Assembly (NCBI GenBank): GCA_022446905.1
Contig: JAKVBT010000010.1
Coordinates: forward strand, 62,001 to 126,000
Reading direction: 5' to 3'
DNA: 64,000 bases
From: Phycisphaerales bacterium
GTDB taxonomy: Bacteria; Planctomycetota; Phycisphaerae; Phycisphaerales; SM1A02
The notes below the pieces were generated by a model, which did not search any database, was not told where the DNA came from, and was given only the letters and a program-made list of their open reading frames with translations. The number at the start of each line of letters is the position of its first letter. Within the stretch, counting starts at the first letter, position 1. A program made the position numbers and the translations under genes. This document shows, piece after piece, positions 1 through 64,000 of the stretch.

Positions 1-1
1 C

Positions 2-1168
2 CTTGGCATCCTCCTGATGAACATTAGGACCTTCGCACTTCCGAGTGACGCCTACTCTATGCCCAATATCGCAGGCGCAGAGTCGTCCTTCGACCTGATG
101 GTGTTCTTCACGGGGCATGTGCTCGCTGACATGAAGTTCATGGCCATCTTTTCCTTGTTGTTTGGTGCTGGGGTCGTGATCTTTACTTCGCGTCTCGAGT
201 CGAGAACTGGTCGGAGTGGAGGCATGCACTACCGCCGCATGGTGTGGTTGCTGCTGATTGGTCTGTGTCATGCATGGTTGCTCTGGTACGGGGACATATT
301 GGTGGCCTACGCGTTGTGTGGCATGATTGCCTTTCCCCTCCGGCATATGCGCGGCCGCTGGTTGTTTGTATTGGGATCGATCCTATTATTCATCGGAATG
401 ATTATTCCATGGGGCTTGCTTTCACTTGTAGAACTGGAAGGGCCGAAGGCAATGGCCGAAATGGCCAGTGAACTGGCAGTGACACCAGAATCCCTCGAGT
501 ATGAACGAGCGGCATGGACTGGATCCTGGGCAGACCAGTGGGAGTTGCGCTCCGCATTGGCGGGGATGATCGAGTCCATTGGCTTTTTGGTGTTTGTTAT
601 GTGGCGAACGATTGGACTCATGCTGCTGGGAATGGCCTGCATGCGTTGGAAACTGTTCTCACCTGAGTTCTCTCGCCGCATTTTGCTGGGCTTGCTGATT
701 GGTGGCTTGTTGATTGGCCCGTGGATGACCTGGCAAGGTGTGGTTGCGAATCGCGCCGTGGACTGGAGCCCTGTCGATGTGATGTTCCGCAATGCTGGCT
801 GGAATTACTGGGGAAGTCTGGCCACAGCAGCTGCGTGGGTGGGGCTGGTGCTGTGGTGGTGTCAGTCCGGGGTACTGGCTGTCTGTCGTCGCTGGTTGGC
901 AGCGGTTGGTCGGATGGCGCTGACCAATTATCTGGCTCAATCCATACTTTGTGCACTGCTCTTCTACGGCTATGGAGTCGGCCTCTATGGTCAATTCGGA
1001 TACGCCAGCCAATTGCTCTTTGTGCTTGGGATTTGGGTCATCCAATTGGCGTGGTCGCCATGGTGGCTCAGCCGCTTCCGATTCGGTCCGATGGAGTGGC
1101 TGTGGCGCTCACTGACTTACTGGAAACTCCAGCCGCTCAGGCGTGAACGAGTACACTCCGAGCCGTGA
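2..1168 (+). CDS. DUF418 / YeiB-like multi-pass membrane protein, 5'-truncated by the window edge
   Basis: Frame is open upstream of the listed Met at 17: bases 2-22 read L-G-I-L-L-M-N, the usual 'LGILLMNI' start region of DUF418 proteins. Many TM segments; C-terminal 'ALTNYLAQSI' typical of DUF418. Confidence 0.85.
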   Translation, partial: LGILLMNIRTFALPSDAYSMPNIAGAESSFDLMVFFTGHVLADMKFMAIFSLLFGAGVVIFTSRLESRTGRSGGMHYRRMVWLLLIGLCHAWLLWYGDILVAYALCGMIAFPLRHMRGRWLFVLGSILLFIGMIIPWGLLSLVELEGPKAMAEMASELAVTPESLEYERAAWTGSWADQWELRSALAGMIESIGFLVFVMWRTIGLMLLGMACMRWKLFSPEFSRRILLGLLIGGLLIGPWMTWQGVVANRAVDWSPVDVMFRNAGWNYWGSLATAAAWVGLVLWWCQSGVLAVCRRWLAAVGRMALTNYLAQSILCALLFYGYGVGLYGQFGYASQLLFVLGIWVIQLAWSPWWLSRFRFGPMEWLWRSLTYWKLQPLRRERVHSEP

Positions 1169-1917
1169 ATACGTCCGTCTCTCCATCCCTTGGAGTGCTT
1201 TGCACCGATTTCTACGTCAACCACCGCATGGCGTTGACGCTTGATGTGCCGCGCCGCCGCGAAGCAGTGCTTGACCTCTTCGATCGCATCCGTAAGCAGA
1301 TGCCTGAGTTGGATCGATTCCGGCGCTACGAAGAAGAACTGGCACTTGAATCACCTGAGATCGATGGGCGCTATGCCTGGGTCGCCTTGCAACGCACCAG
1401 TGTGCGTAGTGGTTGGGTCAATCCAGATGATCTGACTGCTCCCTACGAATTGCATCGACTGTTACTTGAAACTGCGCCTTGGTTCCTCTCAATCACGCCG
1501 CTCGATGTTGAAGCAATTGAATTGGTCTTTGGCTTTGATTTGGAAGCAGCAGGGAATCGACACGAGATCATCTATGATGCTCTGCTTCAGGGATGTCCGC
1601 TTGCGGAGGTCATCAGTCAGGATCGTGAACATCTTGCCGATGTACAGCCCTTCCTTGCACTATCGCTGGATGAGCGTGATCGCACCCAGGCCTGTGTGGA
1701 AATCAAGGCACGTGGACAGGTTCGTGACGGACGTCGAAGCGATCGCCCAGAACCGCTGAGTGTCTACCTGACGCTTCGTCGAAATGGTCCATTTCGTGAT
1801 CTCAAAGAAATGCCCGATGTCTTCGGAGTGCTGGCTGGCCATGCCGAACGCATGGTGGAAGACAGAGTTATCCCGAGCATTTTGATGCCGTTGCATGCTC
1901 GCATCGTGCGTGGTTGA
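1165..1917 (+). CDS. hypothetical protein
   Basis: 250-aa ORF overlapping the preceding stop by 4 nt, same strand; no family recognised. Confidence 0.7.
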   Translation: MNTSVSPSLGVLCTDFYVNHRMALTLDVPRRREAVLDLFDRIRKQMPELDRFRRYEEELALESPEIDGRYAWVALQRTSVRSGWVNPDDLTAPYELHRLLLETAPWFLSITPLDVEAIELVFGFDLEAAGNRHEIIYDALLQGCPLAEVISQDREHLADVQPFLALSLDERDRTQACVEIKARGQVRDGRRSDRPEPLSVYLTLRRNGPFRDLKEMPDVFGVLAGHAERMVEDRVIPSILMPLHARIVRG

Positions 1918-1926
1918 TGGCCAAAC

Positions 1927-2859
1927 TCATCTGCCGATCATGTTGTGTACTTGCTGTGGATCTTCGACCTGACGTGTCAGACAGCTGAGCCGGGTTGTTT
2001 CCATTGCAACTGCTGCAGCCAGTGTCGTGCGTGGGATTGCACGCCCTTGGGCAAGGCGTTGAAGATGCCAGGCCGCTAGCGCTCCAGCGGTTGTCCCTTC
2101 CTCTTGGGGGGGAGCTTCTTTGGCATCGCCAGCAGGATCGGTCCAAGACACGCCGCTGTCAGTGACGATGATTCGCCCGCCCTCACCAAGCAAGACTGCT
2201 CGACGAATCCATGACCCGCCTCCGTCACTGACGTTGATGGATGCAGCCTGATCTGTGCCGAAGCGCATCGCCGCCGCAATGTGGCCACTGAGTTCAGCGG
2301 CGGGATCTGCAGAGACCGGATGAGGGCCAGCATGGGATGCCCAGACCTCGTCTGGTTCGCCAATCAAGTGCGTCACCATGTCGACGGCATCCAGTAGCAG
2401 TGCATTGACCGAGGTCTGATAGTCGCCTGCGGTGGCAGAAACATGAATGCACTGAATCGATCCGAAATCTTCCAAGGCCGATTCCACGGTGGGCCATGTC
2501 CGTCCAGCACGCAGCAGCGGAATGAACTGCGCTGGCATGCCACCATCGGGCTCTTGAATTAACTCAGCCAAGGCCCCAGGTGGTGGGGCAGATGTTGCCA
2601 CGGGTTTCTGCACCGTGCGCAGAATGCTTCGTGTATCTGCATCAAGCGCACGCGGTGCGGCGATCCAAACAACATCGCATTCAGCGGTCAGGACGGTGCG
2701 GAGGTCCGCTGAGACGGGTAGGCCGAGGGTGTCAGCGAGAAGCACAGCCCCATTTGGGTCGCCACATCCAATAGAAGCAGCCTCTAGCCCATTGGAGGAC
2801 AGTGTTCTTTGCAAAAGGGGAGCCTGGTCGGCAGCAGCCCAGATGGACACTTTGGTCAT
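1927..2859 (-). CDS. Gfo/Idh/MocA-like oxidoreductase (Rossmann fold) protein
   Basis: 310-aa ORF; pattern 'ECDVVWIAAPRALDADTRSILRTVQKPVATSAPP' and 'LLLDAVDMVTHLIGEPDEVWAS' resembles the MocA family. Confidence 0.6.
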   Translation of the reverse strand: MTKVSIWAAADQAPLLQRTLSSNGLEAASIGCGDPNGAVLLADTLGLPVSADLRTVLTAECDVVWIAAPRALDADTRSILRTVQKPVATSAPPPGALAELIQEPDGGMPAQFIPLLRAGRTWPTVESALEDFGSIQCIHVSATAGDYQTSVNALLLDAVDMVTHLIGEPDEVWASHAGPHPVSADPAAELSGHIAAAMRFGTDQAASINVSDGGGSWIRRAVLLGEGGRIIVTDSGVSWTDPAGDAKEAPPQEEGTTAGALAAWHLQRLAQGRAIPRTTLAAAVAMETTRLSCLTRQVEDPQQVHNMIGR

Positions 2860-2905
2860 GGGCGGAGCGTACGCGATGTCGTGTCAGCCGTCGAGGCTAC
2901 AATGC

Positions 2906-3294
<389 letters not shown>

Positions 3295-3297
3295 GAA

Positions 3298-3327
3298 CGG
3301 CGGGGCGGGCGAAAGCCCGCCTCGCCG
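3298..3327 (+). terminator. GC-rich 13-bp hairpin with GAAA tetraloop downstream of rnpB
   Basis: cggcggggcgggc-gaaa-gcccgcctcgccg, 13 bp with one G.U; no clear U tract follows. Confidence 0.55.
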
Positions 3328-3346
3328 GCTTGTGGCGTTATGAGTT

Positions 3347-5275
3347 CTACTCGCCGCGTCCCCGAAGTGTCACCGGGAGCTCCATGGTCTCCTCATCGCG
3401 AATGATCGTGAGCACCACTTCGTCGCCAGGGTCATGGGCACGAAGCCGATCCATGAGGTCGCGACCACCCTCGAGAGTCGTGTCATCCCACGAAATAATG
3501 AGATCACCCTCGAGCAAGCCTGCAGCATGTGCGCTGGTTCCATCAATCACAGCGTCGACTAGAACGCCAGACCGTGTGGAAGCCGAGTAGGAAGGCATGA
3601 TTCCCAGTCGCACCCTGGCTCCTGTTCGACGTGCTTGCGTACCAGTTGTGGTATCGACCCATGTCAGACGATCTGGATCGTGCATGACTTCATCCAAGAT
3701 GGCTTCGGATAAATCGATGATGTCAAGCGTGCCTTCTGGATTGACTCGCCACGCTAGATCTTCAGGGGTGTGATAGTCGTCATGGATACCGGTGAAGAAG
3801 AACAGTACTGGAACGCCTTCACGGAAAAAGTTGCTGTGATCTGACGGGCCCAGCCCACTTGGTGTTGCTGAAACCTTCAGGCCCGAGGGCTCTACCAGTC
3901 GGGGAAGCATTTCGTCAAACTCTTCGGCAGTACCAGTTCCATTGAGGGCCACTTGGCTTCCTCGCACACGTCCCATCATGTCGAAGTTAAACATGAAGTT
4001 GACATCATCCAGATCCATGGTTGGGTTGGTCACAAAATATTGTGAACCATGCAGCCCTGCTTCTTCGCCGCCGAAGCCAATGAACATTGCAGATCGCCGA
4101 GGCTGGGTGCCCAGTCCTGATGTGCGGGACAATCGATCAGCAAGCACCAGCATGGTTGCGATACCTGAGGCATTGTCATCAGCGCCAGGATGAATGCGAT
4201 TGTCATTGGGTGTTCGAGAACCGGTGTATCCCTTCCCGAGATGGTCATAGTGGCCGCCGATGATGACCCATTCGTCGGCGAGGTCGCCTTGGCCAGGAAT
4301 GACGCCGCCGACATTGTGGGTGCGGTAGACCCGATCAGTTACTTCGGTCGAGACTGTGATTGGACGATCATCACGGCCGAACACAACCCCTGACTCCCCT
4401 TGGTTAGCCGACGCTTGCATTGATTCCAGTGATGTATCACCATGGGTACTGGTGAGTATGTCTTCTGCTGCTTCAGAACTGATATGCAGAATCGGAATCT
4501 CCAGCATGGGCCGGAAACCAGCGGAAGATTCTGGAGACTCCAGGCCACTGCGACCATCTTGAGCACCAATTGGATTCACCAATAAAATCGCGGCGGCGCC
4601 GCGATTGCTCACGGCGTCCATCTTTGTCCGCATCGTGCTGTGGGATGAGAAGCCACTGTTGGACCACTGGCTGCGCCCTTCCTCATTGAGGGGTTCGTAT
4701 CGAAGCAGGATGGCGATGTGTCCAGTGAGGTCGTCATCTTCTTGAAACGAGGAGTATCCGTTTGGCCCATCGTCAACGCCGTAACCGACGAACGCTACTG
4801 GGGCTGTCAGTGTGCCACTGCCACTGTTGGCTAGGACATCAAAGTCTTCGCCGCGACGCATCATCACATCATCAAGCGTCAAATCAGCACGCTGTACTTC
4901 GATGCCGTTACGAAGTGAGAAGGTGAATGGTTGAAGCCATGCATCGGGGGACTTTTGGTCGCCAAAAGCAGGCTGTAGGCCAGCGCGGTCCATGTACCAG
5001 ATCATGTATTCAGCAGCAAGTTCATCACCACGTGTGCCGGGTTGGCGTCCACCCAGCCACGGATTCGCCAGCGTCTGAATGTGCTGGTACCAGATGGCTG
5101 CATCGGGATGAAGACCATCAAAATATGCGCCGATGTTGAACTCATCCGGACCCCATTCGGGTTCGAAGTCGGTGACCCCACCTTCTGCGGGCACGATGAC
5201 ACCAGAAGGGGCATTCTCTTGGGCAAGCACAGAGACTGGCGTGGAGAGCAGAACACAGCACAACAGACAACGCAT
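3347..5275 (-). CDS. secreted M28-family zinc peptidase with C-terminal PDZ domain
   Basis: 'IIGGHYDHLGKG', 'HPGADDNASGIATMLVLADRL', 'FGGEEAGLHGSQYFV', 'SDHSNFFREGVPVLFFFTGIHDDYHTPEDL'; PDZ-like tail 'GTSAHAAGLLEGDLIISWDDTTLEGGRDLMDRL'. Start moved to the signal-peptide Met 'MRCLLCCVLLSTPVSVLAQ' (5275). Confidence 0.9.
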   Translation of the reverse strand: MRCLLCCVLLSTPVSVLAQENAPSGVIVPAEGGVTDFEPEWGPDEFNIGAYFDGLHPDAAIWYQHIQTLANPWLGGRQPGTRGDELAAEYMIWYMDRAGLQPAFGDQKSPDAWLQPFTFSLRNGIEVQRADLTLDDVMMRRGEDFDVLANSGSGTLTAPVAFVGYGVDDGPNGYSSFQEDDDLTGHIAILLRYEPLNEEGRSQWSNSGFSSHSTMRTKMDAVSNRGAAAILLVNPIGAQDGRSGLESPESSAGFRPMLEIPILHISSEAAEDILTSTHGDTSLESMQASANQGESGVVFGRDDRPITVSTEVTDRVYRTHNVGGVIPGQGDLADEWVIIGGHYDHLGKGYTGSRTPNDNRIHPGADDNASGIATMLVLADRLSRTSGLGTQPRRSAMFIGFGGEEAGLHGSQYFVTNPTMDLDDVNFMFNFDMMGRVRGSQVALNGTGTAEEFDEMLPRLVEPSGLKVSATPSGLGPSDHSNFFREGVPVLFFFTGIHDDYHTPEDLAWRVNPEGTLDIIDLSEAILDEVMHDPDRLTWVDTTTGTQARRTGARVRLGIMPSYSASTRSGVLVDAVIDGTSAHAAGLLEGDLIISWDDTTLEGGRDLMDRLRAHDPGDEVVLTIIRDEETMELPVTLRGRGE

Positions 5276-5349
5276 AGGGGACTCCTTGAGACGCGAAACA
5301 CCGCGCGAATTCCCATGGTATGTGGCGCTGGTGTTACATGTCGTTTGGC

Positions 5350-5835
5350 CTAGAACCACCAGCTGGTAAAGAGTCCGGCTCCAAGGCCTGCGAAAAAGCC
5401 AGCAGCGAGATCATCCAGCAACACACCCCAACCCCTGGGCACTTGTTGAAGTGTCCCGATTGGGGGCGGTTTGGCTATATCAAGTAGCCGAAAGAGCACA
5501 AAGGCAATCACTGTGGTCCAGATCACGTTCGGCCAGGCACAGGCCTCGGGTGCTATTGCCAGAGCAATCAGCAGGCACAGGGACATGCCGGATACTTCGT
5601 CAATGACGACTGCCCCGGGATCGGTTTGACCAAAATGGACCGCATACCACGGGGCGAGCATGACACAGAGGATGCCCGCGAAAACGGTCAGGGCAGCAAG
5701 CATCAGGAGGGTTGGAGTCGGACCGGATGAAGCCATCGCCATGGTCAATGCCACTGGAGGCAGCGACCCCCACGTGCCAGGGGCTGGACGAAGCAGGCCC
5801 AAACCGCCTGCTGTCGACAGCAGCAGGCGGGTCAT
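5350..5835 (-). CDS. pgpA: phosphatidylglycerophosphatase A
   Basis: Starts at 'MTRLLLSTAGGLGLLRPAPGTWGSLPPV', with 'DPGAVVIDEVSGM' and 'KPPPIGTLQQVPRGWGVLLDDLAAG' signatures. The listed ORF extends upstream into pgsA. Confidence 0.9.
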   Translation of the reverse strand: MTRLLLSTAGGLGLLRPAPGTWGSLPPVALTMAMASSGPTPTLLMLAALTVFAGILCVMLAPWYAVHFGQTDPGAVVIDEVSGMSLCLLIALAIAPEACAWPNVIWTTVIAFVLFRLLDIAKPPPIGTLQQVPRGWGVLLDDLAAGFFAGLGAGLFTSWWF

Positions 5836-6476
5836 ACGGGGTCCTTCTGACGCATCAGTTGTGGGATGGCCATGGCATATGGAATGCCAGAAAGGACGGT
5901 CACCAGCACCGTGATCCAGATCAAAGTCTGAATGGCCCAGGCGGACCATTCGTGCATGGCTGGGGGGGCGACGGCAATCAAACCCAGCACGATTGGAATA
6001 ACAGTAGCTTGCAACACCATCTTGGCCTTGCCAGTCCAGGATGCCCCAAAGGCGATTCCGGCTGACTCTGCCACGCCTCGTGCACTGGTCACAAAGAGTT
6101 CCCGCCCGAGCATGATCACCACCATCCAAGGCATCACCCCCGTGGCATTGGTGATCCAATGCCCTGATTGAGTCCATTCAGGAACTTCAAATCGTGCCCC
6201 AGACATCATCACGAAGGCGCCAATCACGAGCAGTTTGTCGCAAAAAGGATCCATGACCCGACCAAAAGCGGACACAACCTGCCAGCGTCGGGCGAGGTAT
6301 CCGTCCAGAAAGTCGGTGATGGCAGCAACGATGAAGAGGCCAGTTGCAATCCATAGCCAGAAAACGCCCTGATTGGGGCTGTGGTAGTTGCTCACAGCAA
6401 TGAAGAACATCACAGCCATGAGCCCACGAATCATGGTCAGCAGATTCGGGAGTTGAGCATGGCGGCCCGTGGTCAT
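5832..6476 (-). CDS. pgsA: CDP-diacylglycerol--glycerol-3-phosphate 3-phosphatidyltransferase
   Basis: CDP-alcohol phosphatidyltransferase motif 'TDFLDGYLARRWQVVSAFGRVMDPFCDKLLV'; overlaps pgpA by ATGA. Confidence 0.93.
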   Translation of the reverse strand: MTTGRHAQLPNLLTMIRGLMAVMFFIAVSNYHSPNQGVFWLWIATGLFIVAAITDFLDGYLARRWQVVSAFGRVMDPFCDKLLVIGAFVMMSGARFEVPEWTQSGHWITNATGVMPWMVVIMLGRELFVTSARGVAESAGIAFGASWTGKAKMVLQATVIPIVLGLIAVAPPAMHEWSAWAIQTLIWITVLVTVLSGIPYAMAIPQLMRQKDPV

Positions 6477-6681
6477 AGGAGCGATCCTACCCGGAGGTGA
6501 GATCGGATCGGTCCAAACCGGATTGCAAGGAGTTGTGGCCCCTCCGGCGGGGGAGTCCAGAGGGCTTCAGGGGGCTTCAAGAAGGGCTTCTGCTTGCTCA
6601 AGTGATCACGGCAACCTATTCTCCGCATCTTTCAGAAGGGTCCTGTTTCCCTCTGCTTGCCCCCAGCCAACAAGGCCTCGG

Positions 6682-7644
6682 ATGCCCACCATCCTTCCCT
6701 ACATCGCCACAGCTGCCTCAGCTATTGGACTTCTGCTGGTATTGGCCAGCACTCAGCGGGTATTCCGACTGATTGGTTCAGCAGTCGGGTTGGCTGGACT
6801 GGCGTGGCTGCTGTGGTTGGCCTCATCCTTAGGCGATGGCATTGGGGATGTGGCTACTGAAGTCTTCTTCTTAGTTTTTGCAGCGCTTGCTGTGACCTCA
6901 GCGGTGCGTATGGTCAGTGGGGTCAAGCCGGTGTACTCGGCACTCTTTTTCGTGCTGGTCATCATGGCTGTATGCGGCATGCTGGTAGTCCTTGAGGCAT
7001 TCTTTATTGCCTTCTCACTTGTGATTGTCTATGCGGGGGCCATCCTGATCACTTACATGTTTGTGTTGATGCTGGCTCAGCAAGCTTCAGACACTGAACA
7101 TGAATCAGAGATTCCACAGTACGACCGCGCCCCACGCGATCCTGTATCCGGTGTGATCGTGGCCGCAATCTTTATGAGCATCATCGTCACGGCCGTCTTC
7201 CCAGCTATTTCACAAATGACGCCTGCCAGTGCAGCCGATCGAGCGCAATCACAGGCGGATCTTTTGGCACGGCTTCCCCGGCAATGGGCCTCGAGTGTTG
7301 ACGGAGCGCCAGAGGATGTGGTCTGGCCCAAGACAACGCAGGAGGCGATGGGTGCAATCAAGGTTGGTGTGGACGGTCTGGTCTTCCAAGGCGTAACCAG
7401 TAGCGGTCAGACTTTCAATGCGCCAATCGATCGCCTTCCCGGGAATACCCAGCATGTGGGCTGGTCATTGGTGGCATCATTCCCTGCCAGTTTGGAACTG
7501 GCCGGCGTGATTTTGCTTATGGCCATGTTTGGCGCTGTGGTACTTGCTCGTCGGCAGGTTGAACACGCGGATGAAGCTTTGGCAGCCTCTGTTGGTGATA
7601 CGCATGCAGGCTTTGAGGACGATAGTCCAGAGGCTGGGCTATGA
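6682..7644 (+). CDS. nuoJ: NADH-quinone oxidoreductase subunit J
   Basis: 'LVIVYAGAILITYMFVLMLAQQ' signature; first of nuoJKLMN. Likely start 'MPTILPYIATAA' at 6682. Confidence 0.9.
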   Translation: MPTILPYIATAASAIGLLLVLASTQRVFRLIGSAVGLAGLAWLLWLASSLGDGIGDVATEVFFLVFAALAVTSAVRMVSGVKPVYSALFFVLVIMAVCGMLVVLEAFFIAFSLVIVYAGAILITYMFVLMLAQQASDTEHESEIPQYDRAPRDPVSGVIVAAIFMSIIVTAVFPAISQMTPASAADRAQSQADLLARLPRQWASSVDGAPEDVVWPKTTQEAMGAIKVGVDGLVFQGVTSSGQTFNAPIDRLPGNTQHVGWSLVASFPASLELAGVILLMAMFGAVVLARRQVEHADEALAASVGDTHAGFEDDSPEAGL

Positions 7645-7970
7645 CCATGGTGGCCACAGCTATGGCGGGAGGATCACTTGCGCAGTACCTCATTATCAGC
7701 GGGGTATTGATGTCGATCGGTCTGGCCGGATTTTTGACCCGTCGCAACCTCATTGTGATGTTCCTGTGTACAGAATTAATGTTCCAGGGCGTTGTCATTG
7801 CCATGGTGGCCTTCAGTCGATGGCACTGGGAGGTATCTGGGCAGGTCTTTGTCATCTTTATTTTGACCGTAGCGGCAGCTGAGGCTGCCTTGGCCTTGGC
7901 GCTAGTCGTGTTGTTGTACCGCCGCCGTGACACTCTAGATGCAGAAGCTTGGACGGAGTTGCGCGAATGA
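7641..7970 (+). CDS. nuoK: NADH-quinone oxidoreductase subunit K
   Basis: 109 aa, 3 TM; 'FLTRRNLIVMFLCTELMFQGV' and 'VFVIFILTVAAAEAALALALVVLLYRRR'. Confidence 0.95.
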   Translation: MTMVATAMAGGSLAQYLIISGVLMSIGLAGFLTRRNLIVMFLCTELMFQGVVIAMVAFSRWHWEVSGQVFVIFILTVAAAEAALALALVVLLYRRRDTLDAEAWTELRE

Positions 7971-10153
7971 CTGTCTCGATGTTGAACATCCTGCAGTCAG
8001 CAGTCGGTGTGCCGGCTGTTCCGATGGACCAAGTCGTGGTAGCCACTGATTTGCGATGGGCCGGCATCATCCTGCTGCTGCCACTGCTGTCGCTATTGCT
8101 GTGCGGATTGTGTGCTGCGATGCGGGTCAAATCCAAACTTCCCGCATGGTGCACCGTGGCCTGCTTGGCAGGTTCGTTTGTGCTTTCCGTGCTGCTCTAT
8201 GTGAACTACAACCCACCAGGTGAAGTGATTCCGCTGCTTTCTTGGATGAACTTGAGTTGGGGCGATGGGGCTTTGAACTCGTTCTCTGCCAACTTCGCGC
8301 TCTATATCGATTCATTGTCGCTGTTGTGGATCATGTTCGTGACTGGTTTAGGCACGTTGATCGCGTATTACGCCAGTGAATACATGGAGCCCGACCTTGG
8401 CAAGGGCTATGCGCGGTTCTTTGCGGGTGTCAGCGTCTTTCTCTTTGCCATGTTGGCGCTGGTGCTCAGTGACAACTTGGTCATGTTGTATCTGGGGTGG
8501 GAAGGTGTCGGCTTCGCCTCCTACTGGCTGATTGGCTACTACTACACCCGACCTGCTGCAGTCGCTGCTGCCAAGAAGGCCTTTATCGTCAACCGCATTG
8601 GTGACCTTGGTCTTGCTTTGGCCGTCTACCTGATCTGGACGACGTTCGGTACGGTGCAGTACGACGAGTTAATGACGGTGCTCGAATCACACAGTTGGCG
8701 TGCCGAGTTTGAGGGATGGACCATTTCGGCCATCCCATTCCTGCTGATGCTTGCAGCATTTGGCAAGTCGGCCCAATTGCCCTTGTATGTCTGGCTGCCC
8801 GATGCCATGGAAGGCCCCACGCCAGTGTCGGCACTCATCCATGCTGCAACGATGGTCACTGCTGGCATTTACTTGGTGGCTCGTACCTACCCGCTTTTCT
8901 TGTTGGAGCCAGTGTCGCTGCATGTGGTGGCTTGGGTGGGTGGCTTGACGGCGTTGTTAGCGGCCACGATCGGCATGGCGCAATACGACATCAAGCGCAT
9001 CATGGCTTACTCCACGGTGTCGCAGTTGGGATATATGTTCCTTGGACTTGGTGTTCTGACCACCTATGGGGCGGCATACCACGTATTCACGCACGCGTTC
9101 TTTAAGGCAGTGTTGTTCCTTACGTGTGGCGCGATTATGCACGGTTTTGCCGGGCAGTTGGATCTTCGAAAACTATCTGGACTCCGCCACATGAAGGGCT
9201 GGCGCATTACATCATGGACGATGTTGATTGGCTGTCTCTGTTTGGCTGGGTTCCCGTTGACCAGTGGGTACTTCTCGAAGGACGCCATTCTGGCCGAAGC
9301 TTTTGTGACACAAGGCCCAGGATTTGAGATCCTTGGGTGGATCGCTATTTTGACTGCGGGCTTGACGGCGTATTACACCTTCCGAGTGTGGTTCCGGGTC
9401 TGCGCAGGACCTGTGTCATATGAGCCCGGTGATGAGTTGCATGACGATCATGGAGATCATGGGCATGGTGATTTTCACCCGCACGCGCCACGCTTCGCCA
9501 TCAATTCAGTACTCGTGGTGATTGCCGTTGGCGCTTTGGTAGCTGCGACTCCGTACTTCATGAGCAACAAGGCCGACGCCAATATTGCTGGAGGTTGGGT
9601 CGCCGACATGGTGCATGACTCCACCGCCCGGGCTGGTCTGCCTGGGTTGGCTGAGTCGCAGCATCCTCATTCTGAAGAGGTATCGCATGGGGCACATGAA
9701 CATCCCACGCTCTTTGGCATGGATCCACACAAGGCGATGTACTTTGTGTCTGGAGCTGTTGGGCTGATTGGCATTCTGCTTGCGGCCTATTTGCATCTTT
9801 GGAAACGCAAATCTGCCGATGCCCTGCGTGGATGGCTATTGGCCCGCGGATGGATTGCGTGGTTGCCGCGTGCGATGGAACGCAAGTGGTATGTGGATGA
9901 GCTCTACCACGCACTTGTCCGAGCGCCACTCTGGATTCTGGGGCACATTTGCTACGCCTTTGATCGCTTCATTATTGATGCAGTAATTGTCGACGGAACT
10001 GCTCGAGTTCCACGACTGATAGCGCGATGGCTGCAGCCCTTGCAGAGCGGTGCGGTTCAGTCACATGCGGTCGTGATGATTGGTGGTGTGGGCATCATCG
10101 TGCTCTTATTGGCACTGTGTTTGCGATTTGAGTGGCTGGGAGTTGTTCTCTGA
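7967..10153 (+). CDS. nuoL: NADH-quinone oxidoreductase subunit L
   Basis: 'LYLGWEGVGFASYWLIGYYY', 'WLPDAMEGPTPVSALIHAATMVTAGIYLVAR', 'GFPLTSGYFSKDAIL'; start overlaps nuoK stop (atga). Confidence 0.97.
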   Translation: MTVSMLNILQSAVGVPAVPMDQVVVATDLRWAGIILLLPLLSLLLCGLCAAMRVKSKLPAWCTVACLAGSFVLSVLLYVNYNPPGEVIPLLSWMNLSWGDGALNSFSANFALYIDSLSLLWIMFVTGLGTLIAYYASEYMEPDLGKGYARFFAGVSVFLFAMLALVLSDNLVMLYLGWEGVGFASYWLIGYYYTRPAAVAAAKKAFIVNRIGDLGLALAVYLIWTTFGTVQYDELMTVLESHSWRAEFEGWTISAIPFLLMLAAFGKSAQLPLYVWLPDAMEGPTPVSALIHAATMVTAGIYLVARTYPLFLLEPVSLHVVAWVGGLTALLAATIGMAQYDIKRIMAYSTVSQLGYMFLGLGVLTTYGAAYHVFTHAFFKAVLFLTCGAIMHGFAGQLDLRKLSGLRHMKGWRITSWTMLIGCLCLAGFPLTSGYFSKDAILAEAFVTQGPGFEILGWIAILTAGLTAYYTFRVWFRVCAGPVSYEPGDELHDDHGDHGHGDFHPHAPRFAINSVLVVIAVGALVAATPYFMSNKADANIAGGWVADMVHDSTARAGLPGLAESQHPHSEEVSHGAHEHPTLFGMDPHKAMYFVSGAVGLIGILLAAYLHLWKRKSADALRGWLLARGWIAWLPRAMERKWYVDELYHALVRAPLWILGHICYAFDRFIIDAVIVDGTARVPRLIARWLQPLQSGAVQSHAVVMIGGVGIIVLLLALCLRFEWLGVVL

Positions 10154-11721
10154 TGCTTGGCTGGCTTCTGATACTGCTTCCGCTTTTGACCGCTGTCATC
10201 ATCATGGCATCGCCCGCTCGTTTTTCTCGGCTCGTGGCGATGCTTGGTTCGCTGGCGACATTGGGGATCGCCATGGTGGCGGCCATTGACTTTGATGGAT
10301 GGGGGACCGGTCGCTGGGGTTTAGAGTCTTCGATCACATTCCTTCCGGAATTGGGTGTCACGCTGGAGATTGGGGCCGATTCGGTATCGATGTTGCTCAT
10401 GCTCCTGACGGCATTGTTGATGCCTCTTGCTGTCTTAGGTTCTTGGACTGCTGTTGTTGACCGGACTCGTGAGTACTTCGGGTGGCTCATGGTGCTCGCC
10501 TCCGCTATGACTGGGGTGTTCCTTGCGCGCGATCTGCTTTTGTTCTACATCTGTTTCGAGTTCACCTTGATTCCGATGTTCTTCCTCATTGCGATTTATG
10601 GCAGTACCAATCGCGCCTTTGCCAGTGTCAAGTTCTTCATTTACACGTTCCTCGGGTCCTTGCTGGCATTGGTCGGTTTTCTCTATGTCGCTTGGTCGCT
10701 CGCATCGCATCAGGGGGAGTGGTCATTCTCGATTCCAGATCTGGTGCACTTTGCCCAGACCGGTCTGACAAGTTCTGAGCAGGTATGGGTTTTGGCGGCG
10801 TTGATGGCAGGATTTGCAGTCAAGATTCCGCTCTTCCCAGTCCACACTTGGTTGCCTCTTGCCCACACCGAAGCGCCCACGGCCGGTTCCGTCTTGTTGG
10901 CTGGCGTGCTGTTGAAGTTGGGGACCTATGGTCTCTATCGATTCGCTTTGCCCATGGTGCCTGAGGCAGTGGTTGAGTTTGCCCCAGTACTTGCAATACT
11001 TGCAATCGTTGGGATCCTCTATGGCGCGCTCATTTGTTGGGTGCAGACGGATGTCAAGAAACTCGTCGCCTACTCATCAGTCAGCCACTTGGGTTTCTGT
11101 GTGTTGGGCTTGCTTGCACTTAATCCGCTGGGCCTCCAAGGATCCGTGCTCTACATGATCAACCATGGGCTCTCGACCGGCGCGTTGTTCTTCCTGATTG
11201 GCATGATGTACGAGCGGTATCACACGCGGGATATGAATGTGATTGGTGGCTTGGCATCCAAGATGCCAATCTGGTCATGCTTTATGGTGTTCTTTGTTCT
11301 CGCATCGGTGGGTCTTCCTGGCTTGAACGGTTTCGTGAGCGAGTTCCTTTGCCTGATTGGCACATTTGCCGCCGGTGACACTGGGGCTTATCCAGGCGTT
11401 CTTGGGCCATGGTTTGCGGCCTTTGCAGCAATTGGAATGATTCTGGCTGCGATGTATCTACTGATCATGGTCGGCAAAGTCGTTTTCGGTTCGCTTCGAG
11501 AACCCGCCGGCGTGCACGCGCATGATGTGCTGCCGGCAGATCTGAACGCACGGGAGATTGTCGTGTTGGCACCTCTGGCCATCGGCTGTGTGGTGCTTGG
11601 TATCCAGCCTGACTTTGTCATGCATGCGATGGAAGGATCCATCGCAGAGACCCTCGCTATGTATCCAGACCTCGTCCCTGAATCGATGCACGCGATGGGA
11701 ATCAAGGGAGTCACGCCATGA
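10153..11721 (+). CDS. nuoM: NADH-quinone oxidoreductase subunit M
   Basis: 'FYICFEFTLIPMFFLIAIYG', 'KIPLFPVHTWLPLAHTEAPTAGSVLLAGVLLKLGTYGLYRF', 'LPGLNGFVSEFL'. Confidence 0.97.
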   Translation: MLGWLLILLPLLTAVIIMASPARFSRLVAMLGSLATLGIAMVAAIDFDGWGTGRWGLESSITFLPELGVTLEIGADSVSMLLMLLTALLMPLAVLGSWTAVVDRTREYFGWLMVLASAMTGVFLARDLLLFYICFEFTLIPMFFLIAIYGSTNRAFASVKFFIYTFLGSLLALVGFLYVAWSLASHQGEWSFSIPDLVHFAQTGLTSSEQVWVLAALMAGFAVKIPLFPVHTWLPLAHTEAPTAGSVLLAGVLLKLGTYGLYRFALPMVPEAVVEFAPVLAILAIVGILYGALICWVQTDVKKLVAYSSVSHLGFCVLGLLALNPLGLQGSVLYMINHGLSTGALFFLIGMMYERYHTRDMNVIGGLASKMPIWSCFMVFFVLASVGLPGLNGFVSEFLCLIGTFAAGDTGAYPGVLGPWFAAFAAIGMILAAMYLLIMVGKVVFGSLREPAGVHAHDVLPADLNAREIVVLAPLAIGCVVLGIQPDFVMHAMEGSIAETLAMYPDLVPESMHAMGIKGVTP

Positions 11722-13316
11722 TCGACCGACTCTGGTTTTTGATGCCTGAATTGATTGTGCTCGGTGGAGCTGTGCTGTGCGCTATTCTTGGGGTCTCTCG
11801 CAAGGTCGGAGTGCGCAATCTCCTACCAGTGTTTGCCGGGTGGACACTCATTATCGCTGGTGTGGTTGCATGGCTCTTTGTCTATGTTCCATCTACAGAG
11901 CTCGCAGCTGTGGCCACGGAGGTTCCACTTCCATGGTTAGGCCGCTGGGTCGTGATCATGTCTGCAGTGGTTGGCTTGATGCTGGTCTTTGTGCAAGCGG
12001 GCCTAGTTGATCGGGTATATGAGGCTGCTGTTGCAGCAGGGCGTGTAGCGTTTGATCCACTGCGTACGACTCGCGGCGAATACTGGGTGTTCTTCCTGCT
12101 CAGTGTCGGCGGTCTCATGCTGACTAGCGGCGCATCTGACCTCGTTTGGCTCTTCTTGGCGCTTGAGCTGACCTCGTTGCCGACCTATGTGATGGTGGCG
12201 ATCGGCCGTGTGGATCGGCGGAGCCAAGAAGCCGGGATGAAGTACTTCTTCCTAGGGGCTTTGGCGAGTGCTGTGTTCCTCTATGGCTTTGCCATGCTGT
12301 ACGGCGCGACTGGAACGATGTCTTTGGTTGACATTCGGACGGTTCTGGCGGAGCAGGTGGCCGAGACCGGTTCAATGAATCCGCTCGCAACCATAGGACT
12401 GATGGTGGCGGTGTTGGGCATTGCGTTCAAACTGGCTGCGGCACCGCTGCACTTGTATGCCGCTGATGTCTACGAGGGTGCAGCTGCGCCGGTCACGGCA
12501 TTCCTCGGCTTTGTGCCAAAGGCTGCGGGGGTCATCGCCTTGATGCTCCTCTTGTCGGTCACAGGTTGGCAGGAAGATGGCCAACTTCCACAAGTGCTTG
12601 TGATTTTATTGTGGGTCATGGCGGTGCTGACCATGACGCTTGGCAATATTGGTGCATTGCTCCAGACACGTATCAAACGCATGTTGGCGTACAGTTCGAT
12701 CGCCCACAGTGGCTACTTGCTCATCGGGATTCTGGCGGGGCCTGGGGCGGGATATACCGCGGTGCTGATTTATTTGGTGGCCTATGGCTTGAGTAATACC
12801 GCGACCTTTTCAGTTCTTGCCGGTCTGCGGCGCAGTGGACAAGAAGTTGAATTCTTGGATGATCTCGCAGGGCTGCGCGAACGTCATCCGATCATGGCTT
12901 GGGGGATGGCGATCTCTGCTGGATCGCTTCTCGGGTTCCCACCGCTGCTTGGGTTCTGGGCCAAACTGCTGCTATTTATGGCTGGTATTGCATCGGGGCA
13001 GTTGGTGCTGGTCATCATCGCGGGTGTCAATAGCGCCATCAGCGCCTGGTACTACTTGAAGATCATGGCTATTCCATTGGTTGGCACACCCAAATCTGAT
13101 GCAGCCTCGATTGAGCGTGTGGATGTCCCTGGTGCTCGATTTGCGTTGGTTCTCATCAGTGGCGCTTTGTTGGTCATGCCAGTGGCCTTGTCTGACATGA
13201 TCGCTGACGCCGAGGCAGCGTTGCGTGAGCCAGACAAGATGCAAACGGTGGATGAAGATTCTGGCCATGCAGGTGGATCTGCGATCAAGCAAGAACAGCC
13301 TTCTCTGCAATCCTGA
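11718..13316 (+). CDS. nuoN: NADH-quinone oxidoreductase subunit N
   Basis: 'ALELTSLPTYVMVAIGR', 'PLHLYAADVYEGAAAPVTAFLGFVPKAAG', 'LAYSSIAHSGYLLIGI'. Confidence 0.96.
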   Translation: MIDRLWFLMPELIVLGGAVLCAILGVSRKVGVRNLLPVFAGWTLIIAGVVAWLFVYVPSTELAAVATEVPLPWLGRWVVIMSAVVGLMLVFVQAGLVDRVYEAAVAAGRVAFDPLRTTRGEYWVFFLLSVGGLMLTSGASDLVWLFLALELTSLPTYVMVAIGRVDRRSQEAGMKYFFLGALASAVFLYGFAMLYGATGTMSLVDIRTVLAEQVAETGSMNPLATIGLMVAVLGIAFKLAAAPLHLYAADVYEGAAAPVTAFLGFVPKAAGVIALMLLLSVTGWQEDGQLPQVLVILLWVMAVLTMTLGNIGALLQTRIKRMLAYSSIAHSGYLLIGILAGPGAGYTAVLIYLVAYGLSNTATFSVLAGLRRSGQEVEFLDDLAGLRERHPIMAWGMAISAGSLLGFPPLLGFWAKLLLFMAGIASGQLVLVIIAGVNSAISAWYYLKIMAIPLVGTPKSDAASIERVDVPGARFALVLISGALLVMPVALSDMIADAEAALREPDKMQTVDEDSGHAGGSAIKQEQPSLQS

Positions 13317-13363
13317 TTGAATGCAGGTGCAGGATCAGCCTGTGAGGTAATCCTCCTGCGGTG

Positions 13364-14203
13364 TTATGAGGCAGTAGGTGTCGGCGGTGGGGTGGTCGAT
13401 GCCAGTCGAGGTCGAGCCAGCGCCTGAATGATGAGGCCTAAGACAACCAATCCCATCCAGCCAAATGCCAGGCCTGATCCGGCAGATGGATTTGATGTCC
13501 AACCAGGAAGCAGGCCAGCCATTGCCAGAAGTCGTGGGCCAGCAGCGAGCATCATGAGACTTCCACCACACGCTGTCAGGAGCACGGCTGCCGTTGTGCT
13601 TGCAAAGGTGGCGAGTATCAAGCCAAGCAAGGCACCAACTGCTGCAGCAATCATGATGGCCAAACGTGGATCAGGAGGAACGGCTTGCCAAGCCTCTCGA
13701 AAGGGTGTGAGTTCTTCGTGCTCGAGCCATTTGCCGGGGTCTGCAAGTGATGTGGCTGGGGGGAGCGACACCTCAGTGATGGTGGCCTCAAGGTCCTGCA
13801 CGTCCTTCTCGGTTGGGCTGCCGAGCCCAAGCATGGCGATGCTTGGCGGATGGGGTACCTGTGCATCGGTGCATGCTGAAACCGCCCAAGTACCCATACA
13901 TGCCATCAGTGCCAGGGAGGCTGCGAGCAGTCCACCTGAAAGAAGTCGATAGGCAAGTAGAGCCACACATGCCACGACGATCCCACCAGCAAGCGGAGCG
14001 GCCCATGGGGGGCCAATCCCTGTCTCCTGCCAGATGACCCACCCAACTAGCCCACCCAGTGCCAGGCCCATCGCGCCGACAGCTGGGCGGAGGATCCAAC
14101 CACCGGTGGCCCACAGGACAATGCCGGTGATCAGAGCGGCAATGGTCCACGACAACTCTTGTAATTGTGGATCAGTGATGGCCAGAAGGGGGGGCATCTC
14201 CAA
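13364..14203 (-). CDS. hypothetical multi-pass membrane protein
   Basis: 279-aa ORF with several hydrophobic segments, convergent to nuoN. Confidence 0.65.
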   Translation of the reverse strand: MEMPPLLAITDPQLQELSWTIAALITGIVLWATGGWILRPAVGAMGLALGGLVGWVIWQETGIGPPWAAPLAGGIVVACVALLAYRLLSGGLLAASLALMACMGTWAVSACTDAQVPHPPSIAMLGLGSPTEKDVQDLEATITEVSLPPATSLADPGKWLEHEELTPFREAWQAVPPDPRLAIMIAAAVGALLGLILATFASTTAAVLLTACGGSLMMLAAGPRLLAMAGLLPGWTSNPSAGSGLAFGWMGLVVLGLIIQALARPRLASTTPPPTPTAS

Positions 14204-14317
14204 CGCTATCGGTCCATCTGTGCTTTGGAATCAAGACAAGGCTGATTCAGCACCTTGCCGGTGCCGGCTGCGGGGGGCTACCCTCCCTCGATGCACGATT
14301 GGACAAGGATGGCTGGG

Positions 14318-16654
14318 ATGAGCAGCCTGGCGATCGTGGTAGGAAGCGGAGTGAACATGGCTGACCAAACTTCGCGGGAAGCTCAAAGGCATCGAGCGAC
14401 ACCCAATCGTTTGGCCAATGAAACCAGCCCCTACCTCCTGCAACATCAGTGGAACCCAGTGGATTGGTATCCCTGGGGCGAGGAAGCATTTGAGGCTGCC
14501 AGAACACAGGACAAGCCCATCTTCCTCAGCGTGGGGTACTCGACCTGTTACTGGTGTCATGTCATGGAACGAGAGTCCTTTGAGGACCCGGCGGTCGCAG
14601 AAGTGCTGAATGCCTATTTCATTCCCGTCAAAGTAGATCGTGAAGAACGCCCCGATGTTGACGATGTCTATATGACCGCAGTTCAGATCATGACTGGGCA
14701 AGGTGGATGGCCGATGTCTGTGTGGCTGCACCCAGATAGCCTCAAGCCATTCTTTGGCGGCACCTACTTCCCGCCAGACGACTATGGACAACGACCAGGT
14801 TTCACCTCTGTCTTAAAGGGGTTGCACTCGGCTTGGATGCAGCGTCGCGATGAAGTTGCGCTGGCATCAGAGCGACTCGGAGAACAAGTCCAAAAACAGA
14901 TGGCGGCTCAGCCACAGTTTGTGCCGCTGCAGGCGGGCATTGTGGATACGGCAGTTTCGCAAGTGCAGGCGTCGTATGACCCAACCCACGGTGGGTATGG
15001 AACCGCTCCGAAATTCCCCATGCCCGTTCATCTTGACATGTTGCTTGAGGCCGGCTGGGATCGTGCTGAGATTCGGGAGTCGATGAAACACACCCTTGAT
15101 CGCATGGCGATTGGTGGGATGTACGATCAGATTGCAGGCGGCTTTCACCGCTACAGCACTGATGAAAAATGGCTCGTGCCACACTTTGAGAAAATGTTGT
15201 ATGACAACGGCATGCTTGCTTCGGTGTATGCCGAGTCAGCAGACCGGACTGGGGATGCATTCCATGCGGCCATTGCTGCGGACATACTGGACTATGTGTT
15301 GGCCGAAATGGTTGATGACTCAGGAGCATTCTGGTCGGCGCAGGATGCAGAGTCCAATGCCCGAGAAGGCGAGTCCTACCTGTGGGTTCCCGAGCAGGTA
15401 CAGGAGGCTCTGGAGGCCAAGGGACTTGAAACGGAAGTTGAACTCGCTCTGCGTGCCTATGGTCTGGACGGGGGCACCAACTTCCGTGATCCTCACCATC
15501 CAGATGCTGCGCCAGCGAATGTGCTGTTCTTGTCTGGACGTCCAGAGGTCATAGCCGCCGAAGCAAACATGGATAGTGTTGAGTTTCAACAGCGCATCAA
15601 GGCAATCAACAAGGCCCTCAAGGCTGTGCGTGATCAGCGGGACCAACCTGCAACGGATGACAAAATTCTCGCGGGTTGGAACGGACTCATGATCGGTGGC
15701 ATGGCCGATGTTGGGCGTTTGCAGGACAAGCAGCGCTTTTTGGACGCAGCCCGCCGGGCAGTAGACGCGATTGCTCAGACGATGTGGTCAGAATCAACCG
15801 GACTTCGTCGCACCGCACGTGCAGGGCGTGTCTCGACCATTGACGCATTCCTAGAAGATTATGCATTTCTCATTCGAGGGGTGCTGCGGTTGTACCGAGC
15901 AACTGGTGATTCTCAGGATCTTGCATGGGCCATCGATCTGATGGACCAGGCGCGGACGCGGTTCTGGGACGAACAACATGGGTGGTATGACGCGCCAGCC
16001 AATGCCCCGGATCTCTTTGTTCGTGGACGATCGCTGTATGACGGTGCCATCCCATGTGGCACGTCGGTCATGCTGGACAATCAGCGATGGCTCTTTGAAT
16101 TGACTGGCGAATCACGGTGGTTGGATGAAGCTGAAGAGACGCTAAGGCCGATTGCATGGACACTCAATCAAGCGCCTCGAGGTTCAGGGCAGGCGATTGC
16201 GACCCTTGCCCAACTTCAACGGGTGGCGCCGGAGCGGTTTGGAGGTGTTGAGCAGGCTGCGGAGCAGGGGCCAGTCTCCGTTTCTGCTGCTGCTGAGCAT
16301 TCTGCACAGGGTATGTCTGTGGTGTTGACCTTTGATATTGCGCCGCCATGGCATGTGGTTTTGCCTGGCCAAGGAAGTGATGAATTGCTGCCCATGCGTA
16401 TCGAGTCACTCACGCCAGAGGTGCATGCAAGCGTGCATTGGCCTGAAGGGACACGCTTCGAATTTCCGACGGGAACTTTTGTCGGCTTGAAAGACCGGGC
16501 AACTATTCAAGTTCACTTGACGTGGATCGCAGAGGTCAATCCTTCATCTGTTGATCTCTCGATCACATGGCAGGCCTGTAATGACAGTGTGTGCCGGCAG
16601 CCTGAGACGCGACGAATGCGGCTGATCATTCCTGAGGAATCTGTTCATGACTGA
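14318..16654 (+). CDS. DUF255 thioredoxin-domain protein (YyaL/SSP411 type) with a C-terminal DsbD-alpha-like domain
   Basis: '[68 protein letters not shown]' is diagnostic. C-terminal '[15 protein letters not shown]...[21 protein letters not shown]' resembles the DsbD N-terminal domain. Start uncertain (14318 or 14357). Confidence 0.92.
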
Positions 16655-17180
16655 CCGAGTGTTGGACATCGCATTGTTGTCCACTGGTGGCACCATCGAA
16701 AAAACGTATGACCCATTGCATGGTGTGCTCTCCAATGAGGTCAGCGTTCTGGAAGTTCTCCTTGCTGGTTTGGAACTCGAGGGGGTTTCTCTCAGGCATG
16801 TCGAGTTGATGAAAAAAGACAGTCTGGATATGACAGATAAGGACCACGGCGTCATTGCAGCCACGGCGCTGGCAGAAGCCTCCACAAGCGACGGGGTCAT
16901 CGTGGTGCACGGCACAGATCGTCTGGCCAACACCGGGGATGCCATCTATGACGCTTGTGGGGGGGCTCCACCTGTGCCCATCGTGCTGACCGGAGCCATG
17001 CGTCCCTGGATTCTCCGGAACAGCGATGCTCAACAAAATTTGACAGAAGCACTCATCGCAGTGCAGTTACTGGCCCCCGGGGTATTCGTTTGTATGCATA
17101 ATCACGTCCTTGCCTTTCCAGGTGTCGTCAAGGACGTCGCCAACCTTCGCTTTGTCTCAACCCGTTCAGCAGGAGCCTGA
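16647..17180 (+). CDS. single-domain asparaginase-like protein (N-terminal domain only)
   Basis: '[14 protein letters not shown]', '[17 protein letters not shown]', '[24 protein letters not shown]'. 177 aa; the usual C-terminal domain is absent. Confidence 0.88.
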
Positions 17181-17183
17181 CCC

Positions 17184-19190
17184 GTGTCATCCAAGTATCG
17201 AACAGCGCCGCTGGCCACCCCAGGCATGCCTGGTGGCATTCCATACATCATTGGAAATGAGGCTGCGGAGCGGTTCAGCTTCTACGGAATGAAGGGGATT
17301 CTGGTCGTCTTCATGACGAGCTATCTCTATCTGTTGCAGGGCTCGCTCAGCAACGAGCCGATTTCCGATGCCAAGGCGATCGCGTGGTACCACGAATTCA
17401 CCTTCTGGGTCTATCTGACGCCATTGTTCGGTGCCTTGCTCAGTGACATCCTCTTCGGCAAGTACTGGACAATTCTGTCTCTGAGCATTGTCTATTGCCT
17501 TGGTCATGGTGCATTGGCCTTCATGGGAACCAATGAGAGCATCGATCCGGCCTGGATGCTCGGTCTTGGCCTGGGATTGATCGCCGTAGGAGCCGGTGGC
17601 ATCAAGCCGTGTGTGTCGGCCCATGTCGGTGATCAGTTCGGCGAGACGAACAAGGGGCTTGTGACCAAGGTCTTCATGTGGTTCTACTTCTCCATCAATG
17701 TTGGAGCGTTCACATCCACCTTGTTGACTCCTTGGCTGCTGGAGTGGTATGGCCCGCACTGGGCATTCGGTGTTCCCGGTGTGTTGATGCTGTTTGCCAC
17801 GTTCTTCTTCTGGTGCGGTCGAAACAAGTTCATCCATGTGCCGGCCGGTGGCCTGAAGTGGTTCAAGGAAACGTTCAGTTGGGTAGGCATTAGTGCACTT
17901 CTCAAACTGAGCATCATCTACGTGTTCATCGCGGTTTTCTGGGCGCTCTTTGACCAAACCGGTTCGTCCTGGGTTCTTCAGGCGGAAGACATGGAGCGTG
18001 AATGGCTGGGTACGACTTGGCTTCCATCTCAGATTCAGGCGGTGAATCCAATCATGATTCTGGTCCTGATACCCATCTTCTCGATGTTGGTGTATCCCAC
18101 GGTCACTCGGGTATTTCACTTGACGCCGATCCGGAAGATCTCCATCGGTCTTTTCATCATGGTGATCGGCTTCGCGATCATCGCAATCATCCAGCAGTGG
18201 ATTGATGCCGGAGAGAAGCCCAGCATCGGATGGCAGATTCTGGCCTATGCCATCATCACAGCGGCTGAAGTGATGATCTCCATCACATGTCTCGAGTTCT
18301 CCTATACCCAGGCACCACGAACCATGAAGTCGATCGTCATGGCGTTCTTCATGTGCAGTGTTGCCGCTGGAAACCTCTTCGTGGCAACGGTGGCTCAGTT
18401 CATTCAGGTTGATACGCTCGGCGATGCGCCCAAGATGCTCGCCAAGAGCTATTCGGCATCAGAGGCCCAGGCGGATGGATCCAAAGATCCAACGGTAACG
18501 GAAGCGACACGTCAAGCTCAGGCATCGGAGCAGGGCTATGCGTATGAAGGCTTCCCGAATGACCATTTCGCGCTGGTACTGCCTGGCTTCGATGGCTCGC
18601 TTGGTTCTGCGGACGATGTAAAGATGGGCTTCTCACCTGAAGGTGCCATGACCGGATTCATCAGTGGTGAAGATGAGATCATTAGAGAAGGCATCGATGA
18701 GATCGGACGATATTGGCTGGCCAATGGTCGTCTTCCTTCTACGGAGGACGGTGAAAAGCTGGTGGCGAATCTGAAGGATCAATGGGGACAGCCCTTGAGT
18801 TATCTGTATCAGAACAGGGTCCAATTCACCGTGTCGAGCAGTGGTCCCGACAAGGCATGGCTCAGCGAACTGGATATCCGAGCGGAAGTCAGTGTCAAGG
18901 AGTCGGCCGCCGAGTCTGACGAGGACAAGACCAGGCCATTAACATGGCTTGAGAATCGTAAGCGTGAGATCAGTCTCTCGGAACAGACGAAGGCTGCCAG
19001 TTGGAGGCCTGACCCCGGGAATGTCGAAGGCTTCGGCCGAACCGTCAAATGGGATATCGGCGGAGGACTCAAGCTCTCAGGTGCTTCCTACTTCTGGTTC
19101 TACACGTGGCTCATGCTTGGCACCGCCATTCTGTTCGTGCCAGTGGTGCTTCTCTACAAGCCACGTACCTACCTGCAGCAAGAAGATTGA
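17184..19190 (+). CDS. POT/PTR2-family peptide MFS transporter with a ~220-aa insertion before the last TM
   Basis: 'NEAAERFSFYGMKGILVVFMTSYLY', 'GAGGIKPCVSAHVGDQF', 'FYFSINVGAFTSTLLTPWLL'. Long hydrophilic insertion ~18405-19080 before the final TM 'FWFYTWLMLGTAILFVPVVLL'. Confidence 0.93.
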   Translation: MSSKYRTAPLATPGMPGGIPYIIGNEAAERFSFYGMKGILVVFMTSYLYLLQGSLSNEPISDAKAIAWYHEFTFWVYLTPLFGALLSDILFGKYWTILSLSIVYCLGHGALAFMGTNESIDPAWMLGLGLGLIAVGAGGIKPCVSAHVGDQFGETNKGLVTKVFMWFYFSINVGAFTSTLLTPWLLEWYGPHWAFGVPGVLMLFATFFFWCGRNKFIHVPAGGLKWFKETFSWVGISALLKLSIIYVFIAVFWALFDQTGSSWVLQAEDMEREWLGTTWLPSQIQAVNPIMILVLIPIFSMLVYPTVTRVFHLTPIRKISIGLFIMVIGFAIIAIIQQWIDAGEKPSIGWQILAYAIITAAEVMISITCLEFSYTQAPRTMKSIVMAFFMCSVAAGNLFVATVAQFIQVDTLGDAPKMLAKSYSASEAQADGSKDPTVTEATRQAQASEQGYAYEGFPNDHFALVLPGFDGSLGSADDVKMGFSPEGAMTGFISGEDEIIREGIDEIGRYWLANGRLPSTEDGEKLVANLKDQWGQPLSYLYQNRVQFTVSSSGPDKAWLSELDIRAEVSVKESAAESDEDKTRPLTWLENRKREISLSEQTKAASWRPDPGNVEGFGRTVKWDIGGGLKLSGASYFWFYTWLMLGTAILFVPVVLLYKPRTYLQQED

Positions 19191-19199
19191 TGCTCTTCG

Positions 19200-20423
19200 C
19201 TACTTGGCTGCAGCGTTCGTTTCAGCAGGATCGGGCTTCGATGGCCTCATACCTCTAATGCGAACCACGTGCTGACCTGGATCCAGTAGTAGAAATGGTC
19301 GCATCGGATCAGTAGTTCGTCGTGCAAAGAGCGGCTGATGATTGATTCGGACGATCATGCGAAGATCGCTTGTGTCTTGCCAGTGCAGCCCTTCCGGCAT
19401 CGTCAGGAGGAAGTTCCCCTGGTGGTCATGCGCAGCAGAGATTGAGCTGTTGGCCAGCAAGAGGGTGCGATAGGAGTTGATGCCAGTGGGCATCCACACA
19501 GCCATGCACTGGTTGGCTGGATCATAGAAGACGATCTCTTCTACAAATGGTGGCGTGAGCCCATGGACATTGCTGCGGTTGGCTGTGGCTCGGAATGGAT
19601 CAAATCTCGTAGCGCCTGCCATGATGCTGATTTGTTTAGCTTCACCAGCGAGTGTGGTTGGAGATTCTCCATCCATGGCGACTAATTGGAGAAGGCCTGA
19701 GGGATTGAGTCGCCAAACATACAACATGTTTGACCGCTTACTCCACTCAGGCAGCAACCATTCCGATCCACTCGCGGGCACTTTGAACTGGGCACCATTT
19801 GGGAATCTCACAGCAAGATCAAAGGCGTCGCTGCCACTTGGTCTTGTGCACCAAGCGAGTCGCCCAGAGGCTCCCAATGAGGCCAGGGCATTGACTTGAT
19901 TGTCTTTGACAAGCCAATTCAAATCGCCCGTTCGCCAGTCCACTTTGCCAATCCAGCGGGCGCCGCCATTTTGGGGTGCCTCAACTAGAAAGCCCTCATC
20001 ATCGGCGCTGTCGCCAAGCAAGAGTGGGGCGGGGAGTTGCTTGATCGAACGAACGCCAGCCTGACCAGGAAGAATCTCCCAGATCTGTACGGCGGTTGAT
20101 TCTGGAATCCTGGCGCCAGGGAGCGCCAGTCGCGTCGCATTGCTGGGGGCGGCGCCGATGCTTGAAGCAATGAACCGACCATCAGGGCTGATCAGCGGCA
20201 TAATGCTGCTGTCCCACTCGACAGCGCCGATATTCCACGTCTCTCCACGAAAGCTGGCGGCTTCAATCTGATCGCCATGCTGATTGATTGCAGCAATCTG
20301 ATTCAGTTCTCGGACTTGCTGCTCATTTAGCTTTGTGCGTCGAGGCCATTCCGATTTACTACAGCCGATGGAAATCACCACGGCAGTTAAGGTTATTGAT
20401 CCAACACTAGCGAACTTAATCAT
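19200..20423 (-). CDS. hypothetical lipoprotein, last gene of the T2SS operon
   Basis: N-terminus 'MIKFASVGSITLTAVVISIGCSKSEW' has a lipobox-like cysteine; ATGA overlap with gspD. Confidence 0.75.
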   Translation of the reverse strand: MIKFASVGSITLTAVVISIGCSKSEWPRRTKLNEQQVRELNQIAAINQHGDQIEAASFRGETWNIGAVEWDSSIMPLISPDGRFIASSIGAAPSNATRLALPGARIPESTAVQIWEILPGQAGVRSIKQLPAPLLLGDSADDEGFLVEAPQNGGARWIGKVDWRTGDLNWLVKDNQVNALASLGASGRLAWCTRPSGSDAFDLAVRFPNGAQFKVPASGSEWLLPEWSKRSNMLYVWRLNPSGLLQLVAMDGESPTTLAGEAKQISIMAGATRFDPFRATANRSNVHGLTPPFVEEIVFYDPANQCMAVWMPTGINSYRTLLLANSSISAAHDHQGNFLLTMPEGLHWQDTSDLRMIVRINHQPLFARRTTDPMRPFLLLDPGQHVVRIRGMRPSKPDPAETNAAAK

Positions 20424-23365
20424 GGCTTTTCTGGCTGATCTTGTTGCTCATGTGGATCCAACATGATTAATTCTGGCTGGAAGCGATCAATCTCAGTTTG
20501 TACAGGATCGCGATCAGGAAGTGTGACACGGCGAGTTGGAGGCGTGCTCGATTTTCCAGAAAGTCTGCGGTGCACGTTGAGGTCAATGGCCTTTTCGCTC
20601 TCCGCGATTTGATCTGCAAGTGGACGGGCGATGGCATCGAGACGTTCAAGATCTTGAACATTGAAATTTGTGTAATTATCAACGGGGCGGTGAACCACAG
20701 TCGGCGTGATAAAGACAATGAGTTCTGTACGTTCGAGGTCCTCATCGTTGAACTCAAACAAAGCGCCAAGCAGCGGGATATCCGCGAGAAGAGGAATTCG
20801 GTTCCTCGTAATCGACTCGGTTTCCTTCAGCAGGCCACCAAGGACGACGGTTTGGCCATCAAGCAGCACGGTGTGGGTGGTCACTTGTTTGCGACCAAAG
20901 ATGGCTGTGTTTGTGCTTCCAACGGAATAATTCGGATTGACGACGTTGGAGATTTCGACACTGACTGTCAAGTCGACAGCGCCTTCTTCTGTGATTCGTG
21001 GCCGGACATTCAGAAACACACCAATATTTTTGTACTCAATCGTTGTTGACGTATTCAGGCCACCAGAAGCTGCTTCGACAGTGCCAGTCGCAATAGGAAA
21101 CTCTTCGCCAGAGAAGAAGACGGCTTCCTCATTATCTGCGGTAAAGACTCGCGGTTCTTGAATAATGCGTGTATTCGTAATCGTGTTAAGAGCCTCAATG
21201 ATGACATCGACAGAAAAGCCACCCAGATTAAAGGTAGAGGGTCCTTGGTTCTGTGCTCCAAACAAGTTCAACAAGAATTCTTGCGCGGTGAAGGTCACGC
21301 CGACACTACCATTAACAATTGCGCCTTGGTTGGCGGCGCCAGGCCAATTGCCGAATTTCATGCCAAGATTCAGGGCGTCGTCAAGGTCAACTTCAACCAC
21401 GGTTGCAGAGAGCATGACCTGCCGGCGAGGTTGGTCAAATGCTTCGATGAGTTTGCGCATTGATTCTTGGTAAGCCGGTGGCGCGAGAATCGCGAGCGCA
21501 TTCTGACGCACGATCGGCACAATGCGAACTTTTCCAATCAGGGCTGATTCTGGAGCCTGCTCTTGGTCTCCACTGGCATTGCCCCACGGGAACTGCAGAT
21601 CCTGACTGGTTGAGGAGTTGTCTGGGCCAGTGATATTCACGCCGCCACTGTCGCCGCTTGCAGAGAAGCCTTCTGCGGATAACCCCGTATCGGGACGGGG
21701 TAGAGAGGCTCGGCCGCTGCCTGCTTGGGCAAGCAGAATATTGAGTTCTTCCGTCAGCGATACAGCATCTGCATATTTCAGTGGAATGATCTCAGGTAGG
21801 CCTGCATCGGAGGGGGCATCGATGCGTTCGATGATGCTCTCAATAAATGCAAAACTCTGTTCTGTCTTAGAGAGCACCAGAAGGGCATTGCGATCAGGGA
21901 AGGCTTCAATCTGATAGACGCCAGCAATGCCGACGGTGGCGTCTGTGCGTTGACTTTGTTGGTTGCCACCACCACGGTTGGTTCGTGAGCCGGTGTTACT
22001 TGAAGAACTTGTTCCTCCAGCACCAAGCACACTGATCAGCAGGTCCTTGACCTTGATTGGATCGGTGTGGCGAAGCACGAACAGGCGTGATGTGCCTTCA
22101 GGTCGAGGAAGGTCCCACTCAGTTTCAATGAGTATGCCAATGTCATCAATGGTTTCTGCTTCGCCTTGCACAGTGACCGTGTTCTGCTGTTCATTAACGG
22201 TCAGGCGCATTGGAGCCTCAGTAGGCCCTTGGACGTTGGTGTTGTTGGCTGGGGTCGTGCCGCCTCGGTTGGTGCGGTTGTTTCTGGACTGATTGCTTGT
22301 TCCGCCAGTACGGGTCGTTCCAGACTGTTCAAAGAGATCAAGAATGTTGGCCTCAATTTCGCGAGCGTCGGCATAACGCAAGCGGAAGGTCTCAATTCTG
22401 GGTTGCAGCCAGGTTCGATCCAGATCAGTGATGATCGATTCGATCTGTTGACACAGTCCGATGTCGCCAAGCACCATGAGTTGATTTGAAAGTGCGTCTT
22501 CCTTCATCTTGGCCCATTGGTCGGGGAAGAACTCGGAGATGTCATCCTTGATCTGGCCAGCGGCAGCACGCTCGAGTTGAAAGATCTTGAAGACCAAGAC
22601 CCCGCGTTCCTGGCGATCAGCAAGGGACTCACTGGCAGGGATGACTTCGATTTCACCGAGTTGCGTTGTCATTTCATCGAGGGGGCCAATAAAGATCACG
22701 CGTTCACGCTCGATGATGCCGATCTCGTTGAGACGTAAATAGGTCAGGATGAAGTCAAGTGCTTCCTGCCTTGGCATTGGCTGATCAGCAACAATGTTGA
22801 ACTCCTTTCGCGAGGTCGAAGTGTCATTGCCGATTGGCATGACTACTTTGCCTGTTTCCAAGGCGATGAGTTCAATCAGTTCGTCAAGTTTGACATCTTT
22901 GAAGGCCAGAACGACAGGCTCGTCCTTGACCGCGCGTCGGGCATTGGGAACGCCATTGGTGGTCCAGAGGACCGGCGCTGGCTCAGGCATATCTTCTGAG
23001 GTGTCAGACCCTTCATTGCTCTGAGTCACGGGATCGCTGTCCGATGCAGCGGATTCTTCCTCAACTTGATCATCTTCCTGGGCTGCGGGCTCATCAGGCG
23101 AGGGAATTTCAGCTTCTTCAGGTTCAAGCTCGACCGTGGCCGGTTCTGTGGGTTCAGGTTCCACGATTGGCGGCTCGGAGGGCTCAGGGCGACCCTGTTG
23201 GGCGAGCGCCATGTCGGGGGTAGCGAGCAGCACGACAGCTGCCAGTGCGATCACGATCTTGAACATGGGTTTGAAGTACACAGGCCTTCCTTTTGGTTCA
23301 GCTTGGGGTACAACGCGGCTGATCGGTGTGTATTCCGTGCCGGACGGGCGAATTTGCACACTCAT
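20420..23365 (-). CDS. gspD: type II secretion system secretin GspD
   Basis: Repeated N-domain motifs, Asn/Gly/Ser-rich linkers, secretin core 'VMLSATVVEVDLDDALNLGMKFGNW', 'TRIIQEPRVFTADNEEAVFFSGEEFPI', 'VVLGGLLKETESITRNRIPLLADIPLLGALFEF'. The signal peptide probably begins at the internal Met at 23266. Confidence 0.95.
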   Translation of the reverse strand: MSVQIRPSGTEYTPISRVVPQAEPKGRPVYFKPMFKIVIALAAVVLLATPDMALAQQGRPEPSEPPIVEPEPTEPATVELEPEEAEIPSPDEPAAQEDDQVEEESAASDSDPVTQSNEGSDTSEDMPEPAPVLWTTNGVPNARRAVKDEPVVLAFKDVKLDELIELIALETGKVVMPIGNDTSTSRKEFNIVADQPMPRQEALDFILTYLRLNEIGIIERERVIFIGPLDEMTTQLGEIEVIPASESLADRQERGVLVFKIFQLERAAAGQIKDDISEFFPDQWAKMKEDALSNQLMVLGDIGLCQQIESIITDLDRTWLQPRIETFRLRYADAREIEANILDLFEQSGTTRTGGTSNQSRNNRTNRGGTTPANNTNVQGPTEAPMRLTVNEQQNTVTVQGEAETIDDIGILIETEWDLPRPEGTSRLFVLRHTDPIKVKDLLISVLGAGGTSSSSNTGSRTNRGGGNQQSQRTDATVGIAGVYQIEAFPDRNALLVLSKTEQSFAFIESIIERIDAPSDAGLPEIIPLKYADAVSLTEELNILLAQAGSGRASLPRPDTGLSAEGFSASGDSGGVNITGPDNSSTSQDLQFPWGNASGDQEQAPESALIGKVRIVPIVRQNALAILAPPAYQESMRKLIEAFDQPRRQVMLSATVVEVDLDDALNLGMKFGNWPGAANQGAIVNGSVGVTFTAQEFLLNLFGAQNQGPSTFNLGGFSVDVIIEALNTITNTRIIQEPRVFTADNEEAVFFSGEEFPIATGTVEAASGGLNTSTTIEYKNIGVFLNVRPRITEEGAVDLTVSVEISNVVNPNYSVGSTNTAIFGRKQVTTHTVLLDGQTVVLGGLLKETESITRNRIPLLADIPLLGALFEFNDEDLERTELIVFITPTVVHRPVDNYTNFNVQDLERLDAIARPLADQIAESEKAIDLNVHRRLSGKSSTPPTRRVTLPDRDPVQTEIDRFQPELIMLDPHEQQDQPEKP

Positions 23366-24111
23366 GGCTGGGTGCCTTTTGTTGGCCGCCCTTCTGGGGA
23401 GGACTTAATCGGAGATTCAGTAGGCAACGAGAAGACTTCTGCCAGGCCGCTCTCGGAATAGACTTTTCCGGGGGCCTCGAAAAGTTCCACTTCAAACGGT
23501 CCGCCGCCACGCCACATCACGTCGATGTGACTGGGCGGATCAATGGCGATGACCTCAATTTCATCCATTTCTTGCCCCAGTGGGATCACCATGAGACCCT
23601 CATCGGCTCGAAAGATGGCATCAGATCCATAGATGGCGATGAGATCGGGTCCGCCATAGCGACGTGGTCGAGGGTCAGGGGGTGGAGGCGGTGGAGGTGG
23701 TGGCTCGATTTCACAGGTCTCGGCGCTACATTGCGTGTCTTTGCCAATAAACCGACCACCGCGATCGCGGCAGATGTCCCGTTTGAGAATGCGGCACTCA
23801 TCTTCGATACAGCATGCTCCAATTGGTTCTGGCGGCTTGGGGCGTGGAGGAGCGGGAGGTTCGAAGAAGAACGAACGGCCATGGATTCGATTCAGATCCG
23901 TTCGGTGAGCGACATCGTGGGCAGCGACCAAGCGGTCATAGGCCGCGTCATCGAGGTTATCGCCACCCCCGACCACCCGAAGAGAACCAAGCGCTGGCAG
24001 CAGGAGCCAGCAGCCAATCACAAATAACAGGATGCTGGCGGCGAGGCTCACGCCAAGTGGGCCTTGGAGTTGATCACGGTCGATCATCGGCGTCGCCCCT
24101 CGTTGATCCAT
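23362..24111 (-). CDS. T2SS-operon membrane-anchored protein in the GspC/PilP-like position (single TM, Pro-rich linkers, Cys-rich module)
   Basis: N-terminal TM 'LGVSLAASILLFVIGCWLLLPALG', linkers 'PPAPPRPKPPEP' and 'PPPPPPPPPDPRP', 'GACCIEDECRILKRDICRDRGGRFIGKDTQC'; lies between gspD and the gspM-like gene. Confidence 0.7.
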   Translation of the reverse strand: MDQRGATPMIDRDQLQGPLGVSLAASILLFVIGCWLLLPALGSLRVVGGGDNLDDAAYDRLVAAHDVAHRTDLNRIHGRSFFFEPPAPPRPKPPEPIGACCIEDECRILKRDICRDRGGRFIGKDTQCSAETCEIEPPPPPPPPPDPRPRRYGGPDLIAIYGSDAIFRADEGLMVIPLGQEMDEIEVIAIDPPSHIDVMWRGGGPFEVELFEAPGKVYSESGLAEVFSLPTESPIKSSPEGRPTKGTQP

Positions 24112-24665
24112 GCTTCAAGGGTGAGTTCAATATCAAGCGATCGTCCGCCATCTTTCCCGCGCTTTATTCGCGCAGATGTGATGCCTTCCAGATTGGCGGA
24201 GTTTTCCAAGGCACCAATTGCTTCATAGGCCACTTCGTCATCGGCGCTAAAGGTCACGGTCACCTTGATCCGTTCGACGCCTTGTAGCGCTCCGCCGCCC
24301 ACTTTGACCGCACTGGAAGATTCCGTGAGGTTGTACTTCCGGATACCACTGTCGGCCATGATCTTTGTGATGGCCTCGAGCATGTCCTGAGATTCATTGC
24401 TGCGAGACGCCGGCGATGACATCGGTCCGTAGGCAATCACGGCTGCGCGCTGTGCAGTGGCGGTATTGGCTGCTTGATCAATCCGATCTACCTGAGCCAC
24501 AATCTGATTTGCCTCATCGCTCCAGTGAGCCGCAATGGGACTGATCGTAGAGGACCAGATGAGAAACAGCAGCAGGGCAATGCCAATGACGGCCACGAGT
24601 CGAATCGACCGTGACATCTGCATGAACTCAGCACGCACTCGCTCGATGACACGCTCTTGGGTCAT
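24084..24665 (-). CDS. GspM/PilO-like T2SS inner-membrane protein
   Basis: Short cytoplasmic N-terminus, one TM 'LVAVIGIALLLFLIWSSTI', heptad-rich stretch, ferredoxin-like C-terminal pattern; follows the gspL-like gene. Confidence 0.65.
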   Translation of the reverse strand: MTQERVIERVRAEFMQMSRSIRLVAVIGIALLLFLIWSSTISPIAAHWSDEANQIVAQVDRIDQAANTATAQRAAVIAYGPMSSPASRSNESQDMLEAITKIMADSGIRKYNLTESSSAVKVGGGALQGVERIKVTVTFSADDEVAYEAIGALENSANLEGITSARIKRGKDGGRSLDIELTLEAWINEGRRR

Positions 24666-26665
24666 GGCTCGTCCTCTCTAGGGAGCGATCGCAAGTGCGT
24701 GAAGAGTCTTCGGAAGTAGTCTTTCAAGGCCGCATCAGTTTCAGGGTCGAGGTTCCTCGATCGCGCTGCTGAGACGCTATTGATCTTTGCTTTGGTTTCC
24801 GCTCGTGTCAGGGTGGCGATCTGTTCGTCCGTCAGAATCTCAGGGACAGCACCCATGTCACCTGCTGAAAGGTCGCCTGAAAGCACATTGCTATCACTGA
24901 CGCTCAACGATCCAGTGTCGCTAGCGGTTGAACTACCCCCAAGGCTTGAACCCCCACTAAACACACTGACGCCATTGGACGGCTTCCCGCCACCTGAAGA
25001 CGGACCTGTAGCAATGCTGGGCGTTGTGATTGGTGTTGTGGGCGCTGCTGGCAGTGATGGGCGAGTGGTAGCGGGTCTAGGTGATGAACTACTGCTGCCA
25101 GAATCGTTTGCACTTGGTGCGGAGGCTGTTGTGGTTGCGGGGGGCTTCGCGGAGGCGGCAGCCTCATCTGGGTGCACCGGGACCCATTTTGCAGCCAAGC
25201 TTGGTCGAGGATCAGGGCCACCATCGGAGGTCTTGGGGAGTTTGTGTCTTCGCTGTTGCAAAGTCCACGCTGCAAAGTCCTGATCTTCTGAGTAGCGGGG
25301 CCGATAGGTCGGCCGTGACACCGAAGCCGACATGGTGAACTCGCGTTCGCCGAGATTCGATCTCGCGCCCCATTCGACACTGACATCACGGAAGACGCCT
25401 GAGACCTGCATGAGGTCCTTCATGTTCGCAATGAGGTCAGCTGCGGATTGGCCATCAAAAGCAGTCGCAGAACCGCCGACCCGCACCGGTTCGCCACTTG
25501 CCATTCGGATGCTGTCAAGTTTGACGCCAAGGGGTGTGGCAGCAGCAATATCTGAGATCAGTTTCGTCACGGGGATCGAACTGGATGAGAGCTGACCATA
25601 AAGTTGCTGGCGCTGCTCCACCATCGCTGCTTGGTCGACCACAGTGTTGAGGTCGCCGGTTGTGATTCGGAGAATCGCCAGTTGGAGGCCGCTGATAATG
25701 ATGGGGCCAAGAATGACGACTACGATTAGTGCGGCGACAAGCCCAATAGCAGTTCGCCTTTCTGACAGATGGTCAATTGCCTGTTCAGTTCTGGTTGGTG
25801 TGATTTCTGGAAGTGAAGGTCGAAGGGCTGAGGCTGTTGCGAGTTCTCCGGTGGCTGCCAATGCGCATCCAAGTGCAATTCCAAAGTGACGCCACTCGAG
25901 TTGGGCTGCTTGCGGACAGCGTTGCTTGAGGTTCTGTTGCACGCTCTCTGGGAGGGCCAGTCCAATATCTGCAGACTGGTTCAATTCCAAGCCATCTCCT
26001 AATGACCTTGATTCATCAGGCGACCAGCCTGCTTGTAGTGCAGACTCAAGAACAAAGCGACGGATGCTTGCTTCATCACCAGAATCAAGGCGGGTGGTTC
26101 GCGCTGTTGCTCTGCCAAGGCCAGCGAGCACCAATGCAGCGCTTCCCTCATTGCGGTCATGCCAGATCAGTGGGAGGTCCGGCCGTGCATCGCCAAGCAG
26201 GGCAAGCAGCCCAATGACGTCGGGGATCGCCAGCAAGTCTTGTGACTCCGCCATCGGGAGTTGAATAGATCGTTCTAGAGGCCATGCGACGGCGACTCCA
26301 AACTGCTGGTCATCATTCTTCCCAGGTTGCATGGCTACAGCGATTCGGTGCAAGGGGACCGAGTCGTCAAATGCCTCGTGGGCTTCTTGGGCAAGTTGAT
26401 GTTCAAGTGTCGCGGGGTCGCCATGCCCGAGCATGATGGTACGTGTCAGTGTGGCTTCTGCAGGCACCACAATGCGGACCGTATTGGGGGCAGCGGCAGC
26501 ACAGATCTCCCGAGCGGTTTGCGGGTCAAGCGAGTCCGCCTCCAGAATCTCAATGCCCTGGGCGGCTCTTCTAAAGTGCAGGCGACGCCAAGCCCCATCT
26601 GTCCAGTGCAGGATGGTCAGGGCGTCGCTGGGGGTCGCAGCGGGGTCAGAACTGTGCCGGCTCAT
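24662..26665 (-). CDS. GspL-like protein (actin-like N-terminal half + TM + PilN-like half + Ser/Thr/Pro-rich tail)
   Basis: 'RTAIGLVAALIVVVILGPIIISGLQLAILR' TM followed by PilN-like 'MVEQRQQLYGQLSSSSIPVTKLISDIAAATPLGVKLDSIRM'; operon position between gspK and the gspM-like gene. Confidence 0.65.
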   Translation of the reverse strand: MSRHSSDPAATPSDALTILHWTDGAWRRLHFRRAAQGIEILEADSLDPQTAREICAAAAPNTVRIVVPAEATLTRTIMLGHGDPATLEHQLAQEAHEAFDDSVPLHRIAVAMQPGKNDDQQFGVAVAWPLERSIQLPMAESQDLLAIPDVIGLLALLGDARPDLPLIWHDRNEGSAALVLAGLGRATARTTRLDSGDEASIRRFVLESALQAGWSPDESRSLGDGLELNQSADIGLALPESVQQNLKQRCPQAAQLEWRHFGIALGCALAATGELATASALRPSLPEITPTRTEQAIDHLSERRTAIGLVAALIVVVILGPIIISGLQLAILRITTGDLNTVVDQAAMVEQRQQLYGQLSSSSIPVTKLISDIAAATPLGVKLDSIRMASGEPVRVGGSATAFDGQSAADLIANMKDLMQVSGVFRDVSVEWGARSNLGEREFTMSASVSRPTYRPRYSEDQDFAAWTLQQRRHKLPKTSDGGPDPRPSLAAKWVPVHPDEAAASAKPPATTTASAPSANDSGSSSSSPRPATTRPSLPAAPTTPITTPSIATGPSSGGGKPSNGVSVFSGGSSLGGSSTASDTGSLSVSDSNVLSGDLSAGDMGAVPEILTDEQIATLTRAETKAKINSVSAARSRNLDPETDAALKDYFRRLFTHLRSLPREDEP

Positions 26666-26745
26666 TGGTGCTGGAGGATATCCGAAACGGGCTTTTTGAC
26701 ACGATCAGGGGAGGGGACCGCCCCCACCTCAGGGTTTGCCAGAAC

Positions 26746-28071
26746 TCAGTCCTCGCGGTATTCCAGAATCCTGATCGGCAGAGTGGAACGATCAACCACA
26801 AGGTTGATTTCACGGGACTCGCCAGTTGCTTCACTATGGCCTCGGCTGGAGATGGAGTAGACGTTGCTGTGGGTGCTGAACATCTGCAGTAACTGCTGCA
26901 TGGCGGAGGCATCCATGCCAGGGAGGTCCCAGAGGTCCACGGGGCTCACCAGCCCCCCGGCCCGCCCGGCCCGGAGGGCCAGCAGGCTGTCAACCATGCG
27001 TTCGCTGCCAACAAACATCTCGTAGAGGGTGGCCGCAGGAACCGTATTGAGGTTCATTCTGCCCCAATCCGATCGGTGTCCCGGTCGCATCGTCGTCTCA
27101 GACAGGATGATGGCCACTTCATCAGGGCTAAAGGTGATCTCTTGAGAATCGTCGTCGGTCTGGCCATTGGCTGTGGACGTTTCGCCGAGGCTGGAGGCCA
27201 GAGTCAGTGGGTCAAATCCCTCTGTGGCTCCTTGGGACACAAGCCAGAGGGCTTTCTCTTCGGGAAGTTGTAGGCCGAAATGATCAAATCGCTCTATGAG
27301 TTCAGCGGTATCAGTGGCCATCAGCCAGATGCGGGGCATGCCACTGAGGGTGGCGCCATCCAGGCGTGATCGGACGGTCAGCCGGCCGGACCATCCAGCA
27401 TCAAGGCTGCCGGACTGATCATCCCAGGGCAAGACCTCATCGCCATCATCTTCTTCTGCATCCAGTCTGGCGTTCAGATTGAAGTCCTCCCCTCGAATGT
27501 CATCGGGCTCAATCCCTGCAACCAGCTCAAGTTCGGCCACACTCTGCATGGGGCCGTTGCGTGGTTCATATCGCGCATCGAGTGACAGGTAGTACTCACG
27601 CTCAACGCCAAATTCACTGGGCTCATCATCTTCATCAATCCAATCCTCAATGGCGGCGAATACGCCCCACGCCAGTGGGCCAAACATAATGTCGATGTAG
27701 CCACGTTGGGGACCGTTGACGTTGAGCTTGGAGTGTTCATCCATCGGACCTGCAAACGGACGAGTGGCGTCGCCGGCTCGATGCTGAATGATCCAGTCGC
27801 CTCCTGGAACTTCGCCAAAGTGCACTGCCTCCAAGTCTGCGGACAATGCCAACGCATCCCCTGGCACAGGATTGGCGGTGTGATAAGCGAGCCGAGCGAT
27901 GGTGGCTTCCGCACCTGCTCGAGCAGCCCACCTCGCGCGAATGCGCTCATGCGTATCTCGACCGATCGTTGCCATGCGCATGGTCCACACCTGCATGGTC
28001 GACACCAGCAGTGCGGTGATGACCAACCCCCACAACACGGCAACGATTGCTGTTCCATGACGCTGGCTCAT
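26746..28071 (-). CDS. gspK: T2SS minor pseudopilin GspK-like
   Basis: 'GTAIVAVLWGLVITALLVSTMQVWTM' N-terminal helix, 'DEHSKLNVN', 'NLNTVPAATLYEMF' (helix-hairpin-helix-like), size 441 aa. Confidence 0.85.
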   Translation of the reverse strand: MSQRHGTAIVAVLWGLVITALLVSTMQVWTMRMATIGRDTHERIRARWAARAGAEATIARLAYHTANPVPGDALALSADLEAVHFGEVPGGDWIIQHRAGDATRPFAGPMDEHSKLNVNGPQRGYIDIMFGPLAWGVFAAIEDWIDEDDEPSEFGVEREYYLSLDARYEPRNGPMQSVAELELVAGIEPDDIRGEDFNLNARLDAEEDDGDEVLPWDDQSGSLDAGWSGRLTVRSRLDGATLSGMPRIWLMATDTAELIERFDHFGLQLPEEKALWLVSQGATEGFDPLTLASSLGETSTANGQTDDDSQEITFSPDEVAIILSETTMRPGHRSDWGRMNLNTVPAATLYEMFVGSERMVDSLLALRAGRAGGLVSPVDLWDLPGMDASAMQQLLQMFSTHSNVYSISSRGHSEATGESREINLVVDRSTLPIRILEYRED

Positions 28072-29024
28072 CGGGGTCCACCTTGGCCGCTTCCGCCCTG
28101 AAGTGTGGCGCTGCTGCCATCATTGCTGATGATGACTTGGCCCTCTGGGGTATCGATGACCATGCCACCTTGGCCCGAACTGCCTGCCTGCCCTGGCCCT
28201 CCTGTCAGGCTGCCGTCTCCAGCAGTCTCACGCTCCATCGGTGGAGGAGAGGCTGCGGCGACCGCTGCGATGAAGGCATCCTCTTGATCACTATCAACGC
28301 CAAATCGCTCCATCAGTTCCCATGCCATTTTGGAGTCAGCGACGTCGATAGGCATGGTGCTTCGGTCTAGCGGCACGACTGTGCGCAAAGTAGCGACGGG
28401 GTGATCGGCGGTTGACTCGCCTGGTGGCGCTCCTGTGGCTTCGACAGTCACACGCAGTGCCCAAGGGAGTCCATCGCGGTCGCTATCCCACTGTGTATGC
28501 CAGACACGACCATCCCACGCTTCGATGGACATTCCGATGATGCCTTCAGCAGCCGGCATCACCAATCCACCGCCGCGGGGGTAGGCATCGGGCATGGCAT
28601 CACGCCGCTGAAGCAGCACCGAACCGAGATCGTCATCCTCAATTCGGTATTGAGTCTCGAATTCGAGTCCATCGCCGTTGTATTCGATATCTCGTGTTGC
28701 TTGCAGGCGATTATTGAAGACCAGTATGTCGTCACGGTCGACGGGAGAACCATCGAGTGTTGTTGAGCGGTCTTCGACCAGGACTCTCGTGTAATAGAGA
28801 TCTGTGCGCCGTAGTACAGACACGAGATCTCGTCGCAGGATGCTCAGGGCGGCATCTGCTCTGAGGTGTGCTTCAATGCGGCCACGTACGGCATTTCGAC
28901 TCTTGACGATCTGTTGCATCGCCAGACCCATGGCTGCAAGCAAAAGTGCCATCAGTACTGCAGCCAAGATCAGTTCGATCATGGTGAAGCCGCGGCGTCG
29001 AGTTCGGCGTGCGTTGCGGTTCAC
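28068..29024 (-). CDS. T2SS pseudopilin GspJ-like
   Basis: Prepilin signal 'RRRGFTMIELILAAVLMALLLAAMGLAMQQIV'. Confidence 0.8.
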   Translation of the reverse strand: MNRNARRTRRRGFTMIELILAAVLMALLLAAMGLAMQQIVKSRNAVRGRIEAHLRADAALSILRRDLVSVLRRTDLYYTRVLVEDRSTTLDGSPVDRDDILVFNNRLQATRDIEYNGDGLEFETQYRIEDDDLGSVLLQRRDAMPDAYPRGGGLVMPAAEGIIGMSIEAWDGRVWHTQWDSDRDGLPWALRVTVEATGAPPGESTADHPVATLRTVVPLDRSTMPIDVADSKMAWELMERFGVDSDQEDAFIAAVAAASPPPMERETAGDGSLTGGPGQAGSSGQGGMVIDTPEGQVIISNDGSSATLQGGSGQGGPR

Positions 29025-29512
29025 TCGCTAACACTCCCCTCGGGGCTAGATTCTTCGTCCCAGGTTCGCGCTTCTCGATCAAGTTCTTCCAGTGGTCGCC
29101 AGTCAAGTGGGTCGTCAGGGTCACCTTGGCGTGGGGCTATGAGGGTGTCCACTTCAACGCTGTTGAGGCCGCGCCGGTCTTGCCAACTCACAACCGCTTT
29201 GACATTCCAAGCTTCCCACTCATTGGTCTTGCGAATTTCCACTGCCCACTGATACTGATCGAAGGGGACCTCATAGGTGCCCTCGGTTGGCTCAGAGACT
29301 TGATATTCGCGTGGTCCGGTCGCTAATACCAAGGCAAGTGTTTCGTCTGCGAGCCATGACGCGACGAGTCGACGCTCGCCAGCTTGCTCGGCGAGCAGGC
29401 TCTGGCTGGCAAGCGACATCGTGACGGCCAAGCCGATCGCCAGCATGAGCGCAGCGAGCATCACGTCAAGCAGCGCGACTCCATGTCGAGTGGCTCGGGG
29501 GCGGGACATCAC
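29021..29512 (-). CDS. T2SS pseudopilin GspI-like
   Basis: 'RHGVALLDVMLAALMLAIGLAVTMSLASQSLLAEQAGERRLVASWLADETLA'; operon position. Confidence 0.75.
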   Translation of the reverse strand: MMSRPRATRHGVALLDVMLAALMLAIGLAVTMSLASQSLLAEQAGERRLVASWLADETLALVLATGPREYQVSEPTEGTYEVPFDQYQWAVEIRKTNEWEAWNVKAVVSWQDRRGLNSVEVDTLIAPRQGDPDDPLDWRPLEELDREARTWDEESSPEGSVSE

Positions 29513-30093
29513 CAGTCCTCCTGCCAGCGGCCAGTGTTATCCAGATCTTCGGTGGCCCGGACGGTGTCATTGCGTAGCAGGCCGCCTGATCCACCACTGA
29601 TCGTAGGTCGCCATGCAGTTGGTGCCAAAGTCAGTACCACTTCCTGTGGAAGCCGCGTATCCGTACTGCGAACGGTCACCTGCATGAGGGGTCGTGGCTG
29701 ACCAGGAATGCTGGTCAATGGGCGGTCAGACGGGTCCATTTGATCGCCATCAAGCACAAACTCAAGTGCTGATACATCGACGCTTGCCGGCAGCCTAACC
29801 TCTTGTACAGAAAGATCCGGTACCCATTCAGCGGGCGCAGTTTCATCAGTGCGCCGGCGAAGCATCAAGCGCAGACTGTTCCGGTCTGGATTGCTGCTGA
29901 TGCCCACGGGGTCTTCGGCAAACTCACTGCGGACCGCATACATAAGCAGGAGATCGCCAATCTCTTCCACGGCCAGTTCAAACCGTCGGCCTTCCGTTCC
30001 AGAAAAACGAACCAGCACCACCGTCGCGAGCAACGCCATCATGACGGTGACGAGGATGACTTCAATCAGGGTGAAAGCGCGCCGCTGAGGCAT
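29509..30093 (-). CDS. T2SS pseudopilin GspH-like
   Basis: Prepilin signal 'RRAFTLIEVILVTVMMALLATVVLVRFSG'. Confidence 0.8.
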   Translation of the reverse strand: MPQRRAFTLIEVILVTVMMALLATVVLVRFSGTEGRRFELAVEEIGDLLLMYAVRSEFAEDPVGISSNPDRNSLRLMLRRRTDETAPAEWVPDLSVQEVRLPASVDVSALEFVLDGDQMDPSDRPLTSIPGQPRPLMQVTVRSTDTRLPQEVVLTLAPTAWRPTISGGSGGLLRNDTVRATEDLDNTGRWQEDW

Positions 30094-30099
30094 TGCAAT

Positions 30100-30567
30100 C
30101 TACTGCGTGAGATCCGCGTTGATGCCCTCGCCTCCAGCAGCTCGGTCGGCACCGTAGGAGACAATGTCAAAGTCGGCATTGACAACGCCTGGAACCTCCA
30201 CGAAGAAGGGCTCCTTCCACGGGTCAATGACGTCAGAGGCTTTGGACAGGTACGGCCCTTGAGGGCCGCCACCATTGTCCGGGCGTTTGGTCAGGAGCTC
30301 AAGGTTGAATCCCGGCTCGGGCAGTGGTTGTCCGACATCAATCAGGTAGAGCGTCAGCGCCTGGCTAATTTTGGAGGCCTGCGTTTTTGCGATTTCAGCT
30401 TGGCCGCGACCGAACATGCCACTCATCCGGGTGACTAGGACCGCCATAAGCAGCGCGATCACGGTCACCATCACAATGACTTCGACGAGCGTAAAAGCGC
30501 GTCGGGCGTGTCGGAGGTTGCGGCGTCGAGTGGTGTGCATTTGAAAACTCCTGGAATCAGTGATCAT
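30100..30567 (-). CDS. gspG: T2SS major pseudopilin GspG
   Basis: 'RRAFTLVEVIVMVTVIALLMAVLVTRMSG' and C-terminal 'DPWKEPFFVEVPG...DFDIVSYGADRAAGGEGINADL'. Confidence 0.88.
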   Translation of the reverse strand: MITDSRSFQMHTTRRRNLRHARRAFTLVEVIVMVTVIALLMAVLVTRMSGMFGRGQAEIAKTQASKISQALTLYLIDVGQPLPEPGFNLELLTKRPDNGGGPQGPYLSKASDVIDPWKEPFFVEVPGVVNADFDIVSYGADRAAGGEGINADLTQ

Positions 30568-31808
30568 TAACCTGCGATCTTCTGCAGGTCGAGCAGTGGC
30601 AACAGAATGGCCACCATGACAAAGCCCCCAAGGGCAGCCATGATGACGATAAGAAGTGGGGGAAACGCCTTGGTAAAGACTTTGATACTTGCATTGACCT
30701 GGCGATCAAAGGCCGTGGCGGCATGTCCGAGCATTTCTTCGAGCCGCCCGGATCTTTCGCCGAGGTTGACGACTTGGATCAGAAGTGGCGGAAAAAGGCC
30801 GGAGCGTTCCAGCGGATCGGCTAGTGGTTTGCCTTGGGTGACCTGTGCTTGAACTTCGTCAATTGCGGACATCATCGCTGCATTGGCAAGGGTGTCTCTG
30901 GTAATCCGCAAGCAGTCAAGGAGGGGAAGTCCAGCTGCGGCCAAGGTGCCCATGGTTCGCGTGAACCGGGCAACGGCGACATCACGATTCAGGCGGCCGG
31001 CCAATGGCAGGCGCAACTTCATCGAGTCCCATTTCAGTCGGTTCTCTGGTGCTGCTACCCAGAAACGCCAGCCAGCGACAGCGGCAATGACCGCTGCAAT
31101 CACGGCCAGCCACCAGTTCTTAATGAGATCGGCAATGCCCAGCAGGATTTCCGTAGGCATGGGCAGTTCCGTTACGCCAGCTGCTTGCAAGGGCTCGAGC
31201 AGACTGGGGATCAACACGGTGACCAGCACGGTGGCGCTGAGCACAATCAGTACGAGCACAATCATTGGGTAGAACGCGGCACCGACGATTTCGCGACGCA
31301 GTTCAAGGCTCCGGTCCAGCAATTCAGCGAGCTGATGCAGGACTACGCTTGTTTGTCCTGAAGCATCTGCAGCGCGCAGCATGCCAACGATCAAATCATC
31401 AAACGGGGGCCCGTAGTCTTGCGCTGCCTTGTGCAACTGTTCGCCTGCTTCCACTCGCTCAATGAGATGGTCAAGTACGGATGGGGCACCTTTGCCAGTA
31501 GCCTGCCTGCGAATCGTATGCAGTGCTTGGACCAGGGGAAGTCCGGCTTCAAGCGCAGTAGCTAATTCACGGATCAGTGTTGCGACATCCGCCCGCTTCA
31601 TTGTTGGCCGCGTGCGTCGCTGTCGGACGACTCGACTTGATGCTGTGGGTATGGCCGGGGCGGCCGTCTTTGCGGCGAGCATCAGTGAGGTGGCGGTTTC
31701 GCCGCGCTGCAACAACTGCTGCATCGCATCAGCTCGGCTTGAAGCCTCGATGGATCCACTGCGGGACTTGCCCGTCGGCGTGACGGCCTGGTACTCAAAG
31801 CGCGGCAT
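30567..31808 (-). CDS. gspF: T2SS inner-membrane platform protein GspF
   Basis: 'FEYQAVTPTGKSRSGSIEASSRADAMQQLLQRGE', 'RELATALEAGLPLVQAL', 'VNLGERSGRLEEMLGHAATAFD'. Confidence 0.95.
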   Translation of the reverse strand: MPRFEYQAVTPTGKSRSGSIEASSRADAMQQLLQRGETATSLMLAAKTAAPAIPTASSRVVRQRRTRPTMKRADVATLIRELATALEAGLPLVQALHTIRRQATGKGAPSVLDHLIERVEAGEQLHKAAQDYGPPFDDLIVGMLRAADASGQTSVVLHQLAELLDRSLELRREIVGAAFYPMIVLVLIVLSATVLVTVLIPSLLEPLQAAGVTELPMPTEILLGIADLIKNWWLAVIAAVIAAVAGWRFWVAAPENRLKWDSMKLRLPLAGRLNRDVAVARFTRTMGTLAAAGLPLLDCLRITRDTLANAAMMSAIDEVQAQVTQGKPLADPLERSGLFPPLLIQVVNLGERSGRLEEMLGHAATAFDRQVNASIKVFTKAFPPLLIVIMAALGGFVMVAILLPLLDLQKIAG

Positions 31809-31810
31809 GA

Positions 31811-33469
31811 CTACTGATAGGTCTCCTCAGCGTCCTGTGTGGCCCGCAAAACTTCGGGAATTGTGGTTACGCCTTCAATTGCTCGTTGAATGCCAGCTTG
31901 TCGCATGCTGCGGAATGACTCAGGGAGATGCTGTGACAGGTCATTGACTGATGCGCCAGAACTCACAGCCTGCCGCAGTTGCGGACTCATCACCACCAGT
32001 TCATGGAAGGCAATTCGACCTCGATAGCCACTCTGATTGCACTTATCACAGCCTGCGCCAATCCAGACTTGGCCATTAAATGCATCGCGTTCGGACTCGC
32101 GAATGCGAGAAGCGATTTCTTCGGGCATCGGGACCTGTGTGCGGCAATGTTCACAGATACGTCGCCCCAGTCGTTGGGCGAGCAGACCTTCCAAGACAGA
32201 TGCCACAAGGAAAGGTTCGGCGCCCATGTCAACAAGCCGGCCGATTGAACTGACCGCGTCATTGGTGTGTAGCGTGGAGAGAATAAGGTGTCCTGTGAGG
32301 GCGGAACGAATGGCAATGTCTGCAGTTTCGCCATCACGAATTTCGCCTACGAGAACGACATCTGGGTCCTGTCGCAGAATCGATCGGAGGCCGCTGGCAA
32401 ACGTGAGGCCTCGTTTGGGGTTGACTGGGATCTGATTGATTCCAGCTAACTCGTACTCGACGGGGTCTTCAATCGTGATGATCTTTTTGCTTGGATCGAA
32501 GATGCGGGTGAGTGAGGCATATAGGGTGGTTGTCTTACCTGAGCCGGTTGGACCCGTATTGAGCACGATGCCATGTGGTTTGCCAAGAAGGCGATCCATG
32601 GCCACCTGCGTTTCTTTATCCATGCCCAACGCATCAAAATCAAGCCGTAACTGGCTCTTGTCAAGAATACGCATGACCACAGATTCGCCATACAAAGTCG
32701 GCACGGTCGAAACACGAATGTCAATCTTGCGACCTTCATAGCGCAGGGAGATCTTGCCGTCCTGTGGGACGTATCGTTCCGCGATATTCATGCCGGACAT
32801 GATCTTGATTCGTCCGATCAGCGCAGGTTGCAGGTGTTTGGGTGGGGGCGGCTGCTTGTGCAGCATGCCATCGATTCGATAGCGGACTGTGAGTTCATTC
32901 TCAAAGGGCTCAATATGCACGTCACTGGTCCGCGATTGGATAGCTTCAATCAGCAGGAGATTGACGAGATTGACCAGAGTTGGCTCTTCGGCCATCCTGT
33001 GAATGTCGTCAGTCTCAAAGGCATCAAGGTTGTGATCGAGGCTTTCTTCGTCCTCCTCGCGTTCCCCACCAAGCAGGTCTGCCATCTTGGATGCGGTGGT
33101 GCCGTAATGGGTGCGGAGAAGTTCAGCGAAGAGTGCTGGTTCCATGCCCTCGCGTTCAACAGGCCGGCTGGTTCGGACTGCAACTTCATCTGCAGCTGCC
33201 GTATCAAGCGGGTCGTACATCGCCAGTACCAGTTGCTGCCCGCGTAATCCAATCGGAACGACGCGCAATCGAACCGCAATATCAGGCTCGAGTAATGCAA
33301 CCGCAGCAGCGTCTGCTTCAACCGGTTTCTCGTGCCAAGTCAACCCAAGCAAATCAGCGTGTTGACGAATAGCTGCGGCTTCTTCGTCAAGCGTCCGAGC
33401 CGCGGAGAGCGTTGCTTCCACCGGCTCGGTCGAGTCTTCAAACTGGACTGAGGTGTCATCGCGATCCAT
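31811..33469 (-). CDS. gspE: T2SS assembly ATPase GspE
   Basis: Walker A 'GPTGSGKTTTLYA', 'TIEDPVEYELAGINQIPVNPKRGLTFASGLRSILRQDPDVVLVGEIRDGETADIAIRSALTGHLILSTLHTNDA', Zn site 'CEHCRT...CDKCNQSGYRGR'. Confidence 0.97.
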   Translation of the reverse strand: MDRDDTSVQFEDSTEPVEATLSAARTLDEEAAAIRQHADLLGLTWHEKPVEADAAAVALLEPDIAVRLRVVPIGLRGQQLVLAMYDPLDTAAADEVAVRTSRPVEREGMEPALFAELLRTHYGTTASKMADLLGGEREEDEESLDHNLDAFETDDIHRMAEEPTLVNLVNLLLIEAIQSRTSDVHIEPFENELTVRYRIDGMLHKQPPPPKHLQPALIGRIKIMSGMNIAERYVPQDGKISLRYEGRKIDIRVSTVPTLYGESVVMRILDKSQLRLDFDALGMDKETQVAMDRLLGKPHGIVLNTGPTGSGKTTTLYASLTRIFDPSKKIITIEDPVEYELAGINQIPVNPKRGLTFASGLRSILRQDPDVVLVGEIRDGETADIAIRSALTGHLILSTLHTNDAVSSIGRLVDMGAEPFLVASVLEGLLAQRLGRRICEHCRTQVPMPEEIASRIRESERDAFNGQVWIGAGCDKCNQSGYRGRIAFHELVVMSPQLRQAVSSGASVNDLSQHLPESFRSMRQAGIQRAIEGVTTIPEVLRATQDAEETYQ

Positions 33470-33472
33470 CAG

Positions 33473-34822
33473 TCAGTCATCTCCACCGCGACCTGCGCCA
33501 GGGCCAGGCTGACTCGGAGCGCCCAATCCACTTGGGCGACTCGGAGGTGTTTGCTTGTCCTTAATACGCTTGTCAGGCTTCTGGACAGTGCCAGAAGCGC
33601 GGATGCCGCCGCCGGGCCCTTCAGTTCTGTCACCGCGTGGTGGCCCGGTTGGCCGAGGCATGAATCGTGCAGCGCCGTCAATGGTTCCGAAGCACTCTTG
33701 GCCAAGCAGATCGCGGAGTATGTCTGCATACTTTCGGCCTAATTCGCCGCGCTGCTGGTACATCTCGCGGGTGGGGTCATCGAGGCGAACCAGCGCTTCG
33801 CCTTTGATGCGGCGGTTCTTATTCTCGATGCGATTTCTTTCACGCCTTGGTTCCCAGTCGCGAGTGGTCACAAGCAGTTCCTCATTCATAGCTGCCAGTG
33901 CTAGGAGGTAATCAGCTTGTATCTCGGCGGCAGAAGTGGCGATCTCGGGTGAATCCTGAACACAGGCTGTATTCAGAGCAGCATCGAACAGGCGTTCAAC
34001 AGGCGTTCGTCGGTAGATTCGTCCGTAGCCCCTCTTCAGTGCTTCCTTGCGGAATCGTCCCGCGTTGTCTCCCATGAGTGGCGACAACTGTTCGATTGAC
34101 TCATCAATGGAATCGCGAACCGCGATGCGACTTTTAAGTTGGCGGCGTTCATCCTCAATATTTGTCAGGCCACCGGACTGACTCTTGATCTTCTCGATCA
34201 AGTCAAAGCCGCCAGCATGTGCTTCAAAACGCTCGGTCAGACGCGTGTCAAGCACGACTTCCCACTCCTGCACAGCAGTCTCCAGTTGACTGCCTGGTTG
34301 CGGTTCGAGTGAAAGGTCTCTCAGCACATGGTGGATGTTCGTGCTCTCTCCGGAGAGAATGCCTTGCGGCAATAGTTTTTCGCGTTGCAGGCGTCGGTAG
34401 AAAGCAGTCCATGCACGCTGCTGATCTGGATCAAGAATGACCCGGATATTTTCAACCAACTCGCGACCCAGCACATCGCGGCGAATAGACCAATCCTGAA
34501 TGGGGGCCAACACCGCTTCAACGATGGTGTCCTGATCGCTATTGGCAGTGTCAATGGTCTCAGCTACCACCGTCACTGCATCTTCCATGTCTTCAAGCCC
34601 GGCATTGAAGTCCCGCTCGTAGTCTTCAAAGATGATCTCTGAGATGACCTGTTGTTCGTCGGTGAGGTCGAGCCCTTCAATGAACAAGAGCAGGTCTCTA
34701 CTGAAGTACTCCGGCTTCATAATTGAGGGGAGACTGGAAATGCCCTGGCCGAAGACGCTCGACGTCATCGCCAGGACTGCGGTGACGATCACGGCGGTCA
34801 AGATGGTTGCAAAGCGAGTCAT
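33473..34822 (-). CDS. exported hypothetical protein heading the T2SS operon (helical, LTxxQ-like motifs)
   Basis: Signal peptide 'MTRFATILTAVIVTAVLAMTSSVFGQ'; 'LDLTDEQQVISEIIFEDYE' and 'ILDPDQQRAWTAFYRRLQREKL'; 3 nt upstream of gspE. Confidence 0.75.
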   Translation of the reverse strand: MTRFATILTAVIVTAVLAMTSSVFGQGISSLPSIMKPEYFSRDLLLFIEGLDLTDEQQVISEIIFEDYERDFNAGLEDMEDAVTVVAETIDTANSDQDTIVEAVLAPIQDWSIRRDVLGRELVENIRVILDPDQQRAWTAFYRRLQREKLLPQGILSGESTNIHHVLRDLSLEPQPGSQLETAVQEWEVVLDTRLTERFEAHAGGFDLIEKIKSQSGGLTNIEDERRQLKSRIAVRDSIDESIEQLSPLMGDNAGRFRKEALKRGYGRIYRRTPVERLFDAALNTACVQDSPEIATSAAEIQADYLLALAAMNEELLVTTRDWEPRRERNRIENKNRRIKGEALVRLDDPTREMYQQRGELGRKYADILRDLLGQECFGTIDGAARFMPRPTGPPRGDRTEGPGGGIRASGTVQKPDKRIKDKQTPPSRPSGLGAPSQPGPGAGRGGDD

Positions 34823-34988
34823 GCGGAGGGCTCTCCTCTGGGGGGTCCAGATACCAACGCGTCGGAGTTACGAATAATGCGAACGAATCGGTCCTTATTC
34901 CAATGCCGATGAGGGCCGATTCTACTGCCAGATGGGCATTCAGTCGGTCCAATCATGCCCTTCAGCATCCTGAGACCGGTGAAATCAG

Positions 34989-35696
34989 TTAGCCAGCAGC
35001 AGACTGGGAGGTTGTTCGTTGCTCGATCCGCTTCTCCGAGACCGTCTGGACGAGCCGGTCGATGAAGATCCCAGGCGTGTGGATGCTGTCTGGGTCAAGC
35101 GTCCCGACAGGGACAATCTCCTCGACTTCGGCCACAGTCACCTCGCCGCACATGGCTACAGCGGGGTTGAAATTGCGGGCGGTCATTCGGTAGATCAAAT
35201 TGCCCGCTTCATCGGCCTTCCATGCCTTCACCAATGCTAGATCTGCTCGAATGCCGCGCTCGAGGATATGGGTCAGACCATCAAAGTCGCGGTGCTCCTT
35301 GCCCTCTGCGACCACCGTGCCCACACCAGTACGGGTGTAGAACCCAGGTATTCCAGCACCCCCAGCTCGCATGCGTTCAGCGAGTGTGCCCTGCGGCGTG
35401 AATTCGATCTCTAATTCTTCAGCGAGATACTGGCGAGCAAATTCGGCATTCTCTCCCACATAGGAGCTGACCATCTTCTTGATCTGGTGCGATTGCAGCA
35501 GGAGGCCCAAGCCCCAATCATCCACGCCGGCATTATTTGAAACAGCGGTCAGATTGGTTACCTCGGAGTCTCTTAAGGCGATGATCAGTTGTTCTGGAAT
35601 GCCGCACAGGCCAAACCCGCCAACAGCGACAGTCATTCCATCTGAGACCAGTCCTGCTAGAGCTTCTGCTGGTGTGCCAGCAATCTTATTTGCCAT
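34989..35696 (-). CDS. 3-oxoacid CoA-transferase subunit A
   Basis: '[25 protein letters not shown]', '[14 protein letters not shown]', '[34 protein letters not shown]'. Start set at '[13 protein letters not shown]' (35696). Confidence 0.93.
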
Positions 35697-35766
35697 GCTA
35701 CTATTGCGACCTATTCTCAATTTTTGGTGAGATGTATTGGCCTCATGGCCGAAGAAAGAGACCCCC

Positions 35767-36474
35767 ATGTCAGCAGCCTCGACTACGCACGATAGCGTGA
35801 TGTCACGACTCCGGACCGAAACGCGCCCAGCCCATGACCGAATTGAGTCCGTGCCATTCAGCATGATGATGCAGGAGGGCAAGCTTCCTCAATCGCGATT
35901 CGCGGCCCAGATGGCCTGCTGGTTGACGGTCCACAGTCAATTGGAGGATGCCATTGCGGCCTCTGAAACGCCTGCGTGCAATGTGGTTTGGCAGAGTGCT
36001 ATGGCGCGGACCAGCCACCTTCGACATGATCTCGCATGTCACGGCGATGTAGACATGACTGCCTCAGCGGCAACCGCAACGATGGGTGTTGTGACTTGGA
36101 TAGCGACACTTGCAGATCAGGATCCGGAGGCACTGCTTGGGCCGCTCTATGTCCTTGAGGGTTCAAAACTGGGAGGCACCATTCTCCGCAAGTGTCTCGA
36201 TGAAGCCTATCAATGTGGACCTGAGGCGCTGAGTTACTTCTGGGCATCTGGAACCTCACCCATGCCTGACTTCAAGGCCTTCAAGGAACGCATGGAGTCC
36301 GCGCTGCCGACCAAGGAGCAACAGGATCGTGTGGTGGCAGCTGCATCAGAGATGTTCGATCGGCTGACCGATGTGCTTTCCGGACTTATTGAGGGGTTGG
36401 ATACGGAGACAGGAAGATTCCTCGACGAGCCGGCGGCATCATCCAAGGGTGGATGCCCCCTTGGGTTTGGATGA
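35767..36474 (+). CDS. heme oxygenase-like protein (biliverdin-producing type)
   Basis: '[26 protein letters not shown]', '[16 protein letters not shown]', '[17 protein letters not shown]'. Confidence 0.75.
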
Positions 36475-37646
36475 GCCTTCCGCGACAGAACACCTTGGTT
36501 CTGGCATTGCTGATCGGCTTGGCAACCTTGCCAGATGCGTTGGTGCCCATTGCACTCAAGTCGGCGGTGGTCGATCGATGGGGAGTCAGTCTCTCTACCG
36601 CTGTCCTGTTTGCGGGCGTAGCCCTGCTCGGTGCTGTGCTGGTGCTGCCGCTCATTCAGTTCTTGGATCGGTCACGATCGCCTGGGTGGACCATTGCGTG
36701 GGCTTCGATCGTCAATGCGATCGTCTTGGCAATCATGGCAGCGCCAGTCAGTCTGGGCACTGCGATGGTGCTGAGGCTGATTGCTGGCGGCATGGACATG
36801 ATCACCTTGGCAGTGCTTCTTGGGTTGTTAGAGCGTGGTGACCCAACGCGCAGTGGGCATCGCTTTGGCCCAGCATCACTGGCCCTCATGCTTGGTCTTT
36901 CCTTGGGCTTTGCGCTTGGCGGCGCGGTCGCCAAAGCAATGGGCGGCCAGATCTTTCTGCTCAGTGCGGCCTTCTCAGTGCTCCTTGCGGTAGCCGCGGG
37001 TGGTTCTAGGGGATTGCTTAGTACAGTCACTGCGTTACCCATGATGGCCCGCAATCGGGTGCGGTACTGGCCCGCCCTGGCCTTTCATTTTGCAGATCGT
37101 GGTGTTTCAGCAATCTTGGCGGTGCCGCTGACGCTCTTTCTGATTGAAGAAGCTGGCGTTGGTGAGCGCATTGTGGGGTTGGCAATGTCCATGGTCTTGT
37201 TGTGCATTGCGCTTGGCGCGTGGCCGGCAGGCGTGTTGGCCGATCGCCTGGGCCCATTGCCAGTGCGCATTCTTGGTGTTACTGGTTATGCCATGGGTTT
37301 TGCAGCTTTGGCCGGCGCGCCAGCTTTCCCAGAGTGGGGCATTCTGGCCATTCTCGTCTTTCTTGGTGTCTTTGGTGCTGGTTTGGCGCCCTCGATGTAT
37401 GTCTTGGCAGCGCGCCGTAATGGTGGAGCGATTGATATGGGTGGGGTCAATGCGGCTGGTGCAGCGGGATATCTCGTGGGTACGCTGGTGAGCGGTGCAG
37501 TGATGTACTGGCGTGAGACAACAACTGATGCCAGTGGTATTCAATTGTTGTTGCTCGGTGGAGCCACTGTGTATTTGCTGATCAACATGCCTGCGATTGC
37601 TGCATTGGCGGGCTGGCGGGTGCGTAGTGGCCTCAGCGGTATTTAA
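36453..37646 (+). CDS. MFS transporter
   Basis: ~12 hydrophobic segments; 'GAWPAGVLADRLGPLPVRI'; overlaps the end of the heme oxygenase ORF. Confidence 0.8.
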   Translation: MPPWVWMSLPRQNTLVLALLIGLATLPDALVPIALKSAVVDRWGVSLSTAVLFAGVALLGAVLVLPLIQFLDRSRSPGWTIAWASIVNAIVLAIMAAPVSLGTAMVLRLIAGGMDMITLAVLLGLLERGDPTRSGHRFGPASLALMLGLSLGFALGGAVAKAMGGQIFLLSAAFSVLLAVAAGGSRGLLSTVTALPMMARNRVRYWPALAFHFADRGVSAILAVPLTLFLIEEAGVGERIVGLAMSMVLLCIALGAWPAGVLADRLGPLPVRILGVTGYAMGFAALAGAPAFPEWGILAILVFLGVFGAGLAPSMYVLAARRNGGAIDMGGVNAAGAAGYLVGTLVSGAVMYWRETTTDASGIQLLLLGGATVYLLINMPAIAALAGWRVRSGLSGI

Positions 37647-38991
37647 TCCATTTGAGTAACTCCCAGGGTGTGGGAGGCTTGCCCTGCATCAGTACTCCAA
37701 TACGGAAGATGCGCCCGGCGGCCCAGATCATGCCTGCTGCGCAGATGCCCGACCATGCCAACATTGCCAGTGCCTCGAGGATCGGCATCGGCTCAGGCGA
37801 CGCTGCGATACGGAGGACCATGATGAACGGTGAGATCGGAGGGATCAAGCTTGTCACCACGGCAACGTTGCCATTGGGCGCTTCTGTGACCACCGTCATT
37901 AGCAGCATTGGCAGGATCAGGATCATCATCGCCGGTCCCATGAGTGATTGTGCCTCTGTGATGTCGCTGACCGCAGCCCCAATGCCCGCCATGATGGCTG
38001 CAATCATCAAATAGGCGACGATGAAGAATCCACCAGCAACGAGCAAATCTCGGATGCTCACGAGGTCGATGGCGGCGAAAAGCGAAAGCAGAAGGACTGC
38101 CACGATGAGATACATGCTGAGCATGACACCTGAGACTGCTGCAAACCCAACGATTTTGCCAGTTAACAGTTGGGTGGGGCTGGCAGCGCTGAGCAGTACT
38201 TCCATGACTTTGGTTGATTTCTCCTCGATGGTGCTCATCAGCAGGTAATTGCCCCCTGTGAATGTCACCATCCACATGAGGATCATGAATCCGATGGGTA
38301 CGACATAGCGAGTCAGATCAGACTCTGATCGCTCATCGCCCTTAGTGCCGATGCGCATGGTGGATACGCTCGGGCGATCAATAGCTGCACGGACTGCACT
38401 TGGTGACATGCCCATGTGAACCAGACGTGTGTCGACGACACCTTGTCGCAATGCCGACTTGAGCAAATCCATGTGGCTTGGCGGCGCTTTGGGGGCGAAC
38501 CAAAGACTTGCACGCCCGCCACCTGGGGCATCGGGCTTCAGTGTGCCTGGCTCAATGGCCATGGCCGCAACCCAGGTGCCTTCTCTGATGCCAGTCTTAA
38601 TCTTCTCAAGTTGATCCTTCGGGACTGGCTTGACGGTCAGGCCAGAGGTATCTGGACGCTCAGTTTGCATTTTCTGAGCCGAGGCGTTTTGGACGACATC
38701 ATTGAGTACATCATCCGTGAGCCCCTGAGTTTGAACCGCCTTGGCCAACGCATTTGAGTCTGGAACTGGTGGTGGGGCCAACGCGGCTTCAATGGACTCA
38801 ACGAGTTCTGCGTTTCCGCCGATGACAGCGATAGGTCCTTTCAGTGGAGGAATGGTCGGCTTGAGAAAGACCTCAGCCGCCATCGCAACCAAAATCAGCG
38901 CAATTGGGACGACCACCGAACCGATGAAAAATGCTTTGGTGAGTACCGTGTGACGGAATTCACGGGCAGCAATGGTGAGCACCTTGCTCAT
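37633..38991 (-). CDS. ABC transporter permease, NatB-like (ABC-2 type)
   Basis: 'TIAAREFRHTVLTKAFFIGSVVVPI', 'EEKSTKVMEVLLSAASPTQLLTGKIVG'. Confidence 0.88.
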   Translation of the reverse strand: MSKVLTIAAREFRHTVLTKAFFIGSVVVPIALILVAMAAEVFLKPTIPPLKGPIAVIGGNAELVESIEAALAPPPVPDSNALAKAVQTQGLTDDVLNDVVQNASAQKMQTERPDTSGLTVKPVPKDQLEKIKTGIREGTWVAAMAIEPGTLKPDAPGGGRASLWFAPKAPPSHMDLLKSALRQGVVDTRLVHMGMSPSAVRAAIDRPSVSTMRIGTKGDERSESDLTRYVVPIGFMILMWMVTFTGGNYLLMSTIEEKSTKVMEVLLSAASPTQLLTGKIVGFAAVSGVMLSMYLIVAVLLLSLFAAIDLVSIRDLLVAGGFFIVAYLMIAAIMAGIGAAVSDITEAQSLMGPAMMILILPMLLMTVVTEAPNGNVAVVTSLIPPISPFIMVLRIAASPEPMPILEALAMLAWSGICAAGMIWAAGRIFRIGVLMQGKPPTPWELLKWIKYR

Positions 38992-39902
38992 GACATGGCC
39001 TCACTGCCCACAAGTTGTCCAAAGATGTCCTCGAGCAAGGGTTGGCGGATTGAGACGCTCTTGACCTCGGGCCACTCAATGGCCTGTCGCATGATGTGGC
39101 GCAGATCGACATGCTCATCGACATGCAGTTCGACACGGCGCGGGTCATCGGTATCAAGCGCAACTCGGGTGCCTTCGATGTGGTCCAAGTCACCAGTGCA
39201 GTCCCGTTCGACGACCACAATATGTTGTCGGTACCGCGATCGGATCGTTTCAATGTCATCGTCAAGCAGTTTGATGCCTTGGTTGATCAGGAAGATCCGA
39301 TCACACAGTTGTTCCGCCTGATGGAGCACATGCGTCGAAAACACGATGGTGCGTCCCTCTTTGTGCAGGCGCTCAATAACATTGGATATCAGAGCTGCAT
39401 TGATGGGATCGAGGCCGGAAAATGGCTCGTCCAGCACGATGAGCTTTGGATCATGAAGAATTGTGGCGACAAACTGAATTTTCTGCTGCTGGCCCTTTGA
39501 CAACTCTTCACATCGTCGGCCCAAGGCTTCAGGGAGTTCTAACAACTCAAGCCATGAGGATGCTGCATGGTCGGCATCGCTTGGGTCCATGCCTTTGAGC
39601 CGTCCGACATAGCGAAGAAAGGCACGCACGCGCATGCGCCGATAGAGGCCGCGTTCCTCAGGGAGGTAGCCGATTTGGTCTTTGGCATCTAGGGCGGTTC
39701 GTCCAAGCACAGAGACCTTGCCATGATCTGGATAAATAATCGACATGATCATGCGAATGGTGGTGCTCTTGCCTGCGCCATTCGGACCGAGAAAACCAAT
39801 CAGGCTTCCCTGAGGGACCTCAAGGTCAAGGTTGTCGACAGCCGTAACATCCCCAAAGCATTTGGTGACGCCTTGAATAGAGATAGCAGGGGCATCAGGC
39901 AT
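38988..39902 (-). CDS. ABC transporter ATP-binding protein, NatA-like
   Basis: Walker A 'GPNGAGKSTTIRMIM', signature 'LSKGQQQKIQFVATILHDPKLIVLDEPFSGLDP'. Start set at 39902. Confidence 0.95.
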   Translation of the reverse strand: MPDAPAISIQGVTKCFGDVTAVDNLDLEVPQGSLIGFLGPNGAGKSTTIRMIMSIIYPDHGKVSVLGRTALDAKDQIGYLPEERGLYRRMRVRAFLRYVGRLKGMDPSDADHAASSWLELLELPEALGRRCEELSKGQQQKIQFVATILHDPKLIVLDEPFSGLDPINAALISNVIERLHKEGRTIVFSTHVLHQAEQLCDRIFLINQGIKLLDDDIETIRSRYRQHIVVVERDCTGDLDHIEGTRVALDTDDPRRVELHVDEHVDLRHIMRQAIEWPEVKSVSIRQPLLEDIFGQLVGSEAMS

Positions 39903-40668
39903 CAGGTTTTGCTGGCTTCTTCGTGGTCTCAGGTCCCGAAGTGGATGTCTTCGCGGAAGGGGCAAACACATCTGGGCGAAGTGGCTCAAGGCTAATGTGA
40001 TCAAAGCTCATCTGCAGACGCACACCAGCGTGGTTGATCGACACGACTCGAAAGAGCTTCAGTGGTCCAATAGGCTTCCACTGCTTAAAGCGAATGGTGA
40101 TATCAGCGGCATCCACATCACCCATGCGAACGCCATGAAGCAGATGCGTGGTTCGGTCGAAGAAGAGATGGTGGATGCGATCCTCGACATCAACCATTTT
40201 GACTTCCCAGACGTGGTGTCCATCAAACTCGGCGGGGCCAATGTTCTTAAAGGTGCTGGCACGTTGAGGCAGCGTGAGAGCCAATTCGAACCAATTCGCC
40301 TGTCTCCGTCTTGAGCCAACTTGCTCAAGGCTGAGTGTGCTGGTGGTTGTATGGCCTTCGATTTCCAAGACCTCCCACCCAGTTGTGCCGTCGCTGCCAA
40401 ACTGACTCGTGCCTAGATTTGGGAAAGTCATTTCGAATCGACAGCGGTCACCGTCTGCCACCCACCATGCAAATGAGCCAGCCTCAGACTCTCCGGGCAT
40501 GATGATTTGCCCTCGCGCGTGCATGGCCTCAATGTCACGGATTGCAGTTTCACCACCAACGGCACGGATAAAGCGATTGAGAATCACCGGCCCAGTGGGC
40601 ATATCCGGTTGGGTCTCAGGTGAAGCCGATTGGGCAATCAGGATCAAGATGGAAAGGAGGAGGCTCAC
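39895..40668 (-). CDS. exported hypothetical protein, outer-membrane lipoprotein-sorting-like (LolA-like)
   Basis: Signal peptide; 'VILNRFIRAVGGETAIRDIEAMHARGQIIMPGESEAGSFAWWVADGDRCRFEM...GTTGWEV'. Confidence 0.6.
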   Translation of the reverse strand: MSLLLSILILIAQSASPETQPDMPTGPVILNRFIRAVGGETAIRDIEAMHARGQIIMPGESEAGSFAWWVADGDRCRFEMTFPNLGTSQFGSDGTTGWEVLEIEGHTTTSTLSLEQVGSRRRQANWFELALTLPQRASTFKNIGPAEFDGHHVWEVKMVDVEDRIHHLFFDRTTHLLHGVRMGDVDAADITIRFKQWKPIGPLKLFRVVSINHAGVRLQMSFDHISLEPLRPDVFAPSAKTSTSGPETTKKPAKPDA

Positions 40669-40770
40669 GGTCGTCGGGGCATCATACGCATGGGCCAGCG
40701 TCGTAATGTCAAGAGCAGGGCTTTATCCAATCATCCGGATGAGCGGTTGAAGCATTGCCCTCGTGGCGCT

Positions 40771-43700
40771 ATGGTGCGTGCCATGACAGCTCGCATTCTC
40801 TCTGCAGTCGCCAACCGCCCCCTTGTGCTTGATGGTGCGATGGGCTCGACGCTCCAGTCCATTGAATTGGATATTGCCACCGACTACCTCGGACATGAAA
40901 ATTGCGTGGATCTGCTTGTCCGATCCCGCCCGGAGCTCATTCAGTCCATTCATGAGTCATTCCTCGCAGTTGGCGCAGATGCGGTGGAGACCAACACATT
41001 TGGTGCGAACCCCTTGGTCCTTGCTGAGTTCGACGCCGAGGTGGTGGATTGGGCTGAAGATCTCAATTGTGAAGCAGCCCAAGTCGCGCGAGCGGCGTGT
41101 GATGCTCATGCAGGAGCCGACTCGCCTCGCTTTGTCATTGGATCCATGGGGCCAGGAACCCGACTGATTTCATTGGGACAGGTCAGTTGGGAGGAGATGC
41201 GTGAGTCGTACGCCATTCAGGCGAAAGGGCTTCTCCGTGGTGGTGTCGATGCTTTTTTGATTGAAACCGCTCAAGACCTGCTCCAAGTGAAATGCGCTAT
41301 CAATGGTTGCCTTCAATCATTAGATGCTGCAGGGAGAAGTCCCTCAGATGTTCCGATTCTTGTGAGCCTCACAATCGAACAGACTGGGACCATGCTGCTT
41401 GGAACCAACATTGCAGCGGCGGTGGCAGCGCTACGTAGATTTCCTATTGCTTCGCTTGGCCTGAACTGCGCAACTGGTCCCCGGGAGATGCTCCCACATA
41501 TGGAATACCTGTCTCAGCACTGGGATCGATTGATCTCATGCATCCCGAATGCAGGCTTGCCGGTGCTTGTAGAAGGGCAGACCCAGTTTCCACTTGGTCC
41601 AGAGGCTATGGCTGAGACTGTGACCGATGTGGTGGGTGATCTTGGTGTCGACATTGTGGGGGGGTGCTGCGGTACTGGGGTTGGCCACATTGAGGCCATC
41701 GTCAAGGGGATATGTGCTGTATCCCGTGCAGATCGCAGCGTGTCACTCCCCGCGCCCAGTTGCGCCAGTCTTTATACGCCGATGGACTATCGACAGGAGC
41801 AATCCTTTTTCATCGTTGGAGAGCGTATGAATGCGTCCGGATCGCGACGCTTCAAGAAGCTTTTAGAGACAGATCAGCACGACGAGATGATCTCTTTAGC
41901 TCGCCAGCAGGTGCGAGAAGGTGCCAACTGTCTCGACATCAATGTCGACTATGCGGGTCGTGACAACGCCGATGACATGTCGCGGCTAGTCAGTGCCTGC
42001 GCTCGTCAGGTCGATGCGCCTCTGATGATTGATTCGACGCAGATTGAGACGATTGAGGCTGGTTTGCGCGTTGCTGGCGGCAAGTGCATCATCAATTCTG
42101 CAAATTTTGAGGATGGTGAAGAGAAGTTTGATCGATTGTGCGTTGCAGCGAGGACCTTTGGGGCAGCACTGGTTATTGGCACCATTGATGAAGATGCGGA
42201 GGAGGCGATGGCTCGGACCGCAGATCGCAAGTTCGCCATTACTCATCGCGCGATTGAACGGGCAACACGTGTGCATGATTTGCCCATTGAGGATATTTTC
42301 ATCGACCCATTGGTACTTCCAGTGTCGACTGGAATGGATACCGATCGTCGCAGTTGCTTAGAGTTGGTTGAGGGCGTGCGCCGTATCAGCGACGCTTGGC
42401 CGGATGTGCAGATTACATGCGGACTCTCGAATGCTTCATTTGGTCTCAAGCCCACTGCGCGAGTGGTGTTGAATTCGGTCCTGATGTGGGAACTTCTTGA
42501 TGCAGGATTGACAAGTGCAATTCTGCATGCGTCGAAGATTCAGCCCATGAACCGCATTGAGGCAACTCGAAAGCAGGCAGCGCTGGACGTGATCTACGAC
42601 CGCAGGGCGTTGACGCGGGGCGGGACGGGTCTTCCTGCTGGGATTACGGATGAGACATTTGATCCACTGCAAGCTTTCATTGCGCTCTTTGAGGGTGATG
42701 AACGTCAAGAGAAGAATCAAGAGGCAGTGAATCGTTCCATCGAAGAAACTCTGCGTGCGCACATTGTGGAAGGCGAGAAGCGTGACCTCGAAACGCATCT
42801 TGACACTGCGATGGGGCAGTACAAGCCCATTGAGATCATCAATGACCATCTGCTTGAGGGCATGAAGACAGTCGGTGAACTGTTTGGGTCGGGCCAGATG
42901 CAATTGCCCTTTGTTTTGCAGTCTGCGGAAGTCATGAAAAAGGCAGTGACCCACCTAGAACCTCACATGGAAAAGTTGGATGGTTCGTCGAAGGGAAGAC
43001 TGGTGCTTGCGACAGTTCGTGGCGATGTGCATGACATTGGTAAAAATCTCGTTGACATTATTTTGACCAACAACGGATGGACTGTAGAGAACATCGGGAT
43101 CAAACAATCCATTGAGAACATTGCGCAAGCATGGCGACGGACCGGCGCAGATGCGATTGGCATGTCCGGACTACTCGTCAAAAGTGTGATGGTCATGGAA
43201 GAGAATCTCAAGGCGCTCAATGACATGGGCATTGATACCCCTGTGCTACTTGGTGGTGCTGCCTTGTCACGGCACTACTGCGAATCTCATCTTCGAGAGG
43301 TCTATGGTGGCCGGGTCTATTACGGGAAAGATGCCTTTGAAGGTCTCCGGCTCTGCGATGCATTGGTCGAAGGCCAACGGGATTCACTTGATGCAGAAAT
43401 TGAACGGCGGCTCGCCTCTCGTGCAGCGATGGCAGAGCGTGTCGAGTCAATGGAATCCTCAGAACGATCTGAGGGTGATGTGGCAACATTGGATGGTGTG
43501 CGAAGTGACGTTGAGTTTTTGAAGCAGTTGCCAACAGCGCCATTCTTCGGAAGCCGTTTGATTGATGAAATACCGCTTGATCAGATCTACCCATTCGTCA
43601 ATAAGACTGCTTTGTTCAGGGGGCAGTGGGGCTTCCGTCGTGGACAGCGCAGTAAGGGTGAGTTTCAGCGTCAGTTGCAAGAAGAAGCGTCACCAGTATT

Positions 43701-44316
43701 CGAGCGATTGAAGGCAAGTTTGCGTGACGATGGAATCTTGCAGCCACAGGTGGTGTACGGGTGGTTTGCCTGTGCGGCAGAAGGGGATGACCTGGTGATC
43801 TTTGGCGAGGATGAGCAAGAGTGTGAGCGGCTCTCTTTCCCTCGGCAGCGTAACCGTCGGCGTCTGTGCATTAGCGACTATTTTCGCAGCATTGACCACA
43901 CAGATCGCGATGTGATTGGCATGACGTGTGTGACGATGGGGTCTGCTGTGTCTGAGTTAGCTCGGGAGTTGTTTGAGCGTAACGAGTACACCGAATATCT
44001 CTACGTTCATGGAATGGGTGTTGAGTGTGCTGAGGCCTTGGCGGAGTTGTGGCATCAGCGCATGCGACAAGAGTTGGGTGTTGCTACCGCTGATAGCCCT
44101 CATGTGTCGGAGTTGTTTCAGCAGAAATATCGTGGTAGTCGGTATTCATTTGGGTATCCCGCCTGTCCTGATATGTCGGATCAAACCAAACTCTTCCGCC
44201 TGCTTGAGCCGGAGCGTATTGGTTGTCAACTGACGGAAAACTGGCAGATTGATCCTGAGCAGAGTACTTCGGCCATTATCGTGCATCATCCGGAAGCGAA
44301 GTACTTCAACGTGTGA
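40771..44316 (+). CDS. metH: cobalamin-dependent methionine synthase
   Basis: Hcy domain 'VLDGAMGSTLQ', 'DIVGGCCGTGVGHIEAI'; pterin domain 'ERMNASGSRRFKKLLE'; B12 motif 'ATVRGDVHDIGKNLVDIILTNNGW'; activation domain present. Confidence 0.97.
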   Translation: MVRAMTARILSAVANRPLVLDGAMGSTLQSIELDIATDYLGHENCVDLLVRSRPELIQSIHESFLAVGADAVETNTFGANPLVLAEFDAEVVDWAEDLNCEAAQVARAACDAHAGADSPRFVIGSMGPGTRLISLGQVSWEEMRESYAIQAKGLLRGGVDAFLIETAQDLLQVKCAINGCLQSLDAAGRSPSDVPILVSLTIEQTGTMLLGTNIAAAVAALRRFPIASLGLNCATGPREMLPHMEYLSQHWDRLISCIPNAGLPVLVEGQTQFPLGPEAMAETVTDVVGDLGVDIVGGCCGTGVGHIEAIVKGICAVSRADRSVSLPAPSCASLYTPMDYRQEQSFFIVGERMNASGSRRFKKLLETDQHDEMISLARQQVREGANCLDINVDYAGRDNADDMSRLVSACARQVDAPLMIDSTQIETIEAGLRVAGGKCIINSANFEDGEEKFDRLCVAARTFGAALVIGTIDEDAEEAMARTADRKFAITHRAIERATRVHDLPIEDIFIDPLVLPVSTGMDTDRRSCLELVEGVRRISDAWPDVQITCGLSNASFGLKPTARVVLNSVLMWELLDAGLTSAILHASKIQPMNRIEATRKQAALDVIYDRRALTRGGTGLPAGITDETFDPLQAFIALFEGDERQEKNQEAVNRSIEETLRAHIVEGEKRDLETHLDTAMGQYKPIEIINDHLLEGMKTVGELFGSGQMQLPFVLQSAEVMKKAVTHLEPHMEKLDGSSKGRLVLATVRGDVHDIGKNLVDIILTNNGWTVENIGIKQSIENIAQAWRRTGADAIGMSGLLVKSVMVMEENLKALNDMGIDTPVLLGGAALSRHYCESHLREVYGGRVYYGKDAFEGLRLCDALVEGQRDSLDAEIERRLASRAAMAERVESMESSERSEGDVATLDGVRSDVEFLKQLPTAPFFGSRLIDEIPLDQIYPFVNKTALFRGQWGFRRGQRSKGEFQRQLQEEASPVFERLKASLRDDGILQPQVVYGWFACAAEGDDLVIFGEDEQECERLSFPRQRNRRRLCISDYFRSIDHTDRDVIGMTCVTMGSAVSELARELFERNEYTEYLYVHGMGVECAEALAELWHQRMRQELGVATADSPHVSELFQQKYRGSRYSFGYPACPDMSDQTKLFRLLEPERIGCQLTENWQIDPEQSTSAIIVHHPEAKYFNV

Positions 44317-44340
44317 TGCCGCGTTATCAGATCAACCCTC

Positions 44341-44379
44341 AAAAAAGAAACAGCCCTTGCCGATCACGGCAAGGGCTGT
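44341..44379 (-). terminator. Rho-independent terminator for the RRM gene (also downstream of metH)
   Basis: acagcccttgccg-atca-cggcaagggctgt, 13-bp perfect stem, followed on the minus strand by tttctttttt. Confidence 0.88.
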
Positions 44380-44416
44380 CTTGAATCTTAGTCGGCCCGT
44401 GGTTCAGGCCGTCGAA

Positions 44417-44662
44417 TCAGCGGGTCTTGGCCCGAGCTTCGTTCACGTTGATTGCGCGGCCGTCGATGTCAAAGCCGTTAAGAGCTTCGATGGCCTTTTG
44501 GCCGTCACCATCGCCCATTTCAACAAAGCCGAATCCGCGGGAGCGGCCGGTGTCACGATCCATAACGACATTAGCGGCCACAACCTGGCCGTGCTGGGAG
44601 AACATCTCAACGAGGTCATTATCGCGGATGCGCCAAGGCAGATTTCCAACAAAGAGCTTCAC
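44417..44662 (-). CDS. RRM-domain RNA-binding protein
   Basis: RNP2 'KLFVGNLPW', RNP1 'RGFGFVEM'; 81 aa. Confidence 0.95.
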   Translation of the reverse strand: MKLFVGNLPWRIRDNDLVEMFSQHGQVVAANVVMDRDTGRSRGFGFVEMGDGDGQKAIEALNGFDIDGRAINVNEARAKTR

Positions 44663-44926
44663 GGTAGATCCCCAATACAGAACAGAGCCTCACAGAAAGA
44701 AAGAACTACTCGATGCCCGTCTGTGACGCCGGGCGGTCGATCCTCGGCCAACGTGACCGCCCCGTATTGTACCTGAAGCCGCCTGTCTTCTGGGGCATCT
44801 GCAACCACCCTTATCCCGGGCTGGCTTGGAACCTCAGTAATCCCTCGTTCTACGGCAGTGATCGCGGAATATGGCCTCAGAAACGCCATATGAGCCTGAG
44901 AATGGTGTGGATATTTCTGGCCGAAT

Positions 44927-45547
44927 TCAAACTGGCGGGGTGTCGCTCGGATTTGGGACATCGTGCACATGGGTCCGCTTGCCCGCCCAAAGGCTCAGTA
45001 TCTCGACACCGACTTGGGCTCCGATGCCTGCTGCGATGGCGAACTGACTGGAGCCTCCGCCAAGGAGTCCAGCGACATACAGGCCATCCTCAATGCGGTA
45101 CACCCCATCATGTTCAAGCATGATGCGATCCGCCTTTCCCCCTCGCGGATGCCGTATCGGGGGGTCAGGTAGTCCTTGCAATTCCCATCGCTTATATCCC
45201 GTTGCCATCACGATGACCCGTGAAGTCATGATGCGATCATCTTGGAGATGCAATGTCCAATGGTCAGCAGCACGCTTGGCCGCCACCACGCTGCCCTGGT
45301 GGAATGTAGCGATCTGATACTGATCAACTTGACGGCGCATGTGTTCGAGGGTCTCGGTTCCAGAAGCTCCGATGGCGACTCCGGGCGCATTGTAGAGCTG
45401 GGCTTTGGATAGATCGCTCTGCCCATCATCAATGATGTGCACGCGCCTCTTGCCAAACCAAGATTTATTGACCGCAGAACAAATCGTCATAGCGCAGGTG
45501 AGGCCACCAACGCCGCCACCAATGATTATGACGTCCACGGGTTTCAT
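44927..45547 (-). CDS. short NAD(P)/FAD-dependent oxidoreductase-like protein
   Basis: 'DVIIIGGGVGGLTCAMTI', 'VIVMATGYKRWELQG', 'GLYVAGLLGGGSSQFAIAAGIGAQVGVEI'; no CxxC. Confidence 0.8.
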   Translation of the reverse strand: MKPVDVIIIGGGVGGLTCAMTICSAVNKSWFGKRRVHIIDDGQSDLSKAQLYNAPGVAIGASGTETLEHMRRQVDQYQIATFHQGSVVAAKRAADHWTLHLQDDRIMTSRVIVMATGYKRWELQGLPDPPIRHPRGGKADRIMLEHDGVYRIEDGLYVAGLLGGGSSQFAIAAGIGAQVGVEILSLWAGKRTHVHDVPNPSDTPPV

Positions 45548-45581
45548 GGAATGAGTCGCTTTCGAAGAAGTTCAGACATAT

Positions 45582-46130
45582 TCATGTGAGTGAATCAATG
45601 CCGGGAAGGTCATCAATGCTGTAACTGTTCTTCTCCCGGGTGTACTGTTCAAGACGCTCCGGGCCCCAATCTGCAGCGCAGTCAGTCAGCTTGGTCCGAT
45701 GCGAGACAAAGTCATATATCGGAACACCAAAGCCACATGAATCGCATACGCGAGTCAGTTCAATGCAGATTACAGTTCGCGCGCCAGGTAGGTCAGGGAA
45801 GCGGGATCGCCACTCTGGAAACGCAGGATTGTTCGGCTCAATGACTGAGCCTTGCCCATGGAGGCGGATGATATTTGGCTCCTCTCCATAGGAGCAGAAC
45901 ATGATGCAGATCCGGCCATTCTCACGTAGGTGGGCAACAGTTTCGATGCCACTACCCCAATAGTCGAGATAGGCGACGGTTCGATCATCAACGACGATGA
46001 AGGAGCCTTCCACGCCCTTTGGAGAGAGGTTGATGTGACCATCGCTTCCACTCGGGGCGGTTGCGACAAAGAACATCTTCTGCGATTCGATGAACTGCTT
46101 TTGCGTTGGTGAAAGTGTTGAATCAGACAT
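45582..46130 (-). CDS. pyridoxamine 5'-phosphate oxidase family (FMN-binding split barrel) protein
   Basis: 'FFVATAPSGSDGHINLSPKGVEGSFIVVDDRTVAYLDYWGSGIETVAHLRENGRICIMFCS'. Start set at 'MSDSTLSPTQ' (46130). Confidence 0.85.
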   Translation of the reverse strand: MSDSTLSPTQKQFIESQKMFFVATAPSGSDGHINLSPKGVEGSFIVVDDRTVAYLDYWGSGIETVAHLRENGRICIMFCSYGEEPNIIRLHGQGSVIEPNNPAFPEWRSRFPDLPGARTVICIELTRVCDSCGFGVPIYDFVSHRTKLTDCAADWGPERLEQYTREKNSYSIDDLPGIDSLT

Positions 46131-46349
46131 GGCGTCCTTGCAGGGGGTATGTGATCGCGCGTGTGGCCCACAGTATGAGCCACTTCGATGCACATTGCAG
46201 GCCACCTGTATCAGGAAAGTGGACGGTTGGCTCAGCACCGCGGCCGAATGGCCATGTAGCCGCTTCAGTCTGCAATCGCTTATCCAGGGAGTCTGCTCCT
46301 TGCCCTGACCAGTAGGGCAGGACGTGTCAGGATCAGAATGCGAGGCGAC

Positions 46350-48428
46350 TCAGCATGAGCCCCATGCGGCAATCACTGCCAGCAAGTCATTGGTGCCAAC
46401 GATGCCATCGCCATCAACGTCAGCCTTGCTTTGAGAAGATCCCCAATCAGCAATGACATGGAGTAGATCATCGGTTCCAACAAAGCCATCGCCATCAATG
46501 TCCGCATCGCAAGGTTCGGGATCTGTGCAATCGATGCCACGCGCAACAAGTTGCACTCCTTCAATGTGCCAGCCTGAGTACTCATTGAAGAAGTCGTCGA
46601 TGCTGTCAAAGGAGAAGGTTACGGTCGCAGAATCTCCAGCAATGGTGTCAATTTCAAGTGTGCGGTTCGTCCAGCCGCCCTCCGGAGCGCGTTCTACTTC
46701 AACCCCATTGATGGTGACCAATGCAAAGTCGTAAGAGGAGTTGCTCTCGGTTTGTAGATGGCTGCAGTAGGAAAGTTCGTAGGGGCCTGTCAATCCGGCA
46801 AGGGAGATGGCTGGAGAAGTCAGCAAGCCGGACACACTGCTGTTGGTGTCGTAGTGACACTGACTGTCCTGGCCGAAGTACATCACGCCGCCATCTCCAC
46901 AGTCACTTGGACCCACGCACGCAGTGCTTGCTGCATGCCAAAGGCCGCTGGCAGACCATCCAGATGGCAGGCCATTTTCGAAGTCGGCTGCAAAGATGAT
47001 GGTCTCAGTTAGTTCGCCAATGAGCAGGGTGAACTGTGTGTCCGGAGCATCAAGTGGGGACGTCACAACACTGCCCGCTTTGCTGTTTGCTTCGATGTAC
47101 CACTGGACATCATCGCCACAGGCAAATCCAGGGATCTCGGCGCTGTACATATCATTGCCTATCGCCGACACGGCCGCATCTATTTCTTCGCCATTACGTG
47201 TCAGCACGACACGGACACTATTGGGGTCTGGGTCTTCATCTCCTGCTACGACACTGAATGTCAGGGTGAATGGTGAGGCAGGCAGTACCGCCTCCGGCAC
47301 ATCAGTCATGATGCTGATATTGAGAATATTTGGAATACACACGCCCAATGGGTTGGCTAGTGCGTATTGCAAATCTGGATGTTCAATCGCCGTGCCATTG
47401 TTGTAGCCGCCGTCGCTGTAGCACCCCGCATGAGTGTGGATCCCAATAGCCATGCCTGTCACTTCGTCGAGAACAGGCGAGCCACTATTGCCTCCAGTGG
47501 TATCCGTCTGATAGCCAACATTCCACCCGCTGTTGTGCATGTAGGGACCGGTGTGCGTTTTCTGCACGCCGTACCAAGTTGGGCTTACCGGAGCACTCGT
47601 TGAGCCATAGCCAGTGATCGTGATGTCACGGCCGTCTACAGCCGGTGCTGCATTGGCCAATACATGCGTGACGCCCTGGACTTCAAAGGCAGTAAGGCCA
47701 GTTTCCGTATTCGGGAAGCAGCCGTAGTAGCACCAGTCATCTCCAACACCATCGTCAGTGAACTGGATAGAAACTGGATCTACCGGATACTGATCTTCAG
47801 GGCCAGGGTGATTCCAACTGCCATCACCGTTGCTGAGTGGAACATTAAATTCCATGATTTCGGCATAGCCGGAGCCGTTGACGCAATGGCCTGCAGTGAG
47901 AAACTGTCGTGCGGGATCATCAATCAGCCATCCGGTGCATCCAATGGGTGCGACACGGCCGCTGCGGTCGTCATAACTGAGGACTCGGTCATCCGTTCCG
48001 TAGCAGATTGAGCGGTCATCAAATACCCCGACCATTGAAAGGCTGCGGTCCACTGTGAGGTGAGATGGATTGGCATCAGGTGGCATGATGAGTTCGATAA
48101 GTACGTGTGGTCCGTTAAACCACGCGCTGTGATGACTCCACTGGGCAAGCGATTTGGCTGTGTGGTGCTGGGTGGCACCATCGGCTAGTGAGGTCAGCCG
48201 CAGCACTGTGCCTGGAGAGAGGTTCGTGCGGCCAAACCGCAATTGCATGGATGAGGCTGAAACATCGCTAATGACACGACTGAAGACAGTTTCCATGGCT
48301 GTAGAGTTATTGTGCAGCATGCCACTGTTGACCTGCAGAACTCTGTCTGACAGCGTTGGTGGCGCCGTCTGCGCTGTAGCGATTGAGGCAGTGAGCAGGG
48401 CAGTTGCGGCGACAGTGTGCGGGATCAT
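46350..48428 (-). CDS. secreted trypsin-like serine protease with C-terminal dockerin-like repeats
   Basis: 'FLTAGHCVNGSGY', 'TTGGNSGSPVLDEVTGMAIGIHTHAGC' (His and Ser active-site motifs); C-terminal 'DADIDGDGFVGTDDLLHVIADWGSS..ADVDGDGIVGTNDLLAVIAAWGSC'. Confidence 0.9.
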   Translation of the reverse strand: MIPHTVAATALLTASIATAQTAPPTLSDRVLQVNSGMLHNNSTAMETVFSRVISDVSASSMQLRFGRTNLSPGTVLRLTSLADGATQHHTAKSLAQWSHHSAWFNGPHVLIELIMPPDANPSHLTVDRSLSMVGVFDDRSICYGTDDRVLSYDDRSGRVAPIGCTGWLIDDPARQFLTAGHCVNGSGYAEIMEFNVPLSNGDGSWNHPGPEDQYPVDPVSIQFTDDGVGDDWCYYGCFPNTETGLTAFEVQGVTHVLANAAPAVDGRDITITGYGSTSAPVSPTWYGVQKTHTGPYMHNSGWNVGYQTDTTGGNSGSPVLDEVTGMAIGIHTHAGCYSDGGYNNGTAIEHPDLQYALANPLGVCIPNILNISIMTDVPEAVLPASPFTLTFSVVAGDEDPDPNSVRVVLTRNGEEIDAAVSAIGNDMYSAEIPGFACGDDVQWYIEANSKAGSVVTSPLDAPDTQFTLLIGELTETIIFAADFENGLPSGWSASGLWHAASTACVGPSDCGDGGVMYFGQDSQCHYDTNSSVSGLLTSPAISLAGLTGPYELSYCSHLQTESNSSYDFALVTINGVEVERAPEGGWTNRTLEIDTIAGDSATVTFSFDSIDDFFNEYSGWHIEGVQLVARGIDCTDPEPCDADIDGDGFVGTDDLLHVIADWGSSQSKADVDGDGIVGTNDLLAVIAAWGSC

Positions 48429-48586
48429 GGATCTCTCCTGAGGCGTCATCGAATCGACACGATGAGGTAGGTCGTGATTCGTTGGTTTGGCCGGATCAGT
48501 TCCGATTTGGATGCCTAAAGACTAACGATGCGAGAGTTTCGGTCCAAGGGCAAACCATAAAACAGAAATCTGTCCTTGCTCTGGGC

Positions 48587-50113
48587 TCAGCCAACCTTCT
48601 CAGACATGAAAGTGGCAACTTGATCTAGGGCGATTCGCTCCTGCGCTTGTGTATCACGATGCCTCACGGTGACGGCTTGATCTGAGGCTGTGTCGCCATC
48701 GATGGTGAAGCAGAATGGACAGCCGGCTTCATCCATGCGTGCATAGCGTTTGCCAATGCTCTGTTTGACATCTGTGACGACATCCCAGCGTTCACGAAGT
48801 TCAGACCAGAGTTGATGCGCGATTTCTGGCATGCCATCCTTGCCTACCAATGGGAATACAGCAGCCTGAATTGGTGCGATCTTTGGATGGAAGGCCATGT
48901 AGACCTTGCTTGCGCGATCAGGATCTGGTGTGTAGGCCTCACACAGCAGGGCAAGGGTCCCTCGGCTCAGTCCAGCGCTGGGTTCAATGACGTGGGGAAG
49001 GTAGCGCTCATTTTTCGCTTGGTCGAAATAGGCAAGCTTCTTTTTGCTGAATTCCTGATGGCGGCTCAGGTCGTAATTCCCTCGATGGGCGACGCCTTCT
49101 AGTTCGCCAAACCCTGGATGCGTGAACGGGAATCGGTATTCAATGTCGAATGTGCCGCATCCTTCCTTGGCGTAGTGCGCAAGTTCATCATCGTCATGTT
49201 TACGCATCATGATGTTCGCCCCGGTTAGTCCAATCGATTGCCACCACGAGGAACGAACATCACACCAGAACTCGAACCATTTTTCGGCATCATCCTCATG
49301 GCAGAACCACTCAATCTCCATCTGTTCAAACTCGCGTGATCGGAAGATAAAGTTGCGTGGTGTGACCTCGTTCCGAAAGGCCTTGCCAATCTGGGCGATG
49401 CCAAAGGGCACTTTGACGCGCATCGTGTCGACTACGTTATTGAAATTTAGGAAGATGCCTTGGGCGGTTTCTGGACGGAGATAAACCTTGCTGTCTTCAT
49501 TTCGAATAGCGCCAGTTGTGGTGTCAAACATGAGATTGAACTGGCGAGGCTCAGTCAGTGTTCCGGCATTCTTGGTGTCCGGTCCGACTGTCACTGCCAA
49601 CTCTTCAGCCGAGAGTGCTGTCAGTTGACACGTATCGACGTCATCTGGGGACAGTGCTTTCTTGACGTATTTTTCCAGTTTCTTCTGCGCGGCCGCTAGT
49701 GAATCTTCATCCCCGTCAACATAGGCGTAGATTTGCCCGCTGCGATCACCTTTGAGGCCAAGACACATGAGATGATCGGCCCGATAGCGGGCCTTTGTCT
49801 CACGGCAGTCCACCATCGGGTCGTTGAAGCCGCCGACATGGCCAGAGGCCTCCCATACTTTGGCATTCTGAATGATTGCCGAGTCGAGCCCGACAATGCT
49901 TACTTCATTACCGTCTGGACCGAGTGGTGGGCGTTGCACCATGTCCCGCCACCACAAGTCGCGCAGGTTGTTCTTGAGTGCAGTCCCAAGCGGTCCGTAG
50001 TCCCAAAAACCGTTGATGCCACCGTAGATCTCGCTGGCTGGGTAAATGAAGCCGCGTCGTTTGCACAGCGACACAAGTTCATGCATGGAATACGTCTGTG
50101 TTGATTCGGACAT
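48587..50113 (-). CDS. glyS: glycyl-tRNA synthetase (alpha2/eukaryal-like type)
   Basis: 'LVSLCKRRGFIYPASEIYGGINGFWDYGPLGTALKNNLRDLWW', 'YLRPETAQGIFLNFNNV', 'FRNEVTPRNFIFRSREFEQMEIEWF'. Confidence 0.97.
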   Translation of the reverse strand: MSESTQTYSMHELVSLCKRRGFIYPASEIYGGINGFWDYGPLGTALKNNLRDLWWRDMVQRPPLGPDGNEVSIVGLDSAIIQNAKVWEASGHVGGFNDPMVDCRETKARYRADHLMCLGLKGDRSGQIYAYVDGDEDSLAAAQKKLEKYVKKALSPDDVDTCQLTALSAEELAVTVGPDTKNAGTLTEPRQFNLMFDTTTGAIRNEDSKVYLRPETAQGIFLNFNNVVDTMRVKVPFGIAQIGKAFRNEVTPRNFIFRSREFEQMEIEWFCHEDDAEKWFEFWCDVRSSWWQSIGLTGANIMMRKHDDDELAHYAKEGCGTFDIEYRFPFTHPGFGELEGVAHRGNYDLSRHQEFSKKKLAYFDQAKNERYLPHVIEPSAGLSRGTLALLCEAYTPDPDRASKVYMAFHPKIAPIQAAVFPLVGKDGMPEIAHQLWSELRERWDVVTDVKQSIGKRYARMDEAGCPFCFTIDGDTASDQAVTVRHRDTQAQERIALDQVATFMSEKVG

Positions 50114-50140
50114 GTTGGCAGGATGGTAGCGGCGTCTGGA

Positions 50141-51193
50141 TCAGTTGCTCGGCACTTCGGAGGCGGTCGTTGCCTTGGTCGCCAGACGCACCGCTAGTGA
50201 GATGGCTGCCTTCATCGATGAAGCGTCGGCTTGCCCGCGTCCGGCGATATCAAAGGCTGTGCCGTGGTCGGGGCTGGTGCGAATAAAGGGCAGTCCCACG
50301 GTCCAGTTGACTGCCGTGCCTTGTCCGAGCAGTTTGAGCGGGATCAGTCCCTGGTCGTGGTACATCGCCACGACGAGGTCGAACTCACCGCCAATCGCTC
50401 GTCGAAAGAGGGTGTCTGCTGGGAATGGGCCTTCCACCTGAATGCCTTGGTCCCGTGCCATATCGATGGCTGGAATGATGACCTTTTGCTCCTCCCAGCC
50501 AAGTACACCGCCTTCGCCTGCATGTGGGTTGAGTCCGCACACGGCCAATCTCGGCTTGTCAATGCCGAGTAGACGGCAGGCTTGATCGCCACGGTCGATC
50601 GCATCCACAACACGCCCAATGGAGAGCATGTCGCGCACCGTCATGAGTGGGACATGCACGGTCGCTAGTGCAACTCGCAGGTGTGGAGATTCAAATACCA
50701 TCGTTACTTGTTTGGCTTTGGCACGGTGGGCGAGTAGTTCTGTATGGCCCGGCCAGTTGAATCCAGCGAGTGACCAAGCTTCTTTGCAGATTGGTGCAGT
50801 GATGATCGCATCAAGTCTTCTTGGGTCCACTTCTGGCCTGAGGGCATCTGCGATGGCGTGTTCAACCCAGCGTTTTGAGTCGGCGCCCTGGCGGCTGCAA
50901 TGGCTGTGGATCGGTGGAGTTGCGGCGTCATGGTTGCTGTCATCAAGTACAACAGGTGTGTCTGAAAGCGGACGATTTTGGTATTCATTAGCGCATGCGC
51001 GATACCAGTCGGCCCGCAGGCCCAGTGTGTCACACGCCATCGACAGCAGCGGGGCGGCCCCGTAGACAATCATTCGGGCAGAGGCACGCAGCGCTGGGTC
51101 AGCAAGGCATTGCGCGACGATCTCCGGGCCGATGCCACCGGGGTCGCCAAGAGTCAGGCCTATGAGCGGTCGTGTGTCTTGCGGTTTGGTCAT
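50141..51193 (-). CDS. pdxA: 4-hydroxythreonine-4-phosphate dehydrogenase
   Basis: 'PLIGLTLGDPGGIGPEIV', 'GHTELLAHRAKAKQVTMVF', 'CGLNPHAGEGGVLGWEE', 'VAMYHDQGLIPLKLLG', 'TSPDHGTAFDIAGRGQAD'. Confidence 0.97.
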   Translation of the reverse strand: MTKPQDTRPLIGLTLGDPGGIGPEIVAQCLADPALRASARMIVYGAAPLLSMACDTLGLRADWYRACANEYQNRPLSDTPVVLDDSNHDAATPPIHSHCSRQGADSKRWVEHAIADALRPEVDPRRLDAIITAPICKEAWSLAGFNWPGHTELLAHRAKAKQVTMVFESPHLRVALATVHVPLMTVRDMLSIGRVVDAIDRGDQACRLLGIDKPRLAVCGLNPHAGEGGVLGWEEQKVIIPAIDMARDQGIQVEGPFPADTLFRRAIGGEFDLVVAMYHDQGLIPLKLLGQGTAVNWTVGLPFIRTSPDHGTAFDIAGRGQADASSMKAAISLAVRLATKATTASEVPSN

Positions 51194-51217
51194 AAAATCA
51201 TATCGTAGGGCACGCTG

Positions 51218-51820
51218 ATGGTCGGACCGACAGATAATTTAGCACGGGCTGCCGCTGAACTGATTCATGCAGGGCGAACAACCAGCATCGTCGATGCCAT
51301 CGCCATGGCGCGAGCAGAGTCCGAGCACACCACATCACCTTCAGTGGCCACGGTGCGGAAGCATTTGGAGTCACTCCAGCAAGCCTCCATGGGTATGCAG
51401 GCATGGCACGCAGCACGGGTGCGACGTTTGGAGTTGATCGAAGAGTTGCTGCAGACGCTGGCCTACTTGGCTCCGGATTGCTCGCTCTATGTGACCGGTC
51501 GTGCTGCTGAAGGGCATGTGGATGGCACAGCGGCGGCGACCATTCGGGTTGTTGGTGTAGAGCAAGCACCAGCATTGATGGATGATTTGGAATCACACGG
51601 CACGGTCCCTGTGCAGGTCAGTAGTCTGCAGACATCCATGGGGTCGATGGCCGTGGCGCATATTCAGGACAGCCTGCTTGACGTGGATCTCCTGTTCTTA
51701 CCGAATCAGCCAAATTCACACGCAGCTAGGCGTGTGACCGACGGCCGCCCAGTTGCGATCGTCGGTCTTCAAGCCTTTAGTGAATTGCTTGCGGCATGTC
51801 GATCAGCAGGCGTCGCATGA
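51218..51820 (+). CDS. hypothetical protein (possible nucleotidyltransferase-like fold, weak)
   Basis: 200-aa ORF divergent from pdxA; overall layout only loosely nucleotidyltransferase-like. Confidence 0.6.
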   Translation: MVGPTDNLARAAAELIHAGRTTSIVDAIAMARAESEHTTSPSVATVRKHLESLQQASMGMQAWHAARVRRLELIEELLQTLAYLAPDCSLYVTGRAAEGHVDGTAAATIRVVGVEQAPALMDDLESHGTVPVQVSSLQTSMGSMAVAHIQDSLLDVDLLFLPNQPNSHAARRVTDGRPVAIVGLQAFSELLAACRSAGVA

Positions 51821-51878
51821 TCCAATCAAGATGAGTAGATCATTGGCGATGCATCGTTGCGCTAAGTAATGCTGAAAA

Positions 51879-53090
51879 TCAGCCCAAACCGCCCTTGAGG
51901 TCTACTCCACTACCAAATTTGGCACGAAGTTTGGCGACTGTGGGATCATCCTTGCGCAAGGGTGCTGAGGCGTCATCGCCTGCATCGCCGCTGGCCTGCT
52001 TGATACTGAGGGATACACGTTGCTTGTCGGCATCGATAGAGAGGATCTTGACTTCAACCACTTCGCCCTCACGCACCACTTGATTGGGACGGGAGACCCG
52101 CTTGTGTGCAAGTTCTGAGATATGTACCAGGCCCTCAATGCCATCAGCAATTTTGACAAAGGCCCCAAATGCTGCCAAGCGAGTCACTGTTCCTGTAACC
52201 ACAGCGCCTTCCGAGAGAGTGCTTGAAGCGGCCGAGAATGGATCAGTGACGAGTTGCTTCATCCCCAATCCAATGCGTGGTGGATCGGCACCCATGTCGA
52301 CTTTGAGGACTTGCACACGGACGGCATCGCCTTCCTTGACCAGATCGCCTGGTGATTTGACGCGGTCCCAGGACATATCAGATACATGCACCAGTCCATC
52401 GAGGCCGCCGATGTCAATGAAGACTCCGTACTGCTGCACACTGGTGACTACGCCGTCAAAAGTTTGCCCCTTCTCCAGCGTGCCCAGTAGTTGTTGAGCC
52501 TGTTCCTTGCGCTGTTCATGAAGGACGCTCTTACGACTGAGAATCATTCGTTCCCGCTGGCGATCCAATTCCATCACCTGACAGGGCAGTTTTTTTCCAT
52601 GAAAGTCACTTAGGTCAGCGACATGTCGGAGGTCGACCTGTCCGGCAGGCATAAATGCTTTGTGGCCTGACACGTCCATTTCCAAGCCACCTTTGTTGGA
52701 GCCAGTGCACATGGCTTCGATGACTTGCCCCTCGGCGATGTCGTTCCACTTCGCCTTAGAAATCGCGCCTTTGCGCGACAAGATGAGCATGCCGTCGTCC
52801 ACTTCGCGTCGCTCAATGGTGAATGTGTGTCGGCTGCCAAGTGCAGGTGGGTTGTCGAATGCAGTGATGGAACATACACCACTGGTCCTTGGGTCGAACT
52901 CCACATACACATCGTCCCCACGGATCTGTCGGACCGTGCCTTCTCGCTGGGGCCGCCCACCGCGTGTTTGCGAAGGCTGTGTGGCTGGTCCGCTGTCAAC
53001 ATCTCCGAGAGACATCTGCCCGAGGGCGGCTTCAATCTCAGCTTCAAGTGACGGGTCGAGAGGGCTTTGTTCGTTAGGGGCTGCGCTCAT
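51879..53090 (-). CDS. S1-domain RNA-binding protein (ribosomal protein S1-like)
   Basis: Repeated S1 motifs 'GVVTSVQQYGVFIDIGGLDGLVHVSDMSW', 'GTVTRLAAFGAFVKIADGIEGLVHISELAHKR'. Confidence 0.93.
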   Translation of the reverse strand: MSAAPNEQSPLDPSLEAEIEAALGQMSLGDVDSGPATQPSQTRGGRPQREGTVRQIRGDDVYVEFDPRTSGVCSITAFDNPPALGSRHTFTIERREVDDGMLILSRKGAISKAKWNDIAEGQVIEAMCTGSNKGGLEMDVSGHKAFMPAGQVDLRHVADLSDFHGKKLPCQVMELDRQRERMILSRKSVLHEQRKEQAQQLLGTLEKGQTFDGVVTSVQQYGVFIDIGGLDGLVHVSDMSWDRVKSPGDLVKEGDAVRVQVLKVDMGADPPRIGLGMKQLVTDPFSAASSTLSEGAVVTGTVTRLAAFGAFVKIADGIEGLVHISELAHKRVSRPNQVVREGEVVEVKILSIDADKQRVSLSIKQASGDAGDDASAPLRKDDPTVAKLRAKFGSGVDLKGGLG

Positions 53091-54565
53091 GTCGCAGGGT
53101 TCCTCTTGGCAGGGCCGGACTGGGTCAGCAAGGATAGTGGGGTCGATACCTCAACAGCATCTGCGAGCAGCACATCATCGTCGATCGTAGTGGCAATTGC
53201 ACGGACGATTTGTCCACGACGCAGTGGCCCCTTGACCGACAGCATCGCATATTGATCACATCGTCCGAGCCAACGATTTGGACGATGTGGGTCGGTTTGC
53301 TCTGGGATCACGCGGAGGGTGTGGCCAATGAGGTTGCGGCGGTAGGTTTGAGACCATCCATCCGGAGCACCCTCCAGAGCCATCAGCCTCCGCACGCGCT
53401 CACGCCGAGTAGCCATAGGAAGAGTCTTGGATTGCCACCGAGCGGCTGCTGTTCCAGGATGGGGGCTGTAGGGGAAGACGTGCAGATGGAGAAAGCAGAC
53501 CTGTCGAACAACCTCGAGGGTTTGTTCAAAGGCAGCATCATCTTCGCCGGGGAAGCCACAAATGATGTCCGTGGTCAAGGCTGGAGGGATACCGCACGAT
53601 GATTGCAAGCGACTCGTGACCTGTTCGATCATGTCGAGGTACTCGCCTACGCGGTACTGGCGATTCATGCGCTTGAGTACCTCATCTGAGCCTGATTGCA
53701 GGGGCAGATGGAGATGACCGGTGACAATTTCGCGGTGCGTGACCATCGCGTCCAGCAGTGTTTCAGTCACATCGCCTGGCTCCAATGAACTAAGTCGCAG
53801 TCGGGCAAGCCCAGGGACATTGGCTACGGCGTCAATCAGTTCGGCTAGGGGTTCTGCATCGGGGTTGGTTTGCTTGCGGCGAAGTGCTGTCTCATGTCCA
53901 TAGGCCCCGAGAAAAATGCCAGCAAGGACTACTTCCTGATGGCCGAGTTGGACCAACTGGTCAACTTCTTGAACCACGGTGGCAATCGATTTGGTTCGCA
54001 GCCTTGGTCGGGTCCGGGGAATGATGCAGAAGGTGCACCAAGCATCACAGCCGTCTTGGACTCTCACTTCGGCGCGGGTGTGCTGAGCAGGGGCATTTGG
54101 AAGTACTGCCAGCGGAAGTGGGGTCAATGATCGCTGCGGTGGTTCAGTGCGGAGAGATGCTGATTGGCCAAGCCATTTATCTACCCATTGTCCTACGGCT
54201 TCCACCATGGGTTCATCATGGCCAATAGCGCTGGCGACACCTGGTGCTAAAGACTGCAGGGTCTCATGCTCAGTTCCCACAAGGCAGCCGGTGACCAGCA
54301 CGGTGGGATCGTGGCCAGCTTCGCGTGCGGCGCGACGGATGACCTGTCGCGATTTGGCCGCCGCTCGTTTGGTCACCGTACAGGTATGAACGACCTCCAG
54401 ATCAGCCGGCTTGCCCCTTGCGGCTGGGGCCATGCCTCTGGAACGGAGGGCGTCACACAACTCACGGCGTTCGGCATGATTGACTCTGCAGCCAAGCACC
54501 CGCACACGGTACGTCCGCGGTCCCTCTGCCTTCGTCGCTCCTTGATGAGGCATATCGCCACCCAT
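53087..54565 (-). CDS. mtaB: tRNA (N6-threonylcarbamoyladenosine(37)-C2)-methylthiotransferase MtaB-like
   Basis: 'VLGCRVNHAERRELCDALR', 'VVHTCTVTKRAAAKSRQ', radical SAM 'VQDGCDAWCTFCIIPRTRPRLRTK', 'GFPGEDDAAFEQTLE'. Confidence 0.9.
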   Translation of the reverse strand: MGGDMPHQGATKAEGPRTYRVRVLGCRVNHAERRELCDALRSRGMAPAARGKPADLEVVHTCTVTKRAAAKSRQVIRRAAREAGHDPTVLVTGCLVGTEHETLQSLAPGVASAIGHDEPMVEAVGQWVDKWLGQSASLRTEPPQRSLTPLPLAVLPNAPAQHTRAEVRVQDGCDAWCTFCIIPRTRPRLRTKSIATVVQEVDQLVQLGHQEVVLAGIFLGAYGHETALRRKQTNPDAEPLAELIDAVANVPGLARLRLSSLEPGDVTETLLDAMVTHREIVTGHLHLPLQSGSDEVLKRMNRQYRVGEYLDMIEQVTSRLQSSCGIPPALTTDIICGFPGEDDAAFEQTLEVVRQVCFLHLHVFPYSPHPGTAAARWQSKTLPMATRRERVRRLMALEGAPDGWSQTYRRNLIGHTLRVIPEQTDPHRPNRWLGRCDQYAMLSVKGPLRRGQIVRAIATTIDDDVLLADAVEVSTPLSLLTQSGPAKRNPAT

Positions 54566-54718
54566 CCTAGGGCTTCAGGGCCCTGACTGGTCATGGAACA
54601 GGGTGGCTCCATCGGGGTATGATCCTCGGCTCGCAGGGCTTGGCAGGAGTGGGAGTGGATCCGCTCATTGCTGTGGCACGAATTAAGAGTTGGGCATCAG
54701 GATCGACAGGACATCCGC

Positions 54719-56758
54719 ATGGCAACCGCAAACGCAGCATGGGGCATTGAGATTGGGGCCTATGCCGTCAAAGCGCTCCGACTTGAGCGAACTGGTGATG
54801 AGGTCGAAGTATCCGACTATGCGGTGATTCCGCACAAGCGTGTGCTTTGTACCCCAGACATCAATGTTCCAGAAGTTGTGCGTCTGACGCTTGGGCAGTT
54901 AATCAGTCAGAAGCAGCTCGATAACGAACTGGTCGTCATGTCCATACCAGGGCATTCTTCTCTGGTTCGTTTTGCCAAACTGCCGCCAGTTGAGCCTAAG
55001 AAGATTCCAGACATCGTCAAGTTTGAGGCTGTTCAACAGATTCCATTCCCGATCGATGAGGTTGAGTGGGATTATCAGGTCTTTCAGGACGAGTCATCGC
55101 CGGAAGTGGAAGTTGGTCTGTTTGCAGTGACTCGCGAAAAGATTTCGGAGTTGCTTGATCTCTATGGTGAGGTCGGTTTGAGTCCCGAGGTCTTTACCCT
55201 GAGTCCATTGGCATTGTTCAATGCCATGCATTACGACTGCCAACTTGCGACGGACAGCAAACCAATCGTGTTTATTGACATCGGGACCACTGCAACCGAC
55301 GTGGTCATTGCTCAGGGCGATCGATGTTGGATTCGTACATTCCCAATTGGTGGCAATCATTTCACCGCTGCGATTGCTGATGCATTCAATATTTCGCATT
55401 CGAAAGCTGAGCGGCTGAAGCGAGAAGCGCATACCAGTAAATACGCAAAGCAAATCATGACTTCCCTTCGCGGTGTCTTCCGAGATCTGCTGGGCGATTT
55501 GCAACGATCTCTCGGTTACTTTGCCAATACCCACCCAGATACTCCGCTCACAGACATGATTGGGGTTGGTTCGACCTTCCGGATCCCGGGCTTGCGGAAG
55601 TTTATTGGCATGCAATTGGAGGTCAATGTTCAGCGTCTGGATGAGTTCCAGCGCATTCGGGTGCAGGGCAAGGGCGCTGCCGGGTTTGCGGAGCACAACG
55701 TCAATCTTGCGACGGCTTATGGATTGGCTTTGCAGGGCGTTGGCTTGCCTTGCATCTCCGCGAATCTTGTGCCAGGGACCATTCGCCGTGAACAACTCTG
55801 GCGTCGCAAGACTAAGTGGTTTGTTGCAGCTGCGGCCGTTGCGGTGGCTGCTGGGGCATCGACTTTTATTCGACCCATCAGTGAAAGTGCAGCGATCGAG
55901 TCAGTGCCCAAGAGTGTCACCGCTGCCATTAAAGATGCAGATCGTACGAAGTCAGAGTATGAAAAGGTCAAGCAGGCATTTAGCCAAAATGCATTGGCTC
56001 CACACGTGCTTGCCCTCTTGGATGGTCGCGACATCTGGCCTTGGATTCTCCATGACGCGTCAACGAGTTTGCGGCAGGCTTCGCCGCAAGCTGTTTTGTT
56101 CGGTGGCGATCTTGAGGCAATTGCGGCCATGGACCCCAGTGAGCGTAAGTTGATTGAAATGACAGATCTCCGCGGGCAGTACGACGGAGAGGGTCAGAAT
56201 GGTCCAAAGATCACGGTCACGATGATGGTGGAGTTGACCCATGCCGAACCAGTGAAGTTGGTGCAGGACAAGGTTGTTGGCTGGCTCCGCAGCCAAGCGG
56301 AAGACGCCGCATCTGGCCGGCCATACCGAATTATCAGCGCCAAGACGGATCGCTCTGAATTGACCACGCGTGAAGTTGGTCAGCCAAACGTCGGGGACAC
56401 TCCAGGAAGTGGTGGCGGTGGCGGCCTTGGTGGCGGCGGTGGTCTTGGTGGTGGCGGCGGCCTCGGTGGTGGCGGCGGCCTTGGTGGTGGTGGCGGCCTC
56501 GGTGGCGGTGGGGGTCTTGGTGGTGGTGGTGCTCCGCCCTCGCCTGGCGGTAAGCCCGGTGGTGGTGGTGGTGACAAAGGCGCTTTGGATGCATTGGCAC
56601 CACTGCCTGAGCCAGAGGGCCATTATCCAGAAGCAAAAACAACCACGATCTACACGCTGCCAGTGATCTTTGAAGTGGAACTGATGTCCGGTGAGGGGGC
56701 CTCTTTGGCAACTCGCCGATGGCGGCCGACCAGTGGTGGCAATGAGGTGGTGTCATGA
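54719..56758 (+). CDS. PilM-like actin-fold protein fused to TM + PilN-like region and a Gly-rich tract
   Basis: 'AWGIEIGAYAVKALRLERTGDEVEVSDYAVI', 'MSIPGHSSLVRFAKLPPVEPKKIPDIVKFEAVQQIPFPIDEVEWDYQVF', 'VFIDIGTTATDVVIAQGDRCWIRTFPIGGNHFTAAI'. Start set at 'MATANAAWG' (54719). Confidence 0.88.
   Translation: MATANAAWGIEIGAYAVKALRLERTGDEVEVSDYAVIPHKRVLCTPDINVPEVVRLTLGQLISQKQLDNELVVMSIPGHSSLVRFAKLPPVEPKKIPDIVKFEAVQQIPFPIDEVEWDYQVFQDESSPEVEVGLFAVTREKISELLDLYGEVGLSPEVFTLSPLALFNAMHYDCQLATDSKPIVFIDIGTTATDVVIAQGDRCWIRTFPIGGNHFTAAIADAFNISHSKAERLKREAHTSKYAKQIMTSLRGVFRDLLGDLQRSLGYFANTHPDTPLTDMIGVGSTFRIPGLRKFIGMQLEVNVQRLDEFQRIRVQGKGAAGFAEHNVNLATAYGLALQGVGLPCISANLVPGTIRREQLWRRKTKWFVAAAAVAVAAGASTFIRPISESAAIESVPKSVTAAIKDADRTKSEYEKVKQAFSQNALAPHVLALLDGRDIWPWILHDASTSLRQASPQAVLFGGDLEAIAAMDPSERKLIEMTDLRGQYDGEGQNGPKITVTMMVELTHAEPVKLVQDKVVGWLRSQAEDAASGRPYRIISAKTDRSELTTREVGQPNVGDTPGSGGGGGLGGGGGLGGGGGLGGGGGLGGGGGLGGGGGLGGGGAPPSPGGKPGGGGGDKGALDALAPLPEPEGHYPEAKTTTIYTLPVIFEVELMSGEGASLATRRWRPTSGGNEVVS
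56407..56535 (+). repeat. in-frame (GGGGGL)n Gly-rich tract inside the PilM-like gene
   Basis: About six 18-bp units encoding GGGGGL, with varied Gly and Leu codons. Confidence 0.9.
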
Positions 56759-58053
56759 ACGGTCAAGCAGTAATGGCTTGGTGCAAGGCCAACATCATCA
56801 TTGTGATTTGTTGCGTAGTCATTCTTGGGGCTTTAATAGCGGGCCCCATTGTGTCCAATGGGTTCAATGAAGAGATCAGGGATGACGTCAAGAAGCAATT
56901 GAAGAAGGTCAAGGACATCGACCGTGCTGGCCGGGCCAAGTTTTCATGGCCGGATGATCCCGCAGGTAATCAGGCATTGATTACCAAGGACCATGTCAAG
57001 GCCTACCAAGAAGTCGCTGATCAGATTGCTGCTCAATCGGATGCATTGACTGAAGTAGCCATCAAAGCCAATCAGGGTGATCAAGCGGTCGTGATGCCAG
57101 AGCTCTTCCCTATGCCAGCAGATCGTCAGCGTGATCTTGAGGTATTGCCTCCAGAGTTGTACAGCCGGATCTCTGCTGGATACGACCAGATTTTGGCAAC
57201 ATTGAGTGCGGGAACACCAATTCCGCAAGACGAAGTACTCAAGAAGTTGATTGCCAAGAGGGTTGATTTTCTAGATCGCAACTTGCGTTTGAAAGAGAAT
57301 GAGCAACTGGATGACAGTCAGCAAGAAGCGGTGCGCGAGTATCTCTCTGCTGAGCGACTCAGTATGTATGTGGATCATGCTTCAGGGATCGGGGTGTATC
57401 TCTCTCGGGATACTTTGCAGCCACCGACCTACCTGTCCACGGATCGCCCTAGCCTTGATGAGATGTTTCAATGGCAATGGCGACTCTGGGTGCTGGAGCG
57501 AATAGCTGGCGTGGTTAAGGAGGTGAATGGTTCAGACAATGCCATCCTTGCTCCGATTCATGCCATTAACCAACTTGATATCCGGGGCCTGATGGAGACG
57601 GTCACGCCAGCTGCGTCCGAAAGGGACATGCTGGCAGTCAAGGGCGCTGGAGGTGCTGGCAAGGGTCAGGATGGTGGCCAAGGCGTGCCACGAGCGGGGA
57701 CCACTGATGCCACGGTTTCAATCACTGGCCGAATTACCAATGAGATGCATGACGTTGTCATGGTGGATCTTGATCTTGTTGTTTCCCTTGATCGAGTCGA
57801 CGCGGTGCTTGATGCATTTGATCGCCCAGGTGTCATGACCGTGGTTGATCTCGCGATGCAGCAGCTAGATGTCTTATCCCGGTTGAAGGAAGGGTATTAC
57901 TTTGGTGATGCTGCGGTCGTGCGACTAGTGCTTACCGTTGAGACGCTCTGGTTGCGTGACTGGACGGCTGCATTCATGCCGAATGAAGTCAGAGTCAAAC
58001 TCGGGCTACCTGAACTGGATGAATCACAGGAGCAGGAGGCTGGTCAGCGATAG
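56755..58053 (+). CDS. single-TM envelope protein, pilus-assembly operon partner (Amuc_1100-like placement)
   Basis: ATGA overlap with the PilM-like gene; one N-terminal TM 'ANIIIVICCVVILGALIAGPIVS'; helical middle; C-terminal beta-rich domain. Confidence 0.7.
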   Translation: MNGQAVMAWCKANIIIVICCVVILGALIAGPIVSNGFNEEIRDDVKKQLKKVKDIDRAGRAKFSWPDDPAGNQALITKDHVKAYQEVADQIAAQSDALTEVAIKANQGDQAVVMPELFPMPADRQRDLEVLPPELYSRISAGYDQILATLSAGTPIPQDEVLKKLIAKRVDFLDRNLRLKENEQLDDSQQEAVREYLSAERLSMYVDHASGIGVYLSRDTLQPPTYLSTDRPSLDEMFQWQWRLWVLERIAGVVKEVNGSDNAILAPIHAINQLDIRGLMETVTPAASERDMLAVKGAGGAGKGQDGGQGVPRAGTTDATVSITGRITNEMHDVVMVDLDLVVSLDRVDAVLDAFDRPGVMTVVDLAMQQLDVLSRLKEGYYFGDAAVVRLVLTVETLWLRDWTAAFMPNEVRVKLGLPELDESQEQEAGQR

Positions 58054-58080
58054 CGAAGTTCGTCGCGACTGGAGAACGTC

Positions 58081-60069
58081 ATGAAAGACAAGATTCTAGC
58101 CATGATGGAAAAGTGGGTCGAGTTCATCGTCCTTGGTGCTGTGATCATTGTGTTTGCGGTCTACCTATCGATGCAGTTCGTCGGTGATCCAAATGCTGGG
58201 ACGATTGACAAGAACACGCATGTTTCGCCAGGCGATGTGACTGCAACGCTTGAACAGAGGGTCGACCAACTCAAGAAGGATCTCCGTGCTTCTCAAGTTG
58301 AGGGACGTCCGGATCCTCGAAATCTGGTAGATGACTACCAAGATCGTGCTGCAAAGTCTGCAGTGCCCGCCAACTTTCAAACATTTGCTCAGGGAACGCG
58401 AGGCACAGTCACAGGTGACCGCTCTGTCGGCCAAGAGTTAACGGCTGTCTATGTGCCACCAGTGCCGGCTCCAGAGCAGCCCCTGGTGTACCAGAGTTTT
58501 GACACGTTGGCAGCAGCGGCGATCGAAGCACATGAGTCACTCGCTGAGAAACACAAGGCGGCTCCATTTGACACTCATTGGATGACTGTTTCTGCAGAAT
58601 TTGATGCAGCAGAGTTGCTGAATCGCTTGGGTCAGACTGGTCCTAATGGTGAATTGCCCATGTCAGAGCGCTGGTATGAGGGGCGTATCGATATTCTCGA
58701 TATTGTTGTTGAGAGACGACAGCAGCAAGCGGATGGAACATGGTCCGATCCCGAAGTGTTGCCGCTTCTGCCAGGGCAGCTGAGTTACCGGGCTGAGATC
58801 GCTGGCGAGGAGATTGGAGCATCGCAAGGGCGTGAACTGCTTGAGTCAGTGCGGACGAGCCCGAATCAACGACTCGTTGTGCAGCCAGAGTTCCTTGAAA
58901 CAGATCATGCCCTCTGGGAAGACCCTGAAGCCACCGCTGCCCGTATCGCGCGTGGTGGTTCAGCAGATCCCTGTGACTTGTTGCTCGCTGCTTTGAAGCG
59001 TGAACAGAAAATAGAGGCCGAACTGAAGAGCTTGGGCGCAGGAGATGGGGATGGCGGGAATTCGCCTGGTCGTCCAGGCGGTAGCGGCGGCGGCTTTGGC
59101 GGCGGTGCCCCTGGTGGTGGCGGTGGACTTGGCGGCGGCTTTGGTGGTGGCGCCCCTGGTGGTGGCGGCGGGCTTGGTGGTGGTTTTGGCGGTGGCGCCC
59201 CTGGTGGTGGCGGCGGACTTGGTGGCGGCTTTGGTGGTGGTGCACGCCCTGGGGGCCAACCTGGCAGTGGCCCAGGTGGTGAAGACAAGGACAAGATCAT
59301 TCGCCGGCTCAAGCAACAGTTGCGTGTTGTTGGGAATCAGATCAGTCGACTGCGAACTGAGTGTCCCGTTGAAGTTACGTTGGAGAATGAAGGGGCTTTG
59401 GAGGTGAGCTCTGGATTTGAAGTCGCGGGCAAGTTGTGGGTGTGGGCTCATGATGTCACTGCCGAGCCTGGGCAGGTCTACGACTATCGGATCGGTGTGC
59501 GTATCTTTAATCCAACATTCGCACGCCGAATGAGCATGCCTGAGCAGCAGCGGCATCTTGCAGAGCAATTAACACTTGCATCAGACTTCAGTGACTGGTC
59601 GCAGCCGATTCGAGTTGATCGGCCAACGCGGTTTTTTGTCAGCAGCGCTGCAGGAAGTCGTGCGGATGCGAAAGGCGGCGCTTTAGGCCACGGGATGGCA
59701 AGGCTTGAACTCTATCGTTTCTATGACGGTGTATGGCATCAGGGTGATCAGGTCGTTCAGCCTGGGGACCCGATTGGAACCACACAGATCATCAAGGCGA
59801 CCATGCAGGAAGAAGATGGTCTGGAACAGGGTGGCGATGATTCTGATGAGCAGGATGCTGATCAGGAGGTCAGCTTTGCAACTGGTTGGTACATCATCGA
59901 TATTCTCAATGACCCATTTTCCGTGGCAGACCCTTTGACCAATCGGCCCGGGGCAATGCTGCTGATTGGTGGGATGGGCGGTGACGGCATTGCTCAAGTC
60001 CGCACGGTTGAGGCAGATAGATCTCGCCCCCGACCGGTGGATGCGGAAGAAGTCGGCCTCGGGGGCTGA
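58081..60069 (+). CDS. single-TM envelope protein with Gly-rich repeat
   Basis: N-terminal TM 'FIVLGAVIIVFAVYLSMQFVG'; Gly-rich 15-aa repeats; 27 nt after the previous gene. Confidence 0.75.
   Translation: MKDKILAMMEKWVEFIVLGAVIIVFAVYLSMQFVGDPNAGTIDKNTHVSPGDVTATLEQRVDQLKKDLRASQVEGRPDPRNLVDDYQDRAAKSAVPANFQTFAQGTRGTVTGDRSVGQELTAVYVPPVPAPEQPLVYQSFDTLAAAAIEAHESLAEKHKAAPFDTHWMTVSAEFDAAELLNRLGQTGPNGELPMSERWYEGRIDILDIVVERRQQQADGTWSDPEVLPLLPGQLSYRAEIAGEEIGASQGRELLESVRTSPNQRLVVQPEFLETDHALWEDPEATAARIARGGSADPCDLLLAALKREQKIEAELKSLGAGDGDGGNSPGRPGGSGGGFGGGAPGGGGGLGGGFGGGAPGGGGGLGGGFGGGAPGGGGGLGGGFGGGARPGGQPGSGPGGEDKDKIIRRLKQQLRVVGNQISRLRTECPVEVTLENEGALEVSSGFEVAGKLWVWAHDVTAEPGQVYDYRIGVRIFNPTFARRMSMPEQQRHLAEQLTLASDFSDWSQPIRVDRPTRFFVSSAAGSRADAKGGALGHGMARLELYRFYDGVWHQGDQVVQPGDPIGTTQIIKATMQEEDGLEQGGDDSDEQDADQEVSFATGWYIIDILNDPFSVADPLTNRPGAMLLIGGMGGDGIAQVRTVEADRSRPRPVDAEEVGLGG
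59086..59250 (+). repeat. in-frame 15-aa (45-bp) Gly-rich tandem repeat 'GGGFGGGAPGGGGGL'
   Basis: Three near-complete units plus a partial fourth in the 58081-60069 CDS. Confidence 0.9.
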
Positions 60070-60097
60070 AATCACGGAATTGCTGCCTTTGGCACGG

Positions 60098-60125
60098 TTG
60101 ACAGGCCTTGGGGGTCTGGTATCCT
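60098..60125 (+). promoter_or_regulatory. candidate rRNA promoter (sigma70-like)
   Basis: TTGACA - 16 nt - TATCCT, followed by GC-rich 'gcggctcgcgccc'; 29 nt after the upstream stop codon. Confidence 0.65.
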
Positions 60126-60162
60126 TTGCGGCTCGCGCCCTTTTGGCGTGGCTTGTTCTTTC

Positions 60163-60175
60163 TGCTCTTTGACAA
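60163..60175 (+). promoter_or_regulatory. boxA antitermination element
   Basis: TGCTCTTTGACAA, 12/13 match to the E. coli rrn boxA TGCTCTTTAACAA, in the leader upstream of 23S. Confidence 0.8.
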
Positions 60176-60186
60176 GTGATGATTTG

Positions 60187-60303
60187 ATTGATCGGTCGAC
60201 TTGGCACGGACCACCCCGGAACGTGCATTACAAGTCGATCTGATATTGATCGGTCGACTTGGCACGGACCACCTTGGAACGTGCATTAACAAGTCGATCT
60301 GAT
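60187..60303 (+). repeat. tandem duplication (~58 bp x2), each unit an imperfect hairpin, in the 23S leader
   Basis: Both units contain tcgacttg-gcacg ... cgtgc-atta(a)-caagtcga (8 + 5 bp). Copies differ in the loop (cccc vs cctt) and by one inserted A. Confidence 0.92.
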
Positions 60304-60440
60304 GTCGAGACGAGTGTTGAGGCTAACGATGGCGACCGATCCGGTCTTCTATATGGATCGGTGTTCATTCAGCCCTGCCAAAGCGTCGAATATCTGCTCG
60401 GAGTGATTCGAGTAGGTGGTTCGGAGTCGAGGTCGGGATG

Positions 60441-63217
<2,777 letters not shown>

Positions 63218-63500
63218 GACTTTGTTTCAATGTTTCATTGAACAAGTCCGGTCAAACGAATTTCGTTATTGACAGATCGCGCACTCAAATTTTAAGTACC
63301 AGTGCAAACGGAAGTTTGCAACAGTATGGTGAATGTAGTTGTTACTACAGTATGAGCGAAGGGTCTGACCTCAGAAGCAAAACATTAGTTTTGCGCACAG
63401 GTCTGACCCTAGCGAATTTAACATGAACAAGTGTGTTCTTCGTCTTTTAGCGAAGGCGAAGAACTTTTCGTGAAAAGCTTCTTAGCAGAATCTTTTTGCT

Positions 63501-63610
63501 TTGTTGGTGAATATATGTCAAGGGATACACCTGATCCCATCCCGAACTCAGAAGTTAAGTCTTGACAGCCGATGATACTGCTCAGCGGGAAAGTAGGTTA
63601 TTGCCAGCTT
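63501..63610 (+). rRNA. rrf: 5S ribosomal RNA
   Basis: 'acacctgatcccatcccgaactcagaagttaag...agccgatgatactgc...gggaaagtaggttattgcca'; short helix I guugg/ccagc. Ends approximate. Confidence 0.93.
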
Positions 63611-63614
63611 TTTG

Positions 63615-63644
63615 AAGGCCCCATCCGAAAGGATGGGGCTTTTT
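63615..63644 (+). terminator. Rho-independent terminator of the 23S-5S unit
   Basis: gccccatcc-gaaa-ggatggggc-ttttt immediately after 5S. Confidence 0.93.
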
Positions 63645-64000
63645 CAATTGGGTTTGAAACTTGGAATTCTTCATGCGTGAGCATTCTGATTACTGTAATG
63701 TGCTCCGCACTCGGGGCATTGCACATTCTTGAAAATCATCGAGTAGAGAGCACTAGCAAGTGAAATGTTGTTATAAACTTTTTAAACACAGTTTTCGCCT
63801 TTAAAATCCTACTTTTTTATATTGCTTTTGCACGACTGCTGGCAAGCCGGCGTAGAAGGACTTATAAACACCAGTGGATTGTTTATACTTAACTGTTTTA
63901 ACTGAGATTTTTGAAAAGCTTAGGAAAATGCGGTCTTTTTTACTGCATTAAACTAAAATTCTTCATACAGTAAGTACTTGAGAAAGAGAGTTGTGCCTTG

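Follow-up and report, generated by a model that had tools for sequence, protein, structure and literature searches.

A GspG-like periplasmic module with two calcium-type loops in POT peptide transporters of Planctomycetota and Verrucomicrobiota

Why would a bacterial peptide transporter carry part of a pseudopilin-like protein in the loop between its last two transmembrane (TM) helices? The question is raised by a locus of a Phycisphaerales bacterium, within a 64,000-nt stretch of contig JAKVBT010000010.1 (the window). A preliminary description of this DNA had noted a large hydrophilic stretch interrupting the core of a proton-coupled oligopeptide transporter (POT), had likened it to the C-terminal domain of the pseudopilin GspG and had proposed an unusual fusion that could link peptide uptake to the secretion apparatus. 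Here we show that the protein is a 12-TM POT with a periplasmic TM11–TM12 module resembling the C-terminal domain of GspG, that this module carries two conserved calcium-type loops, and that it occurs across Planctomycetota and Verrucomicrobiota.

An intact POT with a large TM11–TM12 insert

The gene and the main parts of its product lie as follows, in window coordinates.

17184..19190, + strand: POT (PTR2) proton-coupled oligopeptide transporter gene, 668 aa, GTG start (PF00854, E = 3.5e-81)
17238..18401, + strand: TM1–TM11, residues 19–406 (AF2 helices), including the E26-x-x-E29-R30 motif in TM1
18402..19079, + strand: TM11–TM12 periplasmic insert, residues 407–632, made up of the GspG-C-like domain and linkers (AF2, charge rule)
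19080..19154, + strand: TM12, residues 633–657 (AF2)

The gene is one intact frame with zero internal stops, and the frame is intact in dozens of genomes, ruling out an artefact or frame error behind the interrupted POT. The PTR2 match falls in two stretches of the protein and reaches 273.5 bits against a curated cut-off of 27. The nearest solved relatives by sequence are PepTSo, a second bacterial POT and mammalian PepT2/PepT1. An AF2 model of the whole chain, built on 53 sequences (pLDDT 88.4, pTM 0.89), has 12 long helices, the 12-TM MFS fold of solved POTs, and its top PDB folds in Foldseek are PepTSo and PepT2 (4UVM, E = 1.7e-22). The ExxER residues E26, E29 and R30 are invariant in the 53 sequences. 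By every test made, the window protein is a POT and not a pseudopilin, and its core is predicted to import di- and tripeptides coupled to protons.

PepTSo (2XUT/4UVM), the POT of 6EI3 and mammalian PepT2 share with the window protein the 12-TM core and ExxER, at 33–37% identity in fold alignment. Unlike the window protein, the solved bacterial POTs that we found lack a large TM11–TM12 domain; conversely, the residues linking the N and C halves of PepTSo (~207–294 of 2XUT) are missing from the window protein and are skipped in the alignment.

TM11 spans residues 379–406 in the AF2 model, and the interruption that follows has bounds within a few bases of those first proposed. The insert is acidic (38 D/E versus 24 K/R) and has no Cys. 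Loops assigned inside hold 15 K/R and those assigned outside 3, so that by the positive-inside rule the TM11–TM12 loop is periplasmic. The periplasm is the normal location of the GspG domain.

Distant homology of the insert to the C-terminal domain of GspG

Within the insert, six features recur in the comparisons below.

18585..18617, + strand: first calcium-loop motif GFDGSLGSADD, residues 468–478, fitting the loosened PERCAL/pseudopilin pattern G-x-D-G-x(5)-D-D (PMC3396595)
18672..18725, + strand: helix equivalent to GspG alpha1-C, residues 497–514 (AF2), followed by LPSTEDG (compare GspG YPTTEQG)
18732..18875, + strand: GspG-like core LPSTEDG...DQWGQPLSY...FTVSSSGPDKAWLSELD, residues 517–564 (T2SSG 17.1 bits, E = 0.006; hhalign versus GspG 95–96%)
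18843..18875, + strand: second calcium-loop motif GPDKAWLSELD, residues 554–564, the equivalent of the GspG calcium loop
18945..18986, + strand: helix WLENRKREISLSEQ after the domain, led by W588 (W588 in 54/54, R592 in 48/54)
19059..19064, + strand: G626–G627 directly before TM12, invariant (54/54)

The match of the window's own insert to Pfam T2SSG (PF08334) lies under the gathering score of 21. T2SSG matches 31 of 54 homologous inserts (best E = 3e-6), each over only ~28–40 positions, and one insert (L145) stands above the Pfam cut-off at 23.6 bits; no other Pfam family recurs in more than 2 of the 54. When a profile of 12 inserts was searched against the PDB, crystal and NMR structures of GspG came out on top (E = 0.0015–0.01) and the matches were mainly to GspG. 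A PDB search with the single insert sequence returned nothing useful, and an NCBIfam search gave zero matches on the insert.

Profile–profile comparison is sharper. Aligned by hhalign to 12 GspG proteins of the same bacterial family, the 54-insert profile scores 54.4 (95.2%, E = 2.5e-8) over a span of 62–68 columns, which keeps the GspG order of helix end, LPxxxxG, DPWGNPxxY, strand, SxGPD and calcium loop. Sixty column shuffles score at most 17.3, with probabilities of at most 0.92%, and the reversed profile scores 11.9, which argues against a chance or motif-only likeness to GspG. These alignments are strong evidence that the insert and the C-terminal domain of GspG are truly, if distantly, related. 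The earlier assignment of a GspG-C-terminal-like domain to an extramembrane POT loop is thereby upheld, on the periplasmic side, by profile homology together with AF2 and charge-rule topology.

With GspG/PulG the insert shares the sequence of helix, LPxxxxG helix, DPWGNPxxY, strand and SxGPD calcium loop, as well as the ligand aspartates. Unlike them, it is embedded in a transporter, has an extra upstream calcium hairpin and begins after TM11 without a class III signal or hydrophobic alpha1-N; correspondingly, the N_methyl match is absent from the insert and present in the true GspG encoded at 30100–30567 of the window.

Calcium-type loops and predicted fold

In GspG (3G20), the side-chain ligands of calcium are the Asp residues at positions 3 and 11 of G-P-D-G-V-P-N-T-E-D-D (PMC3396595), and calcium is critical for the folding and assembly of pseudopilins (PMC6692295). 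Both loops of the insert conserve these positions. In loop 1, position 3 is D in 50 of 54 inserts, position 11 is D in 49 and position 8 is T/S in 48; in loop 2, each of the three is conserved in 53 of 54, and position 10 is W or L, mostly W, instead of the D of GspG. The window sequence deviates by having S for T at position 8 of motif 1 and by lacking Gly at position 4 and Asp at position 10 of motif 2. Because the ligand aspartates are conserved in both loops, the insert likely holds two calcium sites, which we treat as putative. PERCAL was defined in haem peroxidases; its strict form, G-x-D-G-x-x-[GN]-[TN]-x-D-D, does not fit loop 1 of the window, with its S at position 8, and does fit GHDGITGTHDD of L118 and many other relatives.

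The placement of the loops differs in part from what had been described. Both strings quoted there occur verbatim in the protein, but LPGFDGSLGSADDV, taken to be the C-terminal end of the GspG-like unit, sits before the helix and the DQWG block and forms an additional, first calcium loop; what corresponds to the C-terminal calcium loop of GspG is 'GPDKAWLSELDI' (residues 554–565). On its own, the first half, containing LPGFDGSLGSADDV, aligns to GspG at 63%, and the two halves align to each other at 70% (hhalign), suggesting that they may be a repeat.

An AF2 model of the insert alone (pLDDT 86.9, pTM 0.76; residue 1 is protein residue 405) has strands at 49–52, 58–62, 75–79, 85–89, 135–138, 143–148 and 161–167 and helices at 93–110 and 116–123, and the elements of its second half are ordered as in GspG. 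Foldseek gave zero significant matches to this model. Whether its fold is GspG-like, the point that had been left to structure prediction, is therefore answered only in part: type IV pilins are among the few matches of sizeable probability (PilE, the best pilin, E = 0.53, probability 0.54; PilA4, 0.25; TM-score (target) 0.40), and none is significant. With a strong profile match and a non-significant Foldseek result, the sequence claim is strong and the fold claim weaker.

Distribution and evolution of the insert

Of the 80 top-ranking POT loci in a public genome collection, about 60 carry a GspG-like loop, of 137–240 aa. Carriers belong to Phycisphaerales, Pirellulales/Planctomycetaceae and many Verrucomicrobiales, and some further records bear the labels Neomarinimicrobiota and Bacillota. 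In relatives from Proteobacteria, Myxococcota and Nitrospirota the site holds a loop of 11 aa, and three of the surveyed POTs have other domains there. A sample of 400 genomes from the window's order gave strong matches in 42, all of them in the window's own family (f1). What had looked like an isolated oddity is instead a subfamily spanning Planctomycetota and Verrucomicrobiota.

The insert is under purifying selection, with dN/dS of 0.07–0.29 compared with 0.02–0.08 for the core, or ~1.4–5 times the core value, in a comparison in which some pairs are near synonymous saturation. The same loop in ~60 of 80 POTs, this selection and the T2SSG matches in 31 of 54 inserts together lead us to reject chance.

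On a core-only tree, from a quick search with SH-aLRT and with a very long outgroup branch that makes the root uncertain, the insert trait needs three changes. One carrier, L015, is nested among insert-free POTs, which suggests a second, independent acquisition. L015, L187 and L188 make up a POT group of their own that has a GspG-like loop; in L187 and L188, the second calcium motif alone can be recognised.

The module also occurs outside pilins and transporters

Non-pilin proteins with GspG-like modules, of TraB/GumN type and DUF4190 type, are encoded in genomes of the window's order. They carry the same LP...DxWGNPxxY...SxGPDG..T.DDI module without a pilin N-terminus, and unlike the POT insert they bear it as C-terminal tandem copies or as an insertion in other scaffolds. 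The DUF4190-type membrane proteins have one to three tandem copies; in L184, L185, L186 and L190, two-TM proteins of this type, the modules are C-terminal. In the TraB/GumN-type proteins, namely L178–L182 and one in the window's own genome (L037:1054–2289; G000:C56 near 199257), the GspG-like domain follows an 'LYESVMPAG' segment; T2SSG scores here are 32.2 bits for L178 and 18.6 for L037.

The POT insert is closest to the DUF4190-type modules (hhalign 99.2%, E = 2e-19); the TraB type (95.2%, E = 2.8e-8) is as near as GspG. The module may derive from a free-standing GspG-like lineage, found on other envelope proteins as well and without a role in a pilus. Since pili are not the only setting in which the GspG C-terminal domain is used, T2SSG matches in these phyla are not automatically secretion genes.

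Gene neighbourhood

The POT gene ends 9 bp from a convergent ORF (19200–20423, − strand), behind which lies a type II secretion system (T2SS) cluster.

20420–33469, − strand: T2SS cluster (secretin, GspK, GspG, GspF, GspE), convergent with the POT gene

In 12 genomes, among them that of the window, 11–15 kb separate the POT and GspG genes. Three of the 12 (G017, G020 and G027) are without the TM11–TM12 insert, and L159, another insert-free POT, has the same neighbours. T2SS genes are absent beside the insert POTs of Verrucomicrobia and Pirellulales; those of Verrucomicrobia adjoin FabH-, PlsX-, DXR- and TatD-like ORFs (named from sequence by inspection). Linkage in insert-free POTs and its absence in Verrucomicrobia mean that it belongs to the Phycisphaerales chromosome region and not to the domain. 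Conserved T2SS coupling is rejected on gene neighbourhood, and a conserved link of the insert to the secretion apparatus is not supported: T2SS genes also lie beside insert-free POTs in Phycisphaerales, the Verrucomicrobia neighbours are housekeeping genes, and the insert has no pilin N-terminal helix and has non-pilin nearest relatives. Among families recurring in at least 5 loci, no conserved peptidase neighbour was found.

The convergent ORF has no Pfam match; L098 and L159 retain it. Immediately upstream of the POT gene and in its orientation (window 14255–17180) are two genes, for a DsbH-type thioredoxin protein and for a 177-aa protein with an asparaginase N-terminal domain; the pair ends 3 bp before the POT start, an arrangement kept in L098, and is likely to form an operon with the POT gene.

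What the domain may do

The explanation that we favour, with a probability of roughly 55%, is a POT importer with a calcium-stabilised periplasmic docking or lid domain of a GspG-like lineage that has no pilus role. The POT core would carry out its usual proton-driven import of di- and tripeptides. Stabilised by calcium, the folded loop would pack against the periplasmic face beside TM11/TM12, an arrangement in favour of which we count the whole-chain pTM. Such a domain could be a lid or an extracytoplasmic platform; it might, for instance, hold a periplasmic peptidase, or a component of the wall or surface, close to where peptides enter. The proposal builds on a parallel with mammalian PepT1/PepT2, for whose Ig-like domain a similar role has been suggested; that extracellular domain binds trypsin, and transport persists when it is removed (PMC4597091). 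More tentatively, and at present doubtfully, the pilin-free, putatively calcium-binding GspG module might be a general envelope docking unit in Planctomycetota and Verrucomicrobiota that on POTs brings in a particular periplasmic peptidase or secretion component and so ties peptide uptake to digestion outside the cell.

Other explanations share some of this evidence. A calcium-responsive regulatory lid that opens and shuts the periplasmic entrance would account for the two conserved calcium-type loops, for a pTM of 0.89 that suggests a fixed position over the core, and for the invariant W588 and G626–G627 that join the domain to TM12; it is rather unlikely, the dispensability of the extracellular domain for transport in mammalian PepTs (PMC4597091) counting against it. 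The insert could also be mainly structural, a passive spacer or stabiliser without a partner, since it evolves faster than the core; moreover, the loop is missing from close relatives that presumably still transport. Ligand and core residues that are nearly invariant over two phyla, and a dN/dS well under 1, render this unlikely.

The remaining two alternatives fare worse. PERCAL loops are inserted in unrelated bacterial proteins (PMC3396595), and given the short Pfam coverage and the non-significant Foldseek result, the resemblance might be a convergent PERCAL-like motif in a non-homologous loop. We consider that improbable, as helix, LPxxxxG, DPWGNPxxY, SxGPD strand and calcium loop are all matched in GspG order, the hhalign span is aligned far above shuffled controls, and L145 exceeds the Pfam cut-off. 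The tail-to-tail arrangement with the T2SS cluster, the 11–15-kb spacing in 12 genomes and a PF08334 match in 21 of 22 insert-bearing genomes tested, most in pilin-sized frames, would suit a domain that physically couples the transporter to the T2SS pseudopilus or secretin and thereby lets the cell take up, right where they arise, the peptides that secreted proteases release. Nearly all members of these phyla have a T2SS, however, making GspG co-occurrence uninformative, and the linkage tracks the region as described above. The domain, moreover, has no pilin helix, is tethered to TM helices at both ends and is closest to non-pilin modules; such coupling is very improbable.

Outward-facing domains in other POTs

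Among bacterial and mammalian homologues, a large extracellular domain has been stated for the mammalian ones only (PMC4597091), and in the open-access papers that we searched we found no description of a POT fused to a GspG-like domain. Mammalian PepT1/PepT2, like the window protein, have a ~200-residue extracytoplasmic domain inserted in the POT. Theirs lies between TM9 and TM10 and consists of two Ig-like folds, whereas the window insert lies between TM11 and TM12 and is GspG-like, not Ig-like; the two are analogous, not homologous. Bacterial POTs of at least two phyla have a large conserved extracytoplasmic domain, in another loop and of a fold unrelated to the mammalian one, and the role of such domains becomes testable in a bacterial system. 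Docking by the insert, if true, would be a bacterial parallel, with unrelated fold and loop, of the trypsin docking proposed for mammalian PepT1.

PKD domains at the TM11–TM12 loop and inserts at the TM9–TM10 site suggest that outward-facing domains have been added to POTs several times. The PKD domains, in L163 and L171 and weakly in L160, occupy the site of the GspG-like module elsewhere. Inserts of ~60–260 aa at TM9–TM10, the site of the mammalian Ig-like domain, are found in POTs of the window's family (L021, L025, L022–L024, L026 and L027), and that of L021 is discoidin-like by eye.
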